This document shows, in pieces, positions 1 to 64,000 of a stretch of DNA of 64,000 nucleotides. This stretch comes from Sulfurospirillum sp. UCH001 (GTDB lineage: Bacteria > Campylobacterota > Campylobacteria > Campylobacterales > Sulfurospirillaceae). The stretch is from assembly GCF_001548035.1 (NCBI RefSeq), contig NZ_AP014723.1:2232001-2296000 (forward strand), given 5' to 3'. The translations under genes were made by a program, and so were the position numbers. Under the pieces are notes generated by a model, which was not told the origin of the DNA, did no database searches, and was given only the letters and a program-made list of their open reading frames with translations. Each line of letters begins with the position of its first letter. Position 1 is the first letter of the stretch.

Positions 1-795
1 TACGGTATAAAGCAGATACCCCACGTAATAATAGTCCTTTTGCAATAAGCAAAACGGACAGCGGTGTGTAGGCAATTCATAAATATAGGAGCTAAAGAAA
101 ACAATCAAAGCGATAATCGCAAAAATGAGAAACATAGCATTGCAGAAGAGAGTTAGCACGCTATTTTTAAGCCAAAAAGCCAATAAAGTCATCGCAAAAA
201 AGCCATAAAAGAGCCCTACCCAAAGGAGTTCATCCACCGCAAAAAGAAGCGAGATATACGAACTGCTAGATGCTGAGAAAAGCGTACCACAGCAGCTAAC
301 GATTTTACTGATGTTGAGGCTCATAAAAAAGGCTATTTCAAGTCCAATTTCGACAAACAAAGGAAGAGAAAACACCACAAAAAGGATAAATTTTAGTCGT
401 GTAAACGGAAGCGTCTCGGAGTTAATATCCAAAGCGTGCAACACTACCCAAAACCCAAAAAGATAGAGATTAAAAAGTTTAAACAGTGTGAGATACAGCC
501 CAAAATCCACCGAATTAACCACACCACTAGCACACATGGCACCTGCTATGATGTTTGAGAGCTTATCACAGGTATAGATAAAAAAGGCAAACAGAGGCAG
601 TTTAAGCATAAAGATGTATTTAATGATAGTCGCAACCAAGTAGCTCTGTTTGGTAAGGCGATACTGAAGCGGTGTACTTGCATCATTATTCCAATAAAGT
701 GCGAGCCTAAACGAGAGAAAAAAAGCAATCACGCCAAAAAAAAGAAAAATAGCATCCAGCGTTAAAAGAGCGATAATCTCGGGCGTTAAACTCAT
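1..795 (-). CDS. Polytopic membrane protein with DsbB-like CPxCxLQ motif, 3' end cut by window edge
   Basis: An open frame runs from an ATG at 795 to the left edge without a stop (265 codons visible). The product is very hydrophobic, with about seven or eight predicted membrane segments. Its start overlaps the stop of the ATPase gene by ATGA, so translation is probably coupled. Three cysteine sites are shared with the paralogue at 54827-55780: GAMC near residue 84, CC near residue 166, and CPFCLLQK near residue 245. The last resembles the CxxCxxQR active site of DsbB-type quinone-linked thiol oxidoreductases, so a thiol redox or metal-thiol role is inferred. I do not recognise the family by name. 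That the gene is real is clear; the function is tentative. Confidence 0.8.
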   Translation of the reverse strand, partial: MSLTPEIIALLTLDAIFLFFGVIAFFLSFRLALYWNNDASTPLQYRLTKQSYLVATIIKYIFMLKLPLFAFFIYTCDKLSNIIAGAMCASGVVNSVDFGLYLTLFKLFNLYLFGFWVVLHALDINSETLPFTRLKFILFVVFSLPLFVEIGLEIAFFMSLNISKIVSCCGTLFSASSSSYISLLFAVDELLWVGLFYGFFAMTLLAFWLKNSVLTLFCNAMFLIFAIIALIVFFSSYIYELPTHRCPFCLLQKDYYYVGYLLYTV

Positions 796-1460
796 AAGAT
801 CATCTCACCATTTTTTATTTCAATAATACGATCTACAAAGGGTACCTCAAAAAAGAGCGGATCATGCGTTGCGATCAGTTGTGTTACGCCTTGTTGTTTA
901 AGCGTTTCAAATTCTGCGATTAATGCCATGGAGAGTGTTTCATCAAGGTTCGCCGTTGGCTCATCCGCAAGAATAATGGAAGGGTTATTGACCAATGCTC
1001 TTGCAATGGCAACACGTTGTTGTTCACCGCCTGAGAGACGGTTCACCCGCATCTTTGCTTTATGCGCAATACCGCACTGCTCCATAACAGCCTTAGCTTT
1101 CTCTTCTAAGCTATTGGGGGAGAGATTTTCAGGGATCAGTGGGGCTATCACATTCTCAAGGGCTGAAAGGTGAGATATGAGATGAAATTTTTGGAAGATA
1201 AATCCAATATTCTTTCGTCTAAGCTGTGCGCTAAAGGATTCAGGCAATTTAGAGATCTCTTTACCATCCACACTGATTGTTCCACTGCTTGGTTGCATGA
1301 GTCCAGCAATAAGGGAAAGTAAGGTACTCTTTCCACTACCGCTTGAGCCTTTAAGCACCACGCATTCACCTTTTTTAATCTCTAAAGAGATCTTTTTAAG
1401 GGCATGTGCTTCTTCATCTCCTTGCATAAACTGTTTGCATACTTCGTGAAGGACTATCAT
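792..1460 (-). CDS. ABC transporter ATPase, LolD/MacB type
   Basis: A 222-residue ATPase of the LolD/FtsE/MacB group that energises FtsX-type permeases. Visible motifs are Walker A GSSGSGKST near residue 40, signature LSGGEQQR, Walker B IILADEPTANLD and the switch histidine in ATHD. All catalytic residues are present. The start overlaps the stop of the permease gene by four bases, and its own stop overlaps the next membrane protein start, so the three are cotranscribed. The same gene order recurs at 54827-57569. The substrate is unknown; LolD/MacB systems usually perform mechanical work on lipoproteins or periplasmic substrates rather than classical import. The ATPase assignment is certain, the pathway is not. 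Confidence 0.93.
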   Translation of the reverse strand: MIVLHEVCKQFMQGDEEAHALKKISLEIKKGECVVLKGSSGSGKSTLLSLIAGLMQPSSGTISVDGKEISKLPESFSAQLRRKNIGFIFQKFHLISHLSALENVIAPLIPENLSPNSLEEKAKAVMEQCGIAHKAKMRVNRLSGGEQQRVAIARALVNNPSIILADEPTANLDETLSMALIAEFETLKQQGVTQLIATHDPLFFEVPFVDRIIEIKNGEMIL

Positions 1461-2644
1461 CGCATCACCTCGTCAGCATCAAGTGTTGAAGCTCTCCATG
1501 CGGGAATGAGGGTCGCTGCAATATAAATGGGCACACTGAGTAAAAAGAGTAAAACCAGCATTGAACCATCTACACTAAAGGGAAGCGCAAAAGAGGGTTT
1601 GAGTGCAGAATAGCCCATAAAAAGATTTCTAAGAAGGGGAGCTTGCAGGGCGTACACATAAAACAGTGATCCTGTTACCCCAAGCAAGAAAGCGCTTAAT
1701 GAGAGTGTGAAGCTTTCATAAAACTTCTCTTTTAAAATGTCATCACTGCTCCATCCAATGGCTTTTAAAATACCAATTTCTCTCTTCTCTTCAGAGCTGA
1801 GTCCACTGGTTTTATCATAGATAATGATAAAAAAGGCAAAGGCACAGATACTAAAGAGCGCTAGGAAGAAGCCGCTTTTATAATCAAAAATATTCTGGTA
1901 ACTCACCCTAATGTCATCTTGGGTGATGGTTCTCATATCGGGGTAGCGTTCATTGATTTTTTGCACGATAGTAGCGATCTCTTTGATATTGGCAACTTTT
2001 ACGATGATATCGGTCGCTTTATGCTCATCCATCCCAAAAATAGCATACACCAATTTTTTAGGAAGAAGAATAAGATCATTCGATTCTAAGGCAAGATCGG
2101 AGTGAAAGACACCCGCGATATGGACTCTTTGCCATTTACCCTCACTCGTGATGAAATTAAAAAAATCGGTGTAATAATTCTCCTCTAAAATCTTTTTAAC
2201 ACCCTCGCCTATAATCATTCCATTCTCTTTTTCCAGAAGCTTGATATCGAAATGCTGTGTGAGGTTAGAGAGTGTCTTTGAGTACTGCTCTTCATACGCA
2301 TCTATACCGACTATAGAGAAGTTCACCCCTGCTGGTTTAAAGTAGTAGTACCCCCATACACGTGGTGTAATGGTGGTAATACCTTCTATATCTAAGAGCG
2401 CTTCTACGCGCTCTAAGGGCACATCACTTTGTTTCCCTGCGATAAAACGCTGCAAGGTAATTTGAGGTAAGGTTCTAAGGGTGGTATTTAGCTCTAGTTT
2501 TATGGCATCGGCGATCATCAAAACCGAAGCAAGTACAAAAATCAGCAGACTTAAGATAAAGAAGATGAAAAAGCTTTTACCAAAACGACGCATTAAAGAG
2601 CGAATGGCATAATCAAGCAGTAGAAAGTTAGGTTTAAAAGACAC
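1457..2644 (-). CDS. FtsX/MacB-type ABC permease
   Basis: A 395-residue permease with the FtsX layout: one N-terminal membrane segment (about residues 22-45), a large extracytoplasmic domain (about 46-270) and three C-terminal segments (about 272-295, 315-340, 360-385). The cytoplasmic coupling segment EEKREIGILKAIGW is typical of the FtsX family. The start is GTG at 2644 with AAGGA six bases upstream; it overlaps the end of the preceding small gene. The paralogue at 56451-57569 shares the layout and the APLLRNLFMG-like segment before the last helix. It is expected to act with the ATPase at 792-1460. The transported or handled substrate cannot be read from the sequence. Confidence 0.9.
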   Translation of the reverse strand: MSFKPNFLLLDYAIRSLMRRFGKSFFIFFILSLLIFVLASVLMIADAIKLELNTTLRTLPQITLQRFIAGKQSDVPLERVEALLDIEGITTITPRVWGYYYFKPAGVNFSIVGIDAYEEQYSKTLSNLTQHFDIKLLEKENGMIIGEGVKKILEENYYTDFFNFITSEGKWQRVHIAGVFHSDLALESNDLILLPKKLVYAIFGMDEHKATDIIVKVANIKEIATIVQKINERYPDMRTITQDDIRVSYQNIFDYKSGFFLALFSICAFAFFIIIYDKTSGLSSEEKREIGILKAIGWSSDDILKEKFYESFTLSLSAFLLGVTGSLFYVYALQAPLLRNLFMGYSALKPSFALPFSVDGSMLVLLFLLSVPIYIAATLIPAWRASTLDADEVMR

Positions 2645-2945
2645 GTTCTATCCTTGAAGGATGCGTGTAAGGAGCGTAACGATAGACAAAAGTGGAAGGA
2701 AAATATTCTAACAGTTCAGGAGATTCATTAAAGTAGGCAAACACTCCACTTAGGCTTCGGTGACGTACATAATGCGCTTCATTCACAAGGGCTAGATCAG
2801 GTAAGCCAACAAGTTCACTTAAGGTCTCTTTTTGCGTTATTTTTTCTGGGCTTAATGCGTGTGCCGAAGAAAAGTATATACACTGTCCCATTAGCGTGAC
2901 ACCAAATACGAACAACAGTGCAAAAAACGTGTATCTAACGTGCAT
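2634..2945 (-). CDS. Small membrane-anchored extracytoplasmic protein of the ABC cassette
   Basis: A 103-residue protein with one N-terminal hydrophobic segment (about residues 7-28), either a signal anchor or an uncleaved signal, followed by a short soluble domain. No family is recognised. It is the first gene of the cassette, with AAGGAGA eight bases before the ATG and a TACAAT box upstream. It overlaps the permease gene by 11 bases. A 62-residue gene holds the same position in the second cassette (57553-57741) and likewise has one N-terminal segment, so a small anchored subunit seems to be a regular part of this transporter. Sequence similarity between the two is weak by eye. Confidence 0.75.
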   Translation of the reverse strand: MHVRYTFFALLFVFGVTLMGQCIYFSSAHALSPEKITQKETLSELVGLPDLALVNEAHYVRHRSLSGVFAYFNESPELLEYFPSTFVYRYAPYTHPSRIERVF

Positions 2946-2969
2946 TGCTTCTCCTTAACCTAAGAAAAG

Positions 2970-2975
2970 ATTGTA
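2970..2975 (-). promoter_or_regulatory. Predicted -10 box of the left ABC cassette
   Basis: TACAAT read on the minus strand, 25 bases before the ATG at 2945. No clear -35 is seen, which is usual in Campylobacterota. Confidence 0.5.
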
Positions 2976-3020
2976 CCACAGCAAAGCACTTTTATCAATA
3001 CCCTCTAAGCCACTTTGGAT

Positions 3021-3026
3021 TACAAT
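3021..3026 (+). promoter_or_regulatory. Predicted -10 box of the LysE-family gene
   Basis: TACAAT on the plus strand, 34 bases before the ATG at 3060. It lies back to back with the minus-strand box at 2970-2975, giving a divergent promoter region. Confidence 0.45.
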
Positions 3027-3059
3027 TAGAGATCTTAAACACTGGTGTGAAGGATTTTT

Positions 3060-3683
3060 ATGCAACTTGATATTTGGTTAACGATGCTTGTCGCATCCAT
3101 TTTGATTAGTGTCTCTCCAGGAGCGGGTGCAGTGGTTTCAATGAACTACGGACTTAAATACGGATTAAAACGCTCATACGCTGCTATTATGGGACTTCAA
3201 ATGGGTCTTTTTGCACAAACATTTGTTGTTGTCATCGGACTTGGTTCACTCATTATGAGCTCTCTACTTCTTTTCAACATCATCAAATGGATTGGTGTGA
3301 TTTACTTGGTCTTTTTAGGCGTTATGAAATTCATTGAAAAGCCACATTTACCTGAAGACACGGCGAATATCAAGGCATTTTCAGCCTCTAAAGCGTTTAT
3401 TCAAGCCACGCTTATTAACCTTACCAACATCAAAGCAACCGTCTTTTTGGTAGCATTCATTCCCCAATTCTTAAATCCAAATGAGCCACTTTTAGGGCAA
3501 TTTGTGATCATCTGTGCCACACTTATTGGAGTAGATATTATCGTGATGACAGGCTATAGCTCTTTAGCATCTAAGCTCAAACATGTCATCAAATCCGTTC
3601 GTGCTATTCAAATTCAAAACAGACTAACAGGTGCTTTTTTGCTCTTGGCGGCCTTTTTTATCTCAACTGCCAAACGTGCTTAA
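3060..3683 (+). CDS. LysE/RhtB-family amino acid or small-molecule exporter
   Basis: A 207-residue inner-membrane protein with about six predicted helices. The N-terminal signature SPGAGAVVSMNYGLKYG near residue 20 is characteristic of LysE/RhtB efflux proteins, which export basic amino acids, homoserine lactone or similar solutes. Length fits the family (about 200-210). GAAGGA precedes the ATG. The gene ends in a four-base convergent overlap with the ArsC-like gene on the other strand. The substrate cannot be predicted. Confidence 0.88.
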   Translation: MQLDIWLTMLVASILISVSPGAGAVVSMNYGLKYGLKRSYAAIMGLQMGLFAQTFVVVIGLGSLIMSSLLLFNIIKWIGVIYLVFLGVMKFIEKPHLPEDTANIKAFSASKAFIQATLINLTNIKATVFLVAFIPQFLNPNEPLLGQFVIICATLIGVDIIVMTGYSSLASKLKHVIKSVRAIQIQNRLTGAFLLLAAFFISTAKRA

Positions 3684-4021
3684 CTAAACTTTTTGGTGTA
3701 AACCTCTTCATCAAATCCAACCAAAAGCGTTCCATCTTCACATTCGACGATGGGACGTTTAAAGAGTAATTGCTCTTTTAAAAGCCAGCTTTTTTTCTCT
3801 TCATCGCTGATCTCTTTGCTCAGTCCTAATGTTTTAAATTTTGTTCCTTTGGTGTTGAACAGAAGAGACATCGGCTGAGCTCTCAGCCACTCTTGTAGTT
3901 TTGCCTCACTGACTTGCGTACTTTTTAGATCAACAAAGGCATAAGGAACAACGTTCTCTTTAAAAAATGCAATTGCTTTTTTCACACTGCCACATGTTGT
4001 AATGCCATACACTTTTACCAT
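3680..4021 (-). CDS. ArsC/Spx/YffB-family thioredoxin-fold protein
   Basis: A 113-residue protein matching the Spx/ArsC-like family in length and pattern: TTCGSVKKA with a single active-site-position cysteine at residue 10, and LLFKRPIVE near residue 88. It lacks the CxxC of Spx and the further cysteines of thioredoxin-coupled arsenate reductases, so it is closest to the YffB group, whose role is poorly defined. It begins two bases after the stop of the GGDEF gene and is probably cotranscribed with it. Arsenate reduction should not be assumed. Confidence 0.8.
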   Translation of the reverse strand: MVKVYGITTCGSVKKAIAFFKENVVPYAFVDLKSTQVSEAKLQEWLRAQPMSLLFNTKGTKFKTLGLSKEISDEEKKSWLLKEQLLFKRPIVECEDGTLLVGFDEEVYTKKFS

Positions 4022-4023
4022 AT

Positions 4024-6135
4024 TTACTCCTTACTAAACTCTATACAATTACGCCCTTTTTGCTTAGCGCAATACATCGCCTTATCGGCTTCACTAAAGA
4101 TATGCTCTTTATTTTGTTTATCATACCCAAAAAGTGTTACGCCAATGCTTGCGGTACACTCATGCGTAATCATTTTATCGTTTCCTTCTTCATCCAATAA
4201 CAGAACATACGGTGCTCTTACATGGAACAGTATCTTAGAAGCCACTTTCATCGCTTCAACTTTAGCGCCATCTTCGTCTTTGCCTAAATCACTCAGTGCG
4301 ACAATAAACTCATCGCCACCAAACCGAGCAACAATATCACTTTGGCGCACACATGCATTGAGGCGTGCCGCAACATCTGTCAACAAAAGATCACCCGCTT
4401 TGTGTCCAAAAGCATCATTCAACGGTTTAAAATTATCCAAATCAATGACCAAGAGCGCACCCCATTGATGAGAGCGTTTCGCATGTGCCAACAAAAAGGT
4501 AAAACGCTCATCAAACATCCGTCGATTGGGTAGATGGGTTAAAGCATCATGAAAAGCTAGCTCTTTAATAAGTTCTTCTGTTTTCTTACGTTCCGTAATA
4601 TCCGTTGAGATACCACAGAGCGCATAAATACTTCCATCATCATTGCTTAAAGGCATTTTCGTTGAAAGATAGGTTGTTGATATCCCTGTTTGTTTATCGG
4701 TATTTGTCTCTTCAAGTGTCACTTTTCGCGCATATTCTATCACTTCACTGTCCACTTTACGGATGTTTTTAGCGGTTTTTTCATCAAAAAATTCATGATC
4801 TTCATGCCCGATGAGTTCACCAAGAGCAACACCAAAAAGATCACACGTTTTTTTATTGGCGTAAAGATAGCGATATTGGGCATCTTTGATATAAATATAC
4901 GCTTCAACACTGTCTAAAATGGTATTGAGTTTGGCTTCACTTTGTAAAAGCCCTTTGGTGCGTTCTTGCACAATCTCTTCTAATGCAATGTTATTAGCAC
5001 GTACATACTCTATCATAGCTATAAACTGTTTGGAAAGCTCTTCTATCTCAGCTGTTCCAACAGGTTTTAGATCTACTTCGTAATTACCACTTTGAATTTT
5101 TCGCATTGAAAGTTTGAGTTTTTTTAGGGGATCTAATATGAGTGAATGCAGTTCGATACTCACGGCTATCAATGCGACTAAAAACAGAATACTCAGCATA
5201 GGAAGGATCGAAAAATCTTTAATGACTTCAAGCTCTTTGTCGTCAATAAGGGTTAAACTAAACCAATCTACTTCTTTAAGGTAACTTACCCCAAGCAGTT
5301 TTTTTCGACCATCATACTCTACCCAAAATGTACGGATGTCATCAGGATGAGCACTTAAATAGTGTATAGCCTCATTAATTGCCTCACGATCTTTTTGCTG
5401 CAAAAACAATGTGTCAATTTTTCTATGACTGCCATCTGCTTTTTGTAGGCTTGTGTATGTGTTGAATTTAGTGCCGCGTTCAAATTGAATATCCATGTAG
5501 CGATTAATGAAAAAATTGCGCACACCTTCTTGCTCAATGCCTACAGACTCTCGTACAAAACGGGTAAAATCCATTCCTGTACCGACAATGCCTACAACTT
5601 TATCATTAACCTTTATATCATGATTGAGCCACACATATGTATTGCCTAGTGCTTCATCTGTATCAACATTGATTTGGTACGCTTTGTTGTCAGAAAGAAC
5701 CGCGTAAAACCAAGCATCATTGCTTCTTGAGGCAGAGAGTTTGTACTGCAATTCTTTGCCGGCATAACTATTTTTCGCATCATTGAAGTAGTAATTCTCA
5801 CTTTTAACAAATGCAGCAAAATAACTTTTACTTTGAAATTTTTGGCGGTACACTTCTAGGATAGCTAACCCTTTTTGGCGCTTTGCTTCATTGGTGTCAT
5901 CAAGAGCCATAGCGAGTAAATCAGGTTCTTTAATCATCTCTTGTATAATCTCAATCTCATTGAGTAAAGGCAGAAGTGTTCGATTTTTATCAAAAACAAT
6001 CTGTTTTCTGATAAATCGCTCTGCCCATTTTTCATTGATTTTAGAAAATAAAATTTCTGAATAAGACCAAACACAGAAAGAAAAAAAGATAAAAAGTGCA
6101 AACATAAACGTAAACAACTTACCTTTGAGATGCAT
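4024..6135 (-). CDS. Membrane diguanylate cyclase (dCache-HAMP-PAS-GGDEF)
   Basis: A 703-residue sensor that should make c-di-GMP from two GTP. Layout: an N-terminal membrane segment (about residues 8-28), a long periplasmic double-Cache-like sensing domain (about 35-300), a second segment (about 308-328), HAMP (about 330-385), a PAS domain (about 400-520) and GGDEF (about 530-700). The active-site motif FGGDEF is intact. RQSD stands five residues before it, the usual position of the RxxD product-inhibition site, so feedback inhibition is likely. No EAL domain is present. A -10 box lies just upstream. The ligand of the Cache domain is unknown. Confidence 0.93.
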   Translation of the reverse strand: MHLKGKLFTFMFALFIFFSFCVWSYSEILFSKINEKWAERFIRKQIVFDKNRTLLPLLNEIEIIQEMIKEPDLLAMALDDTNEAKRQKGLAILEVYRQKFQSKSYFAAFVKSENYYFNDAKNSYAGKELQYKLSASRSNDAWFYAVLSDNKAYQINVDTDEALGNTYVWLNHDIKVNDKVVGIVGTGMDFTRFVRESVGIEQEGVRNFFINRYMDIQFERGTKFNTYTSLQKADGSHRKIDTLFLQQKDREAINEAIHYLSAHPDDIRTFWVEYDGRKKLLGVSYLKEVDWFSLTLIDDKELEVIKDFSILPMLSILFLVALIAVSIELHSLILDPLKKLKLSMRKIQSGNYEVDLKPVGTAEIEELSKQFIAMIEYVRANNIALEEIVQERTKGLLQSEAKLNTILDSVEAYIYIKDAQYRYLYANKKTCDLFGVALGELIGHEDHEFFDEKTAKNIRKVDSEVIEYARKVTLEETNTDKQTGISTTYLSTKMPLSNDDGSIYALCGISTDITERKKTEELIKELAFHDALTHLPNRRMFDERFTFLLAHAKRSHQWGALLVIDLDNFKPLNDAFGHKAGDLLLTDVAARLNACVRQSDIVARFGGDEFIVALSDLGKDEDGAKVEAMKVASKILFHVRAPYVLLLDEEGNDKMITHECTASIGVTLFGYDKQNKEHIFSEADKAMYCAKQKGRNCIEFSKE

Positions 6136-6165
6136 TTCTATTTCCTTATTTTCCTTATTTTTCAG

Positions 6166-6171
6166 ATTATA
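6166..6171 (-). promoter_or_regulatory. Predicted -10 box of the diguanylate cyclase gene
   Basis: TATAAT read on the minus strand, 31 bases before the ATG at 6135; the leader between is very AT-rich and holds AAGGAAAT before the start. Confidence 0.55.
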
Positions 6172-6236
6172 ACAGTTTTTTATAACAAATTAAAATCACA
6201 TTTGGTTTTAATTTAATCATGTAAGTATCTTTAGCC

Positions 6237-6242
6237 TATAAT
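6237..6242 (+). promoter_or_regulatory. Predicted -10 box of rarD
   Basis: TATAAT on the plus strand, 29 bases before the ATG at 6271, with CTGGAGC as ribosome binding site. It probably drives rarD and the following two-component genes. Confidence 0.55.
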
Positions 6243-6270
6243 ATCATTACTCATTTACAAGCTGGAGCAT

Positions 6271-7167
6271 ATGAATAATCTCTCACAAGAAGCACAGGGC
6301 TACATCTACGCTGTTTTAGCGTTTGTTTTTTGGGGCTTAGTGCCAATTTATTTTAAACTTATCTCTACCGTCTCTGCAACAGAGATCCTCGCGCACCGCA
6401 TCATTTGGTCCGTAGTGCTGCTCTTTGGCATGATTTTGATTAGTAAGCAAGTGGGTGCTTTTAAACTGCTCATCAAAGATATTCACAAGATCAAATACCT
6501 CGTTCTTTCTGCCTTTTTAGTCTCACTCAACTGGCTTGTTTTTATTTGGGCAGTAGGACACAATATGATTGCAGAATCAAGTCTTGGCTACTATATCAAT
6601 CCCCTAGTTAATTTTGCACTGGGTATTATCATTTTTAAAGACCGCCCCTCGTTTTGGCAAAAAATTGCGATCGCTTTAGCATTTATTGCTATTTTTTATC
6701 AAGTCATTACATTAGGCTCTGTGCCCATTGTTTCACTGCTTCTAGCCTTTAGTTTTGCTTTTTATGGGCTGATTCGCAAACACATCAATCTGCCATCGAT
6801 GACAGGGCTTTACATTGAGACACTCATCCTCTTTCCTGTGGCGCTGCTCTATTTTGGCTACCTTGTAAGCACTGATCATAATGCCTTTGTGTTTCCACCC
6901 AATGCTATCTCGTGGCTTTTAATCCTTGCAGGTGTGATTACTGTTGTGCCCTTATTGTGGTTTAACGCCGCTGCAACACGCATTTCACTCGTACATTTAG
7001 GCTTTTTTCAATACATCGGTCCGACCGTTTCCTTTTTGTTAGCTATTTTTATTTATGATGAAGTGTTAGTTCCAGAAAAACTGACCAGCTTTGTGCTGAT
7101 TTGGATTGCACTTGTTATTTTTAGTGTTGATGGTTACTTCAAAAAAAGAGCTTCAAAAGAGGTTTAA
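6271..7167 (+). CDS. rarD: RarD/EamA-family permease
   Basis: A 298-residue inner-membrane protein with about ten predicted helices. It matches the RarD branch of the EamA drug/metabolite transporters: GYIYAVLAFVFWGLVPIYFK at the N terminus and the HRIIWS segment near residue 43 are typical. RarD proteins are annotated as chloramphenicol-sensitivity proteins, but their physiological substrate is not established. The stop codon is immediately followed by the ATG of the response regulator, so the three genes to 9223 are probably one transcript. Confidence 0.85.
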   Translation: MNNLSQEAQGYIYAVLAFVFWGLVPIYFKLISTVSATEILAHRIIWSVVLLFGMILISKQVGAFKLLIKDIHKIKYLVLSAFLVSLNWLVFIWAVGHNMIAESSLGYYINPLVNFALGIIIFKDRPSFWQKIAIALAFIAIFYQVITLGSVPIVSLLLAFSFAFYGLIRKHINLPSMTGLYIETLILFPVALLYFGYLVSTDHNAFVFPPNAISWLLILAGVITVVPLLWFNAAATRISLVHLGFFQYIGPTVSFLLAIFIYDEVLVPEKLTSFVLIWIALVIFSVDGYFKKRASKEV

Positions 7168-7842
7168 ATGAAAATCTTAATCGTCGAAGATGACGCTAAA
7201 ATCGCCTCTTTTCTCAAAAAAGGGCTTGAAGAGGAATATTTTTGTGTTGATCTATGCGACAATGGCGAAGATGCTCTCTACTTAGCTGAAATCAACGCTT
7301 ATGATATTATCATTTTAGATATTATGCTCAAAGGCTCTCATGGCGACGTCGTCTGTGGTAAGCTTCGCGAAAAAAAAGTTACGACACCCATCATTATGCT
7401 GAGTGCAAAAAGCACGATCAGTGACAAAGTAAGCTTACTCAACCTTGGAGCCGATGATTACCTTACCAAACCATTCAGTTTTGATGAACTCTTAGCACGC
7501 ATTCACGTACAACTGCGCAAAAGTAATGCTAAAGAGTCCTTACTCAAAGTGGCTGATTTGGAACTCAACCCTCTTTCTAAAACCGTCAGCCGTGAAGGCG
7601 AAATCATTGTACTAACCGCCAAAGAGTATGCCCTTTTAGAATACCTTATGCGCCATAAGGGTGCTATCATCGAAGAAAGCACGTTAGAAGAACAGCTCTT
7701 TAGCAGTGACCAAAGTATCAATAGCAATATTGTCAATGTCTATATGTATCGCTTACGCACTAAAATCGATAAAAATTTTGAGCTAAAGCTCATTAAAACT
7801 CACCGCAATTTAGGATATTCTATCAATGAAAACGTTCTTTAA
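7168..7842 (+). CDS. OmpR-family response regulator (probable eptA regulator)
   Basis: A 224-residue regulator: receiver domain (about residues 1-115) with acidic pair EDD near residue 8, phosphoacceptor Asp51 in ILDIMLKG, and the lysine in LTKPFS, followed by an OmpR/PhoB winged-helix domain (about 125-222). It abuts rarD and overlaps the kinase gene by 17 bases, which marks the two as a pair. The lipid A phosphoethanolamine transferase gene follows the kinase, the arrangement seen with PmrAB-type systems. That it regulates eptA is inference from position. Confidence 0.93.
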   Translation: MKILIVEDDAKIASFLKKGLEEEYFCVDLCDNGEDALYLAEINAYDIIILDIMLKGSHGDVVCGKLREKKVTTPIIMLSAKSTISDKVSLLNLGADDYLTKPFSFDELLARIHVQLRKSNAKESLLKVADLELNPLSKTVSREGEIIVLTAKEYALLEYLMRHKGAIIEESTLEEQLFSSDQSINSNIVNVYMYRLRTKIDKNFELKLIKTHRNLGYSINENVL

Positions 7843-9223
7843 AAGCCTTAAGTTTCGCCTTTTAGTGGCTCTTTGTATTATTTTATTTGCCCTTTTTTAC
7901 GGTTTTGGTTACATTGTAGTGCATACCTTAGAAACCTCCTACAAAGCGAGCCTTGAAGCCTCTTTATTTACCGTATTAAAAGATATTAAGCACGATTTTG
8001 CGGAAGATCCTGATAAAGAGTTGGCACTGGATGAAACACAAGATGAGTTTGATATTCCTGTTCTCTTTTCACAAGTTGTTGCATACGACAGTATGTCCAA
8101 TATCCCCAATATCATCAAACGCTCCAGTGATCTTAAAGATCAGAGTCTTCCCATTGAACCTATCATCGTTCAACAAATTTTTGACAACCCTAATGAAATT
8201 GTGTTTACTATAAGAAGAGACCCTAACAATCCAGAGCATAAGATCTATATGGGAACCATATTTCTAGCCCAAAAAGAGTTTCAAATGCTCTTTTTACAAT
8301 GTGCCCTACCGTACGATAAACACACACCACAAATTCAAGATATAAAAGAAACCTTATGGGCCGGGCTTTTGACTCTTCTTTTCATTATACTTGGTTTAGC
8401 CTATATGCTGATTTCAAAATCACTCGCCAATGTTTTACATGTAACCAATGTGGCTAAAACACTTTATGGTGAAACAAAACACTCCATCATCCCAAAATCA
8501 CATATCGCCTATGAAATCGATGATCTGATTGAAACATTTAACACACTGCTTGGAGAACTCCAACACGCTTATGCGCAGGTGCAACAATTTGGACAAAATG
8601 CTTCCCATGAACTCAAAACACCTCTTACGATCATCAAGGGAGAAATTGACGTAGGATTACGCAAAGAACGCACCCCAAAAGAGTATGTGCAGATTTTAGA
8701 AAAAGTCGGCAAAGAAGTGAGCACTTTACATGAAATAATCGAAAAAATTCTCTTTTTATCGAGCACTACAAAGAACGATCTAAAAAAACATTTTCATGAA
8801 CTCTATATGGATGAAGTCCTTTTAGAAGCTATCGAAGAGAAGCGCTCTTTAGCAGAACAAAAGCATATTAAACTCACAATTGAAACACTAGAGCCACAAA
8901 ATCTCAGAGGCAACGCATCTCTTCTAAAAATAGCCATTGCCAATCTCATTGACAATGCAATTAAATACTCACCCCATGATTCGACTGTACACATTTCACT
9001 CATGGCACATGAACTTTCTATCTGTGATGAAGGCATAGGCATGAGCGCAGATGAGATCGAACATATCTTTGAACAATTTTACCGAACAAAACAGAGCCAA
9101 GAGAGCACAAAAGGCAGTGGTTTAGGGCTTGCCATTGTAAAAAACATTCTTGACTTACATGATGTCGCCATTAACGTAAAGAGTACAAAAGAGAAAGGGA
9201 CATGCGTTAAAATTTTATTTTAA
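7826..9223 (+). CDS. Sensor histidine kinase paired with the 7168 regulator
   Basis: A 465-residue inner-membrane kinase: membrane segment at about residues 11-32, a periplasmic domain of roughly 145 residues without a recognised fold, a second segment at about 178-198, a linker, and HisKA with the phosphorylated histidine in ASHELKTPLT. The HATPase_c domain carries NLIDNAIKYS, DEGIGM and GSGLGLAIVK. All catalytic boxes are intact. The first 17 bases overlap the regulator gene. Because eptA follows, the stimulus may be envelope stress, cationic peptides or metal ions, but nothing in the sensor domain shows which. Confidence 0.93.
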   Translation: MKTFFKSLKFRLLVALCIILFALFYGFGYIVVHTLETSYKASLEASLFTVLKDIKHDFAEDPDKELALDETQDEFDIPVLFSQVVAYDSMSNIPNIIKRSSDLKDQSLPIEPIIVQQIFDNPNEIVFTIRRDPNNPEHKIYMGTIFLAQKEFQMLFLQCALPYDKHTPQIQDIKETLWAGLLTLLFIILGLAYMLISKSLANVLHVTNVAKTLYGETKHSIIPKSHIAYEIDDLIETFNTLLGELQHAYAQVQQFGQNASHELKTPLTIIKGEIDVGLRKERTPKEYVQILEKVGKEVSTLHEIIEKILFLSSTTKNDLKKHFHELYMDEVLLEAIEEKRSLAEQKHIKLTIETLEPQNLRGNASLLKIAIANLIDNAIKYSPHDSTVHISLMAHELSICDEGIGMSADEIEHIFEQFYRTKQSQESTKGSGLGLAIVKNILDLHDVAINVKSTKEKGTCVKILF

Positions 9224-9284
9224 TTCATCTTCCATTCATACTCATTCTCTAAAATCTTCTTATCATTTAAGGTAAGGAGAGTCT

Positions 9285-10847
9285 ATGCTCTTGTCTCTTG
9301 TCAGATCTCAAAGCCAAAGAACTATCATTTGGATCGCTCTTGGTATTGTATTATTATGTAATATGACATTTTTTTCAAAACTTTTTTACTATTCTATGAG
9401 CGAACATAACTATTTTTTAGCATTCTCATCTCCTTTTATTTTGCTACTTCTTTGTATCTGTATTTTAAATTTTCTCTTACTAATTACGTATAAAACCCTC
9501 TTCAAAATAATGCTCGTTTTTTTGATCTTTTCAGGTGCCCTCAGTGGCTATTTCATGGATACTTTTGGCACAATCATCGATACCAATATGTACACCAATG
9601 CGATGCAAACCGATAGTGCAGAAGTGCTTGATCTTCTTACACCTAAACTCTTCCTCTATATAGGATGTGCTGCACTGCTCTCTTTTTGGCTACTCTTTAA
9701 AAAACCTATCTCATTTTCAAGCTATGGCAGAGAAGTTGTTCAAAAAGCGTTTGTTGCTGTTTTTTCACTTGCCTTGATTGCTGGTCTTTACATGAGTATT
9801 AGTAAATCGTATAGCTCATTTTTCAGAAATCATCACGAACTTAAAATGTACCTCAATCCCTATTATCCTATCGCTTCTTTTGCGAAATTCGCTTATGCTA
9901 AGATACAGCCAAAGCCTGAATTTATGGCTATTGCTACAGATGCAACTCGAACAAGTAGCGAAAAGAAAAAACTGGTCGTATTTATTTTAGGGGAGACAGC
10001 ACGTGCTCAAAATTTTTCACTCTCTGGGTATGAGGTTCAAACCAACCCACTTTTATCGAACCGAAATGACATCGTTTTTTTAAAGAACTTTGCCTCATGC
10101 GGTACAGCAACTGCTGTTTCTGTGCCATGTATGTTCTCAAAATTTGGAAGAACAAACTGGTCTGAGGAGAAAGAGTCCTACGAGAATGTTGTCGATGTTT
10201 TAGCTAAAACAGGGGTACGCATTATTTGGAGAGACAATAACTCAGGAGGCGATAAAGCCATTGCAAAACGTATGAATGATGTCGTAAAATACGGTGGCTC
10301 AGGATTTGATGATGTCCTTCTGAGTGATTTTCAAGCTAACCTTGATAAATCGTATGAAGACACTTTTGTGGTTTTACATCAAGAAGGAAGTCATGGACCT
10401 ACTTACTTTAAACGCTATCCAGATAGCTTTAAAAAGTTTTCGCCTACATGCGATACACAAGAGTTAGATAAATGCAGTCATGAACAAATCGTCAATACCT
10501 ATAACAACACCATCCTCTACACGGATTACATTATCAACCAAACGATTAACTTACTCAAAGCCAATGAAGACAAATATGAAACAACACTGATTTACATTTC
10601 GGACCATGGCGAATCATTAGGGGAAAATGGCGTTTATTTGCACGGACTTCCTTACATGATAGCACCTGAAGCACAAAAACATGTCCCTGCCATTTTTTAT
10701 TTTGGCACGAAATTAAAAGCAGAGCGTGAACGTTTATCGCTAAAAGCTAGTGAGCGTTTTTCTCACGACAATCTCTTTCATACGCTCCTAGGGCGTTTTG
10801 CCGTAAACACGACAGAATACAAACCAGAGCTGGATATTCTTCGTTAG
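9285..10847 (+). CDS. eptA: Lipid A (or envelope glycan) phosphoethanolamine transferase, EptA type
   Basis: A 520-residue inner-membrane enzyme that moves phosphoethanolamine from phosphatidylethanolamine to lipid A or another envelope acceptor. The N-terminal part has about five helices (residues 1-175). The periplasmic sulfatase-like domain holds the metal-binding GETARAQNFSL, the nucleophile segment SCGTATAVSVPCMFS, and SDHGESLGENG. In Campylobacterota related enzymes also modify the flagellar rod, so the acceptor is uncertain. AAGGAGAG precedes the ATG. The position after a two-component pair suggests regulated surface charge. Confidence 0.92.
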   Translation: MLLSLVRSQSQRTIIWIALGIVLLCNMTFFSKLFYYSMSEHNYFLAFSSPFILLLLCICILNFLLLITYKTLFKIMLVFLIFSGALSGYFMDTFGTIIDTNMYTNAMQTDSAEVLDLLTPKLFLYIGCAALLSFWLLFKKPISFSSYGREVVQKAFVAVFSLALIAGLYMSISKSYSSFFRNHHELKMYLNPYYPIASFAKFAYAKIQPKPEFMAIATDATRTSSEKKKLVVFILGETARAQNFSLSGYEVQTNPLLSNRNDIVFLKNFASCGTATAVSVPCMFSKFGRTNWSEEKESYENVVDVLAKTGVRIIWRDNNSGGDKAIAKRMNDVVKYGGSGFDDVLLSDFQANLDKSYEDTFVVLHQEGSHGPTYFKRYPDSFKKFSPTCDTQELDKCSHEQIVNTYNNTILYTDYIINQTINLLKANEDKYETTLIYISDHGESLGENGVYLHGLPYMIAPEAQKHVPAIFYFGTKLKAERERLSLKASERFSHDNLFHTLLGRFAVNTTEYKPELDILR

Positions 10848-10855
10848 GTTTGTGT

Positions 10856-10861
10856 TATACT
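10856..10861 (+). promoter_or_regulatory. Predicted -10 box of the DNA glycosylase gene
   Basis: TATACT on the plus strand, 32 bases before the ATG at 10893, beginning right after the eptA stop. Confidence 0.4.
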
Positions 10862-10892
10862 CATTCATCTTGAATAATAAAGTAAATATACG

Positions 10893-11366
10893 ATGAATCA
10901 CCCTTTTGAACCTATCTACGACGCAAATTCAAACGTGCTTATTTTAGGCACGTTTCCTTCTGTAAAATCACGTGAACACCACTTTTACTATGGGCATCCA
11001 CAAAACCGTTTTTGGAAGGTCATGTCTACACTGACACACACAAAGCTTCCACAAAGTATTGAAGCTAAAAAAGCAATGCTTCTTTCTCATGGTATTGCCA
11101 TTTGGGATGTGATACAAAGCTGCGACATCGTAGGCTCAAGCGATAGCAGCATTACAAATGTTATACCCATGGACTTTTCACGTATTCTAGCCCAAAGCCA
11201 AGTCAAGCGCATCTTTGCCAATGGTGCGACGGCTGCAAAGCTTTATCAAAAATATTGTGAACAAAGCACAGGTATCCCCATCATCAAACTTCCTTCCACA
11301 AGCCCTGCCAATGCTGCTTTTTCCCTTGAAAAGCTTCTTAATGAATGGAGCATGATAACCGTCTAA
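10893..11366 (+). CDS. Hypoxanthine/uracil-DNA glycosylase of the UDG superfamily
   Basis: A 157-residue enzyme matching the hypoxanthine-DNA glycosylase group of the uracil-DNA glycosylase superfamily, which removes deaminated bases from DNA. Visible signatures are LILGTFPSVKSREHHFYYG near residue 17, HPQNRFWKVM, GIAIWDVI near residue 70 and KLPSTSPANA near residue 133. Length is normal. The next gene lies only about 110 bases downstream and appears to have its own -10 box, so this one is probably a single-gene transcript. Confidence 0.85.
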   Translation: MNHPFEPIYDANSNVLILGTFPSVKSREHHFYYGHPQNRFWKVMSTLTHTKLPQSIEAKKAMLLSHGIAIWDVIQSCDIVGSSDSSITNVIPMDFSRILAQSQVKRIFANGATAAKLYQKYCEQSTGIPIIKLPSTSPANAAFSLEKLLNEWSMITV

Positions 11367-11440
11367 AAAAGCATCTTTTTTCATTTCATTCAAACTCTCT
11401 TCTGCCTTTTTTTTAATCAACATTGAAAATTCATGCGTGT

Positions 11441-11446
11441 TATAAT
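11441..11446 (+). promoter_or_regulatory. Predicted -10 box of the EAL gene
   Basis: TATAAT on the plus strand. It lies downstream of an in-frame ATG at 11433, which argues that translation begins later, at the GTG at 11475. Confidence 0.5.
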
Positions 11447-11474
11447 ATATTTCACGCCAAAACAGGAAAGCATT

Positions 11475-12662
11475 GTGATCTCTAAACTTATCCAAGATAA
11501 CAGCATTTGCATCTATTTTCAATCTATAGTCTCTATACGCAGTGCCAAAGTTATTGGTGTTGAAGCTCTTATGCGAGCGCATGATGAAAACAATGAACCT
11601 CTATCCCCCATTTTCGTTTTCGACCAAGCTAAAAAAGAGAATCTCTCTTTTGAACTGGACAAATTTGTGCGCATCAAAGCACTAGAGAGCTTTAAACCGC
11701 TTCTTGATGCGAACAAAGAACTTTTACTCTTTCTCAATTTTGAATCACACCTACTCGATAGCAAAATCAGTTTTCATGACTTTGCATTTGGTGCTCTTGC
11801 AAATGACTTGGGTATTCCTCCTTCACGTATTGTCATTGAGATAAAAGAGTATCAGATTGAGGACAGTGAACGCCTCAAACAGTTTTGTGATTTCTATAAA
11901 GAGAGAGGTTTTCTCATAGCTCTTGATGATTTTGGCGCGGGTAATGCCAATTTTGATCGTATCTCAACGGTACGTCCGCACATCGTTAAAGTGGATCGCT
12001 CCATTGTGTTTAATGTTCATCAAAATTTCATTCACAAAGAAATTTTAAAGTCCATTGCCAATATGTGCTTTAACATCGGGGCACTTGTCCTTGCTGAAGG
12101 AGTAGAAGATGAGGAAGAGATCCTACGCTCTTTAAAACTTGATATCGATCTTTTTCAAGGATTTTGGTTTGCAAGACCCAGTGGAGTCGTCTATGATAAA
12201 AACCTTTTAAACGATAAAATTGCCTACATTGGGGCGAAACATACGCACAATGTCAGAGCGTCTATGCAACATAAAGAGTTTCTTATTGAAAGTGCAAAAG
12301 CATATACACATACGATCATTGAGGCGATTAAAACAACCCATAAAACAGATTTATTTGATTTTCTAAGAGAATTTGACATCATTGAAGCTATCTACTGCAT
12401 TGACGCTAACACAGGCATACAAGAAGGAGATACCTTCATTAGTACTGATACAAATGAATTTTTTCAACCTGCACGTCATGGTGACAACCACGCACTCAAA
12501 GAGTACTTTTACATCACCAAGGAGTCCAAAAGAGGCAACTATCTGAGTCAAAAGTACATTTCACGAGCTTCTGGGCGTATGTGCCGAACCTTTGCTCAAA
12601 AGTTTACGCTAGAAGGGTGCGAGAAGATTTTATGCTTAGACTTAAAAGTCCAAACGCTTTAA
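11475..12662 (+). CDS. Soluble EAL-domain c-di-GMP phosphodiesterase with C-terminal sensor-like domain
   Basis: About 395 residues from the GTG at 11475, chosen because AGGA stands eight bases upstream and a TATAAT box lies between it and an in-frame ATG at 11433. The EAL domain has its full active-site set: GVEALMR, LNFE, VIEIKE, ALDDFGAG, KVDRSIV, LAEGVED and FQGFWFARP, so hydrolysis of c-di-GMP is expected. The last 150 residues look like the PAS/Cache-like YkuI_C module found on some EAL proteins (IYCIDANTG, YLSQKYISRASG). No membrane segment is seen. The 3' end overlaps the convergent kinase gene by four bases. Confidence 0.9.
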   Translation: MISKLIQDNSICIYFQSIVSIRSAKVIGVEALMRAHDENNEPLSPIFVFDQAKKENLSFELDKFVRIKALESFKPLLDANKELLLFLNFESHLLDSKISFHDFAFGALANDLGIPPSRIVIEIKEYQIEDSERLKQFCDFYKERGFLIALDDFGAGNANFDRISTVRPHIVKVDRSIVFNVHQNFIHKEILKSIANMCFNIGALVLAEGVEDEEEILRSLKLDIDLFQGFWFARPSGVVYDKNLLNDKIAYIGAKHTHNVRASMQHKEFLIESAKAYTHTIIEAIKTTHKTDLFDFLREFDIIEAIYCIDANTGIQEGDTFISTDTNEFFQPARHGDNHALKEYFYITKESKRGNYLSQKYISRASGRMCRTFAQKFTLEGCEKILCLDLKVQTL

Positions 12663-14188
12663 CAGCAAGGAAATTCTAGTATAAACCTCGCCCCCATAGT
12701 AGCGCCCTCATGGGTTATGTTTTCTACTTTGATTCTGCCGCCAAAGCTCTCTTTCATAATCATCGAACAGATATAAAGCCCTATTCCACTACCTTGCATC
12801 TTTCCTTTAGTGGTGAAGTATGGTTCAAAAATACGCTCCAACAGCCCCTCTTCAATGCCTCCAGCATTGTCTTCTACACAAAGGCAAATACTCTCGTCAC
12901 TCTCCCACGCCACAAGACAAATTTGCTTAGGCTCAATCGGTTTATTGGTAAAAGCATCTTTGGCGTTATTGAGAAGATTGAGAATGACTTGTTGTAATTC
13001 ATTGGCTAAACCGTGCACGTGTAATGCTGGGTCTATATTGAAGGCAAGCGATATACCAAAATTTTGTAACTGAACATTGACTATAGTGGTAGCGTACAAC
13101 ACTGTTTCGTATAAACAAAACGCTTTTTTCTCTTTATTGGGTTTATAAAAATTCATAAAATCGTTGATGGTATTATTCATCTGTTCACTCAAAGACTCAA
13201 TGACACCCAAAGCACTTTTGAGCTTCTCATCACTGAGTGTTCCAAGCTCTTGTTTAAATTTCAAATCCAACGTTGTAAGATTCATCACATTAAGCGGTTG
13301 GCGCCACTGATGCGCGATATGCCCTATCATTTCACCCATGGCTGCGAGTTTATTTTGCTGAACCAACATCGCTTCTTGTTCTTTTTGCACACGTCTTGCT
13401 TCCACCATCAACGTAATATCAAAAACGGTCATAATTTTATAAGGACCCCCGATGATATGTTCTAAAAGTCCTTCTGTTGCATAAACAAAAATGTGCTTAC
13501 CCCCTTTGCATAAGGACTCCATCTCTCCATGATACGCAATCGCTTCATGCTTTAAAAAATTCTCATGATGGGCTTGCATAATCTCATGCATCATCTCAGG
13601 AACAAGCAAATTAAAATGTTTACCGATAAGTTCTGCTTCGGAATATCCATACATTTTACTGTATGCAGGGTTGAGCGCTACAAAACGCCCCTCTTTATCT
13701 AAAAGAGCAATGCCTAAATTGGCAGTTTCAAAGATCTGTTCATAAAAAGCTTCACTCTCTTCCAAATCACTCTCTTCAAAAAAAGGATTATTTTGCGCAG
13801 ATAATGCTTCTTCATCCGTAGCCAACGAGTCCTTTTTCGATATTTCCCAAAAAAAGACAACATATCCTTGCTTCATGCCCTCTTCGCATAAAGGATTCGC
13901 TCTTACTTGCACAGTGATCCATTTGCCGTCTTTGGTTAAAAAAACCTCTTCGCCTTCATACGGTTTCCCTTGTAAAAAAGCTTTATAAAGCGAGCATTGA
14001 AGCAACCCTTGATTGCCATTGTGTGCATGAAAAACGAAATGCCCAATTTTCCCTATAAGCTCTTCCTCGCTATAACCCAAAAGCTTTTGAGCAGAAGGGT
14101 TAAAATGGGTAATTTTGCCATTTTCATCAAAGGCATAGAGTCCTTCTCGCATGGAGGTGTAAAAGCACTCTAAAAAATTATATGACAT
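12659..14188 (-). CDS. PAS-PAS sensor histidine kinase (second kinase of the sensory operon)
   Basis: A 509-residue cytoplasmic kinase when started at the ATG at 14188, which has AAAGGAG seven bases upstream; a longer frame up to 14239 would overlap the previous gene by 62 bases. Two PAS domains (about residues 1-115 and 150-265), a coiled segment, HisKA with the histidine in GHIAHQWRQPLN, and HATPase_c with LLNNAKDAF, DNAGGI and GSGIGLYICS follow. No membrane segment or receiver domain is present. Its start lies inside the end of the preceding kinase gene, so the two are translationally coupled. The partner is probably the receiver encoded at 15878-16249. Confidence 0.92.
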   Translation of the reverse strand: MSYNFLECFYTSMREGLYAFDENGKITHFNPSAQKLLGYSEEELIGKIGHFVFHAHNGNQGLLQCSLYKAFLQGKPYEGEEVFLTKDGKWITVQVRANPLCEEGMKQGYVVFFWEISKKDSLATDEEALSAQNNPFFEESDLEESEAFYEQIFETANLGIALLDKEGRFVALNPAYSKMYGYSEAELIGKHFNLLVPEMMHEIMQAHHENFLKHEAIAYHGEMESLCKGGKHIFVYATEGLLEHIIGGPYKIMTVFDITLMVEARRVQKEQEAMLVQQNKLAAMGEMIGHIAHQWRQPLNVMNLTTLDLKFKQELGTLSDEKLKSALGVIESLSEQMNNTINDFMNFYKPNKEKKAFCLYETVLYATTIVNVQLQNFGISLAFNIDPALHVHGLANELQQVILNLLNNAKDAFTNKPIEPKQICLVAWESDESICLCVEDNAGGIEEGLLERIFEPYFTTKGKMQGSGIGLYICSMIMKESFGGRIKVENITHEGATMGARFILEFPCC

Positions 14189-15869
14189 GGCATGGCTCCT
14201 TTGCCACAGGCAAGCGTACTTCAAAAACAGCACCCTCATCTTCGTTGTATGTGCTTATGGTTCCATTGTTTTGCAGTACGATTTGTTGCGCGATATTAAG
14301 CCCTATGCCAATGCCTGAGCTCTCCTTGGTACTTTCAAATGGTTCAAAAATGCGTGGTAAAATCTTTTCATCAATCCCCCCTGCATTATCTTTAAAACGT
14401 ACAACAATCGCCTCATCTTCTCGAAAAATTTTTACTGAGAGATATCTTTTTTCAAACGCTTCAATTTTAATAAGTTCATCCAACGCATTGTTCAAGATGA
14501 TGACCCATACCTGCTCAATACGCTGCTTTTGAACACATCCCATAAACGAATACTCTTCTTTAGGAAGATTAAGATCAAATGGCTTATCGTTGATGGTAAT
14601 GGTGACAATTTGCTTTGAGCGATTATAGGAAAGCGCTAAAGAGGAGAGTAGAAGCTCATAAAGGTTGACATACTCTTTTTGCTCACGGCTTTTTTGTGAC
14701 GCTTCACGCATCGTCTGAATAATACTCTCAATGCGCTCAATGCCATCTTGGATAGAGCGCGTATCTTTCAGCATCAAGTTTTTGCGTGGTGAATCTGGTA
14801 AAACGGCCATAATGTCTTCCACCAGCATTTCAAAATTGCCTTTCACATACGTCAGCGGTGTATTAATCTCATGTGTAATACCAGCAGCCATCTGACCAAT
14901 AGCGCTAAATTTTGCATTGCGAATCATCTCTTCTTGATAAATCGCTTGGATTTTGAGGTTTTTATCGAGCTCTTCTCGAATGCGACTTTGAAGATAATTT
15001 TCTTGCTTTTCTGTTTCAGTCATATCGATAAAGACACCAACAAAGCCATCAAAAACCCCATTACGTATCATACGTTTTTTTTGTATTTCGAGCGTAATTT
15101 CTTGTTCATTATGATGCTTGTCTATCGTAATTTTATAGACTTGAAAACTACTTTCATGCATCTCTAGGTCTTTAGCATGGTAGATGTTAGCAAGTTCCAA
15201 AGGGAAGAGATCAAAAACCGTTTTGCCTAAAATTTGCTCTTTGCTTCGATTTAGAAAACTACAAAAAGCACGGCTACATCCGATGTAACGGAAATGACGA
15301 TCTTTAATAAACACAGGAACAGGGATGATGTCTAAAATCGCTTCAATATCACGAAGCTGTTTTTGATACTTTAAGTTGAGTTTAGCAATGGTATTGCGAG
15401 ATTTGACACGAAGTGAGATGTCGCGAACACTCCAAATGCTCAAACGTGCCCCATCGTCTTCAAATTTTTTTCCAAACAACTCTGCCCAAAAACTGTGGCG
15501 ACTCTTTTTACGAAGGCGATACTCCAAGTTACTGATACTCTCATATGCACCTGCATTCAAATGCTCTTTCCACCATTTTTCATAGCGCTTAGAGGTTGTA
15601 AAAAGCTTACTCACGTGTGAACCAACTATCTCTTCGTTGCTATAGCCAAAAAGATGTGAAAATGTCTCATTGACATCGACAATGTGTTGATGTGCATCGA
15701 GAATGACATACGCTAAATCAGAGTTATTAAAATAGAGTTTTGCCTTTTTTGCAAGCTGTTCTAACTCTTTTTTTTCAAGAATAGCGCACTCTAAAATACG
15801 TCTATTTTGACTTTTTAGAACATCAATCTCTTGCTCAAGATCTTTGATCTTTGAGTGCAAATCTTTCAT
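14178..15869 (-). CDS. PAS-containing sensor histidine kinase (first kinase of the sensory operon)
   Basis: A 563-residue cytoplasmic kinase. An N-terminal coiled coil (about residues 1-35) precedes two PAS domains (about 45-165 and 185-300), HisKA with ITHEINTPLTYVKG, and HATPase_c with LNNALDELI, DNAGGI and GIGIGLNIAQ. The start is taken as the ATG at 15869; a TTG directly before it is possible. It follows the receiver gene by a few bases and overlaps the next kinase gene. The soluble layout suggests sensing of an internal redox or metabolic signal through the PAS domains; no cofactor residues are diagnostic. Confidence 0.92.
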   Translation of the reverse strand: MKDLHSKIKDLEQEIDVLKSQNRRILECAILEKKELEQLAKKAKLYFNNSDLAYVILDAHQHIVDVNETFSHLFGYSNEEIVGSHVSKLFTTSKRYEKWWKEHLNAGAYESISNLEYRLRKKSRHSFWAELFGKKFEDDGARLSIWSVRDISLRVKSRNTIAKLNLKYQKQLRDIEAILDIIPVPVFIKDRHFRYIGCSRAFCSFLNRSKEQILGKTVFDLFPLELANIYHAKDLEMHESSFQVYKITIDKHHNEQEITLEIQKKRMIRNGVFDGFVGVFIDMTETEKQENYLQSRIREELDKNLKIQAIYQEEMIRNAKFSAIGQMAAGITHEINTPLTYVKGNFEMLVEDIMAVLPDSPRKNLMLKDTRSIQDGIERIESIIQTMREASQKSREQKEYVNLYELLLSSLALSYNRSKQIVTITINDKPFDLNLPKEEYSFMGCVQKQRIEQVWVIILNNALDELIKIEAFEKRYLSVKIFREDEAIVVRFKDNAGGIDEKILPRIFEPFESTKESSGIGIGLNIAQQIVLQNNGTISTYNEDEGAVFEVRLPVAKEPCHVI

Positions 15870-15877
15870 CAATGACT

Positions 15878-16249
15878 CTATTTGACCAATTCGTAAATCT
15901 TCTCTTCTAGCGCCTTCATGGAAGAAAAAGGTTTCATGATGTAGTGTGTTGCCCCTTCACGATGCGATTTGAGTACCTTATCGAGTGTTGAGTACGCTGT
16001 CATCATAATGATTTTTAGCTCTGGTACTTTTTCATGCAACGTTTTAAGCACATCCAGTCCACCCATTTGAGGCATCATAATGTCTAAAAGAATGACATCA
16101 TAACTTTTATCAATGCGGGAAATGGCATTGTGTGGGTTTGAAAAGGTGGTTACTTCAAAACTTGAAGTACGACTGAGATACTTTTCGATCATATCTAAGA
16201 TCTCTTGCTCATCATCAATCACAGCAACTTTAATCTTCTTGTTCATCAT
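15878..16249 (-). CDS. Stand-alone receiver (CheY-like) response regulator
   Basis: A 123-residue receiver domain with no output domain. The acidic pocket IDDEQE near residue 11, phosphoacceptor in ILLDIMMPQMGG (about residue 55), the TAYST switch and KPFSS are all present. GAGGG stands six bases before the ATG. The gene begins one base after the stop of the chemoreceptor gene and is followed at once by a PAS kinase. It may signal to the flagellar motor, or serve as a phosphorelay intermediate between two kinases. Confidence 0.92.
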   Translation of the reverse strand: MMNKKIKVAVIDDEQEILDMIEKYLSRTSSFEVTTFSNPHNAISRIDKSYDVILLDIMMPQMGGLDVLKTLHEKVPELKIIMMTAYSTLDKVLKSHREGATHYIMKPFSSMKALEEKIYELVK

Positions 16250-16250
16250 C

Positions 16251-17573
16251 TTATACCCTCACTTGTTTATCAAAAAGATGCTCTTTCGCTTCAAGCATCA
16301 GTAGTTTCGTTTTCTCATCAACCATCGCATCCAATGTTTCAAAAACACCTGCACTGGCATTTTCAATCTCTCTTACCATTGCTTCAATCTCGGCTTTAGA
16401 ACAGATCGCTTTTTCATCACCGCACTCTTTAGCTAGGCGGTTAGCGACCTCATGGACTTTCGCATGTGGGCTTTCAAGTTTTCCATACGACGTGGTTTTA
16501 CTAAACTCCTCTTTTCCAATACCTCTTTCATACCAATTGCCTAAACGGCACTCGTGATGCGTCGTTGCTTTAAATTCATTATGTTCGCCAAAGAGAAGTG
16601 CATACACATTATTTTTATAAATGACATGGTCAATTTTGGCTAAAGATGCGAAGATTTTATCGCTTAGGTGACTTACTTCAAACATCGATCTGGTGGCATT
16701 TTTCTCAAAAGAGACAATCTTCGTTTTTAGCTCATCTGTCTGTTCTTTTGTTGTGCGTGCGATCACACTGACCTCTTCCGTACTTCGCTCTGTTTGAGAA
16801 GACTCTTGTTGCATCGTTTGTACTACCATCGCAATCTCTTTGGTCGCTTTTTGAGTACGCTCTGCTAGGTTTCTTACTTCATCCGCAACAACAGCAAACC
16901 CACGACCATGTTCTCCTGCACGCGCCGCTTCAATAGCAGCATTGAGTGCTAACAGGTTGGTCTGATCTGCGATATCTTCGATAAGCTGTACCACACTTGA
17001 AATTTCTTGACTTCTGGTTAAGAGTGATTTTGCATTACTGACGACATCGCTCATCAAGAAGCTTAGTTTATCCATCGCAACTGAAGAGCTACTTGCAAGG
17101 CTCAAGCCCTCTCTGGATTCTTGAGAAATTTGTGAAGATTCCTCTTTCATCATTTTTAAATCATCTAATATTTGGGTGAAAGTTAATTGAGAGTTTTTGA
17201 GTGCCCCCGTAATAGAATTCTGATGCAAACTTAAAATGTTACTGTCTTTTGCGTTACGAATATCGCTCTTTATAATGCTATAGGCTACACACTGGTTACT
17301 CAAACGCCTAGAGCGCACTGAACCTTGGCATCCATCCATGCTAATGCTCTCCATAGACTCATTCAGTGCAGAAGCAAGCCTTTGAGGATCTTTGATCATC
17401 TCTTTTGCTTTATCGTTTTGCATGACGATATTTTTAGAGAGATCTACAACCACTATGATCTCTTCTTGAGAGAATTTCGTGAGCGCTAAAAGCTGTTCAT
17501 TTTCTGCTTTGAGTCTCTCAACTTCGCTTCTTAGAGCATTAAGCTCTTCAGGCTCTTTTTTTGTAAAAAACAT
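16251..17573 (-). CDS. Soluble methyl-accepting chemotaxis protein with C-terminal CZB zinc-binding domain
   Basis: A 440-residue chemoreceptor with no membrane segment. An N-terminal coiled coil (about residues 5-35) leads into a degenerate PAS-like region (about 40-130), then the MCP signalling domain (about 140-320) with the conserved hairpin [20 protein letters not shown]. The C terminus is a chemoreceptor zinc-binding (CZB) domain: [10 protein letters not shown] near residue 338, then [10 protein letters not shown] near residue 370 supply the expected His/Cys/His/His ligands. CZB receptors sense zinc or zinc-thiolate oxidation, for example by hypochlorous acid. It is the first gene of an operon with a receiver and two kinases. 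Confidence 0.93.
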
Positions 17574-17599
17574 TGTGTGACTCCGCTTGGAAATATGGC

Positions 17600-17605
17600 A
17601 TTATA
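17600..17605 (-). promoter_or_regulatory. Predicted -10 box of the chemoreceptor-kinase operon
   Basis: TATAAT read on the minus strand, 27 bases before the ATG at 17573, which has GCGGAG as ribosome binding site. Confidence 0.55.
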
Positions 17606-17711
17606 GAGTGTTAATATAACATTAATATTACTTTAGAAGATAAAAGAGCTGCTATATTTTTAAGCTTTTTTGTATAAATTGTTACCAATATTGACGTTTG
17701 TAAATGAAGGA

Positions 17712-17735
17712 GACAAAGAGAGTATTCTCTTTGTC
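17712..17735 (-). terminator. Perfect hairpin downstream of uppP
   Basis: GACAAAGAGA and TCTCTTTGTC form a perfect 10-bp stem around a 4-base loop, 33 bases after the uppP stop. It lacks a strong T tract, so termination is probable but not certain. Confidence 0.5.
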
Positions 17736-17767
17736 AAATGTAAGCGAGAAAAATAGGATTTATTGTC

Positions 17768-18532
17768 TTAATAATATGCTAAAAGTACCACTCCAAAAAT
17801 GATGCGGTAAACGCCAAAAGAGACAAACGTATAGCGCTGTAAAAACTTCAAAAAGAGTTTAATCGAAAGATATGCTGTAATAAAGGCTATCACAAAACCA
17901 ACGCCTAAAACTACGAGATTATCGACATTGAATTCATTAAAATTTTTAACGATACTATACCCCGTTGCAGCAGTCATCACCGGAAAAGCGAGCAAAAATG
18001 AGAACTCTGCACTCGCCTTTCGTGTCAATCCTACAAACATAGCACCTAAAATAGTTGATCCTGAACGCGATGTTCCTGGAACTAAGCCCGCTAATTGAGC
18101 ACACCCAATCAAAAACGCTTGTTTATAACTTACCTTTTCAACATCATTGATAAAATGCTCTTTAGGTTTATAATACTTTTCCGCTATCAAAAAGACGACA
18201 CCACCGATGATAAACATCGTTGCTACGACATCAACACTAAAAAGTGCTTTGATCTGCTTAGAGAAGATAAACGCAATAATACCAATCGGTAAAAATGCAA
18301 CAAAGATTTTTTTCCACAACTCGATTTTTTTGAACGTAAACTTATCTTTGTAGGCTAAAACTACCGCTAAAATTGCCGCAAACTGAATGATAATCTCATA
18401 CGCTTTTGTTACACTGTCTTGTTTAATACCTAAAAAATCGGCTGTTACGATCATATGACCTGTTGATGAAACGGGCAAAAACTCCGTGAAGCCCTCGACC
18501 ATTCCCATGATGATTGACTGAAATATATCCAC
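17768..18532 (-). CDS. uppP: Undecaprenyl-diphosphatase UppP (BacA)
   Basis: An inner-membrane phosphatase that recycles undecaprenyl diphosphate for cell-wall and surface-glycan synthesis. Family signatures GFTEFLPVSSTGH near residue 13 and PGTSRSGSTI near residue 155 hold the catalytic Glu, Ser, His and Arg. The start is placed at the GTG at 18532 (254 residues) because AGGA stands six bases upstream and a TACAAT box lies at 18562-18567; an in-frame ATG at 18571 would lie upstream of that promoter. The length then fits the family. Overexpression gives bacitracin resistance in other bacteria. Confidence 0.93.
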   Translation of the reverse strand: MDIFQSIIMGMVEGFTEFLPVSSTGHMIVTADFLGIKQDSVTKAYEIIIQFAAILAVVLAYKDKFTFKKIELWKKIFVAFLPIGIIAFIFSKQIKALFSVDVVATMFIIGGVVFLIAEKYYKPKEHFINDVEKVSYKQAFLIGCAQLAGLVPGTSRSGSTILGAMFVGLTRKASAEFSFLLAFPVMTAATGYSIVKNFNEFNVDNLVVLGVGFVIAFITAYLSIKLFLKFLQRYTFVSFGVYRIIFGVVLLAYY

Positions 18533-18561
18533 ACAAAATCCTAGCTTTAAAGTAAGGCGCA

Positions 18562-18567
18562 ATTGTA
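18562..18567 (-). promoter_or_regulatory. Predicted -10 box of uppP
   Basis: TACAAT read on the minus strand, 30 bases before the chosen GTG start at 18532. It lies 13 bases from the divergent plus-strand box. Confidence 0.45.
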
Positions 18568-18580
18568 ACATATTGCATGT

Positions 18581-18586
18581 TATAAT
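18581..18586 (+). promoter_or_regulatory. Predicted -10 box of the flavin reductase gene
   Basis: TATAAT on the plus strand. A transcript from it would begin near 18593, which supports translation from the ATG at 18616 rather than at 18595. Confidence 0.5.
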
Positions 18587-18615
18587 CGCTCAAAATGAAG
18601 TCAGAGGAAATTCAT

Positions 18616-19188
18616 ATGCTTTTAGATTTTTCAAAACTGGATGAAACGAGCATCTATAAACTCATCTCAAATACTGTCACCCCACGTCCCATTGCATGGA
18701 TAAGCACTGAACACAATGGCATTGTAAACCTTGCACCTTTTAGCTACTTTATACCACTCTCCTCAGAACCTCCCATGCTTATTGTCTCCATTGGAAAAAA
18801 AGAGGATGAGAGCCCAAAAGATACTCTTGCCAATTTTTTAGCAGGCTCAAAAGTGACCATCAACTTCGTACATAAAGAACTAAGAGCTATTATGAGCCAA
18901 AGTGCGACATCATTGGATTATACGCAAAGTGAATTTGAACACTTTGGTATTGAAGGAAAGAAAATGCTGGAGGACTATCCTATGATGGTCAAAGACACTA
19001 AAGCGGCACTCTTTTGCAGCTTTGTCAAAACATTGCCTATTGAAGGTAGTGAAACCACACCATGCTTACTGCACATTGAACATGCGTATTATGCTGATGA
19101 TGTGATCGATGAGCGTTTACATGTGTGTCTCGAAAATGTGGGACGTGTGGGTGGTAAATTTCTTATAAACGGAGAAATTATCTCCTAG
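18616..19188 (+). CDS. Flavin reductase-like FMN-binding protein (flavoredoxin type)
   Basis: A 190-residue soluble protein of the flavin reductase-like split-barrel family. TPRPIAWIST near residue 21 and NLAPFSYFIPLSSEPPMLI near residue 37 form the FMN-binding region; DTLANFLAGSKVTINFV follows. Family members bind FMN and act as NAD(P)H:flavin oxidoreductases or as flavoredoxins. The ATG at 18616 has AGAGGA eight bases upstream; an ATG seven codons earlier is less likely. It is transcribed divergently from uppP. The physiological electron partner is unknown. Confidence 0.87.
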   Translation: MLLDFSKLDETSIYKLISNTVTPRPIAWISTEHNGIVNLAPFSYFIPLSSEPPMLIVSIGKKEDESPKDTLANFLAGSKVTINFVHKELRAIMSQSATSLDYTQSEFEHFGIEGKKMLEDYPMMVKDTKAALFCSFVKTLPIEGSETTPCLLHIEHAYYADDVIDERLHVCLENVGRVGGKFLINGEIIS

Positions 19189-19210
19189 TTTGGTAGTTTA
19201 AATGCTGTTA

Positions 19211-19257
19211 TACCACCCATAACCCACTATACATACGCTGTGGGTGCGGTACTTTTT
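19211..19257. terminator. Probable bidirectional terminator between flavin reductase and adhesin-export operon
   Basis: ACCCAC (19222-19227) pairs with GTGGGT (19240-19245), and flanking TACC and GGTA extend the stem. On the plus strand it is followed by CTTTTT. It sits between two convergent transcripts. Confidence 0.5.
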
Positions 19258-19281
19258 AGGATTTGAGGCCATAGAGTAGTC

Positions 19282-20553
19282 TCAAGGCTCTAAAAGTGCA
19301 TTTTTCCCCATACGTTTCAGTGGAAGTAGGATATATCCTAGCACGGTTCGTTTACCCGTGATGATATTTACCCCTGCTTCCATACCTGGCATGATAGGAA
19401 GATTTGGTCCTAGTCTGTCTTTGGATGCTTTCACTTTGATGGCGTAAAAAATTTCGCCTTTTTGTGTAGTGAAACTATCGGGGCTAATGGAGACAAGCTC
19501 GCCTTCTATCATGCCATAACGCGCATAATCATACGCCGTAATTTCGATATTTGCTTTTTGCCCTACCCAAATACGTCCACGATCTGAGGCTTTGATGTTC
19601 GCCTCAATCATCAAACCCTCTTCTATTGGCGTTATCTCAGCAACTTTATCACCTGCTTTGATGGTTCCACCCACTGTATGAAAGTAAAGGACATTGACAA
19701 TGCCGTTCACGGGTGAGGTAATTAAAAGGCGGTTAGCCCTATCAATACTCGCTTCACTTTGCTGTGAGAGTTGTGAAAGCTTGACGCGCACATCTTTAAG
19801 CTCATTCAATAATTTAGATTGAATGTCTGAACGTGTGGAACCAAGCTCATGAATCGCCTCTTGGTACTTGCCTTGAACAACGGGAACTTGGTTTTTTACT
19901 TCATCTACTTGGGTAATGAGGTTTTGTTTTTTGCTCATCTCTAAAAGATACTCTTTGCGAGAGCCTGCACCTGATTTCATCAATTGTTCTGCAATGGTTG
20001 TGTTTTCAACAGCCATATTCAGTTCTAAAGCCAAGTTCTTTTGACGTATCTCAAGCTCTTTAAGCTCATAAGAGCGTTGTTCAACTTTTTGAGAAACACC
20101 ACTCAGTCGCTCTGTACTATTTTGGCGCTCACTTTGAAAAATCTGCATCTCATTGTGGGCGATTTGAGGGTATTCATCGACAAAAGCTTTATCAAAAACC
20201 AATTCTTTGTTTTCTATCAAACTGACCAAACGTTGCTCTTTTGCCTGTAAAGAGACACGGTCCAAATCTTTCCCTCGAATATCTGCTGTAAAAAATGCTT
20301 GATTCAGCTGATAAATAGGCTGATTGACCATAACATGATCGCCCTCTTTGACCAAAATCTCAGAGACGATGCCTCCTTCTAAGTGTTGCAACACTTTTGT
20401 CTGCCCAGAAGGTACAATTTTGCCATTACCTCGCACAACCTCGTCGATTTCACTGAGTGCTGACCAGATCAAAAATACAAGGAAAAAAAGTGCAATGGGT
20501 GCAACTGTCACATAGTAATTCCATCGCTTTTCAATCATCATTTTACTTATCAT
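19282..20553 (-). CDS. HlyD-family membrane fusion protein of type I secretion (LapC type)
   Basis: A 423-residue periplasmic adaptor linking the ABC exporter to the TolC-type outer membrane channel. One N-terminal membrane segment (about residues 15-36) is followed by a split biotinyl-lipoyl domain (VLQHLEGGIVSEILVKEGD near residue 50), a long coiled coil (about 140-260), the second lipoyl half (TSPVNGIVN) and a beta-barrel region (about 290-410). Length fits LapC/HlyD adaptors. The start overlaps the exporter stop by four bases. It is the last gene of the 25-kb adhesin operon. Confidence 0.93.
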   Translation of the reverse strand: MISKMMIEKRWNYYVTVAPIALFFLVFLIWSALSEIDEVVRGNGKIVPSGQTKVLQHLEGGIVSEILVKEGDHVMVNQPIYQLNQAFFTADIRGKDLDRVSLQAKEQRLVSLIENKELVFDKAFVDEYPQIAHNEMQIFQSERQNSTERLSGVSQKVEQRSYELKELEIRQKNLALELNMAVENTTIAEQLMKSGAGSRKEYLLEMSKKQNLITQVDEVKNQVPVVQGKYQEAIHELGSTRSDIQSKLLNELKDVRVKLSQLSQQSEASIDRANRLLITSPVNGIVNVLYFHTVGGTIKAGDKVAEITPIEEGLMIEANIKASDRGRIWVGQKANIEITAYDYARYGMIEGELVSISPDSFTTQKGEIFYAIKVKASKDRLGPNLPIMPGMEAGVNIITGKRTVLGYILLPLKRMGKNALLEP

Positions 20554-22664
20554 GGTTGTTTACCTTGCAATTGTCGTAAAATCTCATCTTTTGGACCATC
20601 AGCGACTAAACGACCATTGTTGACAACGATGACTCTATCAACCAATTCTAAAGCTGCAAAGCGGTGTGTGATCACAAGCAAGGTTTTAGTCCGTAGCATC
20701 GGCTTAAGATGATCTACCATCTCTTTTTCTAACCCGATATCCATTCCTGTTGTCGGTTCATCAAGAATGACAATGGAAGGATCATTAATAAGTGCTCTTG
20801 CCAGTCCAACAAGATGCCTCTGTCCCACAGAAAGGCGATTACCATTTTCACCGACTTGAAAGTTTTCACCCTCACCTGAACGCTTGACTAATTCATCAAG
20901 TCCAGTCATTTTAAGCAATTTGATAAGGCGTTCTTTGCCAATGTTGATGCCTATTTCAATATTGTCTTTGAGTGTGCCTGCAAATAAAAAAGGTTCTTGT
21001 GGCATGATACCAATGTGCGATCTTAGCTCTACTGGGTGCAAGGTGTTGATCTCATGCCCATCAATATGCACGGTACCTGTTTGAGGGGTATCAAGGCCTG
21101 AGAGAAGCCTTAAAATAGTACTTTTTCCTGCACCTGTTCGACCGATAAAACCTACTTTTTCGCCCGCTTTAATCTTAAATGTGGCATTGAAAAGTGAAGG
21201 ATTTTTAGAGCCTGCATAAGTATAAGTGACATTGTTAAATTCGATTTCACCCTCAAGTGTTTGCACACCAATCTCAATCGATTTTTGTGTCTCAAGCGGT
21301 AAGTGCCAAAAACGATTGATGGATTCTAATGCCTCTTTAAACTCTTTGTATTTCATCAAAATAGTTGAGATATTCACCACAGGAATCATTGCGCGTGAGA
21401 CTAAGATACCCAAAGCGACCAATGCACCAATCGTCAAGTTTTTATCTTGAATCTCATACACACCAATGACCAACGTAAGAACCGTTGCTAACTGCATAAC
21501 AATAGCAGAGAGGTTCATTGCAACATTAGAATGCATCTGAATTTTTAAGTTCACAAAGTTATAAAAATTGACCAATTGACGCCATTTGAAAAGACGCTTG
21601 GTAATCGCATTATTAAGCTTAAGTGTTTCAATGCCTTTGATGGTCTCAAACAAAAAGTTATGCTTCATCTGTCCATCATGAAACAGTTTTTTACTCCATC
21701 CAAAAATAGCTACTTGAAATGCTAGGTTGATGCCTATAACTACAAGAGCACAGACAAATGTCATCACCGCAATAGAAGGGGAAATCAGATAAATCACTAA
21801 AAGTGTCAGAAAGACAAATGGCAAATCAAGTGCCATAGCAATACTTTTTGACATAAAAAAGTCCCTTATTTGAGTAACTTCACGAAATAAATTGGCTTTA
21901 GAACCTGCTAAAAGATGGTCATGCCCACTTTGAATCAGCAAAATACGTTTAAGTGTCTCTTCTTCTAAGAGTGTGCCGATTTTTTTACCCATACTCTCCA
22001 AGATGTACACTCTCGCCATCTTAAAGAGCGCATCAAATAAAAAGATAAGTACAATGCCTATGCTTAAAACAAAAAGTGTTTCCACCGCAAAATTAGGGAT
22101 GACTCTGTTGTAAACGTTCATCGCGTACATTGGCACAAGAATGATAAAAAGATTGATAAAGAGCGTTAACACTCCCACACGAATGATATCAGGCTTCGCA
22201 TTTAAAAGATGTTGCCAAAACCATGCTTTGCTTTTGTCATCTTGTGTGAGAATATTTTTATAACCAAGCTCTTTGTAAAAACTCAAAAAAAGCTCAAAGC
22301 GCTCTTTGAGGGCTTCAAAAGTAATACTCTCTTGCTGAGACGATGAAGGATCGATAATCACCATACCACGATCTTCTAAGATCGTCACAATGTTCACATC
22401 TCCTTGTTTAGAAACAACAATGGCAGGGAACAGATGCGAGTCAATCACATCAGAACCAAGTTCCACCTCATCAAAATGGAGCCCAAAATCACTTGCGCCA
22501 TGACGGATATCGTCAATACTGATATTTTCGTTCTCATGCCCTAAGATACGCTCTATCGTCTCAAATGAAACATTGCCATAATAAAAATCGAGAATATATT
22601 TGAAAGCAAGTAGTAACGTATCTTTTTCGTTACTTCTACTTTCAATAGGTGTTGTTGATTTCAT
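20550..22664 (-). CDS. Type I secretion ABC exporter with C39-like domain (LapB type)
   Basis: A 704-residue ABC transporter. The N-terminal domain (about residues 1-145) has the C39 peptidase-like fold pattern but no catalytic cysteine, as in LapB/HlyB-type exporters that do not cleave their substrate. The membrane domain (about 160-440) has six helices. The ATPase domain (about 480-700) has GRTGAGKST, LSVGQRHLVGLA, IVILDEPTTGMD and the histidine in ITHR. It begins eight bases after the adhesin stop, so the adhesin is its evident substrate, exported through HlyD and the TolC-like protein of the same operon. Confidence 0.94.
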   Translation of the reverse strand: MKSTTPIESRSNEKDTLLLAFKYILDFYYGNVSFETIERILGHENENISIDDIRHGASDFGLHFDEVELGSDVIDSHLFPAIVVSKQGDVNIVTILEDRGMVIIDPSSSQQESITFEALKERFELFLSFYKELGYKNILTQDDKSKAWFWQHLLNAKPDIIRVGVLTLFINLFIILVPMYAMNVYNRVIPNFAVETLFVLSIGIVLIFLFDALFKMARVYILESMGKKIGTLLEEETLKRILLIQSGHDHLLAGSKANLFREVTQIRDFFMSKSIAMALDLPFVFLTLLVIYLISPSIAVMTFVCALVVIGINLAFQVAIFGWSKKLFHDGQMKHNFLFETIKGIETLKLNNAITKRLFKWRQLVNFYNFVNLKIQMHSNVAMNLSAIVMQLATVLTLVIGVYEIQDKNLTIGALVALGILVSRAMIPVVNISTILMKYKEFKEALESINRFWHLPLETQKSIEIGVQTLEGEIEFNNVTYTYAGSKNPSLFNATFKIKAGEKVGFIGRTGAGKSTILRLLSGLDTPQTGTVHIDGHEINTLHPVELRSHIGIMPQEPFLFAGTLKDNIEIGINIGKERLIKLLKMTGLDELVKRSGEGENFQVGENGNRLSVGQRHLVGLARALINDPSIVILDEPTTGMDIGLEKEMVDHLKPMLRTKTLLVITHRFAALELVDRVIVVNNGRLVADGPKDEILRQLQGKQP

Positions 22665-22671
22665 TTATATC

Positions 22672-25600
22672 CTAAACTGTTTGAACATGTAACATCAAAC
22701 CATTATCTAATATATGATCACCTGTGGTCAAAGACGTAATACTTTGATAGGTAGTTTCGTTTGAGAGATGAATATACGAATCTTGTGATGATGAAGCACT
22801 TATCAATAGCGTCAACTCATTGGTGTCGCCTGTGAAGCTTTTAAGTGCATTTGCATCTATCGTCAACCCTAAACCACTAAGCCCAAGACTACTGATGTCT
22901 AACGTTTCAATATTGCTAAAAGCATTAGTATCAAAAATTTCACCACTGGCTACGACAGAGGATGTAAAGCTTACAGTATCAGTACCCGCTGTTCCACCAT
23001 CAAAATGTATTTTATCCAATTGACTAAAATCAAGCACCAAATTATCATCTCCTGCTGTCCCTGTGATTCCGAGTTTATCAGAACCTAGCCCTGCTATATT
23101 TTCACTACTTATATTCATCGAATTTGAGCCATTCACTGTAACTTCACCGCTGCCAGTAAGAGTCGCTATCTTACCCACACCAAGATCATCATAATCAAGT
23201 CTTGTTGTCGTTCCACTCGCAACACTTAATGTCTCGATACCGGAAATAGAATTACTACTCAAATCCATAGTCGCTGTCGTATAGAGCGTATCTGTTCCAC
23301 CACTATCGGTGATATTCATGGCATAGTCAATGGTCGTACTATTCACGCCAGAACCTGTACTAAGTTGCGTAATCCCACTGGTGCTCGTTAAATCAACTGC
23401 GCCAGTATAACTGCTAAGATCAAGCGTTTCAACATTTTGAATTTTGCCAAAATCTGTTGCTGTTAATGCTGTATTGCCCGTTACCCCTAAAGTATCCGAT
23501 GCCGCACCCAAATCTACACTTGCGACCGTATGCAAAAAGCTACTGTTCATGGTGAGTGATTCGCTACCTGCGGCGCCTGTTACGGAAGTTGTACTCGCAC
23601 CAATCGTTGCACCCGATATATCAACACTCACGCCACTGGCTAAAGTAATCGCATCCACATTGGTTAATGTTTGGGTATAAGTTGTCCCACCCGTAAAATT
23701 GAGTGTTTCATTTAAAGATGCCGCACTATTGGACCACGTAAAGGCTAAGTTACTATCTACATCCACAATTAAAGCGCCTGTGCCCGTTGTCGTATGACTT
23801 GCTAAAATATCATCCGTGACACGCATTGTACCGCTTGAGATATTTAAAGTATCGACATTGGTTAAATTGCCTGTGTACGTACCCGTTCCACTCCAATCAA
23901 CATTAAGTGTAGTAGCTCCAGCGACTGTAGAAAAGTCCGCATTTAGCGTTGCATCAAGATTGGTAACATTGAGTATTCCTGTACCGTTTATCGTTTTACC
24001 ACTTATCACAGAAGCATCTGCGCTCAGCGTTACACCCGAAGCAATTGTTGTGGTTGTTGCTGAAAGTGTGCCTGTAAATGTTGCTGATTGATTGACATTG
24101 ATGGTTTCCACCGCTGTAATATTTGATGTATTAAAGGTTAAACCACTTTTATTAATATTCAGCACATCCACTCCACCACCGCCGTCAATGCCTCCTGATA
24201 AATTGCTACCCAGTGATGATAGAATGTTAATGGTGTCATCACCAAAACTTGCAAAGATATTGACAGAAGCATTATCCACATTATACGTATCATTATTCAT
24301 AGTGCCAGTTAATGTTTGCACGCCTGTACCATCGTTAAAGGTGAATATGCCATTGTAACCTGCCACTGTTTTACTGGAGAGATCTACGCTCGTTGTTCCA
24401 ACTTCAATGGTAATATTTCCACTTCCAGTATAACTTGCAAACATATTAGCCTGCGTTCCACTGAGTGTGACTGCGACACTGGTGTTAAGTTTATCAAGTG
24501 CCGTTCCAAGAGTTGCTGTGGTTAAATCAATTGCACTGGTCACATTAAGCGTTACCTCGCCAGAGATACTATTGGTGAGATTTGCAAAATTATTTGCCGC
24601 CGCTGTTGCACCTGCTGTTATATTAAGTGCTCCCGCTCCTGAAAGTGTCGCTGTTTTACCATTGAGTGAGGCTGCGCTCATTGTCGCTGTTACACCACTA
24701 TCGACACTGATAGTAGAGACTGTGCCCAAATTTCCAGTAAACGTTGATGTTGCACTAAATTCGAGTGTTTTTGTACCCGTTGTTGCAATACCTGAGAGAT
24801 CATACGATGAATCAGCACTATGAAGTACCACGAGATTTCCAGCTCCAGTAACAACTTTGCCTGAAACATCGGAAGCCTTAATCGTCAGTGTTGCTCCGCT
24901 TGCGACATAGTAGCTCTCTATATTGCTGAGCGTTGCACCACTTAAATCAACACTGTTGGCACTAATATAAAGCTGATCCGTTCCACCACCTGCATTAATA
25001 GAAGTGTACGCTGAATCAATTTTAATCGTTTCACCTGTTGTGTTGTTGGTTGTCAGTGTTGTTCCATTATAGTTGGTCAAATCAACAACTTCCATGCCAC
25101 TGATTTTGGTAAAGTCTATGGCACTGCTTCCTGTGACTACAAGAGTATCCGTTCCACTTGAATCACTGATAAGATCACCCGCATTGGTGAATTTTGCACT
25201 ATCAATGGTGATCGTCTCATTGCCCGTATTTCCATAAATTTTGAGCAATCCATTCACGTCCTTACTAAAGCCTGCCACACTCGCATCCAATGTTCCACCA
25301 GAAGTCAGCGTAAAGCTAGCCGTTCCGCCACTGTTTAAGGTAACATGAGACACATCCGTACCATTGACTCCTGTAGCGCTCAGAGATCCATTGATAACAA
25401 TCGTTTTACCTGAAAGGGTTGTAGATGGGACTGTGGTTGTAAGGGTTGCGCCTGAAGCGATTGTTGCCGTTGTTGCAGCACTCAGTGTCCCTGTCATAGC
25501 ACTTGTTCCACTGGTAATATTAAGGTTTTCCACGCCACTAAGATTACTTGCATTAATCGCAACTCCACCACTGATATTAAGTGTGTCTGTGCCAGCTCCA

Positions 25601-28600
25601 CCTATAACGCTAAGATTATTGATCGTACTATTATTGATGGTGTTAGCACCACCTGCACTGACATTGACGGTGGTAAATCCATTACCACTGTTATTCGCCT
25701 CTGTTCCTAATGTCACCGTCGAACCTGCCGCTAATTTTAAAATCTCCACATTGGTAACATTGGTTAATTGTGCATCGGTAATCGTTGCTGCATTGGTGAT
25801 TTCTAGAGTATCTAAGCCACTTGTATCCGAGATCGTATCGGCAGAGGTTAGATAATTGCTATTGATCTGGAACGTATCATTTCCAGAACCACCGGCTAAC
25901 GTATCGATTTGTGTGCCTGCTATAATGGTATCATTGCCACTGCCACCCGTTATTGTGTTGGAAACCGAAGAAACACCTGTTAAGGTAACAGAAGAAGAGG
26001 CACTTGATGCATCAATACTCACTTTAGCAATATTGGTGTATGTTTTTCCACTGTTCATATCAAGGCTACTGGTCACGCCCGTTACGGCTACTGTATCGGT
26101 AGCACCTGTATAGCCTGTAAAATCAGTATAAAGAGAGGCTTGAGCTTTTGAAATCGTTAGGGTTTGTGTCCCCACACCTTGATAAAATTTAAGCCCTTCA
26201 ATGCCGCTTACGGAAAGACCTGCTAATGAAAAATCTCCAGCCGCATCCATAAAAATAATATCTGATCCAACTGTACCCGTGTCGGTAATGATATCTGCTG
26301 CAATATCTGAAGCTGAGGCAAAGCGATACACATCGCTGTCTTCACCCCCATCAAGTCTATCGGTTCCCGCTCCACCCGTCAGTGTATCATTGCCGGTCCC
26401 ACCTAAGATCGTATCGTTTTTCGTACTGCCGATAAGGATATCATCTCCCGCACCACCATCGATGGTAATAGTACCTGTATACGAAGTCATTGTTGCATTT
26501 AATGTAATCGTATCGCTACTGCTTGTGCCATTGATTTGTAAAGCCCCTGCTCCCGTCATCGTAAGCCCACTAAGCGTTGCACCATTGGTGTTATTGATTG
26601 CTAAAGTGCCTGCATTGGCAATGGTTGCCGTATCAGAACTTACAGCACTTGCATCCACATTGAGCGTTTTACCACTGACAATTGTCAGATTTGTAACGCC
26701 GGTTAAATCACCGGTAAAGGTTGTATTGGCATTGACATTGATCGTCTCAATACCTGTTATACTTGAAGCATCTTGGCTTGTAAGTGCGTTATTGATGTTG
26801 AGAATATCTCCAGCAACACTGCTTCCTTTATACGTACTTCCATTGGCATTGGTTGCATTAATTGTCACTGAAGTGCTCATAGCAGAGGCATCTATACTCA
26901 AAGTGCCCGTATTTCCAATGGCATCAATCGTTGTCAGTCCCATTGTTGTCGCGTTTGCCCCTAAAGAGATTGAACCTGTGTAACTGCCAAGATTGATCGT
27001 GTTAATACCACTAAATCCAGCAAGATTTGCATTGACAACACTTGTATTGCCAGTAATTTGTAAAATATCATTCCCGCCAGATCCTACCAGTTTTGCATTG
27101 GCAGTTCCATCGGTTAAAGCAGCTGAGGTGTACACAAACGTATCAATGCCACTATTTCCAATAATACTTACATTACTGAGTTGTGCTTCATTGGTACCGA
27201 TATTAAAAGTATTCGTACCATTGGCAAGTTTGACTTGATCGATAGCGCTCAAGCCACTAAATCTAGTATCATCCGCTACCGTGCCAGCGTCTAAAAACTG
27301 AATGATATCCGTAGTACTTGCCCCGCCACCTACGATTTTATCGGCATTTGTAAGGTTTGAAAGTGAGTAGTTATAGGTATTTGTGCCACTTGTTCCTGCG
27401 TACAGCGTTGCAATACCGCCTTCAAGGTTACTGACATCGACTGTGACCGTATTGGTGCCATTGGCAAGTTGAATTTTTTCAATATTGGAGATCGAGCTAA
27501 GCATGGCATCACTAAGTGTTCCAGCTGTTGTAAACGACAACGTATCATTTCCGCCGCCACCATCGATACTATCATGAGCATCAAAATTTGCAATAGCATA
27601 ATTAAAGATATCTGTTGTCGCTCCGCCAATAAGCTTAACATCATTCAATTTCGTTGTATCAAGACTTATTGTATTGGCAACGTCAGCAAATTGAACGAAC
27701 TCAATATTGGAAATATTTTGGAATTTTGTTACATCATTGATAACGCCACCATCTCTAAATGTTATGGTATCGTTGCCTGTACTGCCGTTGATATAATCAC
27801 TGCTGGTCAATTCAGATATAAATGTGAAAAGTGTATCATCGCCACTGCCCATATCAACGCTATCGCTACCTGCAGTAACGGCTGAAGTTAGTGCTGCAAC
27901 AGGGCTAAAATAGATAACATCATTACCAGCACCTGAGGAAATTGAATTATTGTTGACATTTCCAACAATCGTATCATTTCCATTGCTTCCGATAACCGTG
28001 TTGAACCCATAAATCGTATCTTTGATCGTAGGCGTACCGACTAATTGAGCAAATGATGCTCCTGCTGTTGCATTTATATCGATATAAACAGCATTACCTA
28101 CGCCTAATTCACTGTAATTAATGACATCGTTTCCATTGAAACTCGTTGCGTTGTCGCCACCATAAAGCGTGTCGCCATCAAGCATACCATAAAGGGTATC
28201 ATCTCCAGCATTACCATAGAGTGTATCGGAAAATCCATCAGCACTGCCGTTATTGTAGGCTGTTTCTCCGCCACGGAGAATATCATTGCCATTACCACCT
28301 AAGATAGTATCCGCGCCAGTACCGCCCGCGATAGTATCATTATCGGAACCACCATCAATATAATCGTTCCCGCCACCGCCATACAGTGAATCATTACCGA
28401 CATTACCCCAGAGTGTATTATCAGAAGCATTTCCAGAGATAAAATCCCCGCCACTGTTTGAGCCAGAAATATTTTCAAAGTTACTGATGGTATCGACTTC
28501 CGTCGTATAATTGCTTCCATTCCAAACTCCAACAGTTGAGGTTCCTGAGTCATTGAGCGTAACAAGAATTTTATTTTCATTATAATAGCTTACAGTATCT

Positions 28601-31600
28601 CCCGCTGCTGTATTGGAGCCACCATCTAAAACATCGCTTCCACCATATCCCTCAATGGTATCATTACCTGCACCACCATTAATCGTATTGACGTTTGAGT
28701 TGCCATAGAAAATATCATTATAAGCAGAGCCCGTGATGTTGTTTACACCCGTAATAATATCATTGCCTCGATTAGTTGAAATGATTTGGTTAATCGCTAT
28801 TGTAAGATTTGTTGCAGCACCTTCGGTTATACCATCCAGTGAATAATCTAACCAGCTACTGGTCGCTCCTGTGCCATTGATGGTATCATTACCTGCACCA
28901 CCCACAAAGGTATTATTCCCACTGGAATCAGTTAAAATATCATTGCCTGCACCACCAATAAGGGTATCATTGCCAAGTCCACCATTGAGATAGTTATTGC
29001 CTGAACTACCTATAATCGTATCGTTTCCACTACCACCAATGAAATTTTCCACATTGACAATCGTGTCATTATCGCCGCCTACAATCGTCACTGTTGCAAC
29101 GGTAGAACCCGCTAATGTCACGCTGATATTATTGGCAACCGCAGTATAATCAACCGTATCTGTCCCTTGACCACCGTCGATGACATCACTACCATCATTA
29201 CCGCTGATAGCGACTATCGTATCGTCACATGCTGTACCATAAGAGCCACCATCATCACCAAAAATAGTATCGTTACCCAAGCCGCCATAGATGGTATCAT
29301 TTCCTTCTCCACCATAAAGGGTATTGCCACCATCACTCAGCGTTGGAGCAGCACTATCACCATAAATTTTATCATTTCCTGCACCACCATAAATTGTATC
29401 AACACCGTCCGCGCCATAAAGCGTATCGTTGCCATCATTGCCATTGATAACATTGGCGAGTGCATTGCCCGTAATCACATCGTTGTATCCACTGCCCGAT
29501 ACATTTTCAATCATATCTGTAAAATTAACCGTTCCAGCACCACTGGTTGCTTGATTGGACGCTAGTGTGCCCATATTAACACTCACAGCAGAGCCTGCGT
29601 AGTAAAACGAAATCGTATCGGTACCTGTTCCACCGGTTAGCGTGTTTGTTGCTGTTGCGTCTGCAAGTTCAAAGTAATCATTGCCAGTACCACCGTCTAA
29701 AATATTGGTACCACTTTCACCGTTTAAATAGTCATTTCCGCTACCGCCATACAAGGTATCGTTATTATTGCCACCCCACAAGCTATCGTTGCCAAGACCA
29801 CCGTAAATGGTGTCGTTACCATCTTGTCCGTATAAAGAGTCATCACCTGTTTGGATGCCATCAACGGCTACGCCACTGTTATCATCACCGTAAATAAGAT
29901 CATTACCCGCACCCGCTAAAATGGTGTCATTTAAAGCGCGACCTACAAGGATGTTAGCATTCGCGTCACCCGTAATCGTATCGGCAAAGTTTGAGCCTGA
30001 GACATTCTCAACTTCGTAAATAACATCAGTACCAATATCAGCTCCACTGGCATTATTGGTGGCAAGATTAACGATAATGCCTGCTGTTGAGGCATTGATA
30101 AAATCAACCGTATCACCTTTGGTTTCAAGTGTCGTTCCTCCATAAATGGTGTCATTGCCAGCACTCATCATAAACCAGTCATCACCACCATTACCACGTA
30201 GGTCATCCGCACCTATATTGCCCGTTAAAGTATCGGCGTAGTTAGAGCCTAAAACACGAGAGAAGCCACTGAGAGTATCACTGCCACCTGAACCATCTGT
30301 TGCCGTTCCTGTAGTGAGATTGACCGTAACACCTGCGGTATCCGAAGTGTAGTCAACCGTGTCCCAGCCCGCAAATACGCCAACACTGTCTCCGCCAACT
30401 AAAAAATCATTTCCGGCATTACCCGCAATCGTATCATCACCCACCCCACCGTAAATGGTGTCGTCACCAAGCCCTCCACTGATCGTGTCATTGCCACCCC
30501 AGCCATAAAAAGTATTGGCATTGGCATTACCCGTTATCGTATCACCATAACCTGAGCTACCATAAACAACCTCAACCGTATTGGTAATAATATCCGTACC
30601 TTCGCTCCCGCTTTGTGTGCCTGTCGTTAAATCGCCGGTGTCATTAGGGTTCAGTGGGCTTGTCGAAGTAATCACAACTTTTGCCGTTGCATTGCGATAA
30701 TCTGCGATATCGATTCCACCACCACCATCTAAGGTATCATCACCTGTTCCACCTACAAGGATATCAGCGCCTGCCGCACCATAAAGGGTATCATTGCCTA
30801 CACCGCCAATGAGCGTATCGCCACTGTCACCAGCATAAAGCGTATCAGAACCAGCACCACCATCGAGGGTATTGTGGCCGTCACTGGTGGTATGGGTATT
30901 ACCTACATTGTCGCCGTATAAAACATCATTGCCATCGTTGCCAGAGAGTTGGTCGGAACCGAGATTTCCATACATGGTATTGTCCATACCATCACCATAA
31001 AGCGTATCGCCTCCGGCATAATTACCGCCATTGATATTTTCAATATTTTGGATACTTTCGGCATTGCCATAACCATCATTGAGCACTTGAAGTGAAGAAA
31101 GATTGACATTAATGGAGGCAGTTGTAATAGCACTAAAATCAACGGTATCGATGCCAATACCACCATCTATGGTATCAACGCCTTGCGATGTAAAAATGGT
31201 ATCATCCCCACTGCCACCTTTGAGGATATTAGCATTGGCATCACCATAAATCGTATCATTACCCGATCCACCCGTGATATTTTCAATTTCGCTAAACGTG
31301 CTTGCTGTGGTATTCACAGTCCCAGCAACCATATCAATCACTAACGCAGAAGATAGATCTGAAAAATCTAATGTATCGCTACTTCCTGCAATGTTGCCAC
31401 TGCCATTATCACCATACACTTTATCGCCATCAATAGCCCCATAAATAAGGTCATTGTCGCTACCACCAAAGATCGTATCAGCTCCGCCACCGCCACGAAG
31501 TGTATCGTTACCCGCTTCACCGTACAATCTCTCGGCTAAAGCACCGCCATTAATCGTATCATTACCAGCACCCGTGTAAATAGTCGATAAAACGCCTGTA

Positions 31601-34600
31601 TCCGCACCTGTGATACTATCTGCACCTGAACCTGATTTCAAAATTTCAATTGTTGTTGTATCGATGATGTCGGAGCCATCGCCATTGATAACCCCTGCAT
31701 TTAAAAGAGCCGTAATCGCAATATTATTCGTCACATAATCAAGCGTATCAATCCCCGTTCCACCAAATATCGTGTCATTGCCGGCATCTCCACGCAATGT
31801 ATCGCCAGCACTACCGGCGTACAAGGTATCGTTTCCAGCACCACCGGCAAGTATGTTTTGGCTATCGGCGTGAATATTGCCAATAGTATCGCCATACAAT
31901 AGATCATTTCCTGTGCCACCGGTGATTTTGTCGCTTCCAAGATTACCATAAATCGTAATGCTTGCATTTCCACCGCTTAAGGTATCAGCCCCACTACCCG
32001 AATCAAAAATTTCAATTCCATTTAAAATATCTGCGCCAACAGCGCTATTGCTTACATTCGTACCAGAGGTCAATGTAATGTTAGATGCAACAGCAGTATA
32101 GTCGATGCGATCCATCGTTCCTGTATCTGTACCGCTTGCGTTGCCACCATAATACACATCGCTGACACCATCTTGTGTTCCCACAATAACATCATTACCA
32201 TCGCCACCGTAAAGCACATCACTTCCAGCACCGCCGTCTAGCGTGTCATTGCCCTCATTACCATACAATTTATTGGCAAGTCCATCACCTACAATGGTAT
32301 CATCAACTTTTGAGCCTTTGACATCTTCAATGTTAGCGATGACATCATCATTTCCACCCGCAGTACCTACAATAACCGTTGTATTGGTAGCGCCATTTAA
32401 CGTGACATTAATAGCCTCAGAGATCGCACCATAATCAATGGTATCTTCTCCACTACCGCCATCTAGAGTGTAGTTTCCTGTATCAAATGTGGCATTAACT
32501 GTAAATGTATCAGCACCCGCACCTGTTTTAATTATTTCGATATTTTGGAAGCTGTCTTTATTGGCCGAATTACTCGTTTGGGCAATTGTTTGAGCACCCA
32601 TATCTACCGTTAGATTCGTCGATGCAGTATATGCACTATAATCTGCGGTATCTCCAATGGTATGAGCTCCGCCGTCTAAAAGATCTCCGTCTAAATTTCC
32701 GCTAAGGGTATCATCACTCGCTCCACCGAAGAGGGTATTGACAACACCACTTTTACCAACGATGGTATCGGAAGCGGTTGTCCCTACAACATTTTGTATG
32801 TTCGAGAGGGTATCAAAGAGCGTTGGTGTACTGTTGAGATAGGCTTTTCCTGTTGAAAGGTTAATCGTAGAAGCAGAAGCAAACGTACTGTAATCTACGA
32901 TATTTCGCTCACTAATAGCTCCACCATCGATGTAGTCACCATCAAAACCGCCAAAAATAGTGTCGTTACCCAATCCACCAAGGAGCTGATCCGCACCACC
33001 ATTTCCTTTGAGTGTATCATCTCCTGCACCACCGGTTAAGACGTTTGCATTCGCATCACCTACAAGTGTATCGGCTTGCGCTGTACCAATGATATTTTCT
33101 ATGCCATACAGTGTATCGGTTCCATCTGTAACGGCATTTCCTATGACCTGCCCGCTAAGCCTTGTTAAGTCTGCATCTATGGACGTAATGGAAGCGGAAT
33201 AGTCTGCAGTATCAGTCCCGCTATCATGTGTTGCATCTGTACCGCCAATAAAAGTGTCATTGCCAGCACCACCAATAAAGGTGTCATTGCCAGCCCCTCC
33301 GATAAAAATATTATCCGTACTATTGCCTATAAATTTATCGTTTCCACTACCACCACTGATCTGTTGAATGTTTGCGAGGGTATCCGAATTACTTGCTGTA
33401 GGTGTTGTACCGGTTTGGTAAATATTTTTCGATGATACAGAGAGATCAACAGTGAGATTTTGGGTACGCGCACTGTAATCAGCAAGGTTCATGCCATTGC
33501 CACCATCTAAGACGTCGCCATCTAAATTACCTGTTAGCGTATCATTGCCATCAGCACCATACAAGGTATTAGAGAGTCCACTCCCTCCTTTTAGGGTATC
33601 ATTGCCACTGGTGCCATACACCTCCTCAATACTATAAAGAGTATCGGTTGCAAGTGTGGCATTGCTTGCATTTAAAAGAGTGACGGTATTGGTAGAAAGA
33701 TCAGCCACAATATGATCAATACTACTAAGAGAAGAGTAATCCACTCGGTCTTTGTAGCTATCGCTGCTCACACCTAGTTCAGCACCATAATAGATATCAT
33801 TGCCCAGTGTTGCGATGAAGGTATCATTGCCACCCATACCAATGAATGTATCCGAATTTGAAGAACCTGTCATTGTGTCATTATAGAGTGAGCCTTTTAC
33901 AATCTCTATGCTTGTGAGGGTATCCGTTCCACCTAAACCGTCCATGACAGTGTTCGTGGTGAGATTAGCGATAATCGCATTGGACGCAGAGTAGTCTGCC
34001 GTATCTTGTCCACTACCACCATCTAAGAGATCAGCACCTATCCCACCAATGAGTGTATCATTCCCTGCCCCACCATAAAGCGTGTCATCACCACCCATAC
34101 CATTTAAGATATCATTATCGCCTCTACCATCTAAAATATTGACATCATTGCTACCCACAATGGTATCTTTGTTGGTTGAGCCATACACATTTTCAATCTC
34201 TATTAATCTGTCAGCATTACTACCACCCAGAGTAATGTTTACAGAAGCACTAATATTGCCATAATCAACACTATCTACACCGCTTCCACCATCAAGGGTA
34301 TCACCATCTAAGTAGCCATAAAAGATATCATTCCCATCTTTTCCTAAGAGGGTATTGACACTTCCTTGCACACCAGTAAGCGTATCTGCACCGTTTGAGC
34401 CAATCACATTTTCAATGGAAATGAGCTTATCGGTATCATTGCCAGAGACAACGCCATCTCCTGTGGCGAGATTGACACTCACACTTGAGGCATAGCTATA
34501 ATCAACCCAGTCACTTCCACTTCGTCCATCAAGAGTATCATTGCCTCCAAGTCCACTCAGTGTGTCATTGCCTAGACTTCCGGTAATGGTATTAACGAGC

Positions 34601-37131
34601 GCATTACCGATGAGCGTATCGCCCAATGTGGAACTTGAACCAATGATATTTTCAATATTATAAAGCTGATCGTTTCCCTCTCCACTAGCGGTATTAAGAT
34701 TGAGGTTTACATAGACTTTAGCATTTGAGGAGCTAAAATCAATCGTATCAAATCCACTTCCGCCATTGATGTAATCGTCTCCCGAACCGCCTTGCAAGAT
34801 ATCGTTTCCTCCATAAATGGTTGCTAATGTTACACCATTATCGACGATATATTCTACACTTTGATCTGACGCAACTACGAGGGTAGATGTACTCATAATA
34901 GGAGCAGCATCACCATAAATCTTGTCATTTTCTGAGCCACCACTCAAAATATCATCGCCGCCATACAATGCAGAAGGGGTACTGCTGTCAATCATCATAT
35001 CGCCCACAATGGTGTCTGCGCCAGCGCCTCCTGTGATCGTATCATCATTTGGAGTAGTAGACGTTGCAGAATGGTTGTATCCACCAATCAGTAAGTTATC
35101 TGAAGCATCGCCATTGATTATATCTTTGTATTGTGTACCCGCGACATTTTCGACATTTTTAACAATGGTTGTTGAAGATGAACTGCCTATATTTCCTAAA
35201 GAGCCATTTGCAGAATTGTTCAGTGTAATGCTAATTCCATTAGAATTATTGGAAAAATCGATCGTATCGGTATTGTCACCACCATCGATCATATAGTCAT
35301 CGGTACTACCGATTAACCAGTCATTTCCTGCACCACCATCTAACCAATCAGCGCCACCTCGCCCTTCTAATGTATCATTTCCTTCACCACCGGAGAGTTT
35401 ATTTGCACTTGCGTCTCCACGAATCGTATCATTGTACTTTGAGCCTATCACATACTCAATATTGCTTAATGTATCACTAATCGTTCGTGTCTCTTCCCCT
35501 GTTGTGACATCACTGGTCGTATCATAAACGGTTTTTCCGGTTGCAAAGCCACCTTGTAAGTCAACGATAATACCCCTAGCATCATTGGCATATTGCACTC
35601 CTGTTGCAGGATCAATCGCAGCACCGTTAGCAAATAAAAAATCATCGCTATATTTTGTGACAAACGCATAGCTAATCGTATCAATGCCATCGTTTCCGTT
35701 AAGAATATTATTGCCAGAACCACCACTGAGGGTATCATTTCCAGCATTACCATCAAGCGTATCGTTACCGATATTTCCATAAATGGTATCATTGGATAAA
35801 CCGCCTAAAACGGTAGAGTCATATTTTGAGGTATAAACGATGTTTTCATTCGGTGTCGTATCAATCACAAAGCCTGAAGCGTAACGTCCATTATACGTAT
35901 AGTCTGATTCGCTGTTGACATCTTTTACGATGACACCAACATCTTTGTAGGTTGTTAGTGTCGTCAACTCAGGCGTCACGACTTCAGCTTGTTTACTTGC
36001 AGGGACATTGGAGATATCAAATTGTGAGGTCAATGAGACCTTCATAAGATAGTCAAAATTAAGAGCGATATTCGCAGAACTTGGCTCATAACGAATATAA
36101 AATTCAATCACTTCACCACCATCGGTTGCGGTTGATGTAAAACCAGTACCCGAAGATAAGTTCCATCCACCATCCACGGAATTAGCAGATGTAAAATCAG
36201 AATTTAGAATTTGAAATCCATTAGAAAGCCCTAAAATAGAGATTTGCTCGATGGCAAATCCAATAGGCTGAGAAACACTTAAGCGTACAAGTTTGGTAAG
36301 ATATGTTGCGTTTACCAAGCTAGGGTTATCCGCAGTAATCACTGTAGGATAGGCTTCATTACGATAATCTAATGTTTCTGCCTGAAATTGTGCCGCAGCA
36401 GATTTGCTTACATTACCCAAAGCGCTTCCCGTACCACCTAATACGGTTTTGATACCTAACGAGAGAGAGTCTGAGCTTTTAATTTGGTAAAAACCAATAT
36501 CAAAGGACAAAGCAGCAGAAACATCCGCCACGTTATCTTTGCTTTTACTCTGATCATCGGATGAACGATGTTTGTCTGCACTGTCATCTATGCTTGGATT
36601 ATTGCTTGTATAGTTTGTAACGGCTTCTTGTAGATATTTACCAGAACTTGTCTGTTTATTAGCGTCATCGGCTGGTTTAATAAAAGGTTGCGGATCAACA
36701 TAATAAGCATTATAATCATTACTAGGTGCATCATCTTTTTTTGCATGTTCATTTTGCTGTGCATTTTGTTTTTCATCATGCAAAGAAACAGGACCAGAGA
36801 CTAAAACAGAATTTTGTGGGGCTTGTCCAACGTCTTGTATTTTATTGAGAATTTGCTCAATATTCATCATCATGCCGCCAGGCAATTTAATCACAGGCGC
36901 ATTGCTCTCAAACGCAAGCATTCCAAGCGATACAAATGTAATTTGCCCACCATTAGGGAGTGTCGCTATCACATCGCCACCCACGATTTGCATTTTCGCT
37001 TTAGAGAGGTCTACACCAAGAGAAAGCTCATCTCCTGGGCGTAAAAAGAGATTGATGTTTTCGCCCGCTTGAGGGGCAAATTTAAGCGCCGTACTGCTTT
37101 TACCGTAATTAACTTCTGCTGTATTTGCCAT
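22672..37131 (-). CDS. Giant RTX-type adhesin (4,819 residues)
   Basis: An unusually large secreted protein. Residues 1-130 form a conserved-looking N-terminal module of the kind thought to plug or retain T1SS adhesins in the outer membrane, followed by a charged, Gln/Asn/Lys-rich linker (about 130-200) and a non-repeat domain (about 205-420). RTX calcium-binding repeats of type GGxGxDxLxG fill residues 435-3060, interleaved with a VDYS..I.VNL..G spacer. Two short RTX blocks recur near 3570-3600 and 3730-3755. The last 1,060 residues are Thr/Ser/Asn-rich beta repeats ending in a hydrophobic tail, the expected T1SS signal. I see one cysteine (GTACDD). It is flanked by its exporter genes. No stop or frameshift interrupts it. 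Confidence 0.93.
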   Translation of the reverse strand: MANTAEVNYGKSSTALKFAPQAGENINLFLRPGDELSLGVDLSKAKMQIVGGDVIATLPNGGQITFVSLGMLAFESNAPVIKLPGGMMMNIEQILNKIQDVGQAPQNSVLVSGPVSLHDEKQNAQQNEHAKKDDAPSNDYNAYYVDPQPFIKPADDANKQTSSGKYLQEAVTNYTSNNPSIDDSADKHRSSDDQSKSKDNVADVSAALSFDIGFYQIKSSDSLSLGIKTVLGGTGSALGNVSKSAAAQFQAETLDYRNEAYPTVITADNPSLVNATYLTKLVRLSVSQPIGFAIEQISILGLSNGFQILNSDFTSANSVDGGWNLSSGTGFTSTATDGGEVIEFYIRYEPSSANIALNFDYLMKVSLTSQFDISNVPASKQAEVVTPELTTLTTYKDVGVIVKDVNSESDYTYNGRYASGFVIDTTPNENIVYTSKYDSTVLGGLSNDTIYGNIGNDTLDGNAGNDTLSGGSGNNILNGNDGIDTISYAFVTKYSDDFLFANGAAIDPATGVQYANDARGIIVDLQGGFATGKTVYDTTSDVTTGEETRTISDTLSNIEYVIGSKYNDTIRGDASANKLSGGEGNDTLEGRGGADWLDGGAGNDWLIGSTDDYMIDGGDNTDTIDFSNNSNGISITLNNSANGSLGNIGSSSSTTIVKNVENVAGTQYKDIINGDASDNLLIGGYNHSATSTTPNDDTITGGAGADTIVGDMMIDSSTPSALYGGDDILSGGSENDKIYGDAAPIMSTSTLVVASDQSVEYIVDNGVTLATIYGGNDILQGGSGDDYINGGSGFDTIDFSSSNAKVYVNLNLNTASGEGNDQLYNIENIIGSSSTLGDTLIGNALVNTITGSLGNDTLSGLGGNDTLDGRSGSDWVDYSYASSVSVNLATGDGVVSGNDTDKLISIENVIGSNGADTLTGVQGSVNTLLGKDGNDIFYGYLDGDTLDGGSGVDSVDYGNISASVNITLGGSNADRLIEIENVYGSTNKDTIVGSNDVNILDGRGDNDILNGMGGDDTLYGGAGNDTLIGGIGADLLDGGSGQDTADYSASNAIIANLTTNTVMDGLGGTDTLTSIEIVKGSLYNDTMTGSSNSDTFIGMGGNDTFIATLGNDIYYGAELGVSSDSYKDRVDYSSLSSIDHIVADLSTNTVTLLNASNATLATDTLYSIEEVYGTSGNDTLKGGSGLSNTLYGADGNDTLTGNLDGDVLDGGNGMNLADYSARTQNLTVDLSVSSKNIYQTGTTPTASNSDTLANIQQISGGSGNDKFIGNSTDNIFIGGAGNDTFIGGAGNDTFIGGTDATHDSGTDTADYSASITSIDADLTRLSGQVIGNAVTDGTDTLYGIENIIGTAQADTLVGDANANVLTGGAGDDTLKGNGGADQLLGGLGNDTIFGGFDGDYIDGGAISERNIVDYSTFASASTINLSTGKAYLNSTPTLFDTLSNIQNVVGTTASDTIVGKSGVVNTLFGGASDDTLSGNLDGDLLDGGAHTIGDTADYSAYTASTNLTVDMGAQTIAQTSNSANKDSFQNIEIIKTGAGADTFTVNATFDTGNYTLDGGSGEDTIDYGAISEAINVTLNGATNTTVIVGTAGGNDDVIANIEDVKGSKVDDTIVGDGLANKLYGNEGNDTLDGGAGSDVLYGGDGNDVIVGTQDGVSDVYYGGNASGTDTGTMDRIDYTAVASNITLTSGTNVSNSAVGADILNGIEIFDSGSGADTLSGGNASITIYGNLGSDKITGGTGNDLLYGDTIGNIHADSQNILAGGAGNDTLYAGSAGDTLRGDAGNDTIFGGTGIDTLDYVTNNIAITALLNAGVINGDGSDIIDTTTIEILKSGSGADSITGADTGVLSTIYTGAGNDTINGGALAERLYGEAGNDTLRGGGGADTIFGGSDNDLIYGAIDGDKVYGDNGSGNIAGSSDTLDFSDLSSALVIDMVAGTVNTTASTFSEIENITGGSGNDTIYGDANANILKGGSGDDTIFTSQGVDTIDGGIGIDTVDFSAITTASINVNLSSLQVLNDGYGNAESIQNIENINGGNYAGGDTLYGDGMDNTMYGNLGSDQLSGNDGNDVLYGDNVGNTHTTSDGHNTLDGGAGSDTLYAGDSGDTLIGGVGNDTLYGAAGADILVGGTGDDTLDGGGGIDIADYRNATAKVVITSTSPLNPNDTGDLTTGTQSGSEGTDIITNTVEVVYGSSGYGDTITGNANANTFYGWGGNDTISGGLGDDTIYGGVGDDTIAGNAGNDFLVGGDSVGVFAGWDTVDYTSDTAGVTVNLTTGTATDGSGGSDTLSGFSRVLGSNYADTLTGNIGADDLRGNGGDDWFMMSAGNDTIYGGTTLETKGDTVDFINASTAGIIVNLATNNASGADIGTDVIYEVENVSGSNFADTITGDANANILVGRALNDTILAGAGNDLIYGDDNSGVAVDGIQTGDDSLYGQDGNDTIYGGLGNDSLWGGNNNDTLYGGSGNDYLNGESGTNILDGGTGNDYFELADATATNTLTGGTGTDTISFYYAGSAVSVNMGTLASNQATSGAGTVNFTDMIENVSGSGYNDVITGNALANVINGNDGNDTLYGADGVDTIYGGAGNDKIYGDSAAPTLSDGGNTLYGGEGNDTIYGGLGNDTIFGDDGGSYGTACDDTIVAISGNDGSDVIDGGQGTDTVDYTAVANNISVTLAGSTVATVTIVGGDNDTIVNVENFIGGSGNDTIIGSSGNNYLNGGLGNDTLIGGAGNDILTDSSGNNTFVGGAGNDTINGTGATSSWLDYSLDGITEGAATNLTIAINQIISTNRGNDIITGVNNITGSAYNDIFYGNSNVNTINGGAGNDTIEGYGGSDVLDGGSNTAAGDTVSYYNENKILVTLNDSGTSTVGVWNGSNYTTEVDTISNFENISGSNSGGDFISGNASDNTLWGNVGNDSLYGGGGNDYIDGGSDNDTIAGGTGADTILGGNGNDILRGGETAYNNGSADGFSDTLYGNAGDDTLYGMLDGDTLYGGDNATSFNGNDVINYSELGVGNAVYIDINATAGASFAQLVGTPTIKDTIYGFNTVIGSNGNDTIVGNVNNNSISSGAGNDVIYFSPVAALTSAVTAGSDSVDMGSGDDTLFTFISELTSSDYINGSTGNDTITFRDGGVINDVTKFQNISNIEFVQFADVANTISLDTTKLNDVKLIGGATTDIFNYAIANFDAHDSIDGGGGNDTLSFTTAGTLSDAMLSSISNIEKIQLANGTNTVTVDVSNLEGGIATLYAGTSGTNTYNYSLSNLTNADKIVGGGASTTDIIQFLDAGTVADDTRFSGLSAIDQVKLANGTNTFNIGTNEAQLSNVSIIGNSGIDTFVYTSAALTDGTANAKLVGSGGNDILQITGNTSVVNANLAGFSGINTINLGSYTGSISLGANATTMGLTTIDAIGNTGTLSIDASAMSTSVTINATNANGSTYKGSSVAGDILNINNALTSQDASSITGIETINVNANTTFTGDLTGVTNLTIVSGKTLNVDASAVSSDTATIANAGTLAINNTNGATLSGLTMTGAGALQINGTSSSDTITLNATMTSYTGTITIDGGAGDDILIGSTKNDTILGGTGNDTLTGGAGTDRLDGGEDSDVYRFASASDIAADIITDTGTVGSDIIFMDAAGDFSLAGLSVSGIEGLKFYQGVGTQTLTISKAQASLYTDFTGYTGATDTVAVTGVTSSLDMNSGKTYTNIAKVSIDASSASSSVTLTGVSSVSNTITGGSGNDTIIAGTQIDTLAGGSGNDTFQINSNYLTSADTISDTSGLDTLEITNAATITDAQLTNVTNVEILKLAAGSTVTLGTEANNSGNGFTTVNVSAGGANTINNSTINNLSVIGGAGTDTLNISGGVAINASNLSGVENLNITSGTSAMTGTLSAATTATIASGATLTTTVPSTTLSGKTIVINGSLSATGVNGTDVSHVTLNSGGTASFTLTSGGTLDASVAGFSKDVNGLLKIYGNTGNETITIDSAKFTNAGDLISDSSGTDTLVVTGSSAIDFTKISGMEVVDLTNYNGTTLTTNNTTGETIKIDSAYTSINAGGGTDQLYISANSVDLSGATLSNIESYYVASGATLTIKASDVSGKVVTGAGNLVVLHSADSSYDLSGIATTGTKTLEFSATSTFTGNLGTVSTISVDSGVTATMSAASLNGKTATLSGAGALNITAGATAAANNFANLTNSISGEVTLNVTSAIDLTTATLGTALDKLNTSVAVTLSGTQANMFASYTGSGNITIEVGTTSVDLSSKTVAGYNGIFTFNDGTGVQTLTGTMNNDTYNVDNASVNIFASFGDDTINILSSLGSNLSGGIDGGGGVDVLNINKSGLTFNTSNITAVETINVNQSATFTGTLSATTTTIASGVTLSADASVISGKTINGTGILNVTNLDATLNADFSTVAGATTLNVDWSGTGTYTGNLTNVDTLNISSGTMRVTDDILASHTTTGTGALIVDVDSNLAFTWSNSAASLNETLNFTGGTTYTQTLTNVDAITLASGVSVDISGATIGASTTSVTGAAGSESLTMNSSFLHTVASVDLGAASDTLGVTGNTALTATDFGKIQNVETLDLSSYTGAVDLTSTSGITQLSTGSGVNSTTIDYAMNITDSGGTDTLYTTATMDLSSNSISGIETLSVASGTTTRLDYDDLGVGKIATLTGSGEVTVNGSNSMNISSENIAGLGSDKLGITGTAGDDNLVLDFSQLDKIHFDGGTAGTDTVSFTSSVVASGEIFDTNAFSNIETLDISSLGLSGLGLTIDANALKSFTGDTNELTLLISASSSQDSYIHLSNETTYQSITSLTTGDHILDNGLMLHVQTV
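27950..35840 (-). repeat. Main RTX repeat array inside the adhesin gene
   Basis: Dozens of nonapeptide-type repeats (GGxGNDTLxG) alternate with longer spacers that end in IENV.GS..(N/D)DT. At DNA level this gives recurring GGTATCATT(G/T)CC motifs on the plus strand. The array is imperfect, so units have diverged and are not recent copies in general. Confidence 0.9.
33245..33298. repeat. 27-bp near-perfect tandem repeat in the adhesin gene
   Basis: Two adjacent 27-base units differ at only two or three positions and encode FIGGAGNDT twice. This is the clearest sign of recent unit duplication in the RTX array. Confidence 0.7.
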
Positions 37132-37169
37132 AACGCATCTTCCTCTTTTTACACACTTTTATAACGTTT

Positions 37170-38135
37170 TTAAATCATTAAAATCAATAATGCAACCACA
37201 AGACCTAGTGCTGCGGTATTAATTCCCGTAGAAACTTTTTTCGTAATTTTTGGGAGACTATTTTCTTTGGTTAAACTCTCAGCAACTAAAATGACACCTA
37301 CTTTTTTGCCCTCAATGTTCAATAATGGTTTTGCCAAAATAAAATAGTCACTATTCAACATATATTTATTTGCAATAACCTCATCAACATTGATTCCTTG
37401 AATCTTTTGAAGAAATTCACTATCACTTTTGGATTGAACGCTGATTTCATCTTTACCAACACGTTGATGTTTGTATGTTTGTAATTTTTTCATATCTAAA
37501 AAATCACGATTGAGTAAAATTTGAAAAATTTTTCCGTTAGACTGATAGAGGTCAAAAAGAAAATCAGCGGTACGTTTCACTTCTAAAATACCATTCTGTG
37601 TCGGATACAACGCTCTTAGATATACCTGTCCATCATCATACTCAATCCCACTGTAAGGTTGGTTGGTCGCCAACACTTTACGTAAACTCTCAGTATCATA
37701 AGACTCTGATGAGATAACTGGTTTTGGCGAAGATGACGCAATTTTTACCAAATTTTTATTGTAGAGCTCAATAATCACATTTGATTTGGCGATGACTTTT
37801 AAATTTGCATCCAATGCATTGAGTTTGTCCATCATTGCCGAAGTATTATTTTGCATGTTAAGAGCTGCCATAAATTCTGGATTTGCGAGTAAAAGACCAC
37901 CTATGACCTCTAGATTAAACAAGGAATCATTAATTTTTGTGTCTAACTCTCCAAAGTAACTACTATGGCTGGCTTCGTACAAAATTTTCGTCCCTCTTTG
38001 TGCCATAGAATTTAAATAGTACATTGTTCCAACAATGCCTAAAAGAGCGATGGCAGTAATCGTTGTAAACCAAAGTCCTTTACGTTTTTTCAACTTTTCA
38101 AAAAGTGCCTGTAATTTCAAAATTAAGCTAAACAT
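37170..38135 (-). CDS. Membrane-anchored Cache-domain protein without cytoplasmic output
   Basis: A 321-residue protein with a short cytoplasmic start, a membrane segment (about residues 22-42), a large periplasmic region (about 45-300) resembling a double-Cache sensor (IASSSPKPVISSES, YLRALYPTQNG, KPLLNIEGKKVGVILVAES), and a last membrane segment at the very C terminus (about 304-321). No kinase, GGDEF/EAL, HAMP or chemoreceptor domain follows. It sits 38 bases upstream of the adhesin and inside its operon. A sensory or retention role in adhesin export is inferred; it could instead be a receptor that has lost its output domain. Confidence 0.85.
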   Translation of the reverse strand: MFSLILKLQALFEKLKKRKGLWFTTITAIALLGIVGTMYYLNSMAQRGTKILYEASHSSYFGELDTKINDSLFNLEVIGGLLLANPEFMAALNMQNNTSAMMDKLNALDANLKVIAKSNVIIELYNKNLVKIASSSPKPVISSESYDTESLRKVLATNQPYSGIEYDDGQVYLRALYPTQNGILEVKRTADFLFDLYQSNGKIFQILLNRDFLDMKKLQTYKHQRVGKDEISVQSKSDSEFLQKIQGINVDEVIANKYMLNSDYFILAKPLLNIEGKKVGVILVAESLTKENSLPKITKKVSTGINTAALGLVVALLILMI

Positions 38136-38168
38136 TACTAATGATTCCTCCTCAATGTATCTTTCATC

Positions 38169-39950
38169 TTAACATCTTCCTCCTAAAGTCTCTCTTCCTT
38201 CTCTCAATTGCTCTAATTGCTCTTTTAGTTTCATCATCACTGTATGCCAATTTCCGTGTTCTTCTTGCCTCAAAAGAGTTAAGCTACGATACCAAGGCGC
38301 AGTATCTCCTTCTTGTCCCCAACGCCAATCCGCAGGATGTGGCACTAAAACAAAACCTTTTTTATCAAGAGCGCCACACAAATGTGCCACGGATGTGTCC
38401 GTGGTTATGACCATATCTAAATGGTTGATAAGAGAAGCCGTTTTAGCAAATGTTGTAAGCTCTGCGCTATGGTCGATAATTTTTTCTTCCAACCCTTGCT
38501 GTTTGATTTCATCTGCGTCTTGCCCTACTTGCAGCGAATGCCATACAATACCTTCACAATCAAGCAGATCTTTGAATCTTTCTAACCCCACATAACGTTC
38601 ATGGTGCCCTTTATGCGTATTACTTCCACTCCACACCAAACCAATGTGATAGTGTCTAGGCTTAAAATCATACGAATACTTTTGCGAGCTCATGAGATAC
38701 GGAAACGTACTTGGGATCGTCTCACGTGTTGTGCCCAAATAAAAAGGTGCTGAGAGTAAAGGCAAGTAATAATCGTGCTCAGGAATGGCTTCTTCTTCAC
38801 TATAAATTGCTTGAATTGCGGGTATGGATCGAAAAAGCTCCATCAACTCTGTTCTTGTGCGCACTAAGACTCGAGCACCCAATTTTGCCAATAATGGTGC
38901 ATAACGTATAAACATAATGTTATCGCCATAGCCTTGCTCGTTTTGCAACAGTAGCGTTTTACCAACCAGACTCTGACCTCGCCACATTGGTGTTTTATAA
39001 GGTTGCGTTTTCACAAGCAACTCACTCATTTTTAACCGATGTTCATACCTTTTCCATCCACCACGATAATTTCCTAAAGAGAGTTCTATGAGTGCAACAT
39101 CAAAGTTAGCATTGGTATGATTTGGATTAAGCGCTAATGCTTTTTGATAATAAGGCATTGCTAGAGCATAATTCTTTTTTTCTTTATAAATAGCACCTAT
39201 GTTACTATAAGCATCTGCAAAATCTGACTGCAATACAATTGCTTGTTTAAGTGATGCTAACGCTTTATCTATTTGTCCAAGGCTACGCCATAAATTGCCA
39301 AGATTATTAAAAGCAGCAGCATCTTTTGAATTGATTTTAAGAACATTCTCATACGCTCTAAGTGCGTTATCACTCTCTCCTAACTCTTTATACGCGACGC
39401 CTATGTTATTGTACGCTTGCGTTTTTGAAGGGTCAATCGCTATGGCCTTTTGATAGGCAATAAGCGCATGAGGATAATTTTTGATAGACGTATAAAGATT
39501 TCCTACAATAAGATGCGCTTCATATTCATTCGGAAAATCCCGTACCATAGAAGATGCAATCTGAAGAGCATCGGAAAACTGATGAAGATGACGCAACAAA
39601 TCAATCAATGCCAAATAATCGCTCAATTGATGCCCTAAAGCAATAGCTTTTTGAAGCATATCTGCGGCTTTTTGATGGGCATTATGGAGACGATACAACG
39701 AAGCGAGATTACTGTAAAACGGCACATAAGCATCATCATGGCTCAAGCCCACTTTGAGAATAGCAAAAGCATCTTCGTATAATTTTGCACGTTTATACGC
39801 AACGGCAAGATTATTCAAAACCCGAATATGGCTCTTTTTTTCCAAAGGGTATGTTAATGCTTTTTTATAGCATAGAATAGCAGAGGGATACTCCAAATCT
39901 TTTAGAAAAATATCTCCCGTTTCTATTATAGGTAAAGCCATAGATGTCAC
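38169..39950 (-). CDS. TPR-repeat glycosyltransferase, candidate adhesin-modifying enzyme
   Basis: A 593-residue cytoplasmic protein. About eight to nine tetratricopeptide repeats occupy residues 1-300 (AYNNIGVAYKELGESDNALR and AFNNLGNLWRSLGQIDKAL are typical). The C-terminal 290 residues match the GT9/GT41-like domain often fused to TPRs, with LLLQNEQGYGDNIMFIRY, GLVWSGSNTHKG and TTDTSVAHLCGALD. The likely start is GTG at 39950 behind AAAGAG. TPR-glycosyltransferases modify Ser/Thr of proteins or act in glycan synthesis. Its place in the adhesin operon suggests it glycosylates the Ser/Thr-rich adhesin before export; this is inference. Confidence 0.88.
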   Translation of the reverse strand: MTSMALPIIETGDIFLKDLEYPSAILCYKKALTYPLEKKSHIRVLNNLAVAYKRAKLYEDAFAILKVGLSHDDAYVPFYSNLASLYRLHNAHQKAADMLQKAIALGHQLSDYLALIDLLRHLHQFSDALQIASSMVRDFPNEYEAHLIVGNLYTSIKNYPHALIAYQKAIAIDPSKTQAYNNIGVAYKELGESDNALRAYENVLKINSKDAAAFNNLGNLWRSLGQIDKALASLKQAIVLQSDFADAYSNIGAIYKEKKNYALAMPYYQKALALNPNHTNANFDVALIELSLGNYRGGWKRYEHRLKMSELLVKTQPYKTPMWRGQSLVGKTLLLQNEQGYGDNIMFIRYAPLLAKLGARVLVRTRTELMELFRSIPAIQAIYSEEEAIPEHDYYLPLLSAPFYLGTTRETIPSTFPYLMSSQKYSYDFKPRHYHIGLVWSGSNTHKGHHERYVGLERFKDLLDCEGIVWHSLQVGQDADEIKQQGLEEKIIDHSAELTTFAKTASLINHLDMVITTDTSVAHLCGALDKKGFVLVPHPADWRWGQEGDTAPWYRSLTLLRQEEHGNWHTVMMKLKEQLEQLREGRETLGGRC

Positions 39951-39953
39951 GTT

Positions 39954-40196
39954 TTACTCTTTAACCGTTGGATGCATCATAAACGAAGGATTCTCTTCTG
40001 TTTGAGGAGCACTTTTTTCTTTTATTTTTGTGCTCTCTTTGGATTTACTTCTTTGTTTGAGATGCTCATCATAAGCATTTTTGCCCTGAAAAAGGACTTT
40101 CTCTTTAATGTCCATTTTTTTCACGGTTGTATTGGAATCGTTCGCGCAACATAAAGAGGTCAATGCTAAAAGAGAAAACCATGCTTTTACGTTCAT
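39954..40196 (-). CDS. Small exported charged protein of the adhesin operon
   Basis: An 80-residue protein when started at the ATG at 40196, chosen because AAAGG lies seven to eight bases upstream; an earlier in-frame start at 40235 would overlap the TolC-type gene. An N-terminal signal sequence (about residues 1-19, with CCAND near the likely cleavage site) is followed by a highly charged Lys/Glu-rich chain. Cysteines near the cleavage site do not form a good lipobox. No family is recognised. A periplasmic accessory role in the secretion system is possible. Confidence 0.65.
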   Translation of the reverse strand: MNVKAWFSLLALTSLCCANDSNTTVKKMDIKEKVLFQGKNAYDEHLKQRSKSKESTKIKEKSAPQTEENPSFMMHPTVKE

Positions 40197-40215
40197 GCTC
40201 AAACCTTTCATCCTA

Positions 40216-41592
40216 TTAGAAACCAAAATGCTCAATTAATTTTCCTTGCTTAGCTAACAACGAAAAATAATCAACCACACGCGATTTCTCACTGCGCAAT
40301 TTTTCAAGCTCCGCATTATTGACTTGTCTTTGCGCTTGCAATAATGTCACCAAATCTTGACTGGAAAGTCTAAATTTTTCCCAATATGCATCAGCCATTT
40401 TATTACTTGCGTCAATTTCTGTTGTTAATGTATCGATTGTTTTTGTATTGGTCTGAACGGAATTAAAGAGTTTTTGGGAATTCCACTTGGTATCTTGCTT
40501 GGTATATTCAAGGTTATACACTAAAGCAGACGCTTCACTCATAATACGAGCTGCTCTTGCTTCTGTTTTACCACCATCATAAAGGTTAAGGCTAAACGTC
40601 ACTTCAGCGATAAAATCATTATTCATCCCCTCAGATGGACTGGCACTTTTGAGCATATCATCACGAAAACGTCTTGAATTTGTCATCGAAAAATCAATCT
40701 TCAAACCTTGGCTTGCGCTGTTGATGAGTAGGTCTTTTTGTTTGCTTTGTATTTGCGTTTCTAAAATATTGACATCGGTATTGAATTTTTTAATCTGATC
40801 ATAGACTTCATCAAATGGTTTGAGATTGGTTTGAAAGTCTGTTTCAAATGGCGTTAAATCTTCCAGTTTTGCGTTGGTTAAAAATTCATAATAATCTTTT
40901 GCATTATTGTACGAAGACTCGGTATTGATAAGTGCTGTTTTTGCATTGGAAACACTTGCTAAAATAGAATTTTCATCGCCAACCGTAGCAGCTCCAAGCT
41001 CTCGTTTGATTTTGACAATATCAAGAATTTTGAGTAATTTATCGTAATTATTGCGATTGACCTCTATGGCCATTTTCCCATACACAACGCTAAAATAGGC
41101 ATCAATTACTTTGATGATTTCCTCTTCAAGTGTTCCTTTTAAACGCTCTTCTTGCTCTTTTTTCGTAATGTAGGTTTTTGCGACCGTTTCACTGTGTTCT
41201 CCTGATGAGAAAAGGTTATAGGAGGTTACAATGTCGCCTCGTGTTTGGTTGTAGTACTGATCGTCAAAACCTGATGATTTTTTATGGGTATTGCCTGAGA
41301 CGATATCAACTTTTGGTAAAAAATCGCTATACGCTTCTTTGGTTCCATGCTCTGCTTGAAAAATACGTTCTTTTGCCTGCATGACCCTGTAATTCACCTT
41401 CATCGCCGTAATGACTGCTTGCTTGAGTGTCACACGATTGCTGATTGCTTCACCATCTTTTTGAGCAAGAAAGGTATTCAGTTTTGCGATACTATCGTGT
41501 TCATTTTCACTGGTATCCGCATTTACAATCGTACACGAAGCTATCATCCATACAAAAAAGATAAAAATATTGTGAGAAACACGTAAGAACAC
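40216..41592 (-). CDS. TolC-family outer membrane channel of the adhesin exporter
   Basis: A 458-residue outer membrane efflux protein with an N-terminal signal peptide (about residues 1-25) and the two-fold TolC/OEP arrangement of long helical hairpins and beta strands. VTLKQAVITAMKVNYRVMQA near residue 54 and the C-terminal LVTLLQAQRQVNNAELEKL are typical. The start is GTG at 41592 with AAGGA six bases upstream. It completes the type I machine with the ABC exporter and HlyD protein at the other end of the same operon. Confidence 0.92.
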   Translation of the reverse strand: MFLRVSHNIFIFFVWMIASCTIVNADTSENEHDSIAKLNTFLAQKDGEAISNRVTLKQAVITAMKVNYRVMQAKERIFQAEHGTKEAYSDFLPKVDIVSGNTHKKSSGFDDQYYNQTRGDIVTSYNLFSSGEHSETVAKTYITKKEQEERLKGTLEEEIIKVIDAYFSVVYGKMAIEVNRNNYDKLLKILDIVKIKRELGAATVGDENSILASVSNAKTALINTESSYNNAKDYYEFLTNAKLEDLTPFETDFQTNLKPFDEVYDQIKKFNTDVNILETQIQSKQKDLLINSASQGLKIDFSMTNSRRFRDDMLKSASPSEGMNNDFIAEVTFSLNLYDGGKTEARAARIMSEASALVYNLEYTKQDTKWNSQKLFNSVQTNTKTIDTLTTEIDASNKMADAYWEKFRLSSQDLVTLLQAQRQVNNAELEKLRSEKSRVVDYFSLLAKQGKLIEHFGF

Positions 41593-41601
41593 TCTTATTC
41601 C

Positions 41602-42231
41602 TTATTTGACATCAATTTTAAGATAGCCGTATTCAAATTGTTTGTTTTCGTTTGGCTTATAATTGATAGAAATTTTATTTTTTAATTGAGGTATATTTTC
41701 TAGGCTATTTTTCAAACTTAACACTCTACCCAATGAAACTTGTCTTGCTTGCGTTGAACTAATCAGCTTTTGCGAATCGCCCACATTGATAGCAAAAGTC
41801 GCATTTGGATGTGTTTTAAGCACTCGCTCCATCGCTTTACTGACATGTGCAATATCTGATTTATTGACAAAATATTCGTTATTTTTGAAGACAATTAAAA
41901 AATCAGACTCTTTAAAATCTACTTTCGTGGACTGATCGGCTGCTTTAGTGAGTGTATTTTCTCCCACATCACTCGCACTTGTTGCATTGCTCTCTTGTGG
42001 TTTTTGAAACGAAACAAATGTTACTTTTGGCGCTGTTTCTTCTTTAACTTCCACAGAAGGCTCTTGTGTCACAACAGGAGCAGGAAGATTTTTAGAGTTA
42101 AACTGCATGTAATAACCAACATTCACAAACATGATGAGTACGAACAATAATAAAACTAAAATAACAGAAGAGAAAAGATCTACATAAGAGATAAAGGGAT
42201 TCATCTCTTCGGGATTAGAACCTGCCGCCAT
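41602..42231 (-). CDS. MotB/ZorB/SiiA-like periplasmic stator protein
   Basis: A 209-residue protein with one N-terminal membrane segment (about residues 17-40). NPFISYVDLFSSVILVLLL places an aspartate (Asp18) where MotB Asp32 and the ExbD/TolR aspartate carry protons. A proline- and glutamate-rich linker (about 48-110) leads to a C-terminal domain (about 120-209) that resembles a degenerate OmpA-like peptidoglycan-binding fold (TQARQVSLGRVLSLKN). It follows the MotA-like gene by ten bases. Salmonella SPI-4 encodes a comparable pair (SiiA/SiiB) beside its giant adhesin. An ion-driven stator role is inferred. Confidence 0.85.
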   Translation of the reverse strand: MAAGSNPEEMNPFISYVDLFSSVILVLLLFVLIMFVNVGYYMQFNSKNLPAPVVTQEPSVEVKEETAPKVTFVSFQKPQESNATSASDVGENTLTKAADQSTKVDFKESDFLIVFKNNEYFVNKSDIAHVSKAMERVLKTHPNATFAINVGDSQKLISSTQARQVSLGRVLSLKNSLENIPQLKNKISINYKPNENKQFEYGYLKIDVK

Positions 42232-42241
42232 CCACTAACCC

Positions 42242-44452
42242 TTATTGTTCATTTGAATTTTTATGAAAAAAGGAACTGAAAAAGCCCTTGATCTCACTAG
42301 CAACGCCACCGCTCTGTAATGCATGCGCTTTGTCCAATCGTGCAATAATCTCCTCAATGGTTTTGAGTGATGCATTCATCTCTAAAAGTTTTTGATTGGT
42401 TTGCGCCATTTCTTGACTTAACTGACTGACAATGTATGCTTGTTTTTCCTGCTCAGTTTGATTATAAAGTGTTTCAAATGCCTTATTTTGCTCCAGCCCT
42501 TCGCGATGTGTTTGCTCTAATACATCAAGCTTCATTCCTAATGTTTCAAGGCGTTTATTCTCATCTTCAAATGCTTTTTGATACGTTTCATACGCCATTT
42601 CAGAGTGTTGGAGTAACGCATGCGTGGTTTGTGTCTCAAGATTGAATGATGCATGAAGCTTTTCAAAATTGTTATAGAGCGCTTGCTTGCCCTCAGTGTA
42701 CTCGTCATAAAAACGCTCGTGCGTTACAAAAAAGGATTTTAATGCATCATACTGTTGATGCAAGGTTTGCTCCATCGTCATTGCAACATTCAACGCCTCA
42801 GCTGATGCGCTGTTGGCTTCTGCTTTCAACGCTGTTTGCACACCCATTAAGGCCTCTAGAGTCTCTTGCGATACATTCAACACAGAAGCAATGCGTTCAG
42901 TCATACTAAACATACTTTTATGGTTTTCTTGCATATCTGTATGGTTAAAAATAACACGCTCATTCAATGTTTGCAAAGCATAAAGTTCTTGTGACAATTG
43001 CTCTTTAAGCAGATTCATTTGTGTATCAAAATGAGCATACGCTTTACGTGTTTCACCAAACTGCTCTTCATTCAGCGCCATACTCTTTAAGAGCACTTGA
43101 TGACTGGCTTCACACTGCACAAAAATCTGCATAAGGCTTGACGCCATATCTATAAAGCGATTAAGCATAGTGTCAAACTTTTGAGTGTGTTGTTCAAGTT
43201 GAAGTACATTTGCCTCAGCATGCGCATTGATGTTTTGAGTAAGCGTATGCAATGTATCGATGAGCTGTTGATGTGAAGCGTTGTGTTGGGCTTGGTCTTG
43301 TTGTTGCAAGGCAATCATGGTTTCATTTTGTTGTTGTTCTACTTCAAGCTTATGATTGACGTTTACGACACCATTATTGACGGCTAAAAGAGTATTGGCG
43401 GTTTGGTGAAGAAGCTGATTTTGTGTCTCAAAAAGTGCATAAAGTCCTGTTTTATCCGCTTCTTGTTTTTTCTCTTTTTGGCTATCTGCATCTTTGGTGT
43501 ATGCAACAAACTGATCAAATTTTTGCACCTGATTTGCCTGTGTGAGGGCAATCGTTTGAAACGTATTGGAGTGAGCTTCCATAACCGTTTTCATGGAAGC
43601 GAGTGTTTCAGACATGGCATGGAAATTTTCATTGGATTTTGTTAATTTGGCAATTTCATGTGTGAAGTGATTCATCTGCTCCAAAAAGATATCAATAAAG
43701 CTTTTGCGCTGTTCTGGAAGTTCGGAAACGCTTCCTGTTGTTGTTCTACCAAGTGCTTCTGGCGCGATATCAATAATTCTGTCTTTAAGCCAATCCTCAA
43801 CACCACTGATCAGTGTGTCTTGTGAACGAAAAAGAATATAACCATTCATTCCTAAAATAACCGCGCACACAACACCAAATAAAGAGGCGCCAAAACCTAT
43901 CGCCATACCTGAAAGTGGACCAGAAAAATCTTGCATGATTTGTTTGATATCAACATCACCATTGAGCCCCAAGATAATTTGCCCCATGCTATCAATAGCT
44001 TCGACCAAGCCAACAAACGTACCAAGAAGACCCACAAGCATGGCGGTATTGACGAAAAAGCTGGTATAGGATTTTTGTTTACTGAATTTACTGTTGAGCC
44101 ATTCGATGATATTACGGGATTCTTCTTGTGTGAAGAGCATCTTTTGCTGACTCTTGCGTGTCTTAAGCATATGCGCGATGTTTGCAGGAAGAATAGAGTC
44201 AATGCCTTTAAGGTAAAACTCATATCCTGTCTTTTTGTACGCCAATGCACCAAATGTTCCACCCAACATCATAATGCCAAATCCACTTGCAGTCTGGTAC
44301 AAAGCACCTACTGCTAAAAGTCCTAAAATAGCACTACTGAAGATGACTGTCGCCATAAAAAAGACACTCAATAAATCAATATTGACCCATACAACGTAAA
44401 TAATAAAAAGCCAAATAATAAAATATGCTTTTAAAATTTTAATGCGCTTCAT
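42242..44452 (-). CDS. MotA/TolQ/ExbB-like channel protein with very long cytoplasmic coiled coil
   Basis: A 736-residue protein. The first 240 residues hold about four membrane segments. The segments near 135-155 and 185-215, with SFFVNTAMLVGLLGTFVGLV and GPLSGMAIGFGASLFGVV, match the MotA/TolQ/ExbB proton-channel core. Residues 250-710 are Gln/Glu/His-rich and strongly coiled-coil, ending in a short basic tail. This tail is far longer than in flagellar MotA and recalls ZorA of Zorya systems, but no zorC/D-like genes are nearby. It is the first gene of the adhesin operon. With the MotB-like protein it probably forms an ion-driven stator acting on adhesin secretion or retention. Confidence 0.87.
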   Translation of the reverse strand: MKRIKILKAYFIIWLFIIYVVWVNIDLLSVFFMATVIFSSAILGLLAVGALYQTASGFGIMMLGGTFGALAYKKTGYEFYLKGIDSILPANIAHMLKTRKSQQKMLFTQEESRNIIEWLNSKFSKQKSYTSFFVNTAMLVGLLGTFVGLVEAIDSMGQIILGLNGDVDIKQIMQDFSGPLSGMAIGFGASLFGVVCAVILGMNGYILFRSQDTLISGVEDWLKDRIIDIAPEALGRTTTGSVSELPEQRKSFIDIFLEQMNHFTHEIAKLTKSNENFHAMSETLASMKTVMEAHSNTFQTIALTQANQVQKFDQFVAYTKDADSQKEKKQEADKTGLYALFETQNQLLHQTANTLLAVNNGVVNVNHKLEVEQQQNETMIALQQQDQAQHNASHQQLIDTLHTLTQNINAHAEANVLQLEQHTQKFDTMLNRFIDMASSLMQIFVQCEASHQVLLKSMALNEEQFGETRKAYAHFDTQMNLLKEQLSQELYALQTLNERVIFNHTDMQENHKSMFSMTERIASVLNVSQETLEALMGVQTALKAEANSASAEALNVAMTMEQTLHQQYDALKSFFVTHERFYDEYTEGKQALYNNFEKLHASFNLETQTTHALLQHSEMAYETYQKAFEDENKRLETLGMKLDVLEQTHREGLEQNKAFETLYNQTEQEKQAYIVSQLSQEMAQTNQKLLEMNASLKTIEEIIARLDKAHALQSGGVASEIKGFFSSFFHKNSNEQ

Positions 44453-44486
44453 AAGCCTTTTTATCCCTTTTTGATGTATCTAAAAA

Positions 44487-44492
44487 TGTATA
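44487..44492 (-). promoter_or_regulatory. Possible -10 box of the adhesin operon
   Basis: TATACA read on the minus strand, about 35 bases before the ATG at 44452, which has AAAAGG as ribosome binding site. It is the best candidate for transcription of the 25-kb operon, but weak. Confidence 0.35.
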
Positions 44493-44730
44493 ATTTTCTA
44501 TGCATGATGCTTAGAACCTAATAATTCTATCAATAATCTATTTTAACCATTCTTAATCCATTTTAAATAAATTACATTATTGTTTTTCAATCAAGATTTT
44601 AGAGCGGAAAAATACTCTTTTATCATCTTTTTTTGTAAGTAAAACTATAAGTAAAAATAATATATTGACTGCATTGAACGTGTTTTAAAAAGTAATCTTT
44701 TCCTATAAAGATTTTACAATCACTCAATGC

Positions 44731-44736
44731 TATAAT
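44731..44736 (+). promoter_or_regulatory. Predicted -10 box of the first aspartase gene
   Basis: TATAAT on the plus strand, 46 bases before the GTG at 44782, with AAGGAG as ribosome binding site. Confidence 0.55.
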
Positions 44737-44781
44737 GTACACGCACTGTGAAATTTAGACTTAAACTCAAGGAGCTAAAAC

Positions 44782-46212
44782 GTGTCAACCAGAATCGAAC
44801 ATGATCTAATCGGCGATAAAGAGATTTCCAATGAGTGTTATTATGGTGTTCAAACAGCACGAGCTGTTGAGAACTTTCACATTACAGGTGTTACGTTAGG
44901 AAGCTTTCCTACGTTTCTTGAATCTATAGCAAAAGTAAAAAAAGCAGCCGCACTCGCCAATTATGAACTGAATCTTTTGGCTGAAAACAAAAAAAATGCC
45001 ATTATTGAAGCATGCGATGCGATTATCTCAGGTAAATTCCACGATCAATTTGTCGTTGACATGATCCAAGGTGGAGCGGGAACTTCAACCAATATGAATG
45101 CCAATGAAGTGATTGCGAACATTGGTTTAGAAATCTTAGGGCATAAAAAAGGTGAATACAAATTCTTGCACCCAAATAACGATGTTAATCTTTCTCAATC
45201 CACCAATGATGCCTATCCAACTGCCCTTCGTGTAGCACTTTATGAAAAGCTTGGTGAGCTTGGTGAATCTATGAAAATCATCAAAGACTCATTTGCTAAG
45301 AAGTCTGCAGAATTTAAAGATGTCATCAAGATGGGTCGTACGCAACTTCAAGATGCGGTTCCTATGACACTAGAGCAAGAATTTCGTACCTATGCCGTTA
45401 TGATTGGAGAAGATATACAAAGAGTGCATGAAGCAAGGCAGTTAGTCCGTGAAATCAATATGGGAGCAACAGCCATTGGAACGGGTATCAACGCGCATCC
45501 TGATTATGCTAAAACCGTAGAAGCCAAACTTCAAGAAGTGACGGGTCGACCTTTTATCACGGCAGGTGATCTTGTCGAAGCAACGCAAGATACGGGTGCT
45601 TATGTTCAAATTTCGGGTGTTCTTAAACGTGTAGCAACCAAAATGTCTAAAATCTGCAACGACCTTCGTTTGTTAAGCTCAGGCCCAAGAACAGGCTTTG
45701 GTGAGATCAATCTGCCTGCAATGCAACCAGGAAGCTCCATTATGCCAGGTAAAGTTAACCCAGTCATTCCAGAAGTGGTCAATCAAGTCTGTTTTCAAGT
45801 TATTGGCACCGATATCGCTGTAACGATGGCATGTGAAGCAGGACAATTGCAACTGAATGTTTTTGAACCACTCATCGCTTACAATCTTTTCAATTCCATC
45901 AATATGATGAAAAACGCGTTTGAAACCTTAGCTTATACGTGTGTTGATGGTATCACCGCCAATCCTGAGAGATGTAAATCACTCGTTCTCAATAGTATAG
46001 GGCTTGTAACCGCACTCAACCCTTACTTGGGGTATGAGAACTCAACCATGGTTGCAAAAGAAGCTTTACAAACAGGAGGCTCTGTTTACGACATTGTATT
46101 GGAGAAAGGGTTACTGGCAAAAGAAGAGCTTGATGAAATTATTAAACCCGAAAATATGATACAACCTCATAATTTTGGACTTTCAGAAAAAAGTAAATTT
46201 GTAAAACTTTAA
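44782..46212 (+). CDS. aspA: Aspartate ammonia-lyase, copy 1
   Basis: A 476-residue cytoplasmic enzyme that splits L-aspartate into fumarate and ammonia, supplying fumarate as an electron acceptor. The fumarase/aspartase signature GSSIMPGKVNPV near residue 319 and STNMNANEVIAN near residue 101 are intact. It starts with GTG behind AAGGAG. It is about 90% identical by eye to the second copy over 458 residues, and differs mostly near the N terminus and in a longer C-terminal tail. A strong terminator follows, so it is a separate transcript from copy 2. Confidence 0.94.
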   Translation: MSTRIEHDLIGDKEISNECYYGVQTARAVENFHITGVTLGSFPTFLESIAKVKKAAALANYELNLLAENKKNAIIEACDAIISGKFHDQFVVDMIQGGAGTSTNMNANEVIANIGLEILGHKKGEYKFLHPNNDVNLSQSTNDAYPTALRVALYEKLGELGESMKIIKDSFAKKSAEFKDVIKMGRTQLQDAVPMTLEQEFRTYAVMIGEDIQRVHEARQLVREINMGATAIGTGINAHPDYAKTVEAKLQEVTGRPFITAGDLVEATQDTGAYVQISGVLKRVATKMSKICNDLRLLSSGPRTGFGEINLPAMQPGSSIMPGKVNPVIPEVVNQVCFQVIGTDIAVTMACEAGQLQLNVFEPLIAYNLFNSINMMKNAFETLAYTCVDGITANPERCKSLVLNSIGLVTALNPYLGYENSTMVAKEALQTGGSVYDIVLEKGLLAKEELDEIIKPENMIQPHNFGLSEKSKFVKL

Positions 46213-46213
46213 A

Positions 46214-46238
46214 AAACAGGGGTAAAAGTCCCCTGTTT
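46214..46238 (+). terminator. Terminator after aspA copy 1
   Basis: AAACAGGGG and CCCCTGTTT form a perfect 9-bp stem with a 7-base loop directly after the stop codon. Confidence 0.75.
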
Positions 46239-46394
46239 CACCATTATATATGTAACAGAGCGTATCACTTAATTTTTATATCTTCAAATTAATTCCATTC
46301 TTTCAATCTTTTTTTAAAATCTTTCACAAAAAGTCATTTTCAAGTCTCTTTAGAGGTTTAAACTTCCATCACCTTTAAATCTTAAGGAGACAAA

Positions 46395-47801
46395 ATGTCA
46401 ACTAGAATGGAACACGATCTAATCGGTGATAAAGAAATATCTAACGAATGTTATTATGGCGTTCAAACTGCGCGCGCTGCTGAAAACTTTCATATTACAG
46501 GTGTAACGCTTTCAAGCTTCCCAACGTTCATCATCTCTCTTGCAAAAGTTAAAAAAGCGGCTGCTTTAGCAAACTATGAACTTGGACTTCTTGCTGAAAA
46601 CAAAAAAAATGTAATTTGTGATGCATGTGATGAAATCATTGCTGGTAAATACCACGATCAATTTGTTGTTGATATGTTCCAAGGTGGAGCAGGTACTTCA
46701 ACAAACATGAATGCAAACGAAGTTATCGCAAATATCGGTTTGGAGAAAATGGGTCACCAAAAAGGTGAATACAAATTCCTTCACCCAAATAACGATGTTA
46801 ACCTTTCTCAATCAACAAACGATGCTTACCCAACTGCGCTTCGTGTAGCACTTTATGAAAAACTAGGTGAACTTACAGGCTCTATGAGCATCATTAAAAA
46901 CTCATTTGCTAAAAAAGCAGCAGAGTTTAAAGACATCATCAAAATGGGTAGAACTCAACTTCAAGATGCTGTTCCTATGACTCTAGAGCAAGAGTTTAGA
47001 ACCTATGCAGTTATGATCGGTGAAGATATTCAACGTGTAACTGAAGCACAACAACTTGTTCGCGAGATGAACCTTGGTGCAACAGCAATTGGTACAGGTA
47101 TCAATGCACACCCTGATTACGCAAAAACAGTAGAAGCAAAACTTCAAGAAGTAACTGGCCGTCCATTTGTAACTGCAGGTGACCTTGTTGAAGCAACACA
47201 AGATACAGGTGCATATGTACAAATCTCTGGTGTTCTTAAACGTGTAGCAACTAAAATGTCAAAAATTTGTAATGACCTTCGTTTGTTAAGCTCAGGTCCA
47301 AGAACAGGATTTGGCGAAATCAATCTTCCAGCAATGCAACCAGGTAGTTCAATTATGCCAGGTAAAGTTAACCCTGTTATCCCTGAAGTTGTAAACCAAG
47401 TATGTTTCCAAGTTATCGGTACAGACGTAGCGGTTACTATGGCATGTGAAGGTGGCCAACTCCAACTTAACGTATTTGAGCCAGTTATTGCTTACAACCT
47501 ATTCAATTCTGTAAACATGATGAGAAACGCATTTGAGACACTTGCTTATACATGTGTTGATGGCATTACAGCAAATCCTGAGAGATGTAAATCACTCGTA
47601 CTGAACAGTATTGGACTTGTTACAGCTCTTAATCCATTTATCGGTTATGAAAACTCAACTTCAGTTGCTAAAGAAGCTCTAGAGACAGGTGGTTCAGTGT
47701 ATGACATCGTTCTTGAGCGTGGTCTTTTAGCAAAAGCAGAGCTTGATGATATTATCAAACCAGAGAATATGATTAAACCTCGTACATACGACAAAAAGTA
47801 A
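46395..47801 (+). CDS. aspA: Aspartate ammonia-lyase, copy 2
   Basis: A 468-residue paralogue of the preceding gene with the same catalytic signature GSSIMPGKVNPV and all residues of the aspartase pattern. It starts with ATG behind TAAGGAGA. It lies directly before dcuA, the arrangement known from Wolinella aspA-dcu loci, so it is probably the main catabolic enzyme. Its codon choice looks more uniform than in copy 1 and resembles dcuA and ansB, which suggests higher expression. Many synonymous differences show that the duplication is not very recent. Confidence 0.94.
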   Translation: MSTRMEHDLIGDKEISNECYYGVQTARAAENFHITGVTLSSFPTFIISLAKVKKAAALANYELGLLAENKKNVICDACDEIIAGKYHDQFVVDMFQGGAGTSTNMNANEVIANIGLEKMGHQKGEYKFLHPNNDVNLSQSTNDAYPTALRVALYEKLGELTGSMSIIKNSFAKKAAEFKDIIKMGRTQLQDAVPMTLEQEFRTYAVMIGEDIQRVTEAQQLVREMNLGATAIGTGINAHPDYAKTVEAKLQEVTGRPFVTAGDLVEATQDTGAYVQISGVLKRVATKMSKICNDLRLLSSGPRTGFGEINLPAMQPGSSIMPGKVNPVIPEVVNQVCFQVIGTDVAVTMACEGGQLQLNVFEPVIAYNLFNSVNMMRNAFETLAYTCVDGITANPERCKSLVLNSIGLVTALNPFIGYENSTSVAKEALETGGSVYDIVLERGLLAKAELDDIIKPENMIKPRTYDKK

Positions 47802-47812
47802 TTTTTTTTTCC

Positions 47813-47870
47813 GTGCCACATGGGAGACCGACAACCTCCTTCCTCTCCCACATACCCTCTCATGTGGCAC
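47813..47870. promoter_or_regulatory. Large inverted repeat between aspA copy 2 and dcuA
   Basis: GTGCCACATG (47813-47822) pairs perfectly with CATGTGGCAC (47861-47870); GGGAG and CTCCC inside can extend or replace the stem. A second small hairpin, GGCTTT-TTAT-AAAGCC, follows at about 47885-47900. A terminator, attenuator or RNA-processing site between two cotranscribed genes is likely. Confidence 0.6.
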
Positions 47871-47913
47871 CTGATTGCTTTGATGGCTTTTTATAAAGCC
47901 CTCAGAGGAGTTT

Positions 47914-48000
47914 ATGAAACTTAGACAAAGGAGTTACCATGTTATGGTTAGAAGTTATCGTAGTTCTTGCCGCCATTTATTTCGGTGCAAGACTAGGTAG
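47914..48000 (+). CDS. Possible 28-residue leader peptide overlapping the dcuA start
   Basis: An ATG at 47914 with GAGGAG three bases upstream opens a 28-codon Arg-rich frame that ends with TAG at 48000 and overlaps the dcuA start in another frame. It could be a translated leader that couples to dcuA, or chance. Nothing else supports it. Confidence 0.2.
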   Translation: MKLRQRSYHVMVRSYRSSCRHLFRCKTR

Positions 48001-49240
48001 TATCGGTATTGGTTATGCGGGAGGTTTGGGTGTTCTTGTCCTTACCTTGGGGTTAGGATTGAAATTAGGATCAATTCCTATTGATGTTATTTTGATCATT
48101 ATGTCTGTTATTGCAGCTATTGGTGCTATGCAAGTAGCTGGTGGACTTGATTATATGGTTAGTATCGCTGAAAGAATCTTGCGTAAAAACCCTAAACAAA
48201 TTACATATCTTGCACCTGTTGTCACTTATGTTATGACATTTTTTGCAGGAACTGGTCATACAGCGTTTTCAACACTTCCAGTTATTGCTGAAGTAGCGAA
48301 AGAGCAAGGTATTCGTCCATCTCGTCCTTTAAGTATTGCGGTTGTTGCTTCTCAAATTGCTATTACAGCATCTCCTATTTCTGCAGCAGTTGTCTTTTTA
48401 AGCGGTGTATTGGAAAAACAAGGTATTGGTTATTTAGAGCTTCTTGCTGTTTTAATTCCATCTTCTTTCCTTGCGTGTATGGTTGCAGCATTTGTTGCTA
48501 ACTTCTTGGGTAAAGACCTTAAAGATGATGAAGTATATCAAGAGAGATTGGCTAAAGGTCTTATTAAAACCAGAGGTACAACAAAGTTAGAAATTAAACC
48601 AGGTGCAAAACTTTCTGTTGCAATTTTCTTAGTTTCTATTCTTGCTGTTGTTACATATGCAACATTGATTAGTGATAAAGTGGGCGTTATCAAAAACCCA
48701 GTTGTTCCTAGAAATGAAGCGATTATGCTTTTCATGTTTGCAGCAGCTACATTTATCTCTTTCTTTACTAAAATCGAAGCAGCTCAAGTTCTTAACTCTG
48801 CAACATTTAAATCAGGTATGAGTGCATGTATTTGTGTACTTGGTGTTGCATGGCTTGGTGATACCTTTGTTGCAAATCATATTAAAGAGATCAAAACACT
48901 TGCTGGTGATTTACTAAACGTTTATCCTTGGTTACTTGCTGTTGTTCTTTTCTTCGCAAGTACACTACTTTATTCACAAGCAGCTACTGCAAAAGCGCTT
49001 ATCCCAAGTGCGTTACTTCTTGGTGTTTCACCATTAACAGTTGTTGCTTCTTTTGCAGCGGTAAGTGCACTTTTCGTACTTCCAACCTACCCAACACTCA
49101 TTGCAGCAGTTGAGATGGATGACACTGGTTCAACTCGTATTGGTAAATATGTTTTCAACCACCCATTCGTTATTCCAGGCATCATTGCTATTGCACTTTC
49201 AGTTATCTTTGCATTTGTTATCGGTGGTATGGTTTTATAA
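47939..49240 (+). CDS. dcuA: C4-dicarboxylate transporter DcuA
   Basis: A 433-residue inner-membrane carrier with about ten to twelve helices, the same length as E. coli DcuA. ARLGSIGIGYAGGLGVLVL near residue 23, SAMQVAGGLDY-like GAMQVAGGLDY near residue 62 and ITASPISAAVVFLS near residue 142 match DcuA better than DcuB. It takes up aspartate, fumarate or malate or exchanges them for succinate during fumarate respiration. CAAAGGAG precedes the ATG. With the aspartase before it and asparaginase after it, it forms an asparagine/aspartate-to-fumarate pathway. Confidence 0.94.
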   Translation: MLWLEVIVVLAAIYFGARLGSIGIGYAGGLGVLVLTLGLGLKLGSIPIDVILIIMSVIAAIGAMQVAGGLDYMVSIAERILRKNPKQITYLAPVVTYVMTFFAGTGHTAFSTLPVIAEVAKEQGIRPSRPLSIAVVASQIAITASPISAAVVFLSGVLEKQGIGYLELLAVLIPSSFLACMVAAFVANFLGKDLKDDEVYQERLAKGLIKTRGTTKLEIKPGAKLSVAIFLVSILAVVTYATLISDKVGVIKNPVVPRNEAIMLFMFAAATFISFFTKIEAAQVLNSATFKSGMSACICVLGVAWLGDTFVANHIKEIKTLAGDLLNVYPWLLAVVLFFASTLLYSQAATAKALIPSALLLGVSPLTVVASFAAVSALFVLPTYPTLIAAVEMDDTGSTRIGKYVFNHPFVIPGIIAIALSVIFAFVIGGMVL

Positions 49241-49261
49241 GAGCTCTTTGAGCTCTTTTTG
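49239..49261 (+). terminator. Rho-independent terminator after dcuA
   Basis: AAGAGCTC-TTT-GAGCTCTT followed by TTT, starting at the last base pair of the stop codon. Strong stem with T tract. Confidence 0.8.
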
Positions 49262-49264
49262 ATG

Positions 49265-49286
49265 ACGTAGGTTTAAACGCCTACGT
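49265..49286. other. Second hairpin after dcuA
   Basis: ACGTAGG and CCTACGT form a 7-bp stem a few bases after the dcuA terminator, without a T tract. It may protect the transcript end or back up termination. Confidence 0.45.
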
Positions 49287-49349
49287 TATCAACCTTTTAA
49301 CACTAAAACAAGTCTTATACAAGACAATATTTCATTTCGCCTTTATGCT

Positions 49350-49368
49350 CGGGGCTCTTTTTGTCCCG
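49350..49368 (+). promoter_or_regulatory. Attenuator-like hairpin in the ansB leader
   Basis: CGGGGC and GTCCCG (one G-T pair) close a T-rich loop 44 bases before the ansB ATG, followed by ATTTGTTTT. A TATACA box at about 49316 would place it inside the ansB leader. Confidence 0.4.
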
Positions 49369-49399
49369 ATTTGTTTTCTAGTCAAACAACTTTTTATAA

Positions 49400-50464
<1,065 letters not shown>

Positions 50465-50472
50465 GAAGTCTT

Positions 50473-50504
50473 CCATCTCTCTTCATGGAGAGATGGAGTC
50501 TTTT
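50473..50504 (+). terminator. Rho-independent terminator after ansB
   Basis: CCATCTCTC (50473-50481) and GAGAGATGG (50488-50496) form a perfect 9-bp stem, followed by AGTCTTTT. Confidence 0.8.
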
Positions 50505-50515
50505 CACTTGTATGC

Positions 50516-50521
50516 TATAAT
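50516..50521 (+). promoter_or_regulatory. Predicted -10 box of the 50629 kinase gene
   Basis: TATAAT on the plus strand. It predicts a transcript start near 50528 and a leader of about 100 bases. Confidence 0.55.
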
Positions 50522-50527
50522 ATGAAT

Positions 50528-50628
50528 TCTTCTGCCTCACAAGAGGCTAGCTTTAGTGCCACGGCGGCTAGCGTAGTCTTTTGGGCTTTGCCTAAAGGAC
50601 GTAATAAAAAATTAAAAGAACAGATACT
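50528..50628 (+). promoter_or_regulatory. GC-rich structured 5' leader of the sensor kinase gene
   Basis: The leader contains GCCTC-ACAA-GAGGC (50534-50547), two GCTAGC copies (50546-50551 and 50567-50572) that can pair around a GC-rich loop, and a third CCTTT/AAAGG-type element near 50580-50598. It is much richer in G and C than the surrounding spacers. I do not recognise a known riboswitch class. Confidence 0.4.
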
Positions 50629-52479
50629 ATGAAAAAGTTAGCATTATTTTTGATGGTTTTTGTTTTCTTTCTCTCCCCTTCACTGTTTGCACACGATAAA
50701 AAAATTCTTATCATCAACTCATATCACAAAGGCTTTCAATGGAGTGATGATATTCTCGCAGGTATGGAAGAAGTTTTTTACAATCATCCTGAAATTACAA
50801 CCAATATTCTTTATATGGACTCCAAACGTGTAAGTTCCGAGGAGTACTATGCAAAACTAAGAGAGCTCTATAAATTACAACTTCAAAACCAAAAATACGA
50901 TCTCATCGTCGCAGTTGATAAATTTGCGTATGACTTTTTAATTAAATACTATCATGAACTTTTTACAGATGAGACGATTTTATTTACAGGGTTAGAGCAA
51001 TTTAACCCAGAAGATGTTCAAAAAGAGGGACTAGATGACCGCATATATGGCATCTTGGAAAAACGTGCCATTCCCGAAACCATCCCTATGATTTCCCATA
51101 TGATACCGAATCTTAAAAAACTTTACATCATTAATGACGCGAGTGCTAATGGTGACGATAGTGAGCCTTTCATTCGCCAAGCGATGGAAGAACACAACGA
51201 TAAATTTGAAATTGAATATATTCGAAAATCTACGATAGACGAGCTCAATGAACGCTTTGCTGTACCCAACAAAGATGAAGCGGTCTTTTTTATACGTTTT
51301 TATAACGACAAATACGGCAATCTTTATAAAAATAGCCAAATTGCAACGATGATTAACAAAAGTGCGTTACCAGTATTTGTCACTGATACGCTTTTTATAG
51401 GCAAAGGTGCATTAGGTGGCAAACTCGTTCCTATTCAAGAGGTTGGTGTTGCTACAGGAAAGATGGTAATCGATGTTCTTGATAAAAAGATCCCTCCTTT
51501 GCGCGTTGAAACCTTTATAGAGTACCACTACCAATTTGACGTTCAAAAAATTAAACAGTTTGAAGCGTATCCAAACGCCAGTCTTAAAGAGTATGAACTC
51601 GTCAATGCGCCATTGACGTTCTTTGATAAACACCGAAAATTTATCGATGCAGTGTTTCTCATTTCACCTTTTTTAGTCTTTTTAATCCTAGGATTGATCC
51701 ACAACATCTATATGCGTATTCGCAGTGAAAAAGAGCTCAAAGCCATTGAGCTTCAAAAAAATAAACACCAGCAATTCATCATCCAACAGTCTAAGCTTGC
51801 AGAAATTGGTGAAATTTTCTCTTCCATTGCCCATCAATGGAAAAATCCATTGGTTGAAATAGCAACCATTACGCAAGAGCATTTTTATAGCACTGAAGAT
51901 AGTATCAATGAACAAAACAACCAATACGTTCATGACATTATGGTGCAAGTACGTTATATGACAGACACGATTAATGATTTTCAAAAATTCATTATGCCAT
52001 CCACGCAAAAAACCGTTTTTGATGTCAGTGAAGCCATAGAGACGATGATGAAAATCATCAACCATAACATCAAATATAACTACATTGATGTCACGATTGA
52101 TGTCAGTAATGCGACCAATCTCATGGTGAGTGGTTATAAAAATGAGTTTATGCAAACTTTGCTTAACGTTGTAAATAACGCTAAAGAGCAAATCAAAGAA
52201 GCACGTGAAAACAAACTGATCAAGAGAGGTTCCATCTTCATTCAAATTTACAATTATTCGAAAAAGGTGATTATTGACATTAAAGACAATGGTGGTGGTA
52301 TCCCTATCGATAAAATGCCCAATATTTTCGATGCATACTACACCACAAAAGAGCAAGGACATGGTATTGGACTTTATATGTCAAAGCTTATTATTGAAGA
52401 TAAAATGGGCGGTAAAATCAGAGCAAGCAATACCAATGAAGGTGCATGCTTTACTATTACACTAGGAAATGTAACATGA
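50629..52479 (+). CDS. Sensor histidine kinase with periplasmic ABC-substrate-binding-like domain
   Basis: A 616-residue membrane kinase. A signal-like N terminus (about residues 1-21) is followed by a large periplasmic domain (about 22-340) of the ABC_sub_bind type (KKILIINSYHKGFQWSDD, PVFVTDTLFIGKGALGG). A membrane segment (about 345-366), a short coiled linker, HisKA with the histidine in SSIAHQWKNPL, and HATPase_c with VVNNAKEQI, IKDNGGGIP and GHGIGLYMSK follow. Its stop overlaps the regulator start by ATGA. The ligand is a small periplasmic solute not identifiable here. Neighbours suggest either C4-dicarboxylate/amino acid or sulfur-respiration control. Confidence 0.93.
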   Translation: MKKLALFLMVFVFFLSPSLFAHDKKILIINSYHKGFQWSDDILAGMEEVFYNHPEITTNILYMDSKRVSSEEYYAKLRELYKLQLQNQKYDLIVAVDKFAYDFLIKYYHELFTDETILFTGLEQFNPEDVQKEGLDDRIYGILEKRAIPETIPMISHMIPNLKKLYIINDASANGDDSEPFIRQAMEEHNDKFEIEYIRKSTIDELNERFAVPNKDEAVFFIRFYNDKYGNLYKNSQIATMINKSALPVFVTDTLFIGKGALGGKLVPIQEVGVATGKMVIDVLDKKIPPLRVETFIEYHYQFDVQKIKQFEAYPNASLKEYELVNAPLTFFDKHRKFIDAVFLISPFLVFLILGLIHNIYMRIRSEKELKAIELQKNKHQQFIIQQSKLAEIGEIFSSIAHQWKNPLVEIATITQEHFYSTEDSINEQNNQYVHDIMVQVRYMTDTINDFQKFIMPSTQKTVFDVSEAIETMMKIINHNIKYNYIDVTIDVSNATNLMVSGYKNEFMQTLLNVVNNAKEQIKEARENKLIKRGSIFIQIYNYSKKVIIDIKDNGGGIPIDKMPNIFDAYYTTKEQGHGIGLYMSKLIIEDKMGGKIRASNTNEGACFTITLGNVT

Positions 52480-53123
52480 AAATTTTAGTTTTAGAAGATA
52501 ACGAACGCTTAGCCAATGTCATTAAAAGTGTCCTCATCAAAGAGGGTTATCAGGTTGATCTTTTTATGGACGGAGAAAAAGCATTAGATGCCCTCAATCA
52601 CGGCTACCACTGCTTTATCCTAGACATCAACGTTCCATCGATTGATGGACTTTCTATTTTGGAAACCATTCGTATTTATCATAAAGAGATACCTGCCATC
52701 ATCATCAGTTCAAACCATGATTTGGAAAAAATCCAAGCCTCTTACGAAATTGGCTGTGATGACTATCTCAAAAAGCCTTTTTTCATCTATGAGCTGGTTC
52801 AAAAAGTAAAAAAACTATGCCATAAGCCTTCGCAAACCATACAGCTTTGGATTGGCTACACTTATGACTATGTCAATCACCGCTTGTTTGATCCAAATAA
52901 CGAAGAAATAAAACTTGCCAAAAAAGAGGGAATGTTTTTAGACCTTTTCATCAAAGACAGGCATCGTGTCGTCACATTTAGTGAGTTAGAAGAGTATGTT
53001 TGGGAAGGTGAAGAGACCAGTGTTCTTAATATGCGAGCTCTCATAAAACGTCTGCGTAAAAAACTTCCTGAAGGAGCTATTGAGATGATTAAAGAAGTAG
53101 GATACCGCTTAGGCGAGTTATGA
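52476..53123 (+). CDS. OmpR-family response regulator paired with the 50629 kinase
   Basis: A 215-residue regulator from the ATG at 52476, which overlaps the kinase stop and has TAGGAA upstream; a start ten codons earlier is unlikely. The receiver (about residues 1-115) carries LEDNE, the phosphoacceptor in FILDINVPSIDG and LKKPFF; a winged-helix domain occupies about 125-213 (MRALIKRLRKKL). Its 3' end overlaps the convergent transglycosylase gene by six bases. Target genes cannot be identified from sequence; the mcc-like cluster and the asp/dcu genes on either side are candidates. Confidence 0.93.
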   Translation: MKILVLEDNERLANVIKSVLIKEGYQVDLFMDGEKALDALNHGYHCFILDINVPSIDGLSILETIRIYHKEIPAIIISSNHDLEKIQASYEIGCDDYLKKPFFIYELVQKVKKLCHKPSQTIQLWIGYTYDYVNHRLFDPNNEEIKLAKKEGMFLDLFIKDRHRVVTFSELEEYVWEGEETSVLNMRALIKRLRKKLPEGAIEMIKEVGYRLGEL

Positions 53124-53738
53124 TGGATCGCGGTAATAGAGCTTTGTTTTATCTTTTTGATAGGAACTGTATAGCTTTTTAAACTCTGCAAAAACTTTAG
53201 CAGAGTAAGGATTGTCATTGATCTTACCATTGTAAGCATTGATGGCATCTTTATTGTTCTTGTGCTTTGCAAAGCACGTTGCTAGGATGTACGCACCTAC
53301 TTGAATGTTGATCTTGGGATCAAATAGGTCATAAAATGAGATATTGGCTTTATCAAGCAGTGGCTTATGAATAGAGTTGATCTGCATGATACCCATGTCA
53401 AAACGTGGGTAATTGTTGGTGTAGAGAAAATGCACGACATGACTTGCTTCATATTTGTTTTTACTCTTAATCGCAATGACTTGAGAGTATTGTTTGCTTT
53501 CAATTCCTCTTTGCTTCAAAAATGTACTGAGATCTTGTGCTTGCTTTGGGGTCATTTTACTTGCAGTAAAGGCTACAACATAACGATCTAAATCACTTTC
53601 AACCTTAGCGATAGAGTATAAAAGACGTGGCTCAATGCCATAAATCTGCCCTACTTTGACCCAAATATTTTCACCCTGATTTTGTTGTGCTGCCCACATC
53701 AAAAAAGGCAAACATAAGAGTACAATAAAACGAAACAC
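53118..53738 (-). CDS. Exported lytic transglycosylase-like protein (SLT/VirB1 type)
   Basis: A 206-residue protein with a signal peptide (about residues 1-16) and an SLT-type lysozyme-like domain that cleaves peptidoglycan. The catalytic glutamate is in SIAKVESDLD near residue 47. FDMGIMQINS near residue 115, NIQVGAYIL near residue 146 and INAYNG complete the pattern. An insert of about 50 residues separates the first two motifs. The start is GTG at 53738 behind AGGAGG. It is transcribed alone, convergent to the regulator gene. Its role may be local wall opening; no partner system is adjacent. Confidence 0.88.
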   Translation of the reverse strand: MFRFIVLLCLPFLMWAAQQNQGENIWVKVGQIYGIEPRLLYSIAKVESDLDRYVVAFTASKMTPKQAQDLSTFLKQRGIESKQYSQVIAIKSKNKYEASHVVHFLYTNNYPRFDMGIMQINSIHKPLLDKANISFYDLFDPKINIQVGAYILATCFAKHKNNKDAINAYNGKINDNPYSAKVFAEFKKLYSSYQKDKTKLYYRDPS

Positions 53739-53771
53739 TTTACATTACCTCCTTTATATGAACTGTTTCTC

Positions 53772-53777
53772 ATTATA
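53772..53777 (-). promoter_or_regulatory. Predicted -10 box of the transglycosylase gene
   Basis: TATAAT read on the minus strand, 33 bases before the GTG at 53738. Confidence 0.5.
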
Positions 53778-53816
53778 AAGGAAGCTAACTTTATTCTCTA
53801 TAAAGCATATCTTAGT

Positions 53817-53822
53817 TAGAAT
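53817..53822 (+). promoter_or_regulatory. Possible -10 box of tRNA-Sec
   Basis: TAGAAT on the plus strand, 13 bases before the 5' end of the mature tRNA. Confidence 0.4.
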
Positions 53823-53835
53823 ATTTAACCTTTTG

Positions 53836-53935
53836 CGGGGGGTATGTGACTCTGGTGTGCACCACGGGCTTCAAACCCGATTGGAGGGGCGGTTGACCGT
53901 CTCTTGGTAGGTTCGATTCCTACACCCTCTCGCCA
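53836..53935 (+). tRNA. selC: Selenocysteine tRNA, anticodon TCA
   Basis: About 100 bases with encoded CCA. The anticodon stem CGGG/CCCG closes CTTCAAA, giving TCA at 53871-53873. A long variable arm (GAGGGGCGG, TTGA, CCGTCTCTT), a T arm GTAGG-TTCGATT-CCTAC and a long acceptor stem (GGGGGGT with ACCCTCT, G-T pairs included) fit tRNA-Sec. The outermost pair of an 8-bp acceptor would be C-C, so the exact 5' end is uncertain. It implies UGA decoding as selenocysteine in this organism; no selenoprotein gene is evident in the window. Confidence 0.92.
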
Positions 53936-53990
53936 AATTTTCCTTCTCGATTTTCTCTCAAAATACTTTCGTATTCTTCATCAAAATAGT

Positions 53991-54224
53991 TTAATATCGT
54001 TTTTGAGCTTGCCTTACCATTCGACGTCCTATAAGATGAAAAGGAATACCAAGTCCCATGACAGAAAGACTTTGCATCATGACGGCTAGAAGAAATACGG
54101 GATCAAGCAGCGCATTCCAAAATGTTTCCAATGAAAAATGCACTTGCACTGCAAGCAGAACGATCACCATAGAATAAAAAAAGAAACCAAGAGCTATTAA
54201 ACAGTATCCGTAAAATAATTTCAT
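53991..54224 (-). CDS. Small two-helix membrane protein
   Basis: A 77-residue protein from the ATG at 54224 (AGGAG lies 11 bases upstream; an alternative ATG at 54254 adds ten charged residues). Two hydrophobic segments, about residues 5-28 and 40-65, are followed by a basic tail (GRRMVRQAQKRY). No family is recognised. It lies downstream of the mcc-like cluster but has a possible CATAAT box of its own near 54266, so cotranscription is uncertain. Confidence 0.6.
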   Translation of the reverse strand: MKLFYGYCLIALGFFFYSMVIVLLAVQVHFSLETFWNALLDPVFLLAVMMQSLSVMGLGIPFHLIGRRMVRQAQKRY

Positions 54225-54320
54225 TTGCTTCTTATCTCCTGCATCTTTCATCAATTTCTTTTATTATGCTATTTATCACGCAATTTGCTTAAAAAAAGCG
54301 TTAAAATTCAAGGGTATTGT

Positions 54321-54830
54321 TTAGAGTTTATTGTTGATTAAAAGCGCATTGACCATTGGGTGAAGAAGGGTTTCACCACGCAATGCAAAGCGTTGTACTT
54401 CACTAAAGTAGTAGTCCGCTGTACCATAAAGACGAAATTCGAAGGCGCCAAAACCATATCCCATTGGAGTGATTTCAACACGCGAGTACCATGCATTTTT
54501 TGCTAAGACATAACGCTCTGTGTCTTGAGCATAAACCCACACCACAATCTCATCTGGGTTTTTTTGACGACCAAGCCATAGCAGAACATTACCAACATCA
54601 TTAAAAAAGTAGGTATCACCATTAGGTAAAACCGCTTGTGCAGAGTTAAACAAGTCCATGATAGGTACACGGCTTTCAACACAAATATACTTTTCCAATG
54701 TAATTTCTAAAGGCTCTTTTTGGGTATTTCCATGACGTACCAAAACACGGCTTTCACTGATATCCATCGTAAAAATGAGCAAACCAATCACGCTAAGAAG
54801 TAAAAGGCTTGCAAACGTAGATTTCATCAT
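54321..54830 (-). CDS. Divergent NosL-like extracytoplasmic protein lacking the CxxCGM motif
   Basis: A 169-residue protein with an N-terminal membrane anchor or signal (about residues 5-23). Its core follows the NosL pattern seen in the gene at 57738: DTYFFNDVGNVLLWLG matches the KFYFDGVKDMMKY region and ITPMGYGFGAFE the NVYGPMGSELIPF region. The CPxCGM copper motif is replaced by YICVESRVPIMD, leaving one cysteine. It starts inside the stop of the thiol-motif membrane protein. The NosL relation is inferred by eye. A structural partner of the copper-handling system is plausible. Confidence 0.75.
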   Translation of the reverse strand: MMKSTFASLLLLSVIGLLIFTMDISESRVLVRHGNTQKEPLEITLEKYICVESRVPIMDLFNSAQAVLPNGDTYFFNDVGNVLLWLGRQKNPDEIVVWVYAQDTERYVLAKNAWYSRVEITPMGYGFGAFEFRLYGTADYYFSEVQRFALRGETLLHPMVNALLINNKL

Positions 54831-55780
54831 AAAAACACACCTGTCATGAGGTAATAACGCACTACATAAAAGCTACAAATCAATGCCATAATGATATGAC
54901 ATACAGAAGAATATCGCAGTAAATAGTCATATGATTTTTGAGTAATTCGCTCAATTAAAAAAGGCATAATACCAAAGAAGATGCCTAAAAATAGAGAACC
55001 CCAAATAAGATAACCGATGTAATAGTACTCTTTTTGAAGCATACAATATGGGCATTTATGGTTAGGCATTTCATAGATATACAACCCAAAAAAATAGGTA
55101 ATAGCATAATAAGCGATAAACAAAAAAAGTAAATTGCAGGTAAAACTTGCCATTGTCTGTTTCATGTGATTGAGCACCAATATAGCACCAAAAATCGTAT
55201 AAAAAAAGAGCACTAAAAGTGTTTGCGTATAACCAAACGGTAGTTTAGGTGCTTGAAACACAACACTACAACAAAACACTGGTACCGTTAGTGGAATATT
55301 TGAAAAATAGAGAATCTCTAAAGCAAATTCTCCCAAAACCCCTGCAAAGAGGAGCGTAAAAAGAAGGTATTTACGTTTCAGATAGGGAAATGTAATAAAT
55401 CCAAGATCCAGTTTATTGATAATCAACCAAAGCCCAAAACCAAAAATGAGCAACAATTTTAAAAGTAAAAGGGCATTGCCATAATGGTTTGCGCCCACAA
55501 CACCAGCAGAACACATAGCACCAGGAACGATGCCTGAGAGAGCGTTCAGTGACTGGATAAAGAAGAGAAATAAAATCACTTTACAGCTAACGGTAAAATA
55601 AAGAATCGTATTGATAAGGTAGTTCTTTTTCTCCAGCGCATATTGCAATGGAGTCGTCGCATTAAAATCCCAATAACGAACAATCGTAACAATGTTTACT
55701 TGAGAAATTGCCATCAAAACGATGAGAATAAGCTCAATCAGTAAAAAAACGATAATCTCATTGGATAAAAAGATACTCAT
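54827..55780 (-). CDS. Polytopic membrane protein with DsbB-like CPxCxLQ motif (second copy)
   Basis: A 317-residue inner-membrane protein with about eight helices and the complete version of the family cut off at the left edge. GAMCSAGVV near residue 84, FCCSVVF near residue 169 and CPYCMLQKEYYY near residue 244 are at the same positions in both copies. CPYCMLQK resembles the CxxCxxQR site of DsbB-type thiol oxidoreductases. It overlaps the genes on both sides by four bases. A role in thiol redox or copper handling during enzyme maturation is inferred; no named family is recognised. Confidence 0.85.
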   Translation of the reverse strand: MSIFLSNEIIVFLLIELILIVLMAISQVNIVTIVRYWDFNATTPLQYALEKKNYLINTILYFTVSCKVILFLFFIQSLNALSGIVPGAMCSAGVVGANHYGNALLLLKLLLIFGFGLWLIINKLDLGFITFPYLKRKYLLFTLLFAGVLGEFALEILYFSNIPLTVPVFCCSVVFQAPKLPFGYTQTLLVLFFYTIFGAILVLNHMKQTMASFTCNLLFLFIAYYAITYFFGLYIYEMPNHKCPYCMLQKEYYYIGYLIWGSLFLGIFFGIMPFLIERITQKSYDYLLRYSSVCHIIMALICSFYVVRYYLMTGVFL

Positions 55781-56454
55781 TCGACAAACTCACCATCTCG
55801 CATATGGACATACCTATCGATACAATTTTGATCGTCAAATAGCGTATCGTGTGTCGCGATAATCACCGTTTTATGAAGTGCTTTAAATTTTTTCAGTATG
55901 TCAATAAACATCAATGAATTCTCTTTATCCAAATTGGCAGTTGGTTCATCCGCTAAAATGATTTCAGGCTCCATCACTACCGCTCTTGCAATCGCACAAC
56001 GCTGACGTTCTCCTCCACTAAGACTACCTACTGTTTGATGTTGCTTGTGTTCAATGTTTGCAAGGCTCATCGCTCGGCTTACTTTTTCGTTTATCGCTTC
56101 TTTGCTAAGGGAAGTGAGTGACAAGGGTGCTAAGATGTTTTGGTATACACTGAGCCCCTCTAAAAGATTAAACGATTGAAAGATAAAACCTATCTCTTTA
56201 TGACGATAGCCAGAGCTCATGATATCAGGTAATTTAGCGATATTTTGCCCATTGACCAAAATTTCACCTGAACTTGGCTTAGCAAGCCCACCTATAAGTG
56301 AAAGCAGCGTACTTTTACCACTACCGCTCACTCCTTTTAGGATAACAACTTCTGCTTCTTCAATGCTTAGATTGATGTTTTTAAGTGCATAAAAGGCGTT
56401 CGGTTTATTTGGATTGTAAAGTTTATTGAGATTTGTAATAGCAATTTTACTCAT
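55777..56454 (-). CDS. ABC transporter ATPase, LolD/MacB type (second copy)
   Basis: A 225-residue ATPase with Walker A GVSGSGKST, signature LSGGERQR, Walker B IILADEPTANLD and the histidine in ATHD. It is the counterpart of the gene at 792-1460 and pairs with the permease encoded just upstream, whose stop it overlaps. In the mcc-like cluster it probably powers handling of a cofactor or lipoprotein, possibly copper transfer with the NosL proteins; that is inference from position. Confidence 0.93.
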   Translation of the reverse strand: MSKIAITNLNKLYNPNKPNAFYALKNINLSIEEAEVVILKGVSGSGKSTLLSLIGGLAKPSSGEILVNGQNIAKLPDIMSSGYRHKEIGFIFQSFNLLEGLSVYQNILAPLSLTSLSKEAINEKVSRAMSLANIEHKQHQTVGSLSGGERQRCAIARAVVMEPEIILADEPTANLDKENSLMFIDILKKFKALHKTVIIATHDTLFDDQNCIDRYVHMRDGEFVE

Positions 56455-57569
56455 GATTTCACCGCCTCACTCATATCGCTGATAGCAATTTTCCATGCTG
56501 GTAAAATGACGAACGCTAAGAAAGGAACGACTCCAAATAAAAAGATCAGAAAAAGCAAATTAACGTCAATGACAGGAGTAAATGAGATGCTATTCTCAAG
56601 CTCACTTCCTAAAAAAATGTTACGAAGATACGGTGCATTGAACATAAATACGTAAATATACGCCATTGCAACTCCTAAAAGATAGGCGCTCACAGAAACC
56701 ACTGTATTTTGTATAAATTTAAGTGCAATGATGTCTTTAATACAAAATCCAAGACTACGCAAAATGGCAATCTCTTTTTTCTTTTCGCCATACACCAAGC
56801 TGATCTGATTTTTTAGAAGAATAAAAAAGGAGACTAATGCAATCACATAAAGAATCATAAAAATACCCCCTTTGTAGTAGTACAAATGGTGCACTGCACT
56901 GATGGCATCTTCTTTTGTCGTTGCTTTGGCACTAGGGTAAATTTCTACAATTTTCAGCGATACATTGCCCACTTCGTTTGGATTTGGCACAGAGACATAC
57001 AGTTTAGAATATTCATCCATCTCCATACCAAGTACCGCACGGGCTGTATTAGGATGAAGATAAACCGCGTCATTTGAAATAATCGTGGTACTTTTAGGAG
57101 CTATTTTATTGATTTTAAGGCGTATCATACGCTCTTCAGTGAAAAAGTGAAACTCTTCATTATAGTAAAGTTCCGCCATTGCATTTTTCACGCCTTGCCC
57201 TATGATCATCTCATCTTTTGCTAACGTTGCATCACCAATGATATGAAACCAAAGACGTTTTTGCGCAAAATAGTGGTAGCCATCAACGATGCCTTCAACA
57301 TTACTCACACCCGTAATTTTGGAGATATCATAAATAAAACCATCATGCATTGCATACGCCCTGCCTGCTCTGGTGTTTTCCACAACAATTTCAGGCTGCG
57401 ATTTAATGCTGTTTAGCAAATCTTCCTGCAAGGAGTCTGAGATAAACAGCGTAGAACTTAAAATAAAAACAATAAATGAAAAAATCAAAAAACTAAATAA
57501 ATGATCATTCTTGTCTTTAAAGAGCAGTAAAATAGCATACTCTACAAAGTTTTTACTTCGCATACACAA
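56451..57569 (-). CDS. FtsX/MacB-type ABC permease (second copy)
   Basis: A 372-residue permease with one N-terminal helix (about residues 25-45), an extracytoplasmic domain (about 46-235) and three C-terminal helices (about 240-262, 285-310, 335-360). EKKKEIAILRSLGF and APYLRNIFLGSE correspond to segments in the permease at 1457-2644, so the two are paralogues. It overlaps the small gene before it by 17 bases and the ATPase after it by four. Two in-frame ATGs (57569 and 57563) are possible starts. The substrate is unknown. Confidence 0.9.
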   Translation of the reverse strand: MCMRSKNFVEYAILLLFKDKNDHLFSFLIFSFIVFILSSTLFISDSLQEDLLNSIKSQPEIVVENTRAGRAYAMHDGFIYDISKITGVSNVEGIVDGYHYFAQKRLWFHIIGDATLAKDEMIIGQGVKNAMAELYYNEEFHFFTEERMIRLKINKIAPKSTTIISNDAVYLHPNTARAVLGMEMDEYSKLYVSVPNPNEVGNVSLKIVEIYPSAKATTKEDAISAVHHLYYYKGGIFMILYVIALVSFFILLKNQISLVYGEKKKEIAILRSLGFCIKDIIALKFIQNTVVSVSAYLLGVAMAYIYVFMFNAPYLRNIFLGSELENSISFTPVIDVNLLFLIFLFGVVPFLAFVILPAWKIAISDMSEAVKS

Positions 57570-57741
57570 ACCTTTGGTACTCGTTGGACTTAAAACTCAC
57601 AGAGAGCTTGGCATCTTTTACATGAGAAGATATAGCCTCAATTTCTTTCGCTTTATTTTTGTCGGAAACGCTCAATGCATGTACCGCTAAAATAAGATAA
57701 AGGCTGAAAAATGCAATCCCAAGTCCCGTGAGAAATCTCAT
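57553..57741 (-). CDS. Small membrane-anchored protein of the second ABC cassette
   Basis: A 62-residue protein with one N-terminal hydrophobic segment (about residues 4-24) and a short charged extracytoplasmic tail. Its ATG overlaps the stop of the NosL gene, and its 3' end overlaps the permease gene. It holds the same place as the 103-residue gene at 2634-2945. No family is recognised. Confidence 0.7.
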   Translation of the reverse strand: MRFLTGLGIAFFSLYLILAVHALSVSDKNKAKEIEAISSHVKDAKLSVSFKSNEYQRFVYAK

Positions 57742-58598
57742 AGATTTTTAACCATCACTTCCGTAATTTCATCAAATGAAATTACTTTTTGACCATTATG
57801 ATCTCTTGAAAAGCTGAGTGCTTCATCTTGTGTTGAAAAAGGAATCAGTTCGCTTCCCATCGGTCCATAAACGTTTGAACCAATGACATAAAAGGCTTTT
57901 GTTGCTTCTAGTTTTGAAAGCTTGTAGTAATCGCTTACATAGAGTTTATCGCCCCCTATTTTTCTAGCATATGCGTATTTCATCATATCTTTCACGCCAT
58001 CAAAATAGAATTTTTTATCGCCATCAAACATCGCAACCCATTGAGGATATTTTGCTACGAACATGCCACAAATTGGGCATTTAGCATCTTTCGGAACTTC
58101 GATTTTTGTGACAGGAGCCAACTTTGAAGCTGCTTGTTTTCCGAAGTCTTTCGGAAAATCTTCAGCCGCTATGGCATAGGCTTCCGAAAAATTCATCACC
58201 TTTCCGCCATTGTCGAAGACAAATGCCAGTGCATCTTTTTCTGTTCCAAACGCATAACTACTGGTACGTGTCATAGTTCCTCGTACTTTACTGCCTACTA
58301 CATAAAATGCTTTTTTAACATCAATCAAAGCTAAACTAGTGGTATCAACGACTTTCGCATCTTCAGGAATGACACCCTCAGTTGCTTCATAAAGACAGTG
58401 AATTGAGCAGTATTGGTGATTGTCATGGGTATGGCTTGTTTTATAAAATTTGACTAAATGCATACCACAATTAGGGCATGAATATTTATCTTTACCAGAT
58501 TGTATCAGCGTAGCATTTGCTTCAGGAACACTTTGAAACATCTCTGCGTGCGAAAAATTCCAAAAGCACAACAGTATCAAGATCATACGAACAAACAT
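57738..58598 (-). CDS. Tandem NosL-domain copper chaperone-like protein
   Basis: A 286-residue exported protein with a signal peptide (about residues 1-18) and two NosL-type domains. The first has CPNCGMHLVK near residue 41 and an extra YCSIHC; the second has CPICGMFVAK near residue 175 and VYGPMGSELIPF. NosL proteins bind Cu(I) and deliver copper to nitrous oxide reductase. Here no nos genes are near; the haem lyase and NrfC/NrfD-like genes in the same cluster point to a copper-containing cytochrome such as MccA. It is not an evident lipoprotein. Its stop overlaps the next gene. Confidence 0.92.
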   Translation of the reverse strand: MFVRMILILLCFWNFSHAEMFQSVPEANATLIQSGKDKYSCPNCGMHLVKFYKTSHTHDNHQYCSIHCLYEATEGVIPEDAKVVDTTSLALIDVKKAFYVVGSKVRGTMTRTSSYAFGTEKDALAFVFDNGGKVMNFSEAYAIAAEDFPKDFGKQAASKLAPVTKIEVPKDAKCPICGMFVAKYPQWVAMFDGDKKFYFDGVKDMMKYAYARKIGGDKLYVSDYYKLSKLEATKAFYVIGSNVYGPMGSELIPFSTQDEALSFSRDHNGQKVISFDEITEVMVKNL

Positions 58599-58615
58599 TC
58601 TTTATCCTTTTCTAT

Positions 58616-58639
58616 CAAAAAGAGCTCTCTTAGAGCTCT
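58616..58639 (-). terminator. Terminator or attenuator between the Sel1-repeat gene and the NosL gene
   Basis: On the minus strand AGAGCTC-TAAGA-GAGCTCT is followed by TTTT: a perfect 7-bp stem with T tract, 30 bases after the Sel1 gene stop and just before the NosL gene. It would reduce expression of the copper/ABC genes relative to the respiratory genes. Confidence 0.7.
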
Positions 58640-58668
58640 CGCACATTTTCAGTGCCTTTAAAAATATA

Positions 58669-59502
58669 TTACTTGGTAATTTTTTCCAAGAGTTGAGCGT
58701 TTTCGCACCCCTCTTTGAGACCTTTGTCACAACTACTTTTGAAGAGTTCTTTGGCTTTAGCGTTATCTACACTGACACCTTTACCTTCTGCATATAAGAT
58801 GCCAAGATTGTTACACCCTTTATCATATCCATTGTTACAGGCTTTCTCGTAAAATTGGCTTGCTTTTTTAAAATCTTGGACGTTGCCTTTACCCATTGCG
58901 TACATAAATGCAAGATTGTCACATCCCATAGCGATACCGCCATCACACGCTTTTTGGTAATATTCACTCGCTTTTTTATTGTCAAGCTCAACACCACGAC
59001 CCCCAGCATGTAAAAATCCTAGGTTATTACATCCCATTAAGTCTTCGTTTTTACATGCTTTTTTATAAAATTCTGCAGCCTTAGCATAATCTTGTTGTAC
59101 CCCTGCCCCATTAGCATATAAAAGTCCTAAATTGGTACACCCTTCATCCCCAGCACATGATTTTTCATACAACTCTTTTGCTTTAGCAAAATCTTGTTTG
59201 ACCACAATGCCATCAGCATAAATCAAACCTAGGTTGTAACATGCTGTCGCAAAATCAGCAGAGCACGCTTTTTCATACAGCTTAACGGCTTTTGCACTGT
59301 CTTTTGCAACATTACCCGTACCTTCTGAGTACAAAACAGCCAAGTTATAACATCCTGATGCTTTGCCCTCATTACAGGCTTTATCATATACTTCAACCAA
59401 TTTTTTATGGTCACCACTCTCTTTGGCTTCCATTCCCTCTTTGATAAATCCAGCCTGTGCCATGACTGCGCATAGGATTAGGGCACATAGTTCTTTTTTC
59501 AT
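58669..59502 (-). CDS. Exported Sel1-repeat, cysteine-rich protein (Hcp type)
   Basis: A 277-residue protein with a signal peptide (about residues 1-17) and about seven Sel1/TPR-like repeats of roughly 36 residues, each with paired cysteines (KACNEGKASGCYNLAVLY is one). This matches Helicobacter cysteine-rich proteins (Hcp), in which each repeat holds a disulfide. It is probably periplasmic and serves as a protein-interaction scaffold. It follows the haem lyase gene by 21 bases. A specific role in cytochrome assembly is possible, but not shown. Confidence 0.9.
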   Translation of the reverse strand: MKKELCALILCAVMAQAGFIKEGMEAKESGDHKKLVEVYDKACNEGKASGCYNLAVLYSEGTGNVAKDSAKAVKLYEKACSADFATACYNLGLIYADGIVVKQDFAKAKELYEKSCAGDEGCTNLGLLYANGAGVQQDYAKAAEFYKKACKNEDLMGCNNLGFLHAGGRGVELDNKKASEYYQKACDGGIAMGCDNLAFMYAMGKGNVQDFKKASQFYEKACNNGYDKGCNNLGILYAEGKGVSVDNAKAKELFKSSCDKGLKEGCENAQLLEKITK

Positions 59503-59523
59503 TGTTCTTCCTTTTACATAAGA

Positions 59524-62208
59524 CTAAATTGTTTTAACATCTCTGCCTTGATACGCCAAGACACACAATCCAAATATCCCTACAAAAATATAGTAAACAA
59601 AACTCGGTAAAGAGGCATGTTCTCCTGAAGCCGCGTATGAATGCATTCCTGTAAGATAAAAGTTGACCCCAAAATAGGTCATCATGATAGAGCTATACCC
59701 TACCAGTGACGCTATAGAAAAGACATACACCGAATTGAGCTTTGGTACAAAACGAAGATGCAAAATCAGCGCATAAACGATGATAGAGACAAATGACCAT
59801 GTCTCTTTAGGGTCCCATCCCCAGTATCGTCCCCATGACTCATTCGCCCAGATGCCTCCAAAAAAGTTTCCAACCGTTAACATCGCAAGCCCTATAATGA
59901 GGCTTATCTCATTAATCGCTACCAAATGTCTGATTTGTTCATTCATACGTAAGGCATTTTTTTTGTTTTTAAGTATCATCAATAAAAGCGTGATGAAACC
60001 AAGCAATGCACCCATACCTAAAAATCCATAACTGGCTGTAATAACAGAGACGTGAACGGTCAACCAGTAGGATTTGAGAACCGGAACAAGGTTTGTAATC
60101 TGAGGATTGACAAAACTCATATGTGCGACAAGCATCACAATCGCCGCTAAAATGGCTGCAGCGGAAAGAGAGAGGATGGATTTTCTAAAAACCATAACGC
60201 CTGCAAAACCTGCCGACCAACCAATATAGACCATTGACTCGTACGAATCACTCCAAGGCGCATGTCCTGAGATGTACCAACGAAGAGCTAAACCAAAACT
60301 GTGCGCGATAAATCCTGCGATAAAAATGTATAGAACGCTCTTTTCCAATGTAGGGTAATTTTTGCCTTTAAAAATAGAAATAAGCGCTAGCACAAATGCG
60401 CCACATCCAAGCACAAAATAAAACCCAATCAGTTTTTGAAAGAGTCCCATGTGATTGTAAAGAACTTCTGCTCGTACGCGTGTCTCACTTGGTAAAATGC
60501 CACCACTAAGGCTTCGTTGATTCTCTTTGAGCTTAGCAAGTGCTATGTTTGCGTTATCCCATTTATTTGTAGAAATACCCTCTTGAAGTCCAACAAAGTA
60601 GTCATTGAGCATACTTTTGACTTCGCTGTTAATGTGTGGATGAGAAAACGCATCATTTGGAGCAATCCATGTATGCGATGCATCATTAGGAATAGGAATA
60701 AATTTAAACAAAACCCCTTTGAGTGTCAAATAAGCGATATTGAGTTTTTCATCAAATTTTATAATGTCATTATCAAATGTATCGCGTTTTGACTGTGCTT
60801 TTTGGTTGGCAGCACTGACCTGTTTCGCTAGCTTGTAGTAGCCCTCATCATCAAACATGGAAGCAAAACTCACATATTCAGCTTCAGGGCTCAAACCTAG
60901 CACTTTTTTAATGCTTGGATTAGAGAGTTTAATGATCTTCATCTCTTGCCAAAGCCCTGCATTTGTCGTCATTCCTAAGATCATCTGCTCAGGAGTCAAG
61001 CCAAACAAAGAGCTCTTTCCTGTGATTTTATTGACAATTTCAACGGCTTCAGTACTAATAGGCTTAATACGCCCCATATAATCTTGTACCAATAACGAGC
61101 TAAAGACTCCATTGGCATGTTCATAAGAATTTTTACGAAATTGCTCCAATGTATCTGCTTCCGCTTTTAATGGTGTTGCCTGTACAAATACCAAAGGTAA
61201 AAGAAGTGCTAAAGCGCTTTTTTGAAGGAACGCTCTAAGCTTTACAAATCTGCTGCCTTTCGTGAAGAAGTTTCCAATAAAACCAACACACAATAAAAAA
61301 TATCCAAAATATGTCGGCCATTTACCTGGGTCTTTATTGACCTCTAGAATAGTACCCTTTTCATCCAAATCATAAGAGGATTGGAAAAATTTATATCCTT
61401 TATAGGTGAGTGGATGATTCATAAATATACGGTAAGGAAATGTAGTGCTATTATCAATTACCTCAAGTTCACTTGCATACGATGAAGGACTTTGTGAGCC
61501 TGGGTAACGCTGTAATTCAAAATCAAGAAGTTTAAATGAAAAAGGAAGTGCGATCACTTTAGAACCCCATGCTAGTTCTATTTCAACATCATCAAAACGT
61601 ACAACAACAGGAGGTTCAATCCAACCTGCGCCGCCTTCGATTTTAACGGTTTTGAGTTTATTGTCGTAACGTGCTTCCACAATAAGGGTGTTTAGTTCAC
61701 CTTTTGCACCTGCATGATAACTTTTATAATTGATGTGTAGAACTTTACCTTCTACCATTGTTTCATAAGAAAAATCGTTATTACCAATTTGTCCCAATGC
61801 GAGGGGGTACTCTAAAAATTCTTTTTCTGTTTTAATCGTAAAGTAAGACTTGACTGTTAACATCTCATTTTCACTGAGCCCTTCTCTGATATGAATAACC
61901 CCTTCATACCCAAAGTAACGCGTCAAAGCCGCTCCCACTAAAATCGCTACAAAAGCAAGATGCACGATAAATGCACCGAACTTTTTCCACATTTTGTATT
62001 TATACATGATGCCAACTAAAGAGAGGGTTAGCAAAAGCATCACCCCCTCATACCATGTAGCATCGTAAACCATTATTTTAGCGCTTGTTGTGTCGTAAAC
62101 ACTCTCGATAAACGTAGCAACGCCTGCACCAAGCCCTAATAAAAACAACATGAAGAGCATAAATTTATACGAAAAAAATAATTTTTCTACAATGGATACG
62201 TACTTCAT
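59524..62208 (-). CDS. ccsA: Fused CcsBA cytochrome c haem lyase (system II)
   Basis: An 894-residue fusion of ResB/CcsB (about residues 1-340) and ResC/CcsA (about 590-890), which exports haem and attaches it to apocytochromes in the periplasm. The haem-handling WWD-type motif WGRYWGWDPKETWSFV lies near residue 795. The flanking histidines in SGHAPWSDSYES and VHVSVITASYG fit the periplasmic haem ligands. Epsilonproteobacteria have several such lyases, some dedicated to unusual haem sites: NrfI for CX2CK, CcsA1 for the MccA CX15CH site. Its place after NrfC/NrfD-like genes suggests a dedicated lyase of the CcsA1 kind. Confidence 0.93.
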   Translation of the reverse strand: MKYVSIVEKLFFSYKFMLFMLFLLGLGAGVATFIESVYDTTSAKIMVYDATWYEGVMLLLTLSLVGIMYKYKMWKKFGAFIVHLAFVAILVGAALTRYFGYEGVIHIREGLSENEMLTVKSYFTIKTEKEFLEYPLALGQIGNNDFSYETMVEGKVLHINYKSYHAGAKGELNTLIVEARYDNKLKTVKIEGGAGWIEPPVVVRFDDVEIELAWGSKVIALPFSFKLLDFELQRYPGSQSPSSYASELEVIDNSTTFPYRIFMNHPLTYKGYKFFQSSYDLDEKGTILEVNKDPGKWPTYFGYFLLCVGFIGNFFTKGSRFVKLRAFLQKSALALLLPLVFVQATPLKAEADTLEQFRKNSYEHANGVFSSLLVQDYMGRIKPISTEAVEIVNKITGKSSLFGLTPEQMILGMTTNAGLWQEMKIIKLSNPSIKKVLGLSPEAEYVSFASMFDDEGYYKLAKQVSAANQKAQSKRDTFDNDIIKFDEKLNIAYLTLKGVLFKFIPIPNDASHTWIAPNDAFSHPHINSEVKSMLNDYFVGLQEGISTNKWDNANIALAKLKENQRSLSGGILPSETRVRAEVLYNHMGLFQKLIGFYFVLGCGAFVLALISIFKGKNYPTLEKSVLYIFIAGFIAHSFGLALRWYISGHAPWSDSYESMVYIGWSAGFAGVMVFRKSILSLSAAAILAAIVMLVAHMSFVNPQITNLVPVLKSYWLTVHVSVITASYGFLGMGALLGFITLLLMILKNKKNALRMNEQIRHLVAINEISLIIGLAMLTVGNFFGGIWANESWGRYWGWDPKETWSFVSIIVYALILHLRFVPKLNSVYVFSIASLVGYSSIMMTYFGVNFYLTGMHSYAASGEHASLPSFVYYIFVGIFGLCVLAYQGRDVKTI

Positions 62209-62240
62209 GTTACACCTTTACATTCAAATCAATACTATTG

Positions 62241-63203
62241 TTAGACACCAAACGTTTGTCCTGCATATATAATAAACATCCTAAGACATAATACACCCAA
62301 CACACTTGCCATACCTGAAAGATAAAACGCTGTGTGAGAATGCGCTACATGTTTGCCAAGCACAAAATTAAGCACCAAAGGAAGACCAAAACCAACACCC
62401 ATTACACCAACCCAGAAAAGTGTTGCATAAACACCACTACTAAATGCTGCTGTCGTTGTTTGCTGAAACTCATTACCCACAAGTAAAGAGACAAACAGCA
62501 TCGCAATGAGCATAATCTCAACCGCCATAATAGGCCACTCAATCGTATGTAATGTTTTAAGATCACCGGAATGAGTATCTTCTTTGAAAAAATACGAAGC
62601 AACCATACTCGCTGACGCCGTTCCTGCTGAAAGACCAGAGACAACAAAAAGCGCAGGTAAAATAGCTGTATTTAAAATTGGGAAACGTACCAAAACAGAG
62701 ATCAAGAAACCTGTATAGGCACAAATAACCACCGCAAAAACCACACTTAACACCTCAACCAATGGACGGATTTTTTTCAAAAGGGTCATGACCATTTCAA
62801 AATAGCCCAAAATTTGAGCTTTTTTGGCGAGGATAGCTGAAATCTCTTTTTCAAACAGATACAAGCACATCACAAGTGTGAGAGGAATGTAAACAGAAAT
62901 TGCTAAAACACCAATCGACATAACAGACGAAAAGTTATAATTAATCAAAATCTTCCAAAAATAGAGTGGTTTTTCCAAATCACCCACTAAGAAGACCATA
63001 CCAAAAGCAATCGTTGCAAAAGAAACCAATGACGCAGCTTTGAGTAGAGGCGTATCTTCGTGCTGTTTTTTGTAAAAACGAATCATCAATGCAACAATAA
63101 GCGCACCACCTGAAATACCTGCAAGCAAGAGATATACAGCAATCGGCCAACCCCATTCAACACCATGGGAAAATCCGTATGTAAAATTAATGGCACCATT
63201 CAT
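62241..63203 (-). CDS. NrfD/MccD-like quinol dehydrogenase membrane subunit
   Basis: A 320-residue inner-membrane protein with eight to nine helices of the NrfD/PsrC family. HGVEWGWPIAVYLLLAGISG near residue 13 and GDLEKPLYFWKIL near residue 74 are typical. It oxidises menaquinol and passes electrons to the 4Fe-4S subunit encoded just upstream, one base away. In the mcc and sir clusters this pair feeds the octahaem sulfite reductase; in nrf clusters it feeds nitrite reductase. The neighbouring NosL genes favour the first, but the reductase gene is outside the window. Confidence 0.9.
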   Translation of the reverse strand: MNGAINFTYGFSHGVEWGWPIAVYLLLAGISGGALIVALMIRFYKKQHEDTPLLKAASLVSFATIAFGMVFLVGDLEKPLYFWKILINYNFSSVMSIGVLAISVYIPLTLVMCLYLFEKEISAILAKKAQILGYFEMVMTLLKKIRPLVEVLSVVFAVVICAYTGFLISVLVRFPILNTAILPALFVVSGLSAGTASASMVASYFFKEDTHSGDLKTLHTIEWPIMAVEIMLIAMLFVSLLVGNEFQQTTTAAFSSGVYATLFWVGVMGVGFGLPLVLNFVLGKHVAHSHTAFYLSGMASVLGVLCLRMFIIYAGQTFGV

Positions 63204-63204
63204 A

Positions 63205-63876
63205 TCACACCCCCACCTTTACAACAGGTATATAGCGCAAACTTGGCTTTGTTCCAAAGGTTGGCTTCATACGTACTGCGTCTTTAACCTGTAATATTTG
63301 ATTGATATACGAACTCTCGTCATTCAAATCACCAAAAACAAGTGCTTTATATTTACATGCTTCTACACACGCTGGTTCATGTCCTTTTGCCAAATTGGTA
63401 TTCAGACAGAAGTTACAATTCTCAGCTGCTTTCGTTTTTTTATTGATAAAACGCACATCGTATGGACATGCTACGATGCAGTATTTACAGGCGATACAAT
63501 CATCAGGGTTCATTGTAACAATGCCCGTTTTTGCATCTCTATGACATGCTTTACTAGGGCACACTGCAACACACGGTGCATCTTCACACTGTTGGCACGA
63601 AACACGTACATATTTCTTTTCCATCGGTTTTGCAGGATCTGTTTTATTTTCAACATAAAGTCGCACTTGCCCCTGTGGAACTTCATTGACCTTTCGACAC
63701 GCTACTTCACAATCGCTGCATCCCACACATTTGTTCTGATCAAAGATCATCCCGTAGTGTGGTTTTTTTTCTGTTTTGCCTGTTTCAATGGCAACACTGT
63801 AACCCGCAGTGCCCAATGTCACAGAACCAAGACCTAAAACTTTTAGAAAAGTTCTTCTTTTCCCGTCATTTTCCAT
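63205..63876 (-). CDS. Tat-exported 4x[4Fe-4S] electron-transfer subunit (NrfC/MccC type)
   Basis: A 223-residue periplasmic ferredoxin-like subunit. The start is the ATG at 63876, since GGAGGGG lies directly before it; an upstream in-frame TTG would overlap that site. The N terminus KRRTFLKVLGLGS is a Tat signal. Four cysteine clusters follow: CVGCSDCEVAC, CQQCEDAPCVAVCP, CIACKYCIVACP and CNFC...CVEAC, enough for four [4Fe-4S] clusters. It hands electrons from the NrfD-like subunit to a periplasmic cytochrome reductase, probably MccA-like. Confidence 0.92.
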   Translation of the reverse strand: MENDGKRRTFLKVLGLGSVTLGTAGYSVAIETGKTEKKPHYGMIFDQNKCVGCSDCEVACRKVNEVPQGQVRLYVENKTDPAKPMEKKYVRVSCQQCEDAPCVAVCPSKACHRDAKTGIVTMNPDDCIACKYCIVACPYDVRFINKKTKAAENCNFCLNTNLAKGHEPACVEACKYKALVFGDLNDESSYINQILQVKDAVRMKPTFGTKPSLRYIPVVKVGV

Positions 63877-63912
63877 CTTCCCCTCCAATTCGTGTAGATG
63901 AATACTAAAGTC

Positions 63913-64000
63913 CTATAGTTTCTTTTTCTCAATGCCACCATGGACTTGTTTCATTTCTTCTTCGCTAAGTGGTTTTGCACTGTTTGCAAGTTCACCTGGC
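63913..64000 (-). CDS. C-terminal end of an unidentified gene, cut by the window edge
   Basis: Twenty-eight codons and a TAG stop at 63913 are visible, 36 bases before the 4Fe-4S subunit start. The end is charged (KPLSEEEMKQVHGGIEKKKL). It is too short to identify. In mcc-type clusters the gene here would be the octahaem cytochrome or its prolyl isomerase. Confidence 0.6.
   Translation of the reverse strand, partial: PGELANSAKPLSEEEMKQVHGGIEKKKL

Follow-up and report, generated by a model that had tools for sequence, protein, structure and literature searches.

In a 64,000-nucleotide stretch of the genome of Sulfurospirillum sp. UCH001, which we call the window, a closely packed type I secretion operon begins with the gene for a 736-residue protein that joins a MotA-type membrane core to a long cytoplasmic tail. 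The protein belongs to a conserved gene module, its MotB-like partner holds a conserved D18 and R169, the tail has a coil period and repeat of its own and ends in an invariant tip, and the whole descends apart from ZorA of the Zorya defence systems. By analogy with SiiA and SiiB of Salmonella, we think it reasonably likely that the protein is the ring (A) subunit of a SiiAB-like, 5:2-type proton motor serving the type I secretion of an RTX adhesin.

The secretion operon and the membrane core

Eight minus-strand genes are packed closely down to position 19282, with the gene for the MotA-like protein (42242..44452, ATG start) as the first. The MotB/SiiA-like gene (41602..42231; 209 residues) starts 10 bases past it and encodes one transmembrane helix with D18, a long linker and a periplasmic domain with R169. 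Then follow genes for a TolC-family outer membrane protein (40216..41592; 458 residues; Pfam OEP, E 4e-36; TIGR01844, E 2.5e-28, below its cut-off), a TPR protein (38169..39950; 593 residues; Pfam TPR_1, E 2.3e-39, with a weak C-terminal Glyco_transf_9 match at E 0.0011, below cut-off), an orphan dCache protein (37170..38135; 321 residues), a giant RTX-repeat adhesin (22672..37131; 4819 residues; HemolysinCabind repeats at E 2.3e-21 in a 700-residue N-terminal piece), an LssB-type ABC exporter with a C39-like domain (20550..22664; 704 residues; TIGR03375, E 1.3e-201, just below cut-off; Peptidase_C39, E 2.2e-8) and a HlyD-type periplasmic adaptor (19282..20553; 423 residues; TIGR01843, E 1.1e-98, over cut-off). 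Gaps from stop to start are mostly under 40 bases, the sole long one, of 265 bases, preceding the TPR gene. Upstream of the first gene there are 6 promoter-like matches compared to 3.0 expected, which is not evidence of function. An earlier note, made from the sequence, had placed the MotA-like gene beside type I secretion genes and not defence genes, and both the profile matches of its neighbours and the loci of its relatives bear this out. The plus strand of the window holds two adjacent, very similar lyases of the fumarase/aspartase type (44782-46212 and 46395-47801; Lyase_1 and FumaraseC_C), and after them come a DcuA/DcuB transporter and an asparaginase; the lyase pair looks like the product of a recent tandem duplication within an aspartate/fumarate cluster.

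The MotA/TolQ/ExbB membrane core takes up residues 1-231 (43760..44452, minus strand), within which the Pfam family MotA_ExbB (PF01618) covers residues 100-202 (E 5.1e-5; 23.5 bits against a cut-off of 22.9). When considering an alignment of 27 cores from the family, all match PF01618 at a threshold of E up to 1, and the motif GLLGTFxGL (L142 to L149) is invariant save for one variable position; the invariant columns include G141, L142, G144, T145, F146, G148, L149, P179, G186 and S190. The final strongly hydrophobic segment of the protein stops near residue 210. Flagellar MotA, TolQ and ExbB share this four-helix channel family, PF01618, with the MotA-like protein and differ from it in their partners. 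They also lack a long tail, as the note had stated and as is seen in the copies from the same genome, where the open reading frames give 258 residues for flagellar MotA, 152 for ExbB and 195 for TolQ (assigned by neighbouring frames). A structure search with an AlphaFold2 model of the whole MotA-like protein gave no match at E of 0.001 or below, and the best 50 matches listed for this poor model include no chain of the MotA family.

Residues D18, in the sole transmembrane helix, and R169, in the periplasmic part, are invariant in all 20 aligned MotB-like proteins, and we take D18 to be the ion-carrying aspartate of the MotA/TolQ/ExbB proton channel family. For the periplasmic part Pfam gives OmpA only, weakly and in 3 of the 20 members (best E 0.018), and neither SiiA nor any peptidoglycan-binding protein was found among solved structures, whether the single MotB-like sequence or the 20-row profile was used.

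The long cytoplasmic tail and its tip

Behind the core lies a predicted cytoplasmic rod, at about residues 246-713 (42314..43717, minus strand), with room for about 12 repeats of 39 residues; its delineation draws on periodicity, autocorrelation and a low-confidence model. The tail (residues 246-714, 469 residues) has 11.5% glutamine, 10.2% glutamate and a single proline, and its hydrophobic residues recur at about 3.54-3.545 residues, with a power of 24.6, where the 99th percentile of shuffles is 8.0. The phase of the coil is kept along the tail, the signal being weakest in the 80-residue windows from 566 and 606, with a drift of phase in the last. The AlphaFold2 monomer, built from 8 alignment rows, shows the tail as helix at low confidence (mean pLDDT 52, pTM 0.22), and the prediction that the tail is helical rests mainly on the periodicity. 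Together with the Pfam match, composition and periodicity confirm the note's description of a MotA/TolQ-type core followed by a long helical tail rich in glutamine and glutamate.

The same period is found throughout the longer-tailed relatives. All 11 long-tail proteins (that of the window, those of nine other loci and that of L026, a Sulfuricurvum record) have periods of 3.535-3.550, each above its shuffles, and 25 short tails fall at 3.515-3.575, where resolution is coarse; 24 of these exceed the 99th percentile of shuffles, the one that does not being L094. As a control of the method, three chemoreceptors, one of them from the window, came out at 3.455-3.495, close to the 3.5 of a heptad, though the periodicity of the window's own chemoreceptor is weak (power 4.6-4.7). 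In the long tails autocorrelation is highest at lags 78, 39, 117, 195, 7, 234 and 156; apart from 7, one heptad, these are all multiples of 39. The mean at lag 39 is 0.248, compared to 0.125 (s.d. 0.017; maximum 0.180) in 2000 runs of a simulated sinusoid of period 3.545, a null that does not model the shared descent of the tails; the 11 are related to one another and hence do not make 11 independent tests of the repeat. Its clarity is uneven among them, for instance with only 0.07 at lag 39 in L069, and in short tails under 400 residues lag 39 stands at 0.13 and is not the leading lag.

The repeat is visible only in the autocorrelation and in a fitted cyclic profile, and self-BLAST of nine tails gave no exact internal repeats. 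The cyclic 39-residue profile, a descriptive fit with no null model behind it, needs five phase jumps for the window protein and none for S. cavolei and its near relative. Thirty-nine residues over 11 turns give 3.5455 residues per turn, which is the observed period, and a unit of four heptads and one hendecad fits this length. None of the open-licence PubMed Central literature that we found, a body that leaves subscription papers and outside preprints uncovered, describes a rod of 39-residue repeats or the campylobacterial module, so that the design of the rod is undescribed as far as open-licence searches show.

At the end of the tail lies a C-terminal tip with the motif KGFFSSxFxK (residues 720-736 and stop; 42242..42295, minus strand), as seen both in an 8-row alignment and in the 11 long-tail proteins. 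In the eight aligned rows the sole invariant columns past residue 259 are G723, F725, S727 and F729, and the tip KGFFSSxF, with small changes, is found in 11 of 11 long-tail proteins, whereas the 25 short ones all lack it. That the tip is fixed while the rod varies suggests that docking takes place at the end of the rod. The MinD protein of the same genome ends in KKGLIATLKGIFK, resembling the tip, and the C-terminal end of MinD targets the membrane. Given hydrophobic moments of 0.30, 0.02 and 0.42 for the three tips computed, a MinD-like membrane targeting by the tip is only a guess.

Relatives of the module and its proposed role

Residues 1-313 served as query against 398 genomes of the order (E 0.001) and gave matches in 55, of which, on our reading, 45 hold the MotA-like secretion family and 10 hold weak unrelated matches of 148-178 residues. 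The 45 comprise 10 genomes with long-tail frames (522-857 residues), 34 with short-tail frames (361-455 residues) and one with a fragment; within the genus the family is present in 10 of 24 genomes. Tail length after the core runs from 124 to 621 residues across the family, with 279-621 in the longer-tailed members and 124-213 in most relatives. For comparison of loci we took the other nine long-tail ones and 25 of the 34 short-tail ones (leaving out G068, G132, G154, G174, G214, G242, G249, G257 and G291). In all 34 of these loci the MotA-like gene has the MotB-like gene on its own strand at a distance of 0-45 bases, and a TolC gene nearby and a dCache gene are both present; ABC, HlyD or RTX genes lie within the stretch in 32, and the two loci without them come from short contigs (7.9 and 15.6 kb). 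The dCache gene, too, is a same-strand neighbour of the MotA-like gene in all 25 short-tail loci, at 7-33 bases. Several long-tail relatives (L065, L066 and L070) have the adhesin or ABC gene split into several open reading frames, which may be decay or assembly error.

The length of TolC differs with that of the tail. It is 450-479 residues in eight of the nine long-tail loci (the ninth is cut), 541-575 in four loci with intermediate tails, and 761-1361 in 20 of the remaining 21 short-tail loci, one again being cut. Both of the long TolC proteins tested (short-tail loci L072-L096) carry a C-terminal SPOR domain, a domain that binds peptidoglycan, so that the long TolC of short-tail loci seems, from its sequence, to be an outer channel carrying its own peptidoglycan-binding domain. 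This trade-off tracks phylogeny and is therefore not independent evidence of a functional exchange. A GGDEF-EAL gene follows TolC in short-tail loci (Pfam, 2 of 2 tested; also annotated on an Arcobacter plasmid). Plasmid searches for relatives outside the phylum gave one Arcobacter plasmid, and a scan of viral contigs gave no relatives. On that plasmid (p121_Kiel_2759, L163) a short-tail module lies beside transposase genes, with the dCache, MotA-like and MotB-like genes annotated as hypothetical and the ABC gene annotated in two pieces.

The nearest described counterpart is the SiiA/SiiB pair of Salmonella SPI-4, where, as in the window, a MotB-like and a MotA-like protein accompany TolC, HlyD, an ABC exporter and one giant adhesin. 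The excerpts of PMC12607715 and PMC6272769 available to us report that SiiA and SiiB form a proton channel that is dispensable for secretion and needed for adhesion, invasion and retention; those of the former add that SiiB contacts the ABC protein, SiiF, in two-hybrid assays, and describe SiiA as a 210-residue protein whose single transmembrane helix is joined by a disordered linker to a domain that binds peptidoglycan through arginines. The 209-residue MotB-like protein of the window, in which R169 is invariant, shares this plan. There are differences: the substrate is an RTX-repeat adhesin in the window and a BIg-repeat one in SPI-4, the window cluster has orphan dCache and TPR genes unlike SPI-4, and the very long repeat-built rod belongs to the window MotA-like protein, whose likeness to SiiB is known from gene setting and not from sequence. 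A similar module might also exist in the Bfs operon of D. vulgaris. There DVU1013 is TolC and DVU1017/1018 are the ABC and fusion proteins (PMC11784015, in the passages seen), and DVU1013-1018 are jointly called a type I secretion system (PMC13090378, likewise in part); DVU1014-1016 might be a MotA/MotB-like secretion module of this kind.

The match of the gene set to that of SiiAB suggests a motor that controls retention of the adhesin. In such a motor five MotA-like chains would surround two MotB-like chains, protons would pass by D18, the periplasmic domain of the MotB-like protein would grip peptidoglycan, and the motor, once engaged, would turn and so set the retention or release of the adhesin held by TolC. 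The five tails would bundle in the cytoplasm into a single rod, some 70 nm long at 0.15 nm for each of 468 residues, in which coiled-coil repeats of 39 residues and 11 helical turns follow one another up to the conserved tip. There the rod would dock, with the ABC exporter or the membrane as its most likely partner. Force or state could be transmitted through the rod between the motor and the exporter. The earlier note had suggested that the tail may reach the ABC exporter or sense the adhesin chain in the cytoplasm, and the SiiB-SiiF contact speaks for this only indirectly. The signal of a periplasmic ligand probably reaches the motor through the dCache protein, which has two transmembrane helices and a periplasmic dCache-like domain; its AlphaFold2 model (pLDDT 75, fair) has no output domain and its Foldseek matches are dCache/PDC sensor domains, such as those of DctB and the chemoreceptor Tlp3 (the best of these 3e4p, E 1.3e-5), while Pfam gives only a sub-threshold match (E 0.0075).

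LapA, LapD and LapG form another system in which, as in the window, a giant adhesin is exported by a type I system, and the GGDEF-EAL gene of the short-tail relatives matches LapD at E 9.1e-33, far below cut-off. The window operon contains no LapD or LapG. Release of the window adhesin by a LapG-type protease seems unlikely from its sequence, since its first 400 residues hold no [TAP]AAG site and the genome's one LapG match sits 1.37 Mb away; in a sample of 60 genomes, five of the seven that bear the family have no LapG match. Some campylobacterial LapG-type systems lack the motor module, which shows that such exporters do not in general need the motor.

Two other accounts of the protein accept its secretion setting. 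The rod may be a passive spacer or cytoplasmic anchor near the exporter, with the motor working in the periplasm alone, as in Tol and Ton, which we regard as rather unlikely. It would agree with a tail that is poorly conserved except at its tip and whose length past the core ranges from 279 to 621 residues, and with the 124-213 residues that suffice in most relatives; however, the tip is invariant and the repeat of 39 residues holds its register for several hundred residues, which suggests more than mere bulk, and mutations in the tail of ZorA, though another lineage, abolish function (PMC11890865, as far as the text was available). Less probable still is that the MotA/MotB-like pair forms an ion channel whose task is to sense pH or the proton motive force, with neither rotation nor mechanical work. 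The presence of an orphan dCache sensor in the module is in keeping with it, as is the response of SiiE to energy state: uncoupling lowers its retention at the surface and external acidification raises it, and in the excerpts of PMC6272769 the authors leave open whether the proton force is used or sensed. Nevertheless, the well-studied relatives with this core are all treated as motors.

Comparison with ZorA

The tail had been called ZorA-like in the earlier note, and with respect to its length and its position behind a MotA-type core this holds, ZorA also having a long C-terminal cytoplasmic coiled coil; the likeness fails for the coil period and repeat, in which 14 of 14 ZorA tails differ, and for descent as given by a tree of the cores. 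All 14 ZorA tails, each above its shuffles, have periods of 3.625-3.68, with no overlap with the 11 long secretion tails (Mann-Whitney P 2e-5, relatedness ignored). Individual values are less firm: the ZorA of L128 peaks at 3.67 and not 3.625 with another tail start, and the peak of L129 is unstable in sub-sampling (5th-95th percentile 3.485-3.76). Autocorrelation in ZorA peaks at the hendecad-type lags of 11 and 18 and stands at -0.052 at lag 39. A straight helix has about 3.63 residues per turn, and since the long secretion tails have 3.5455, a left-handed supercoil is predicted for them and a nearly straight bundle for ZorA. Cryo-EM has found ZorA tails to bundle as pentamers (PMC11890865, in the portion consulted). 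The ZorA proteins of L128, L154, L156 and L158, from genomes of relatives, are 1120-1170 residues long; their tails extend some 1000-1055 residues past the core, about double the length of the other ZorA tails compared.

In a maximum-likelihood tree of 54 core segments the 11 long-tail proteins form one group (100/100), which adjoins four proteins of intermediate length and lies within the short-tail secretion family, while the 14 ZorA and one other row fall on one side of a 98/97 branch with the secretion family opposite; long branches (flagellar MotA, ExbB and two ZorA) leave the deeper order unsure. The nesting of the long-tail proteins in the short-tail family, apart from ZorA, is most simply explained if the rod arose separately within the secretion family, and long cytoplasmic rods thus probably arose twice on the MotA-type motor. 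The genome of the window has a further pair (L130; region G000:C1:1126857-1128014), with a MotA-like protein of 385 residues (L130:2857-4014) and a MotB-like protein of 358 (1781-2857); it lies on the ZorA side of the tree, and similar frames occur elsewhere in the genus.

Several matches could be taken to mean that the operon is a Zorya (ZorA/ZorB) anti-phage system or fragment that lies by chance beside secretion genes. Three ZorA models of PADLOC match the core (best ZorA3, E 1.1e-7), among solved structures the core profile comes closest to the ZorA chain 8vvn (696 residues, E 0.0044), and the tail is of similar length. The PADLOC matches, however, are confined to residues 133-210, whereas the genuine ZorA of G065, which adjoins ZorB and ZorC, matches at E 8.9e-71 over residues 35-483. 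The MotB-like gene reaches only E 0.0028 against a ZorB model. With no homologue of ZorC, ZorD or ZorE in the operon, a separate clade, a differing coil and a secretion context in 32 of 34 loci, this reading is largely refuted and we consider it very improbable.

For the SiiAB-like motor that we favour, the comparison raises a further, tentative possibility: that it is a second, independently evolved long-rod 5:2 proton motor. Its rod might be a left-handed shaft of tandem 39-residue units, where that of ZorA is nearly straight, with a tip resting on a secretion ATPase or the membrane, so that a giant adhesin would be controlled by torque or stalling relayed over tens of nanometres; the length of the rod might vary between species by steps compatible with the coil, like a modular shaft. 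Whatever its function, a long cytoplasmic rod is no signature of Zorya, and a defence-gene finder that leans on tail length would be misled, whereas coil period and repeat length cleanly separate the long secretion tails from those of ZorA. Why ATP-driven adhesin export needs a proton-driven SiiAB is stated to be unclear in the portions of PMC12607715 seen by us, and for this question the MotA-like family offers a natural series, in which core, partners and setting stay constant and the tails range from 124 to 621 residues.
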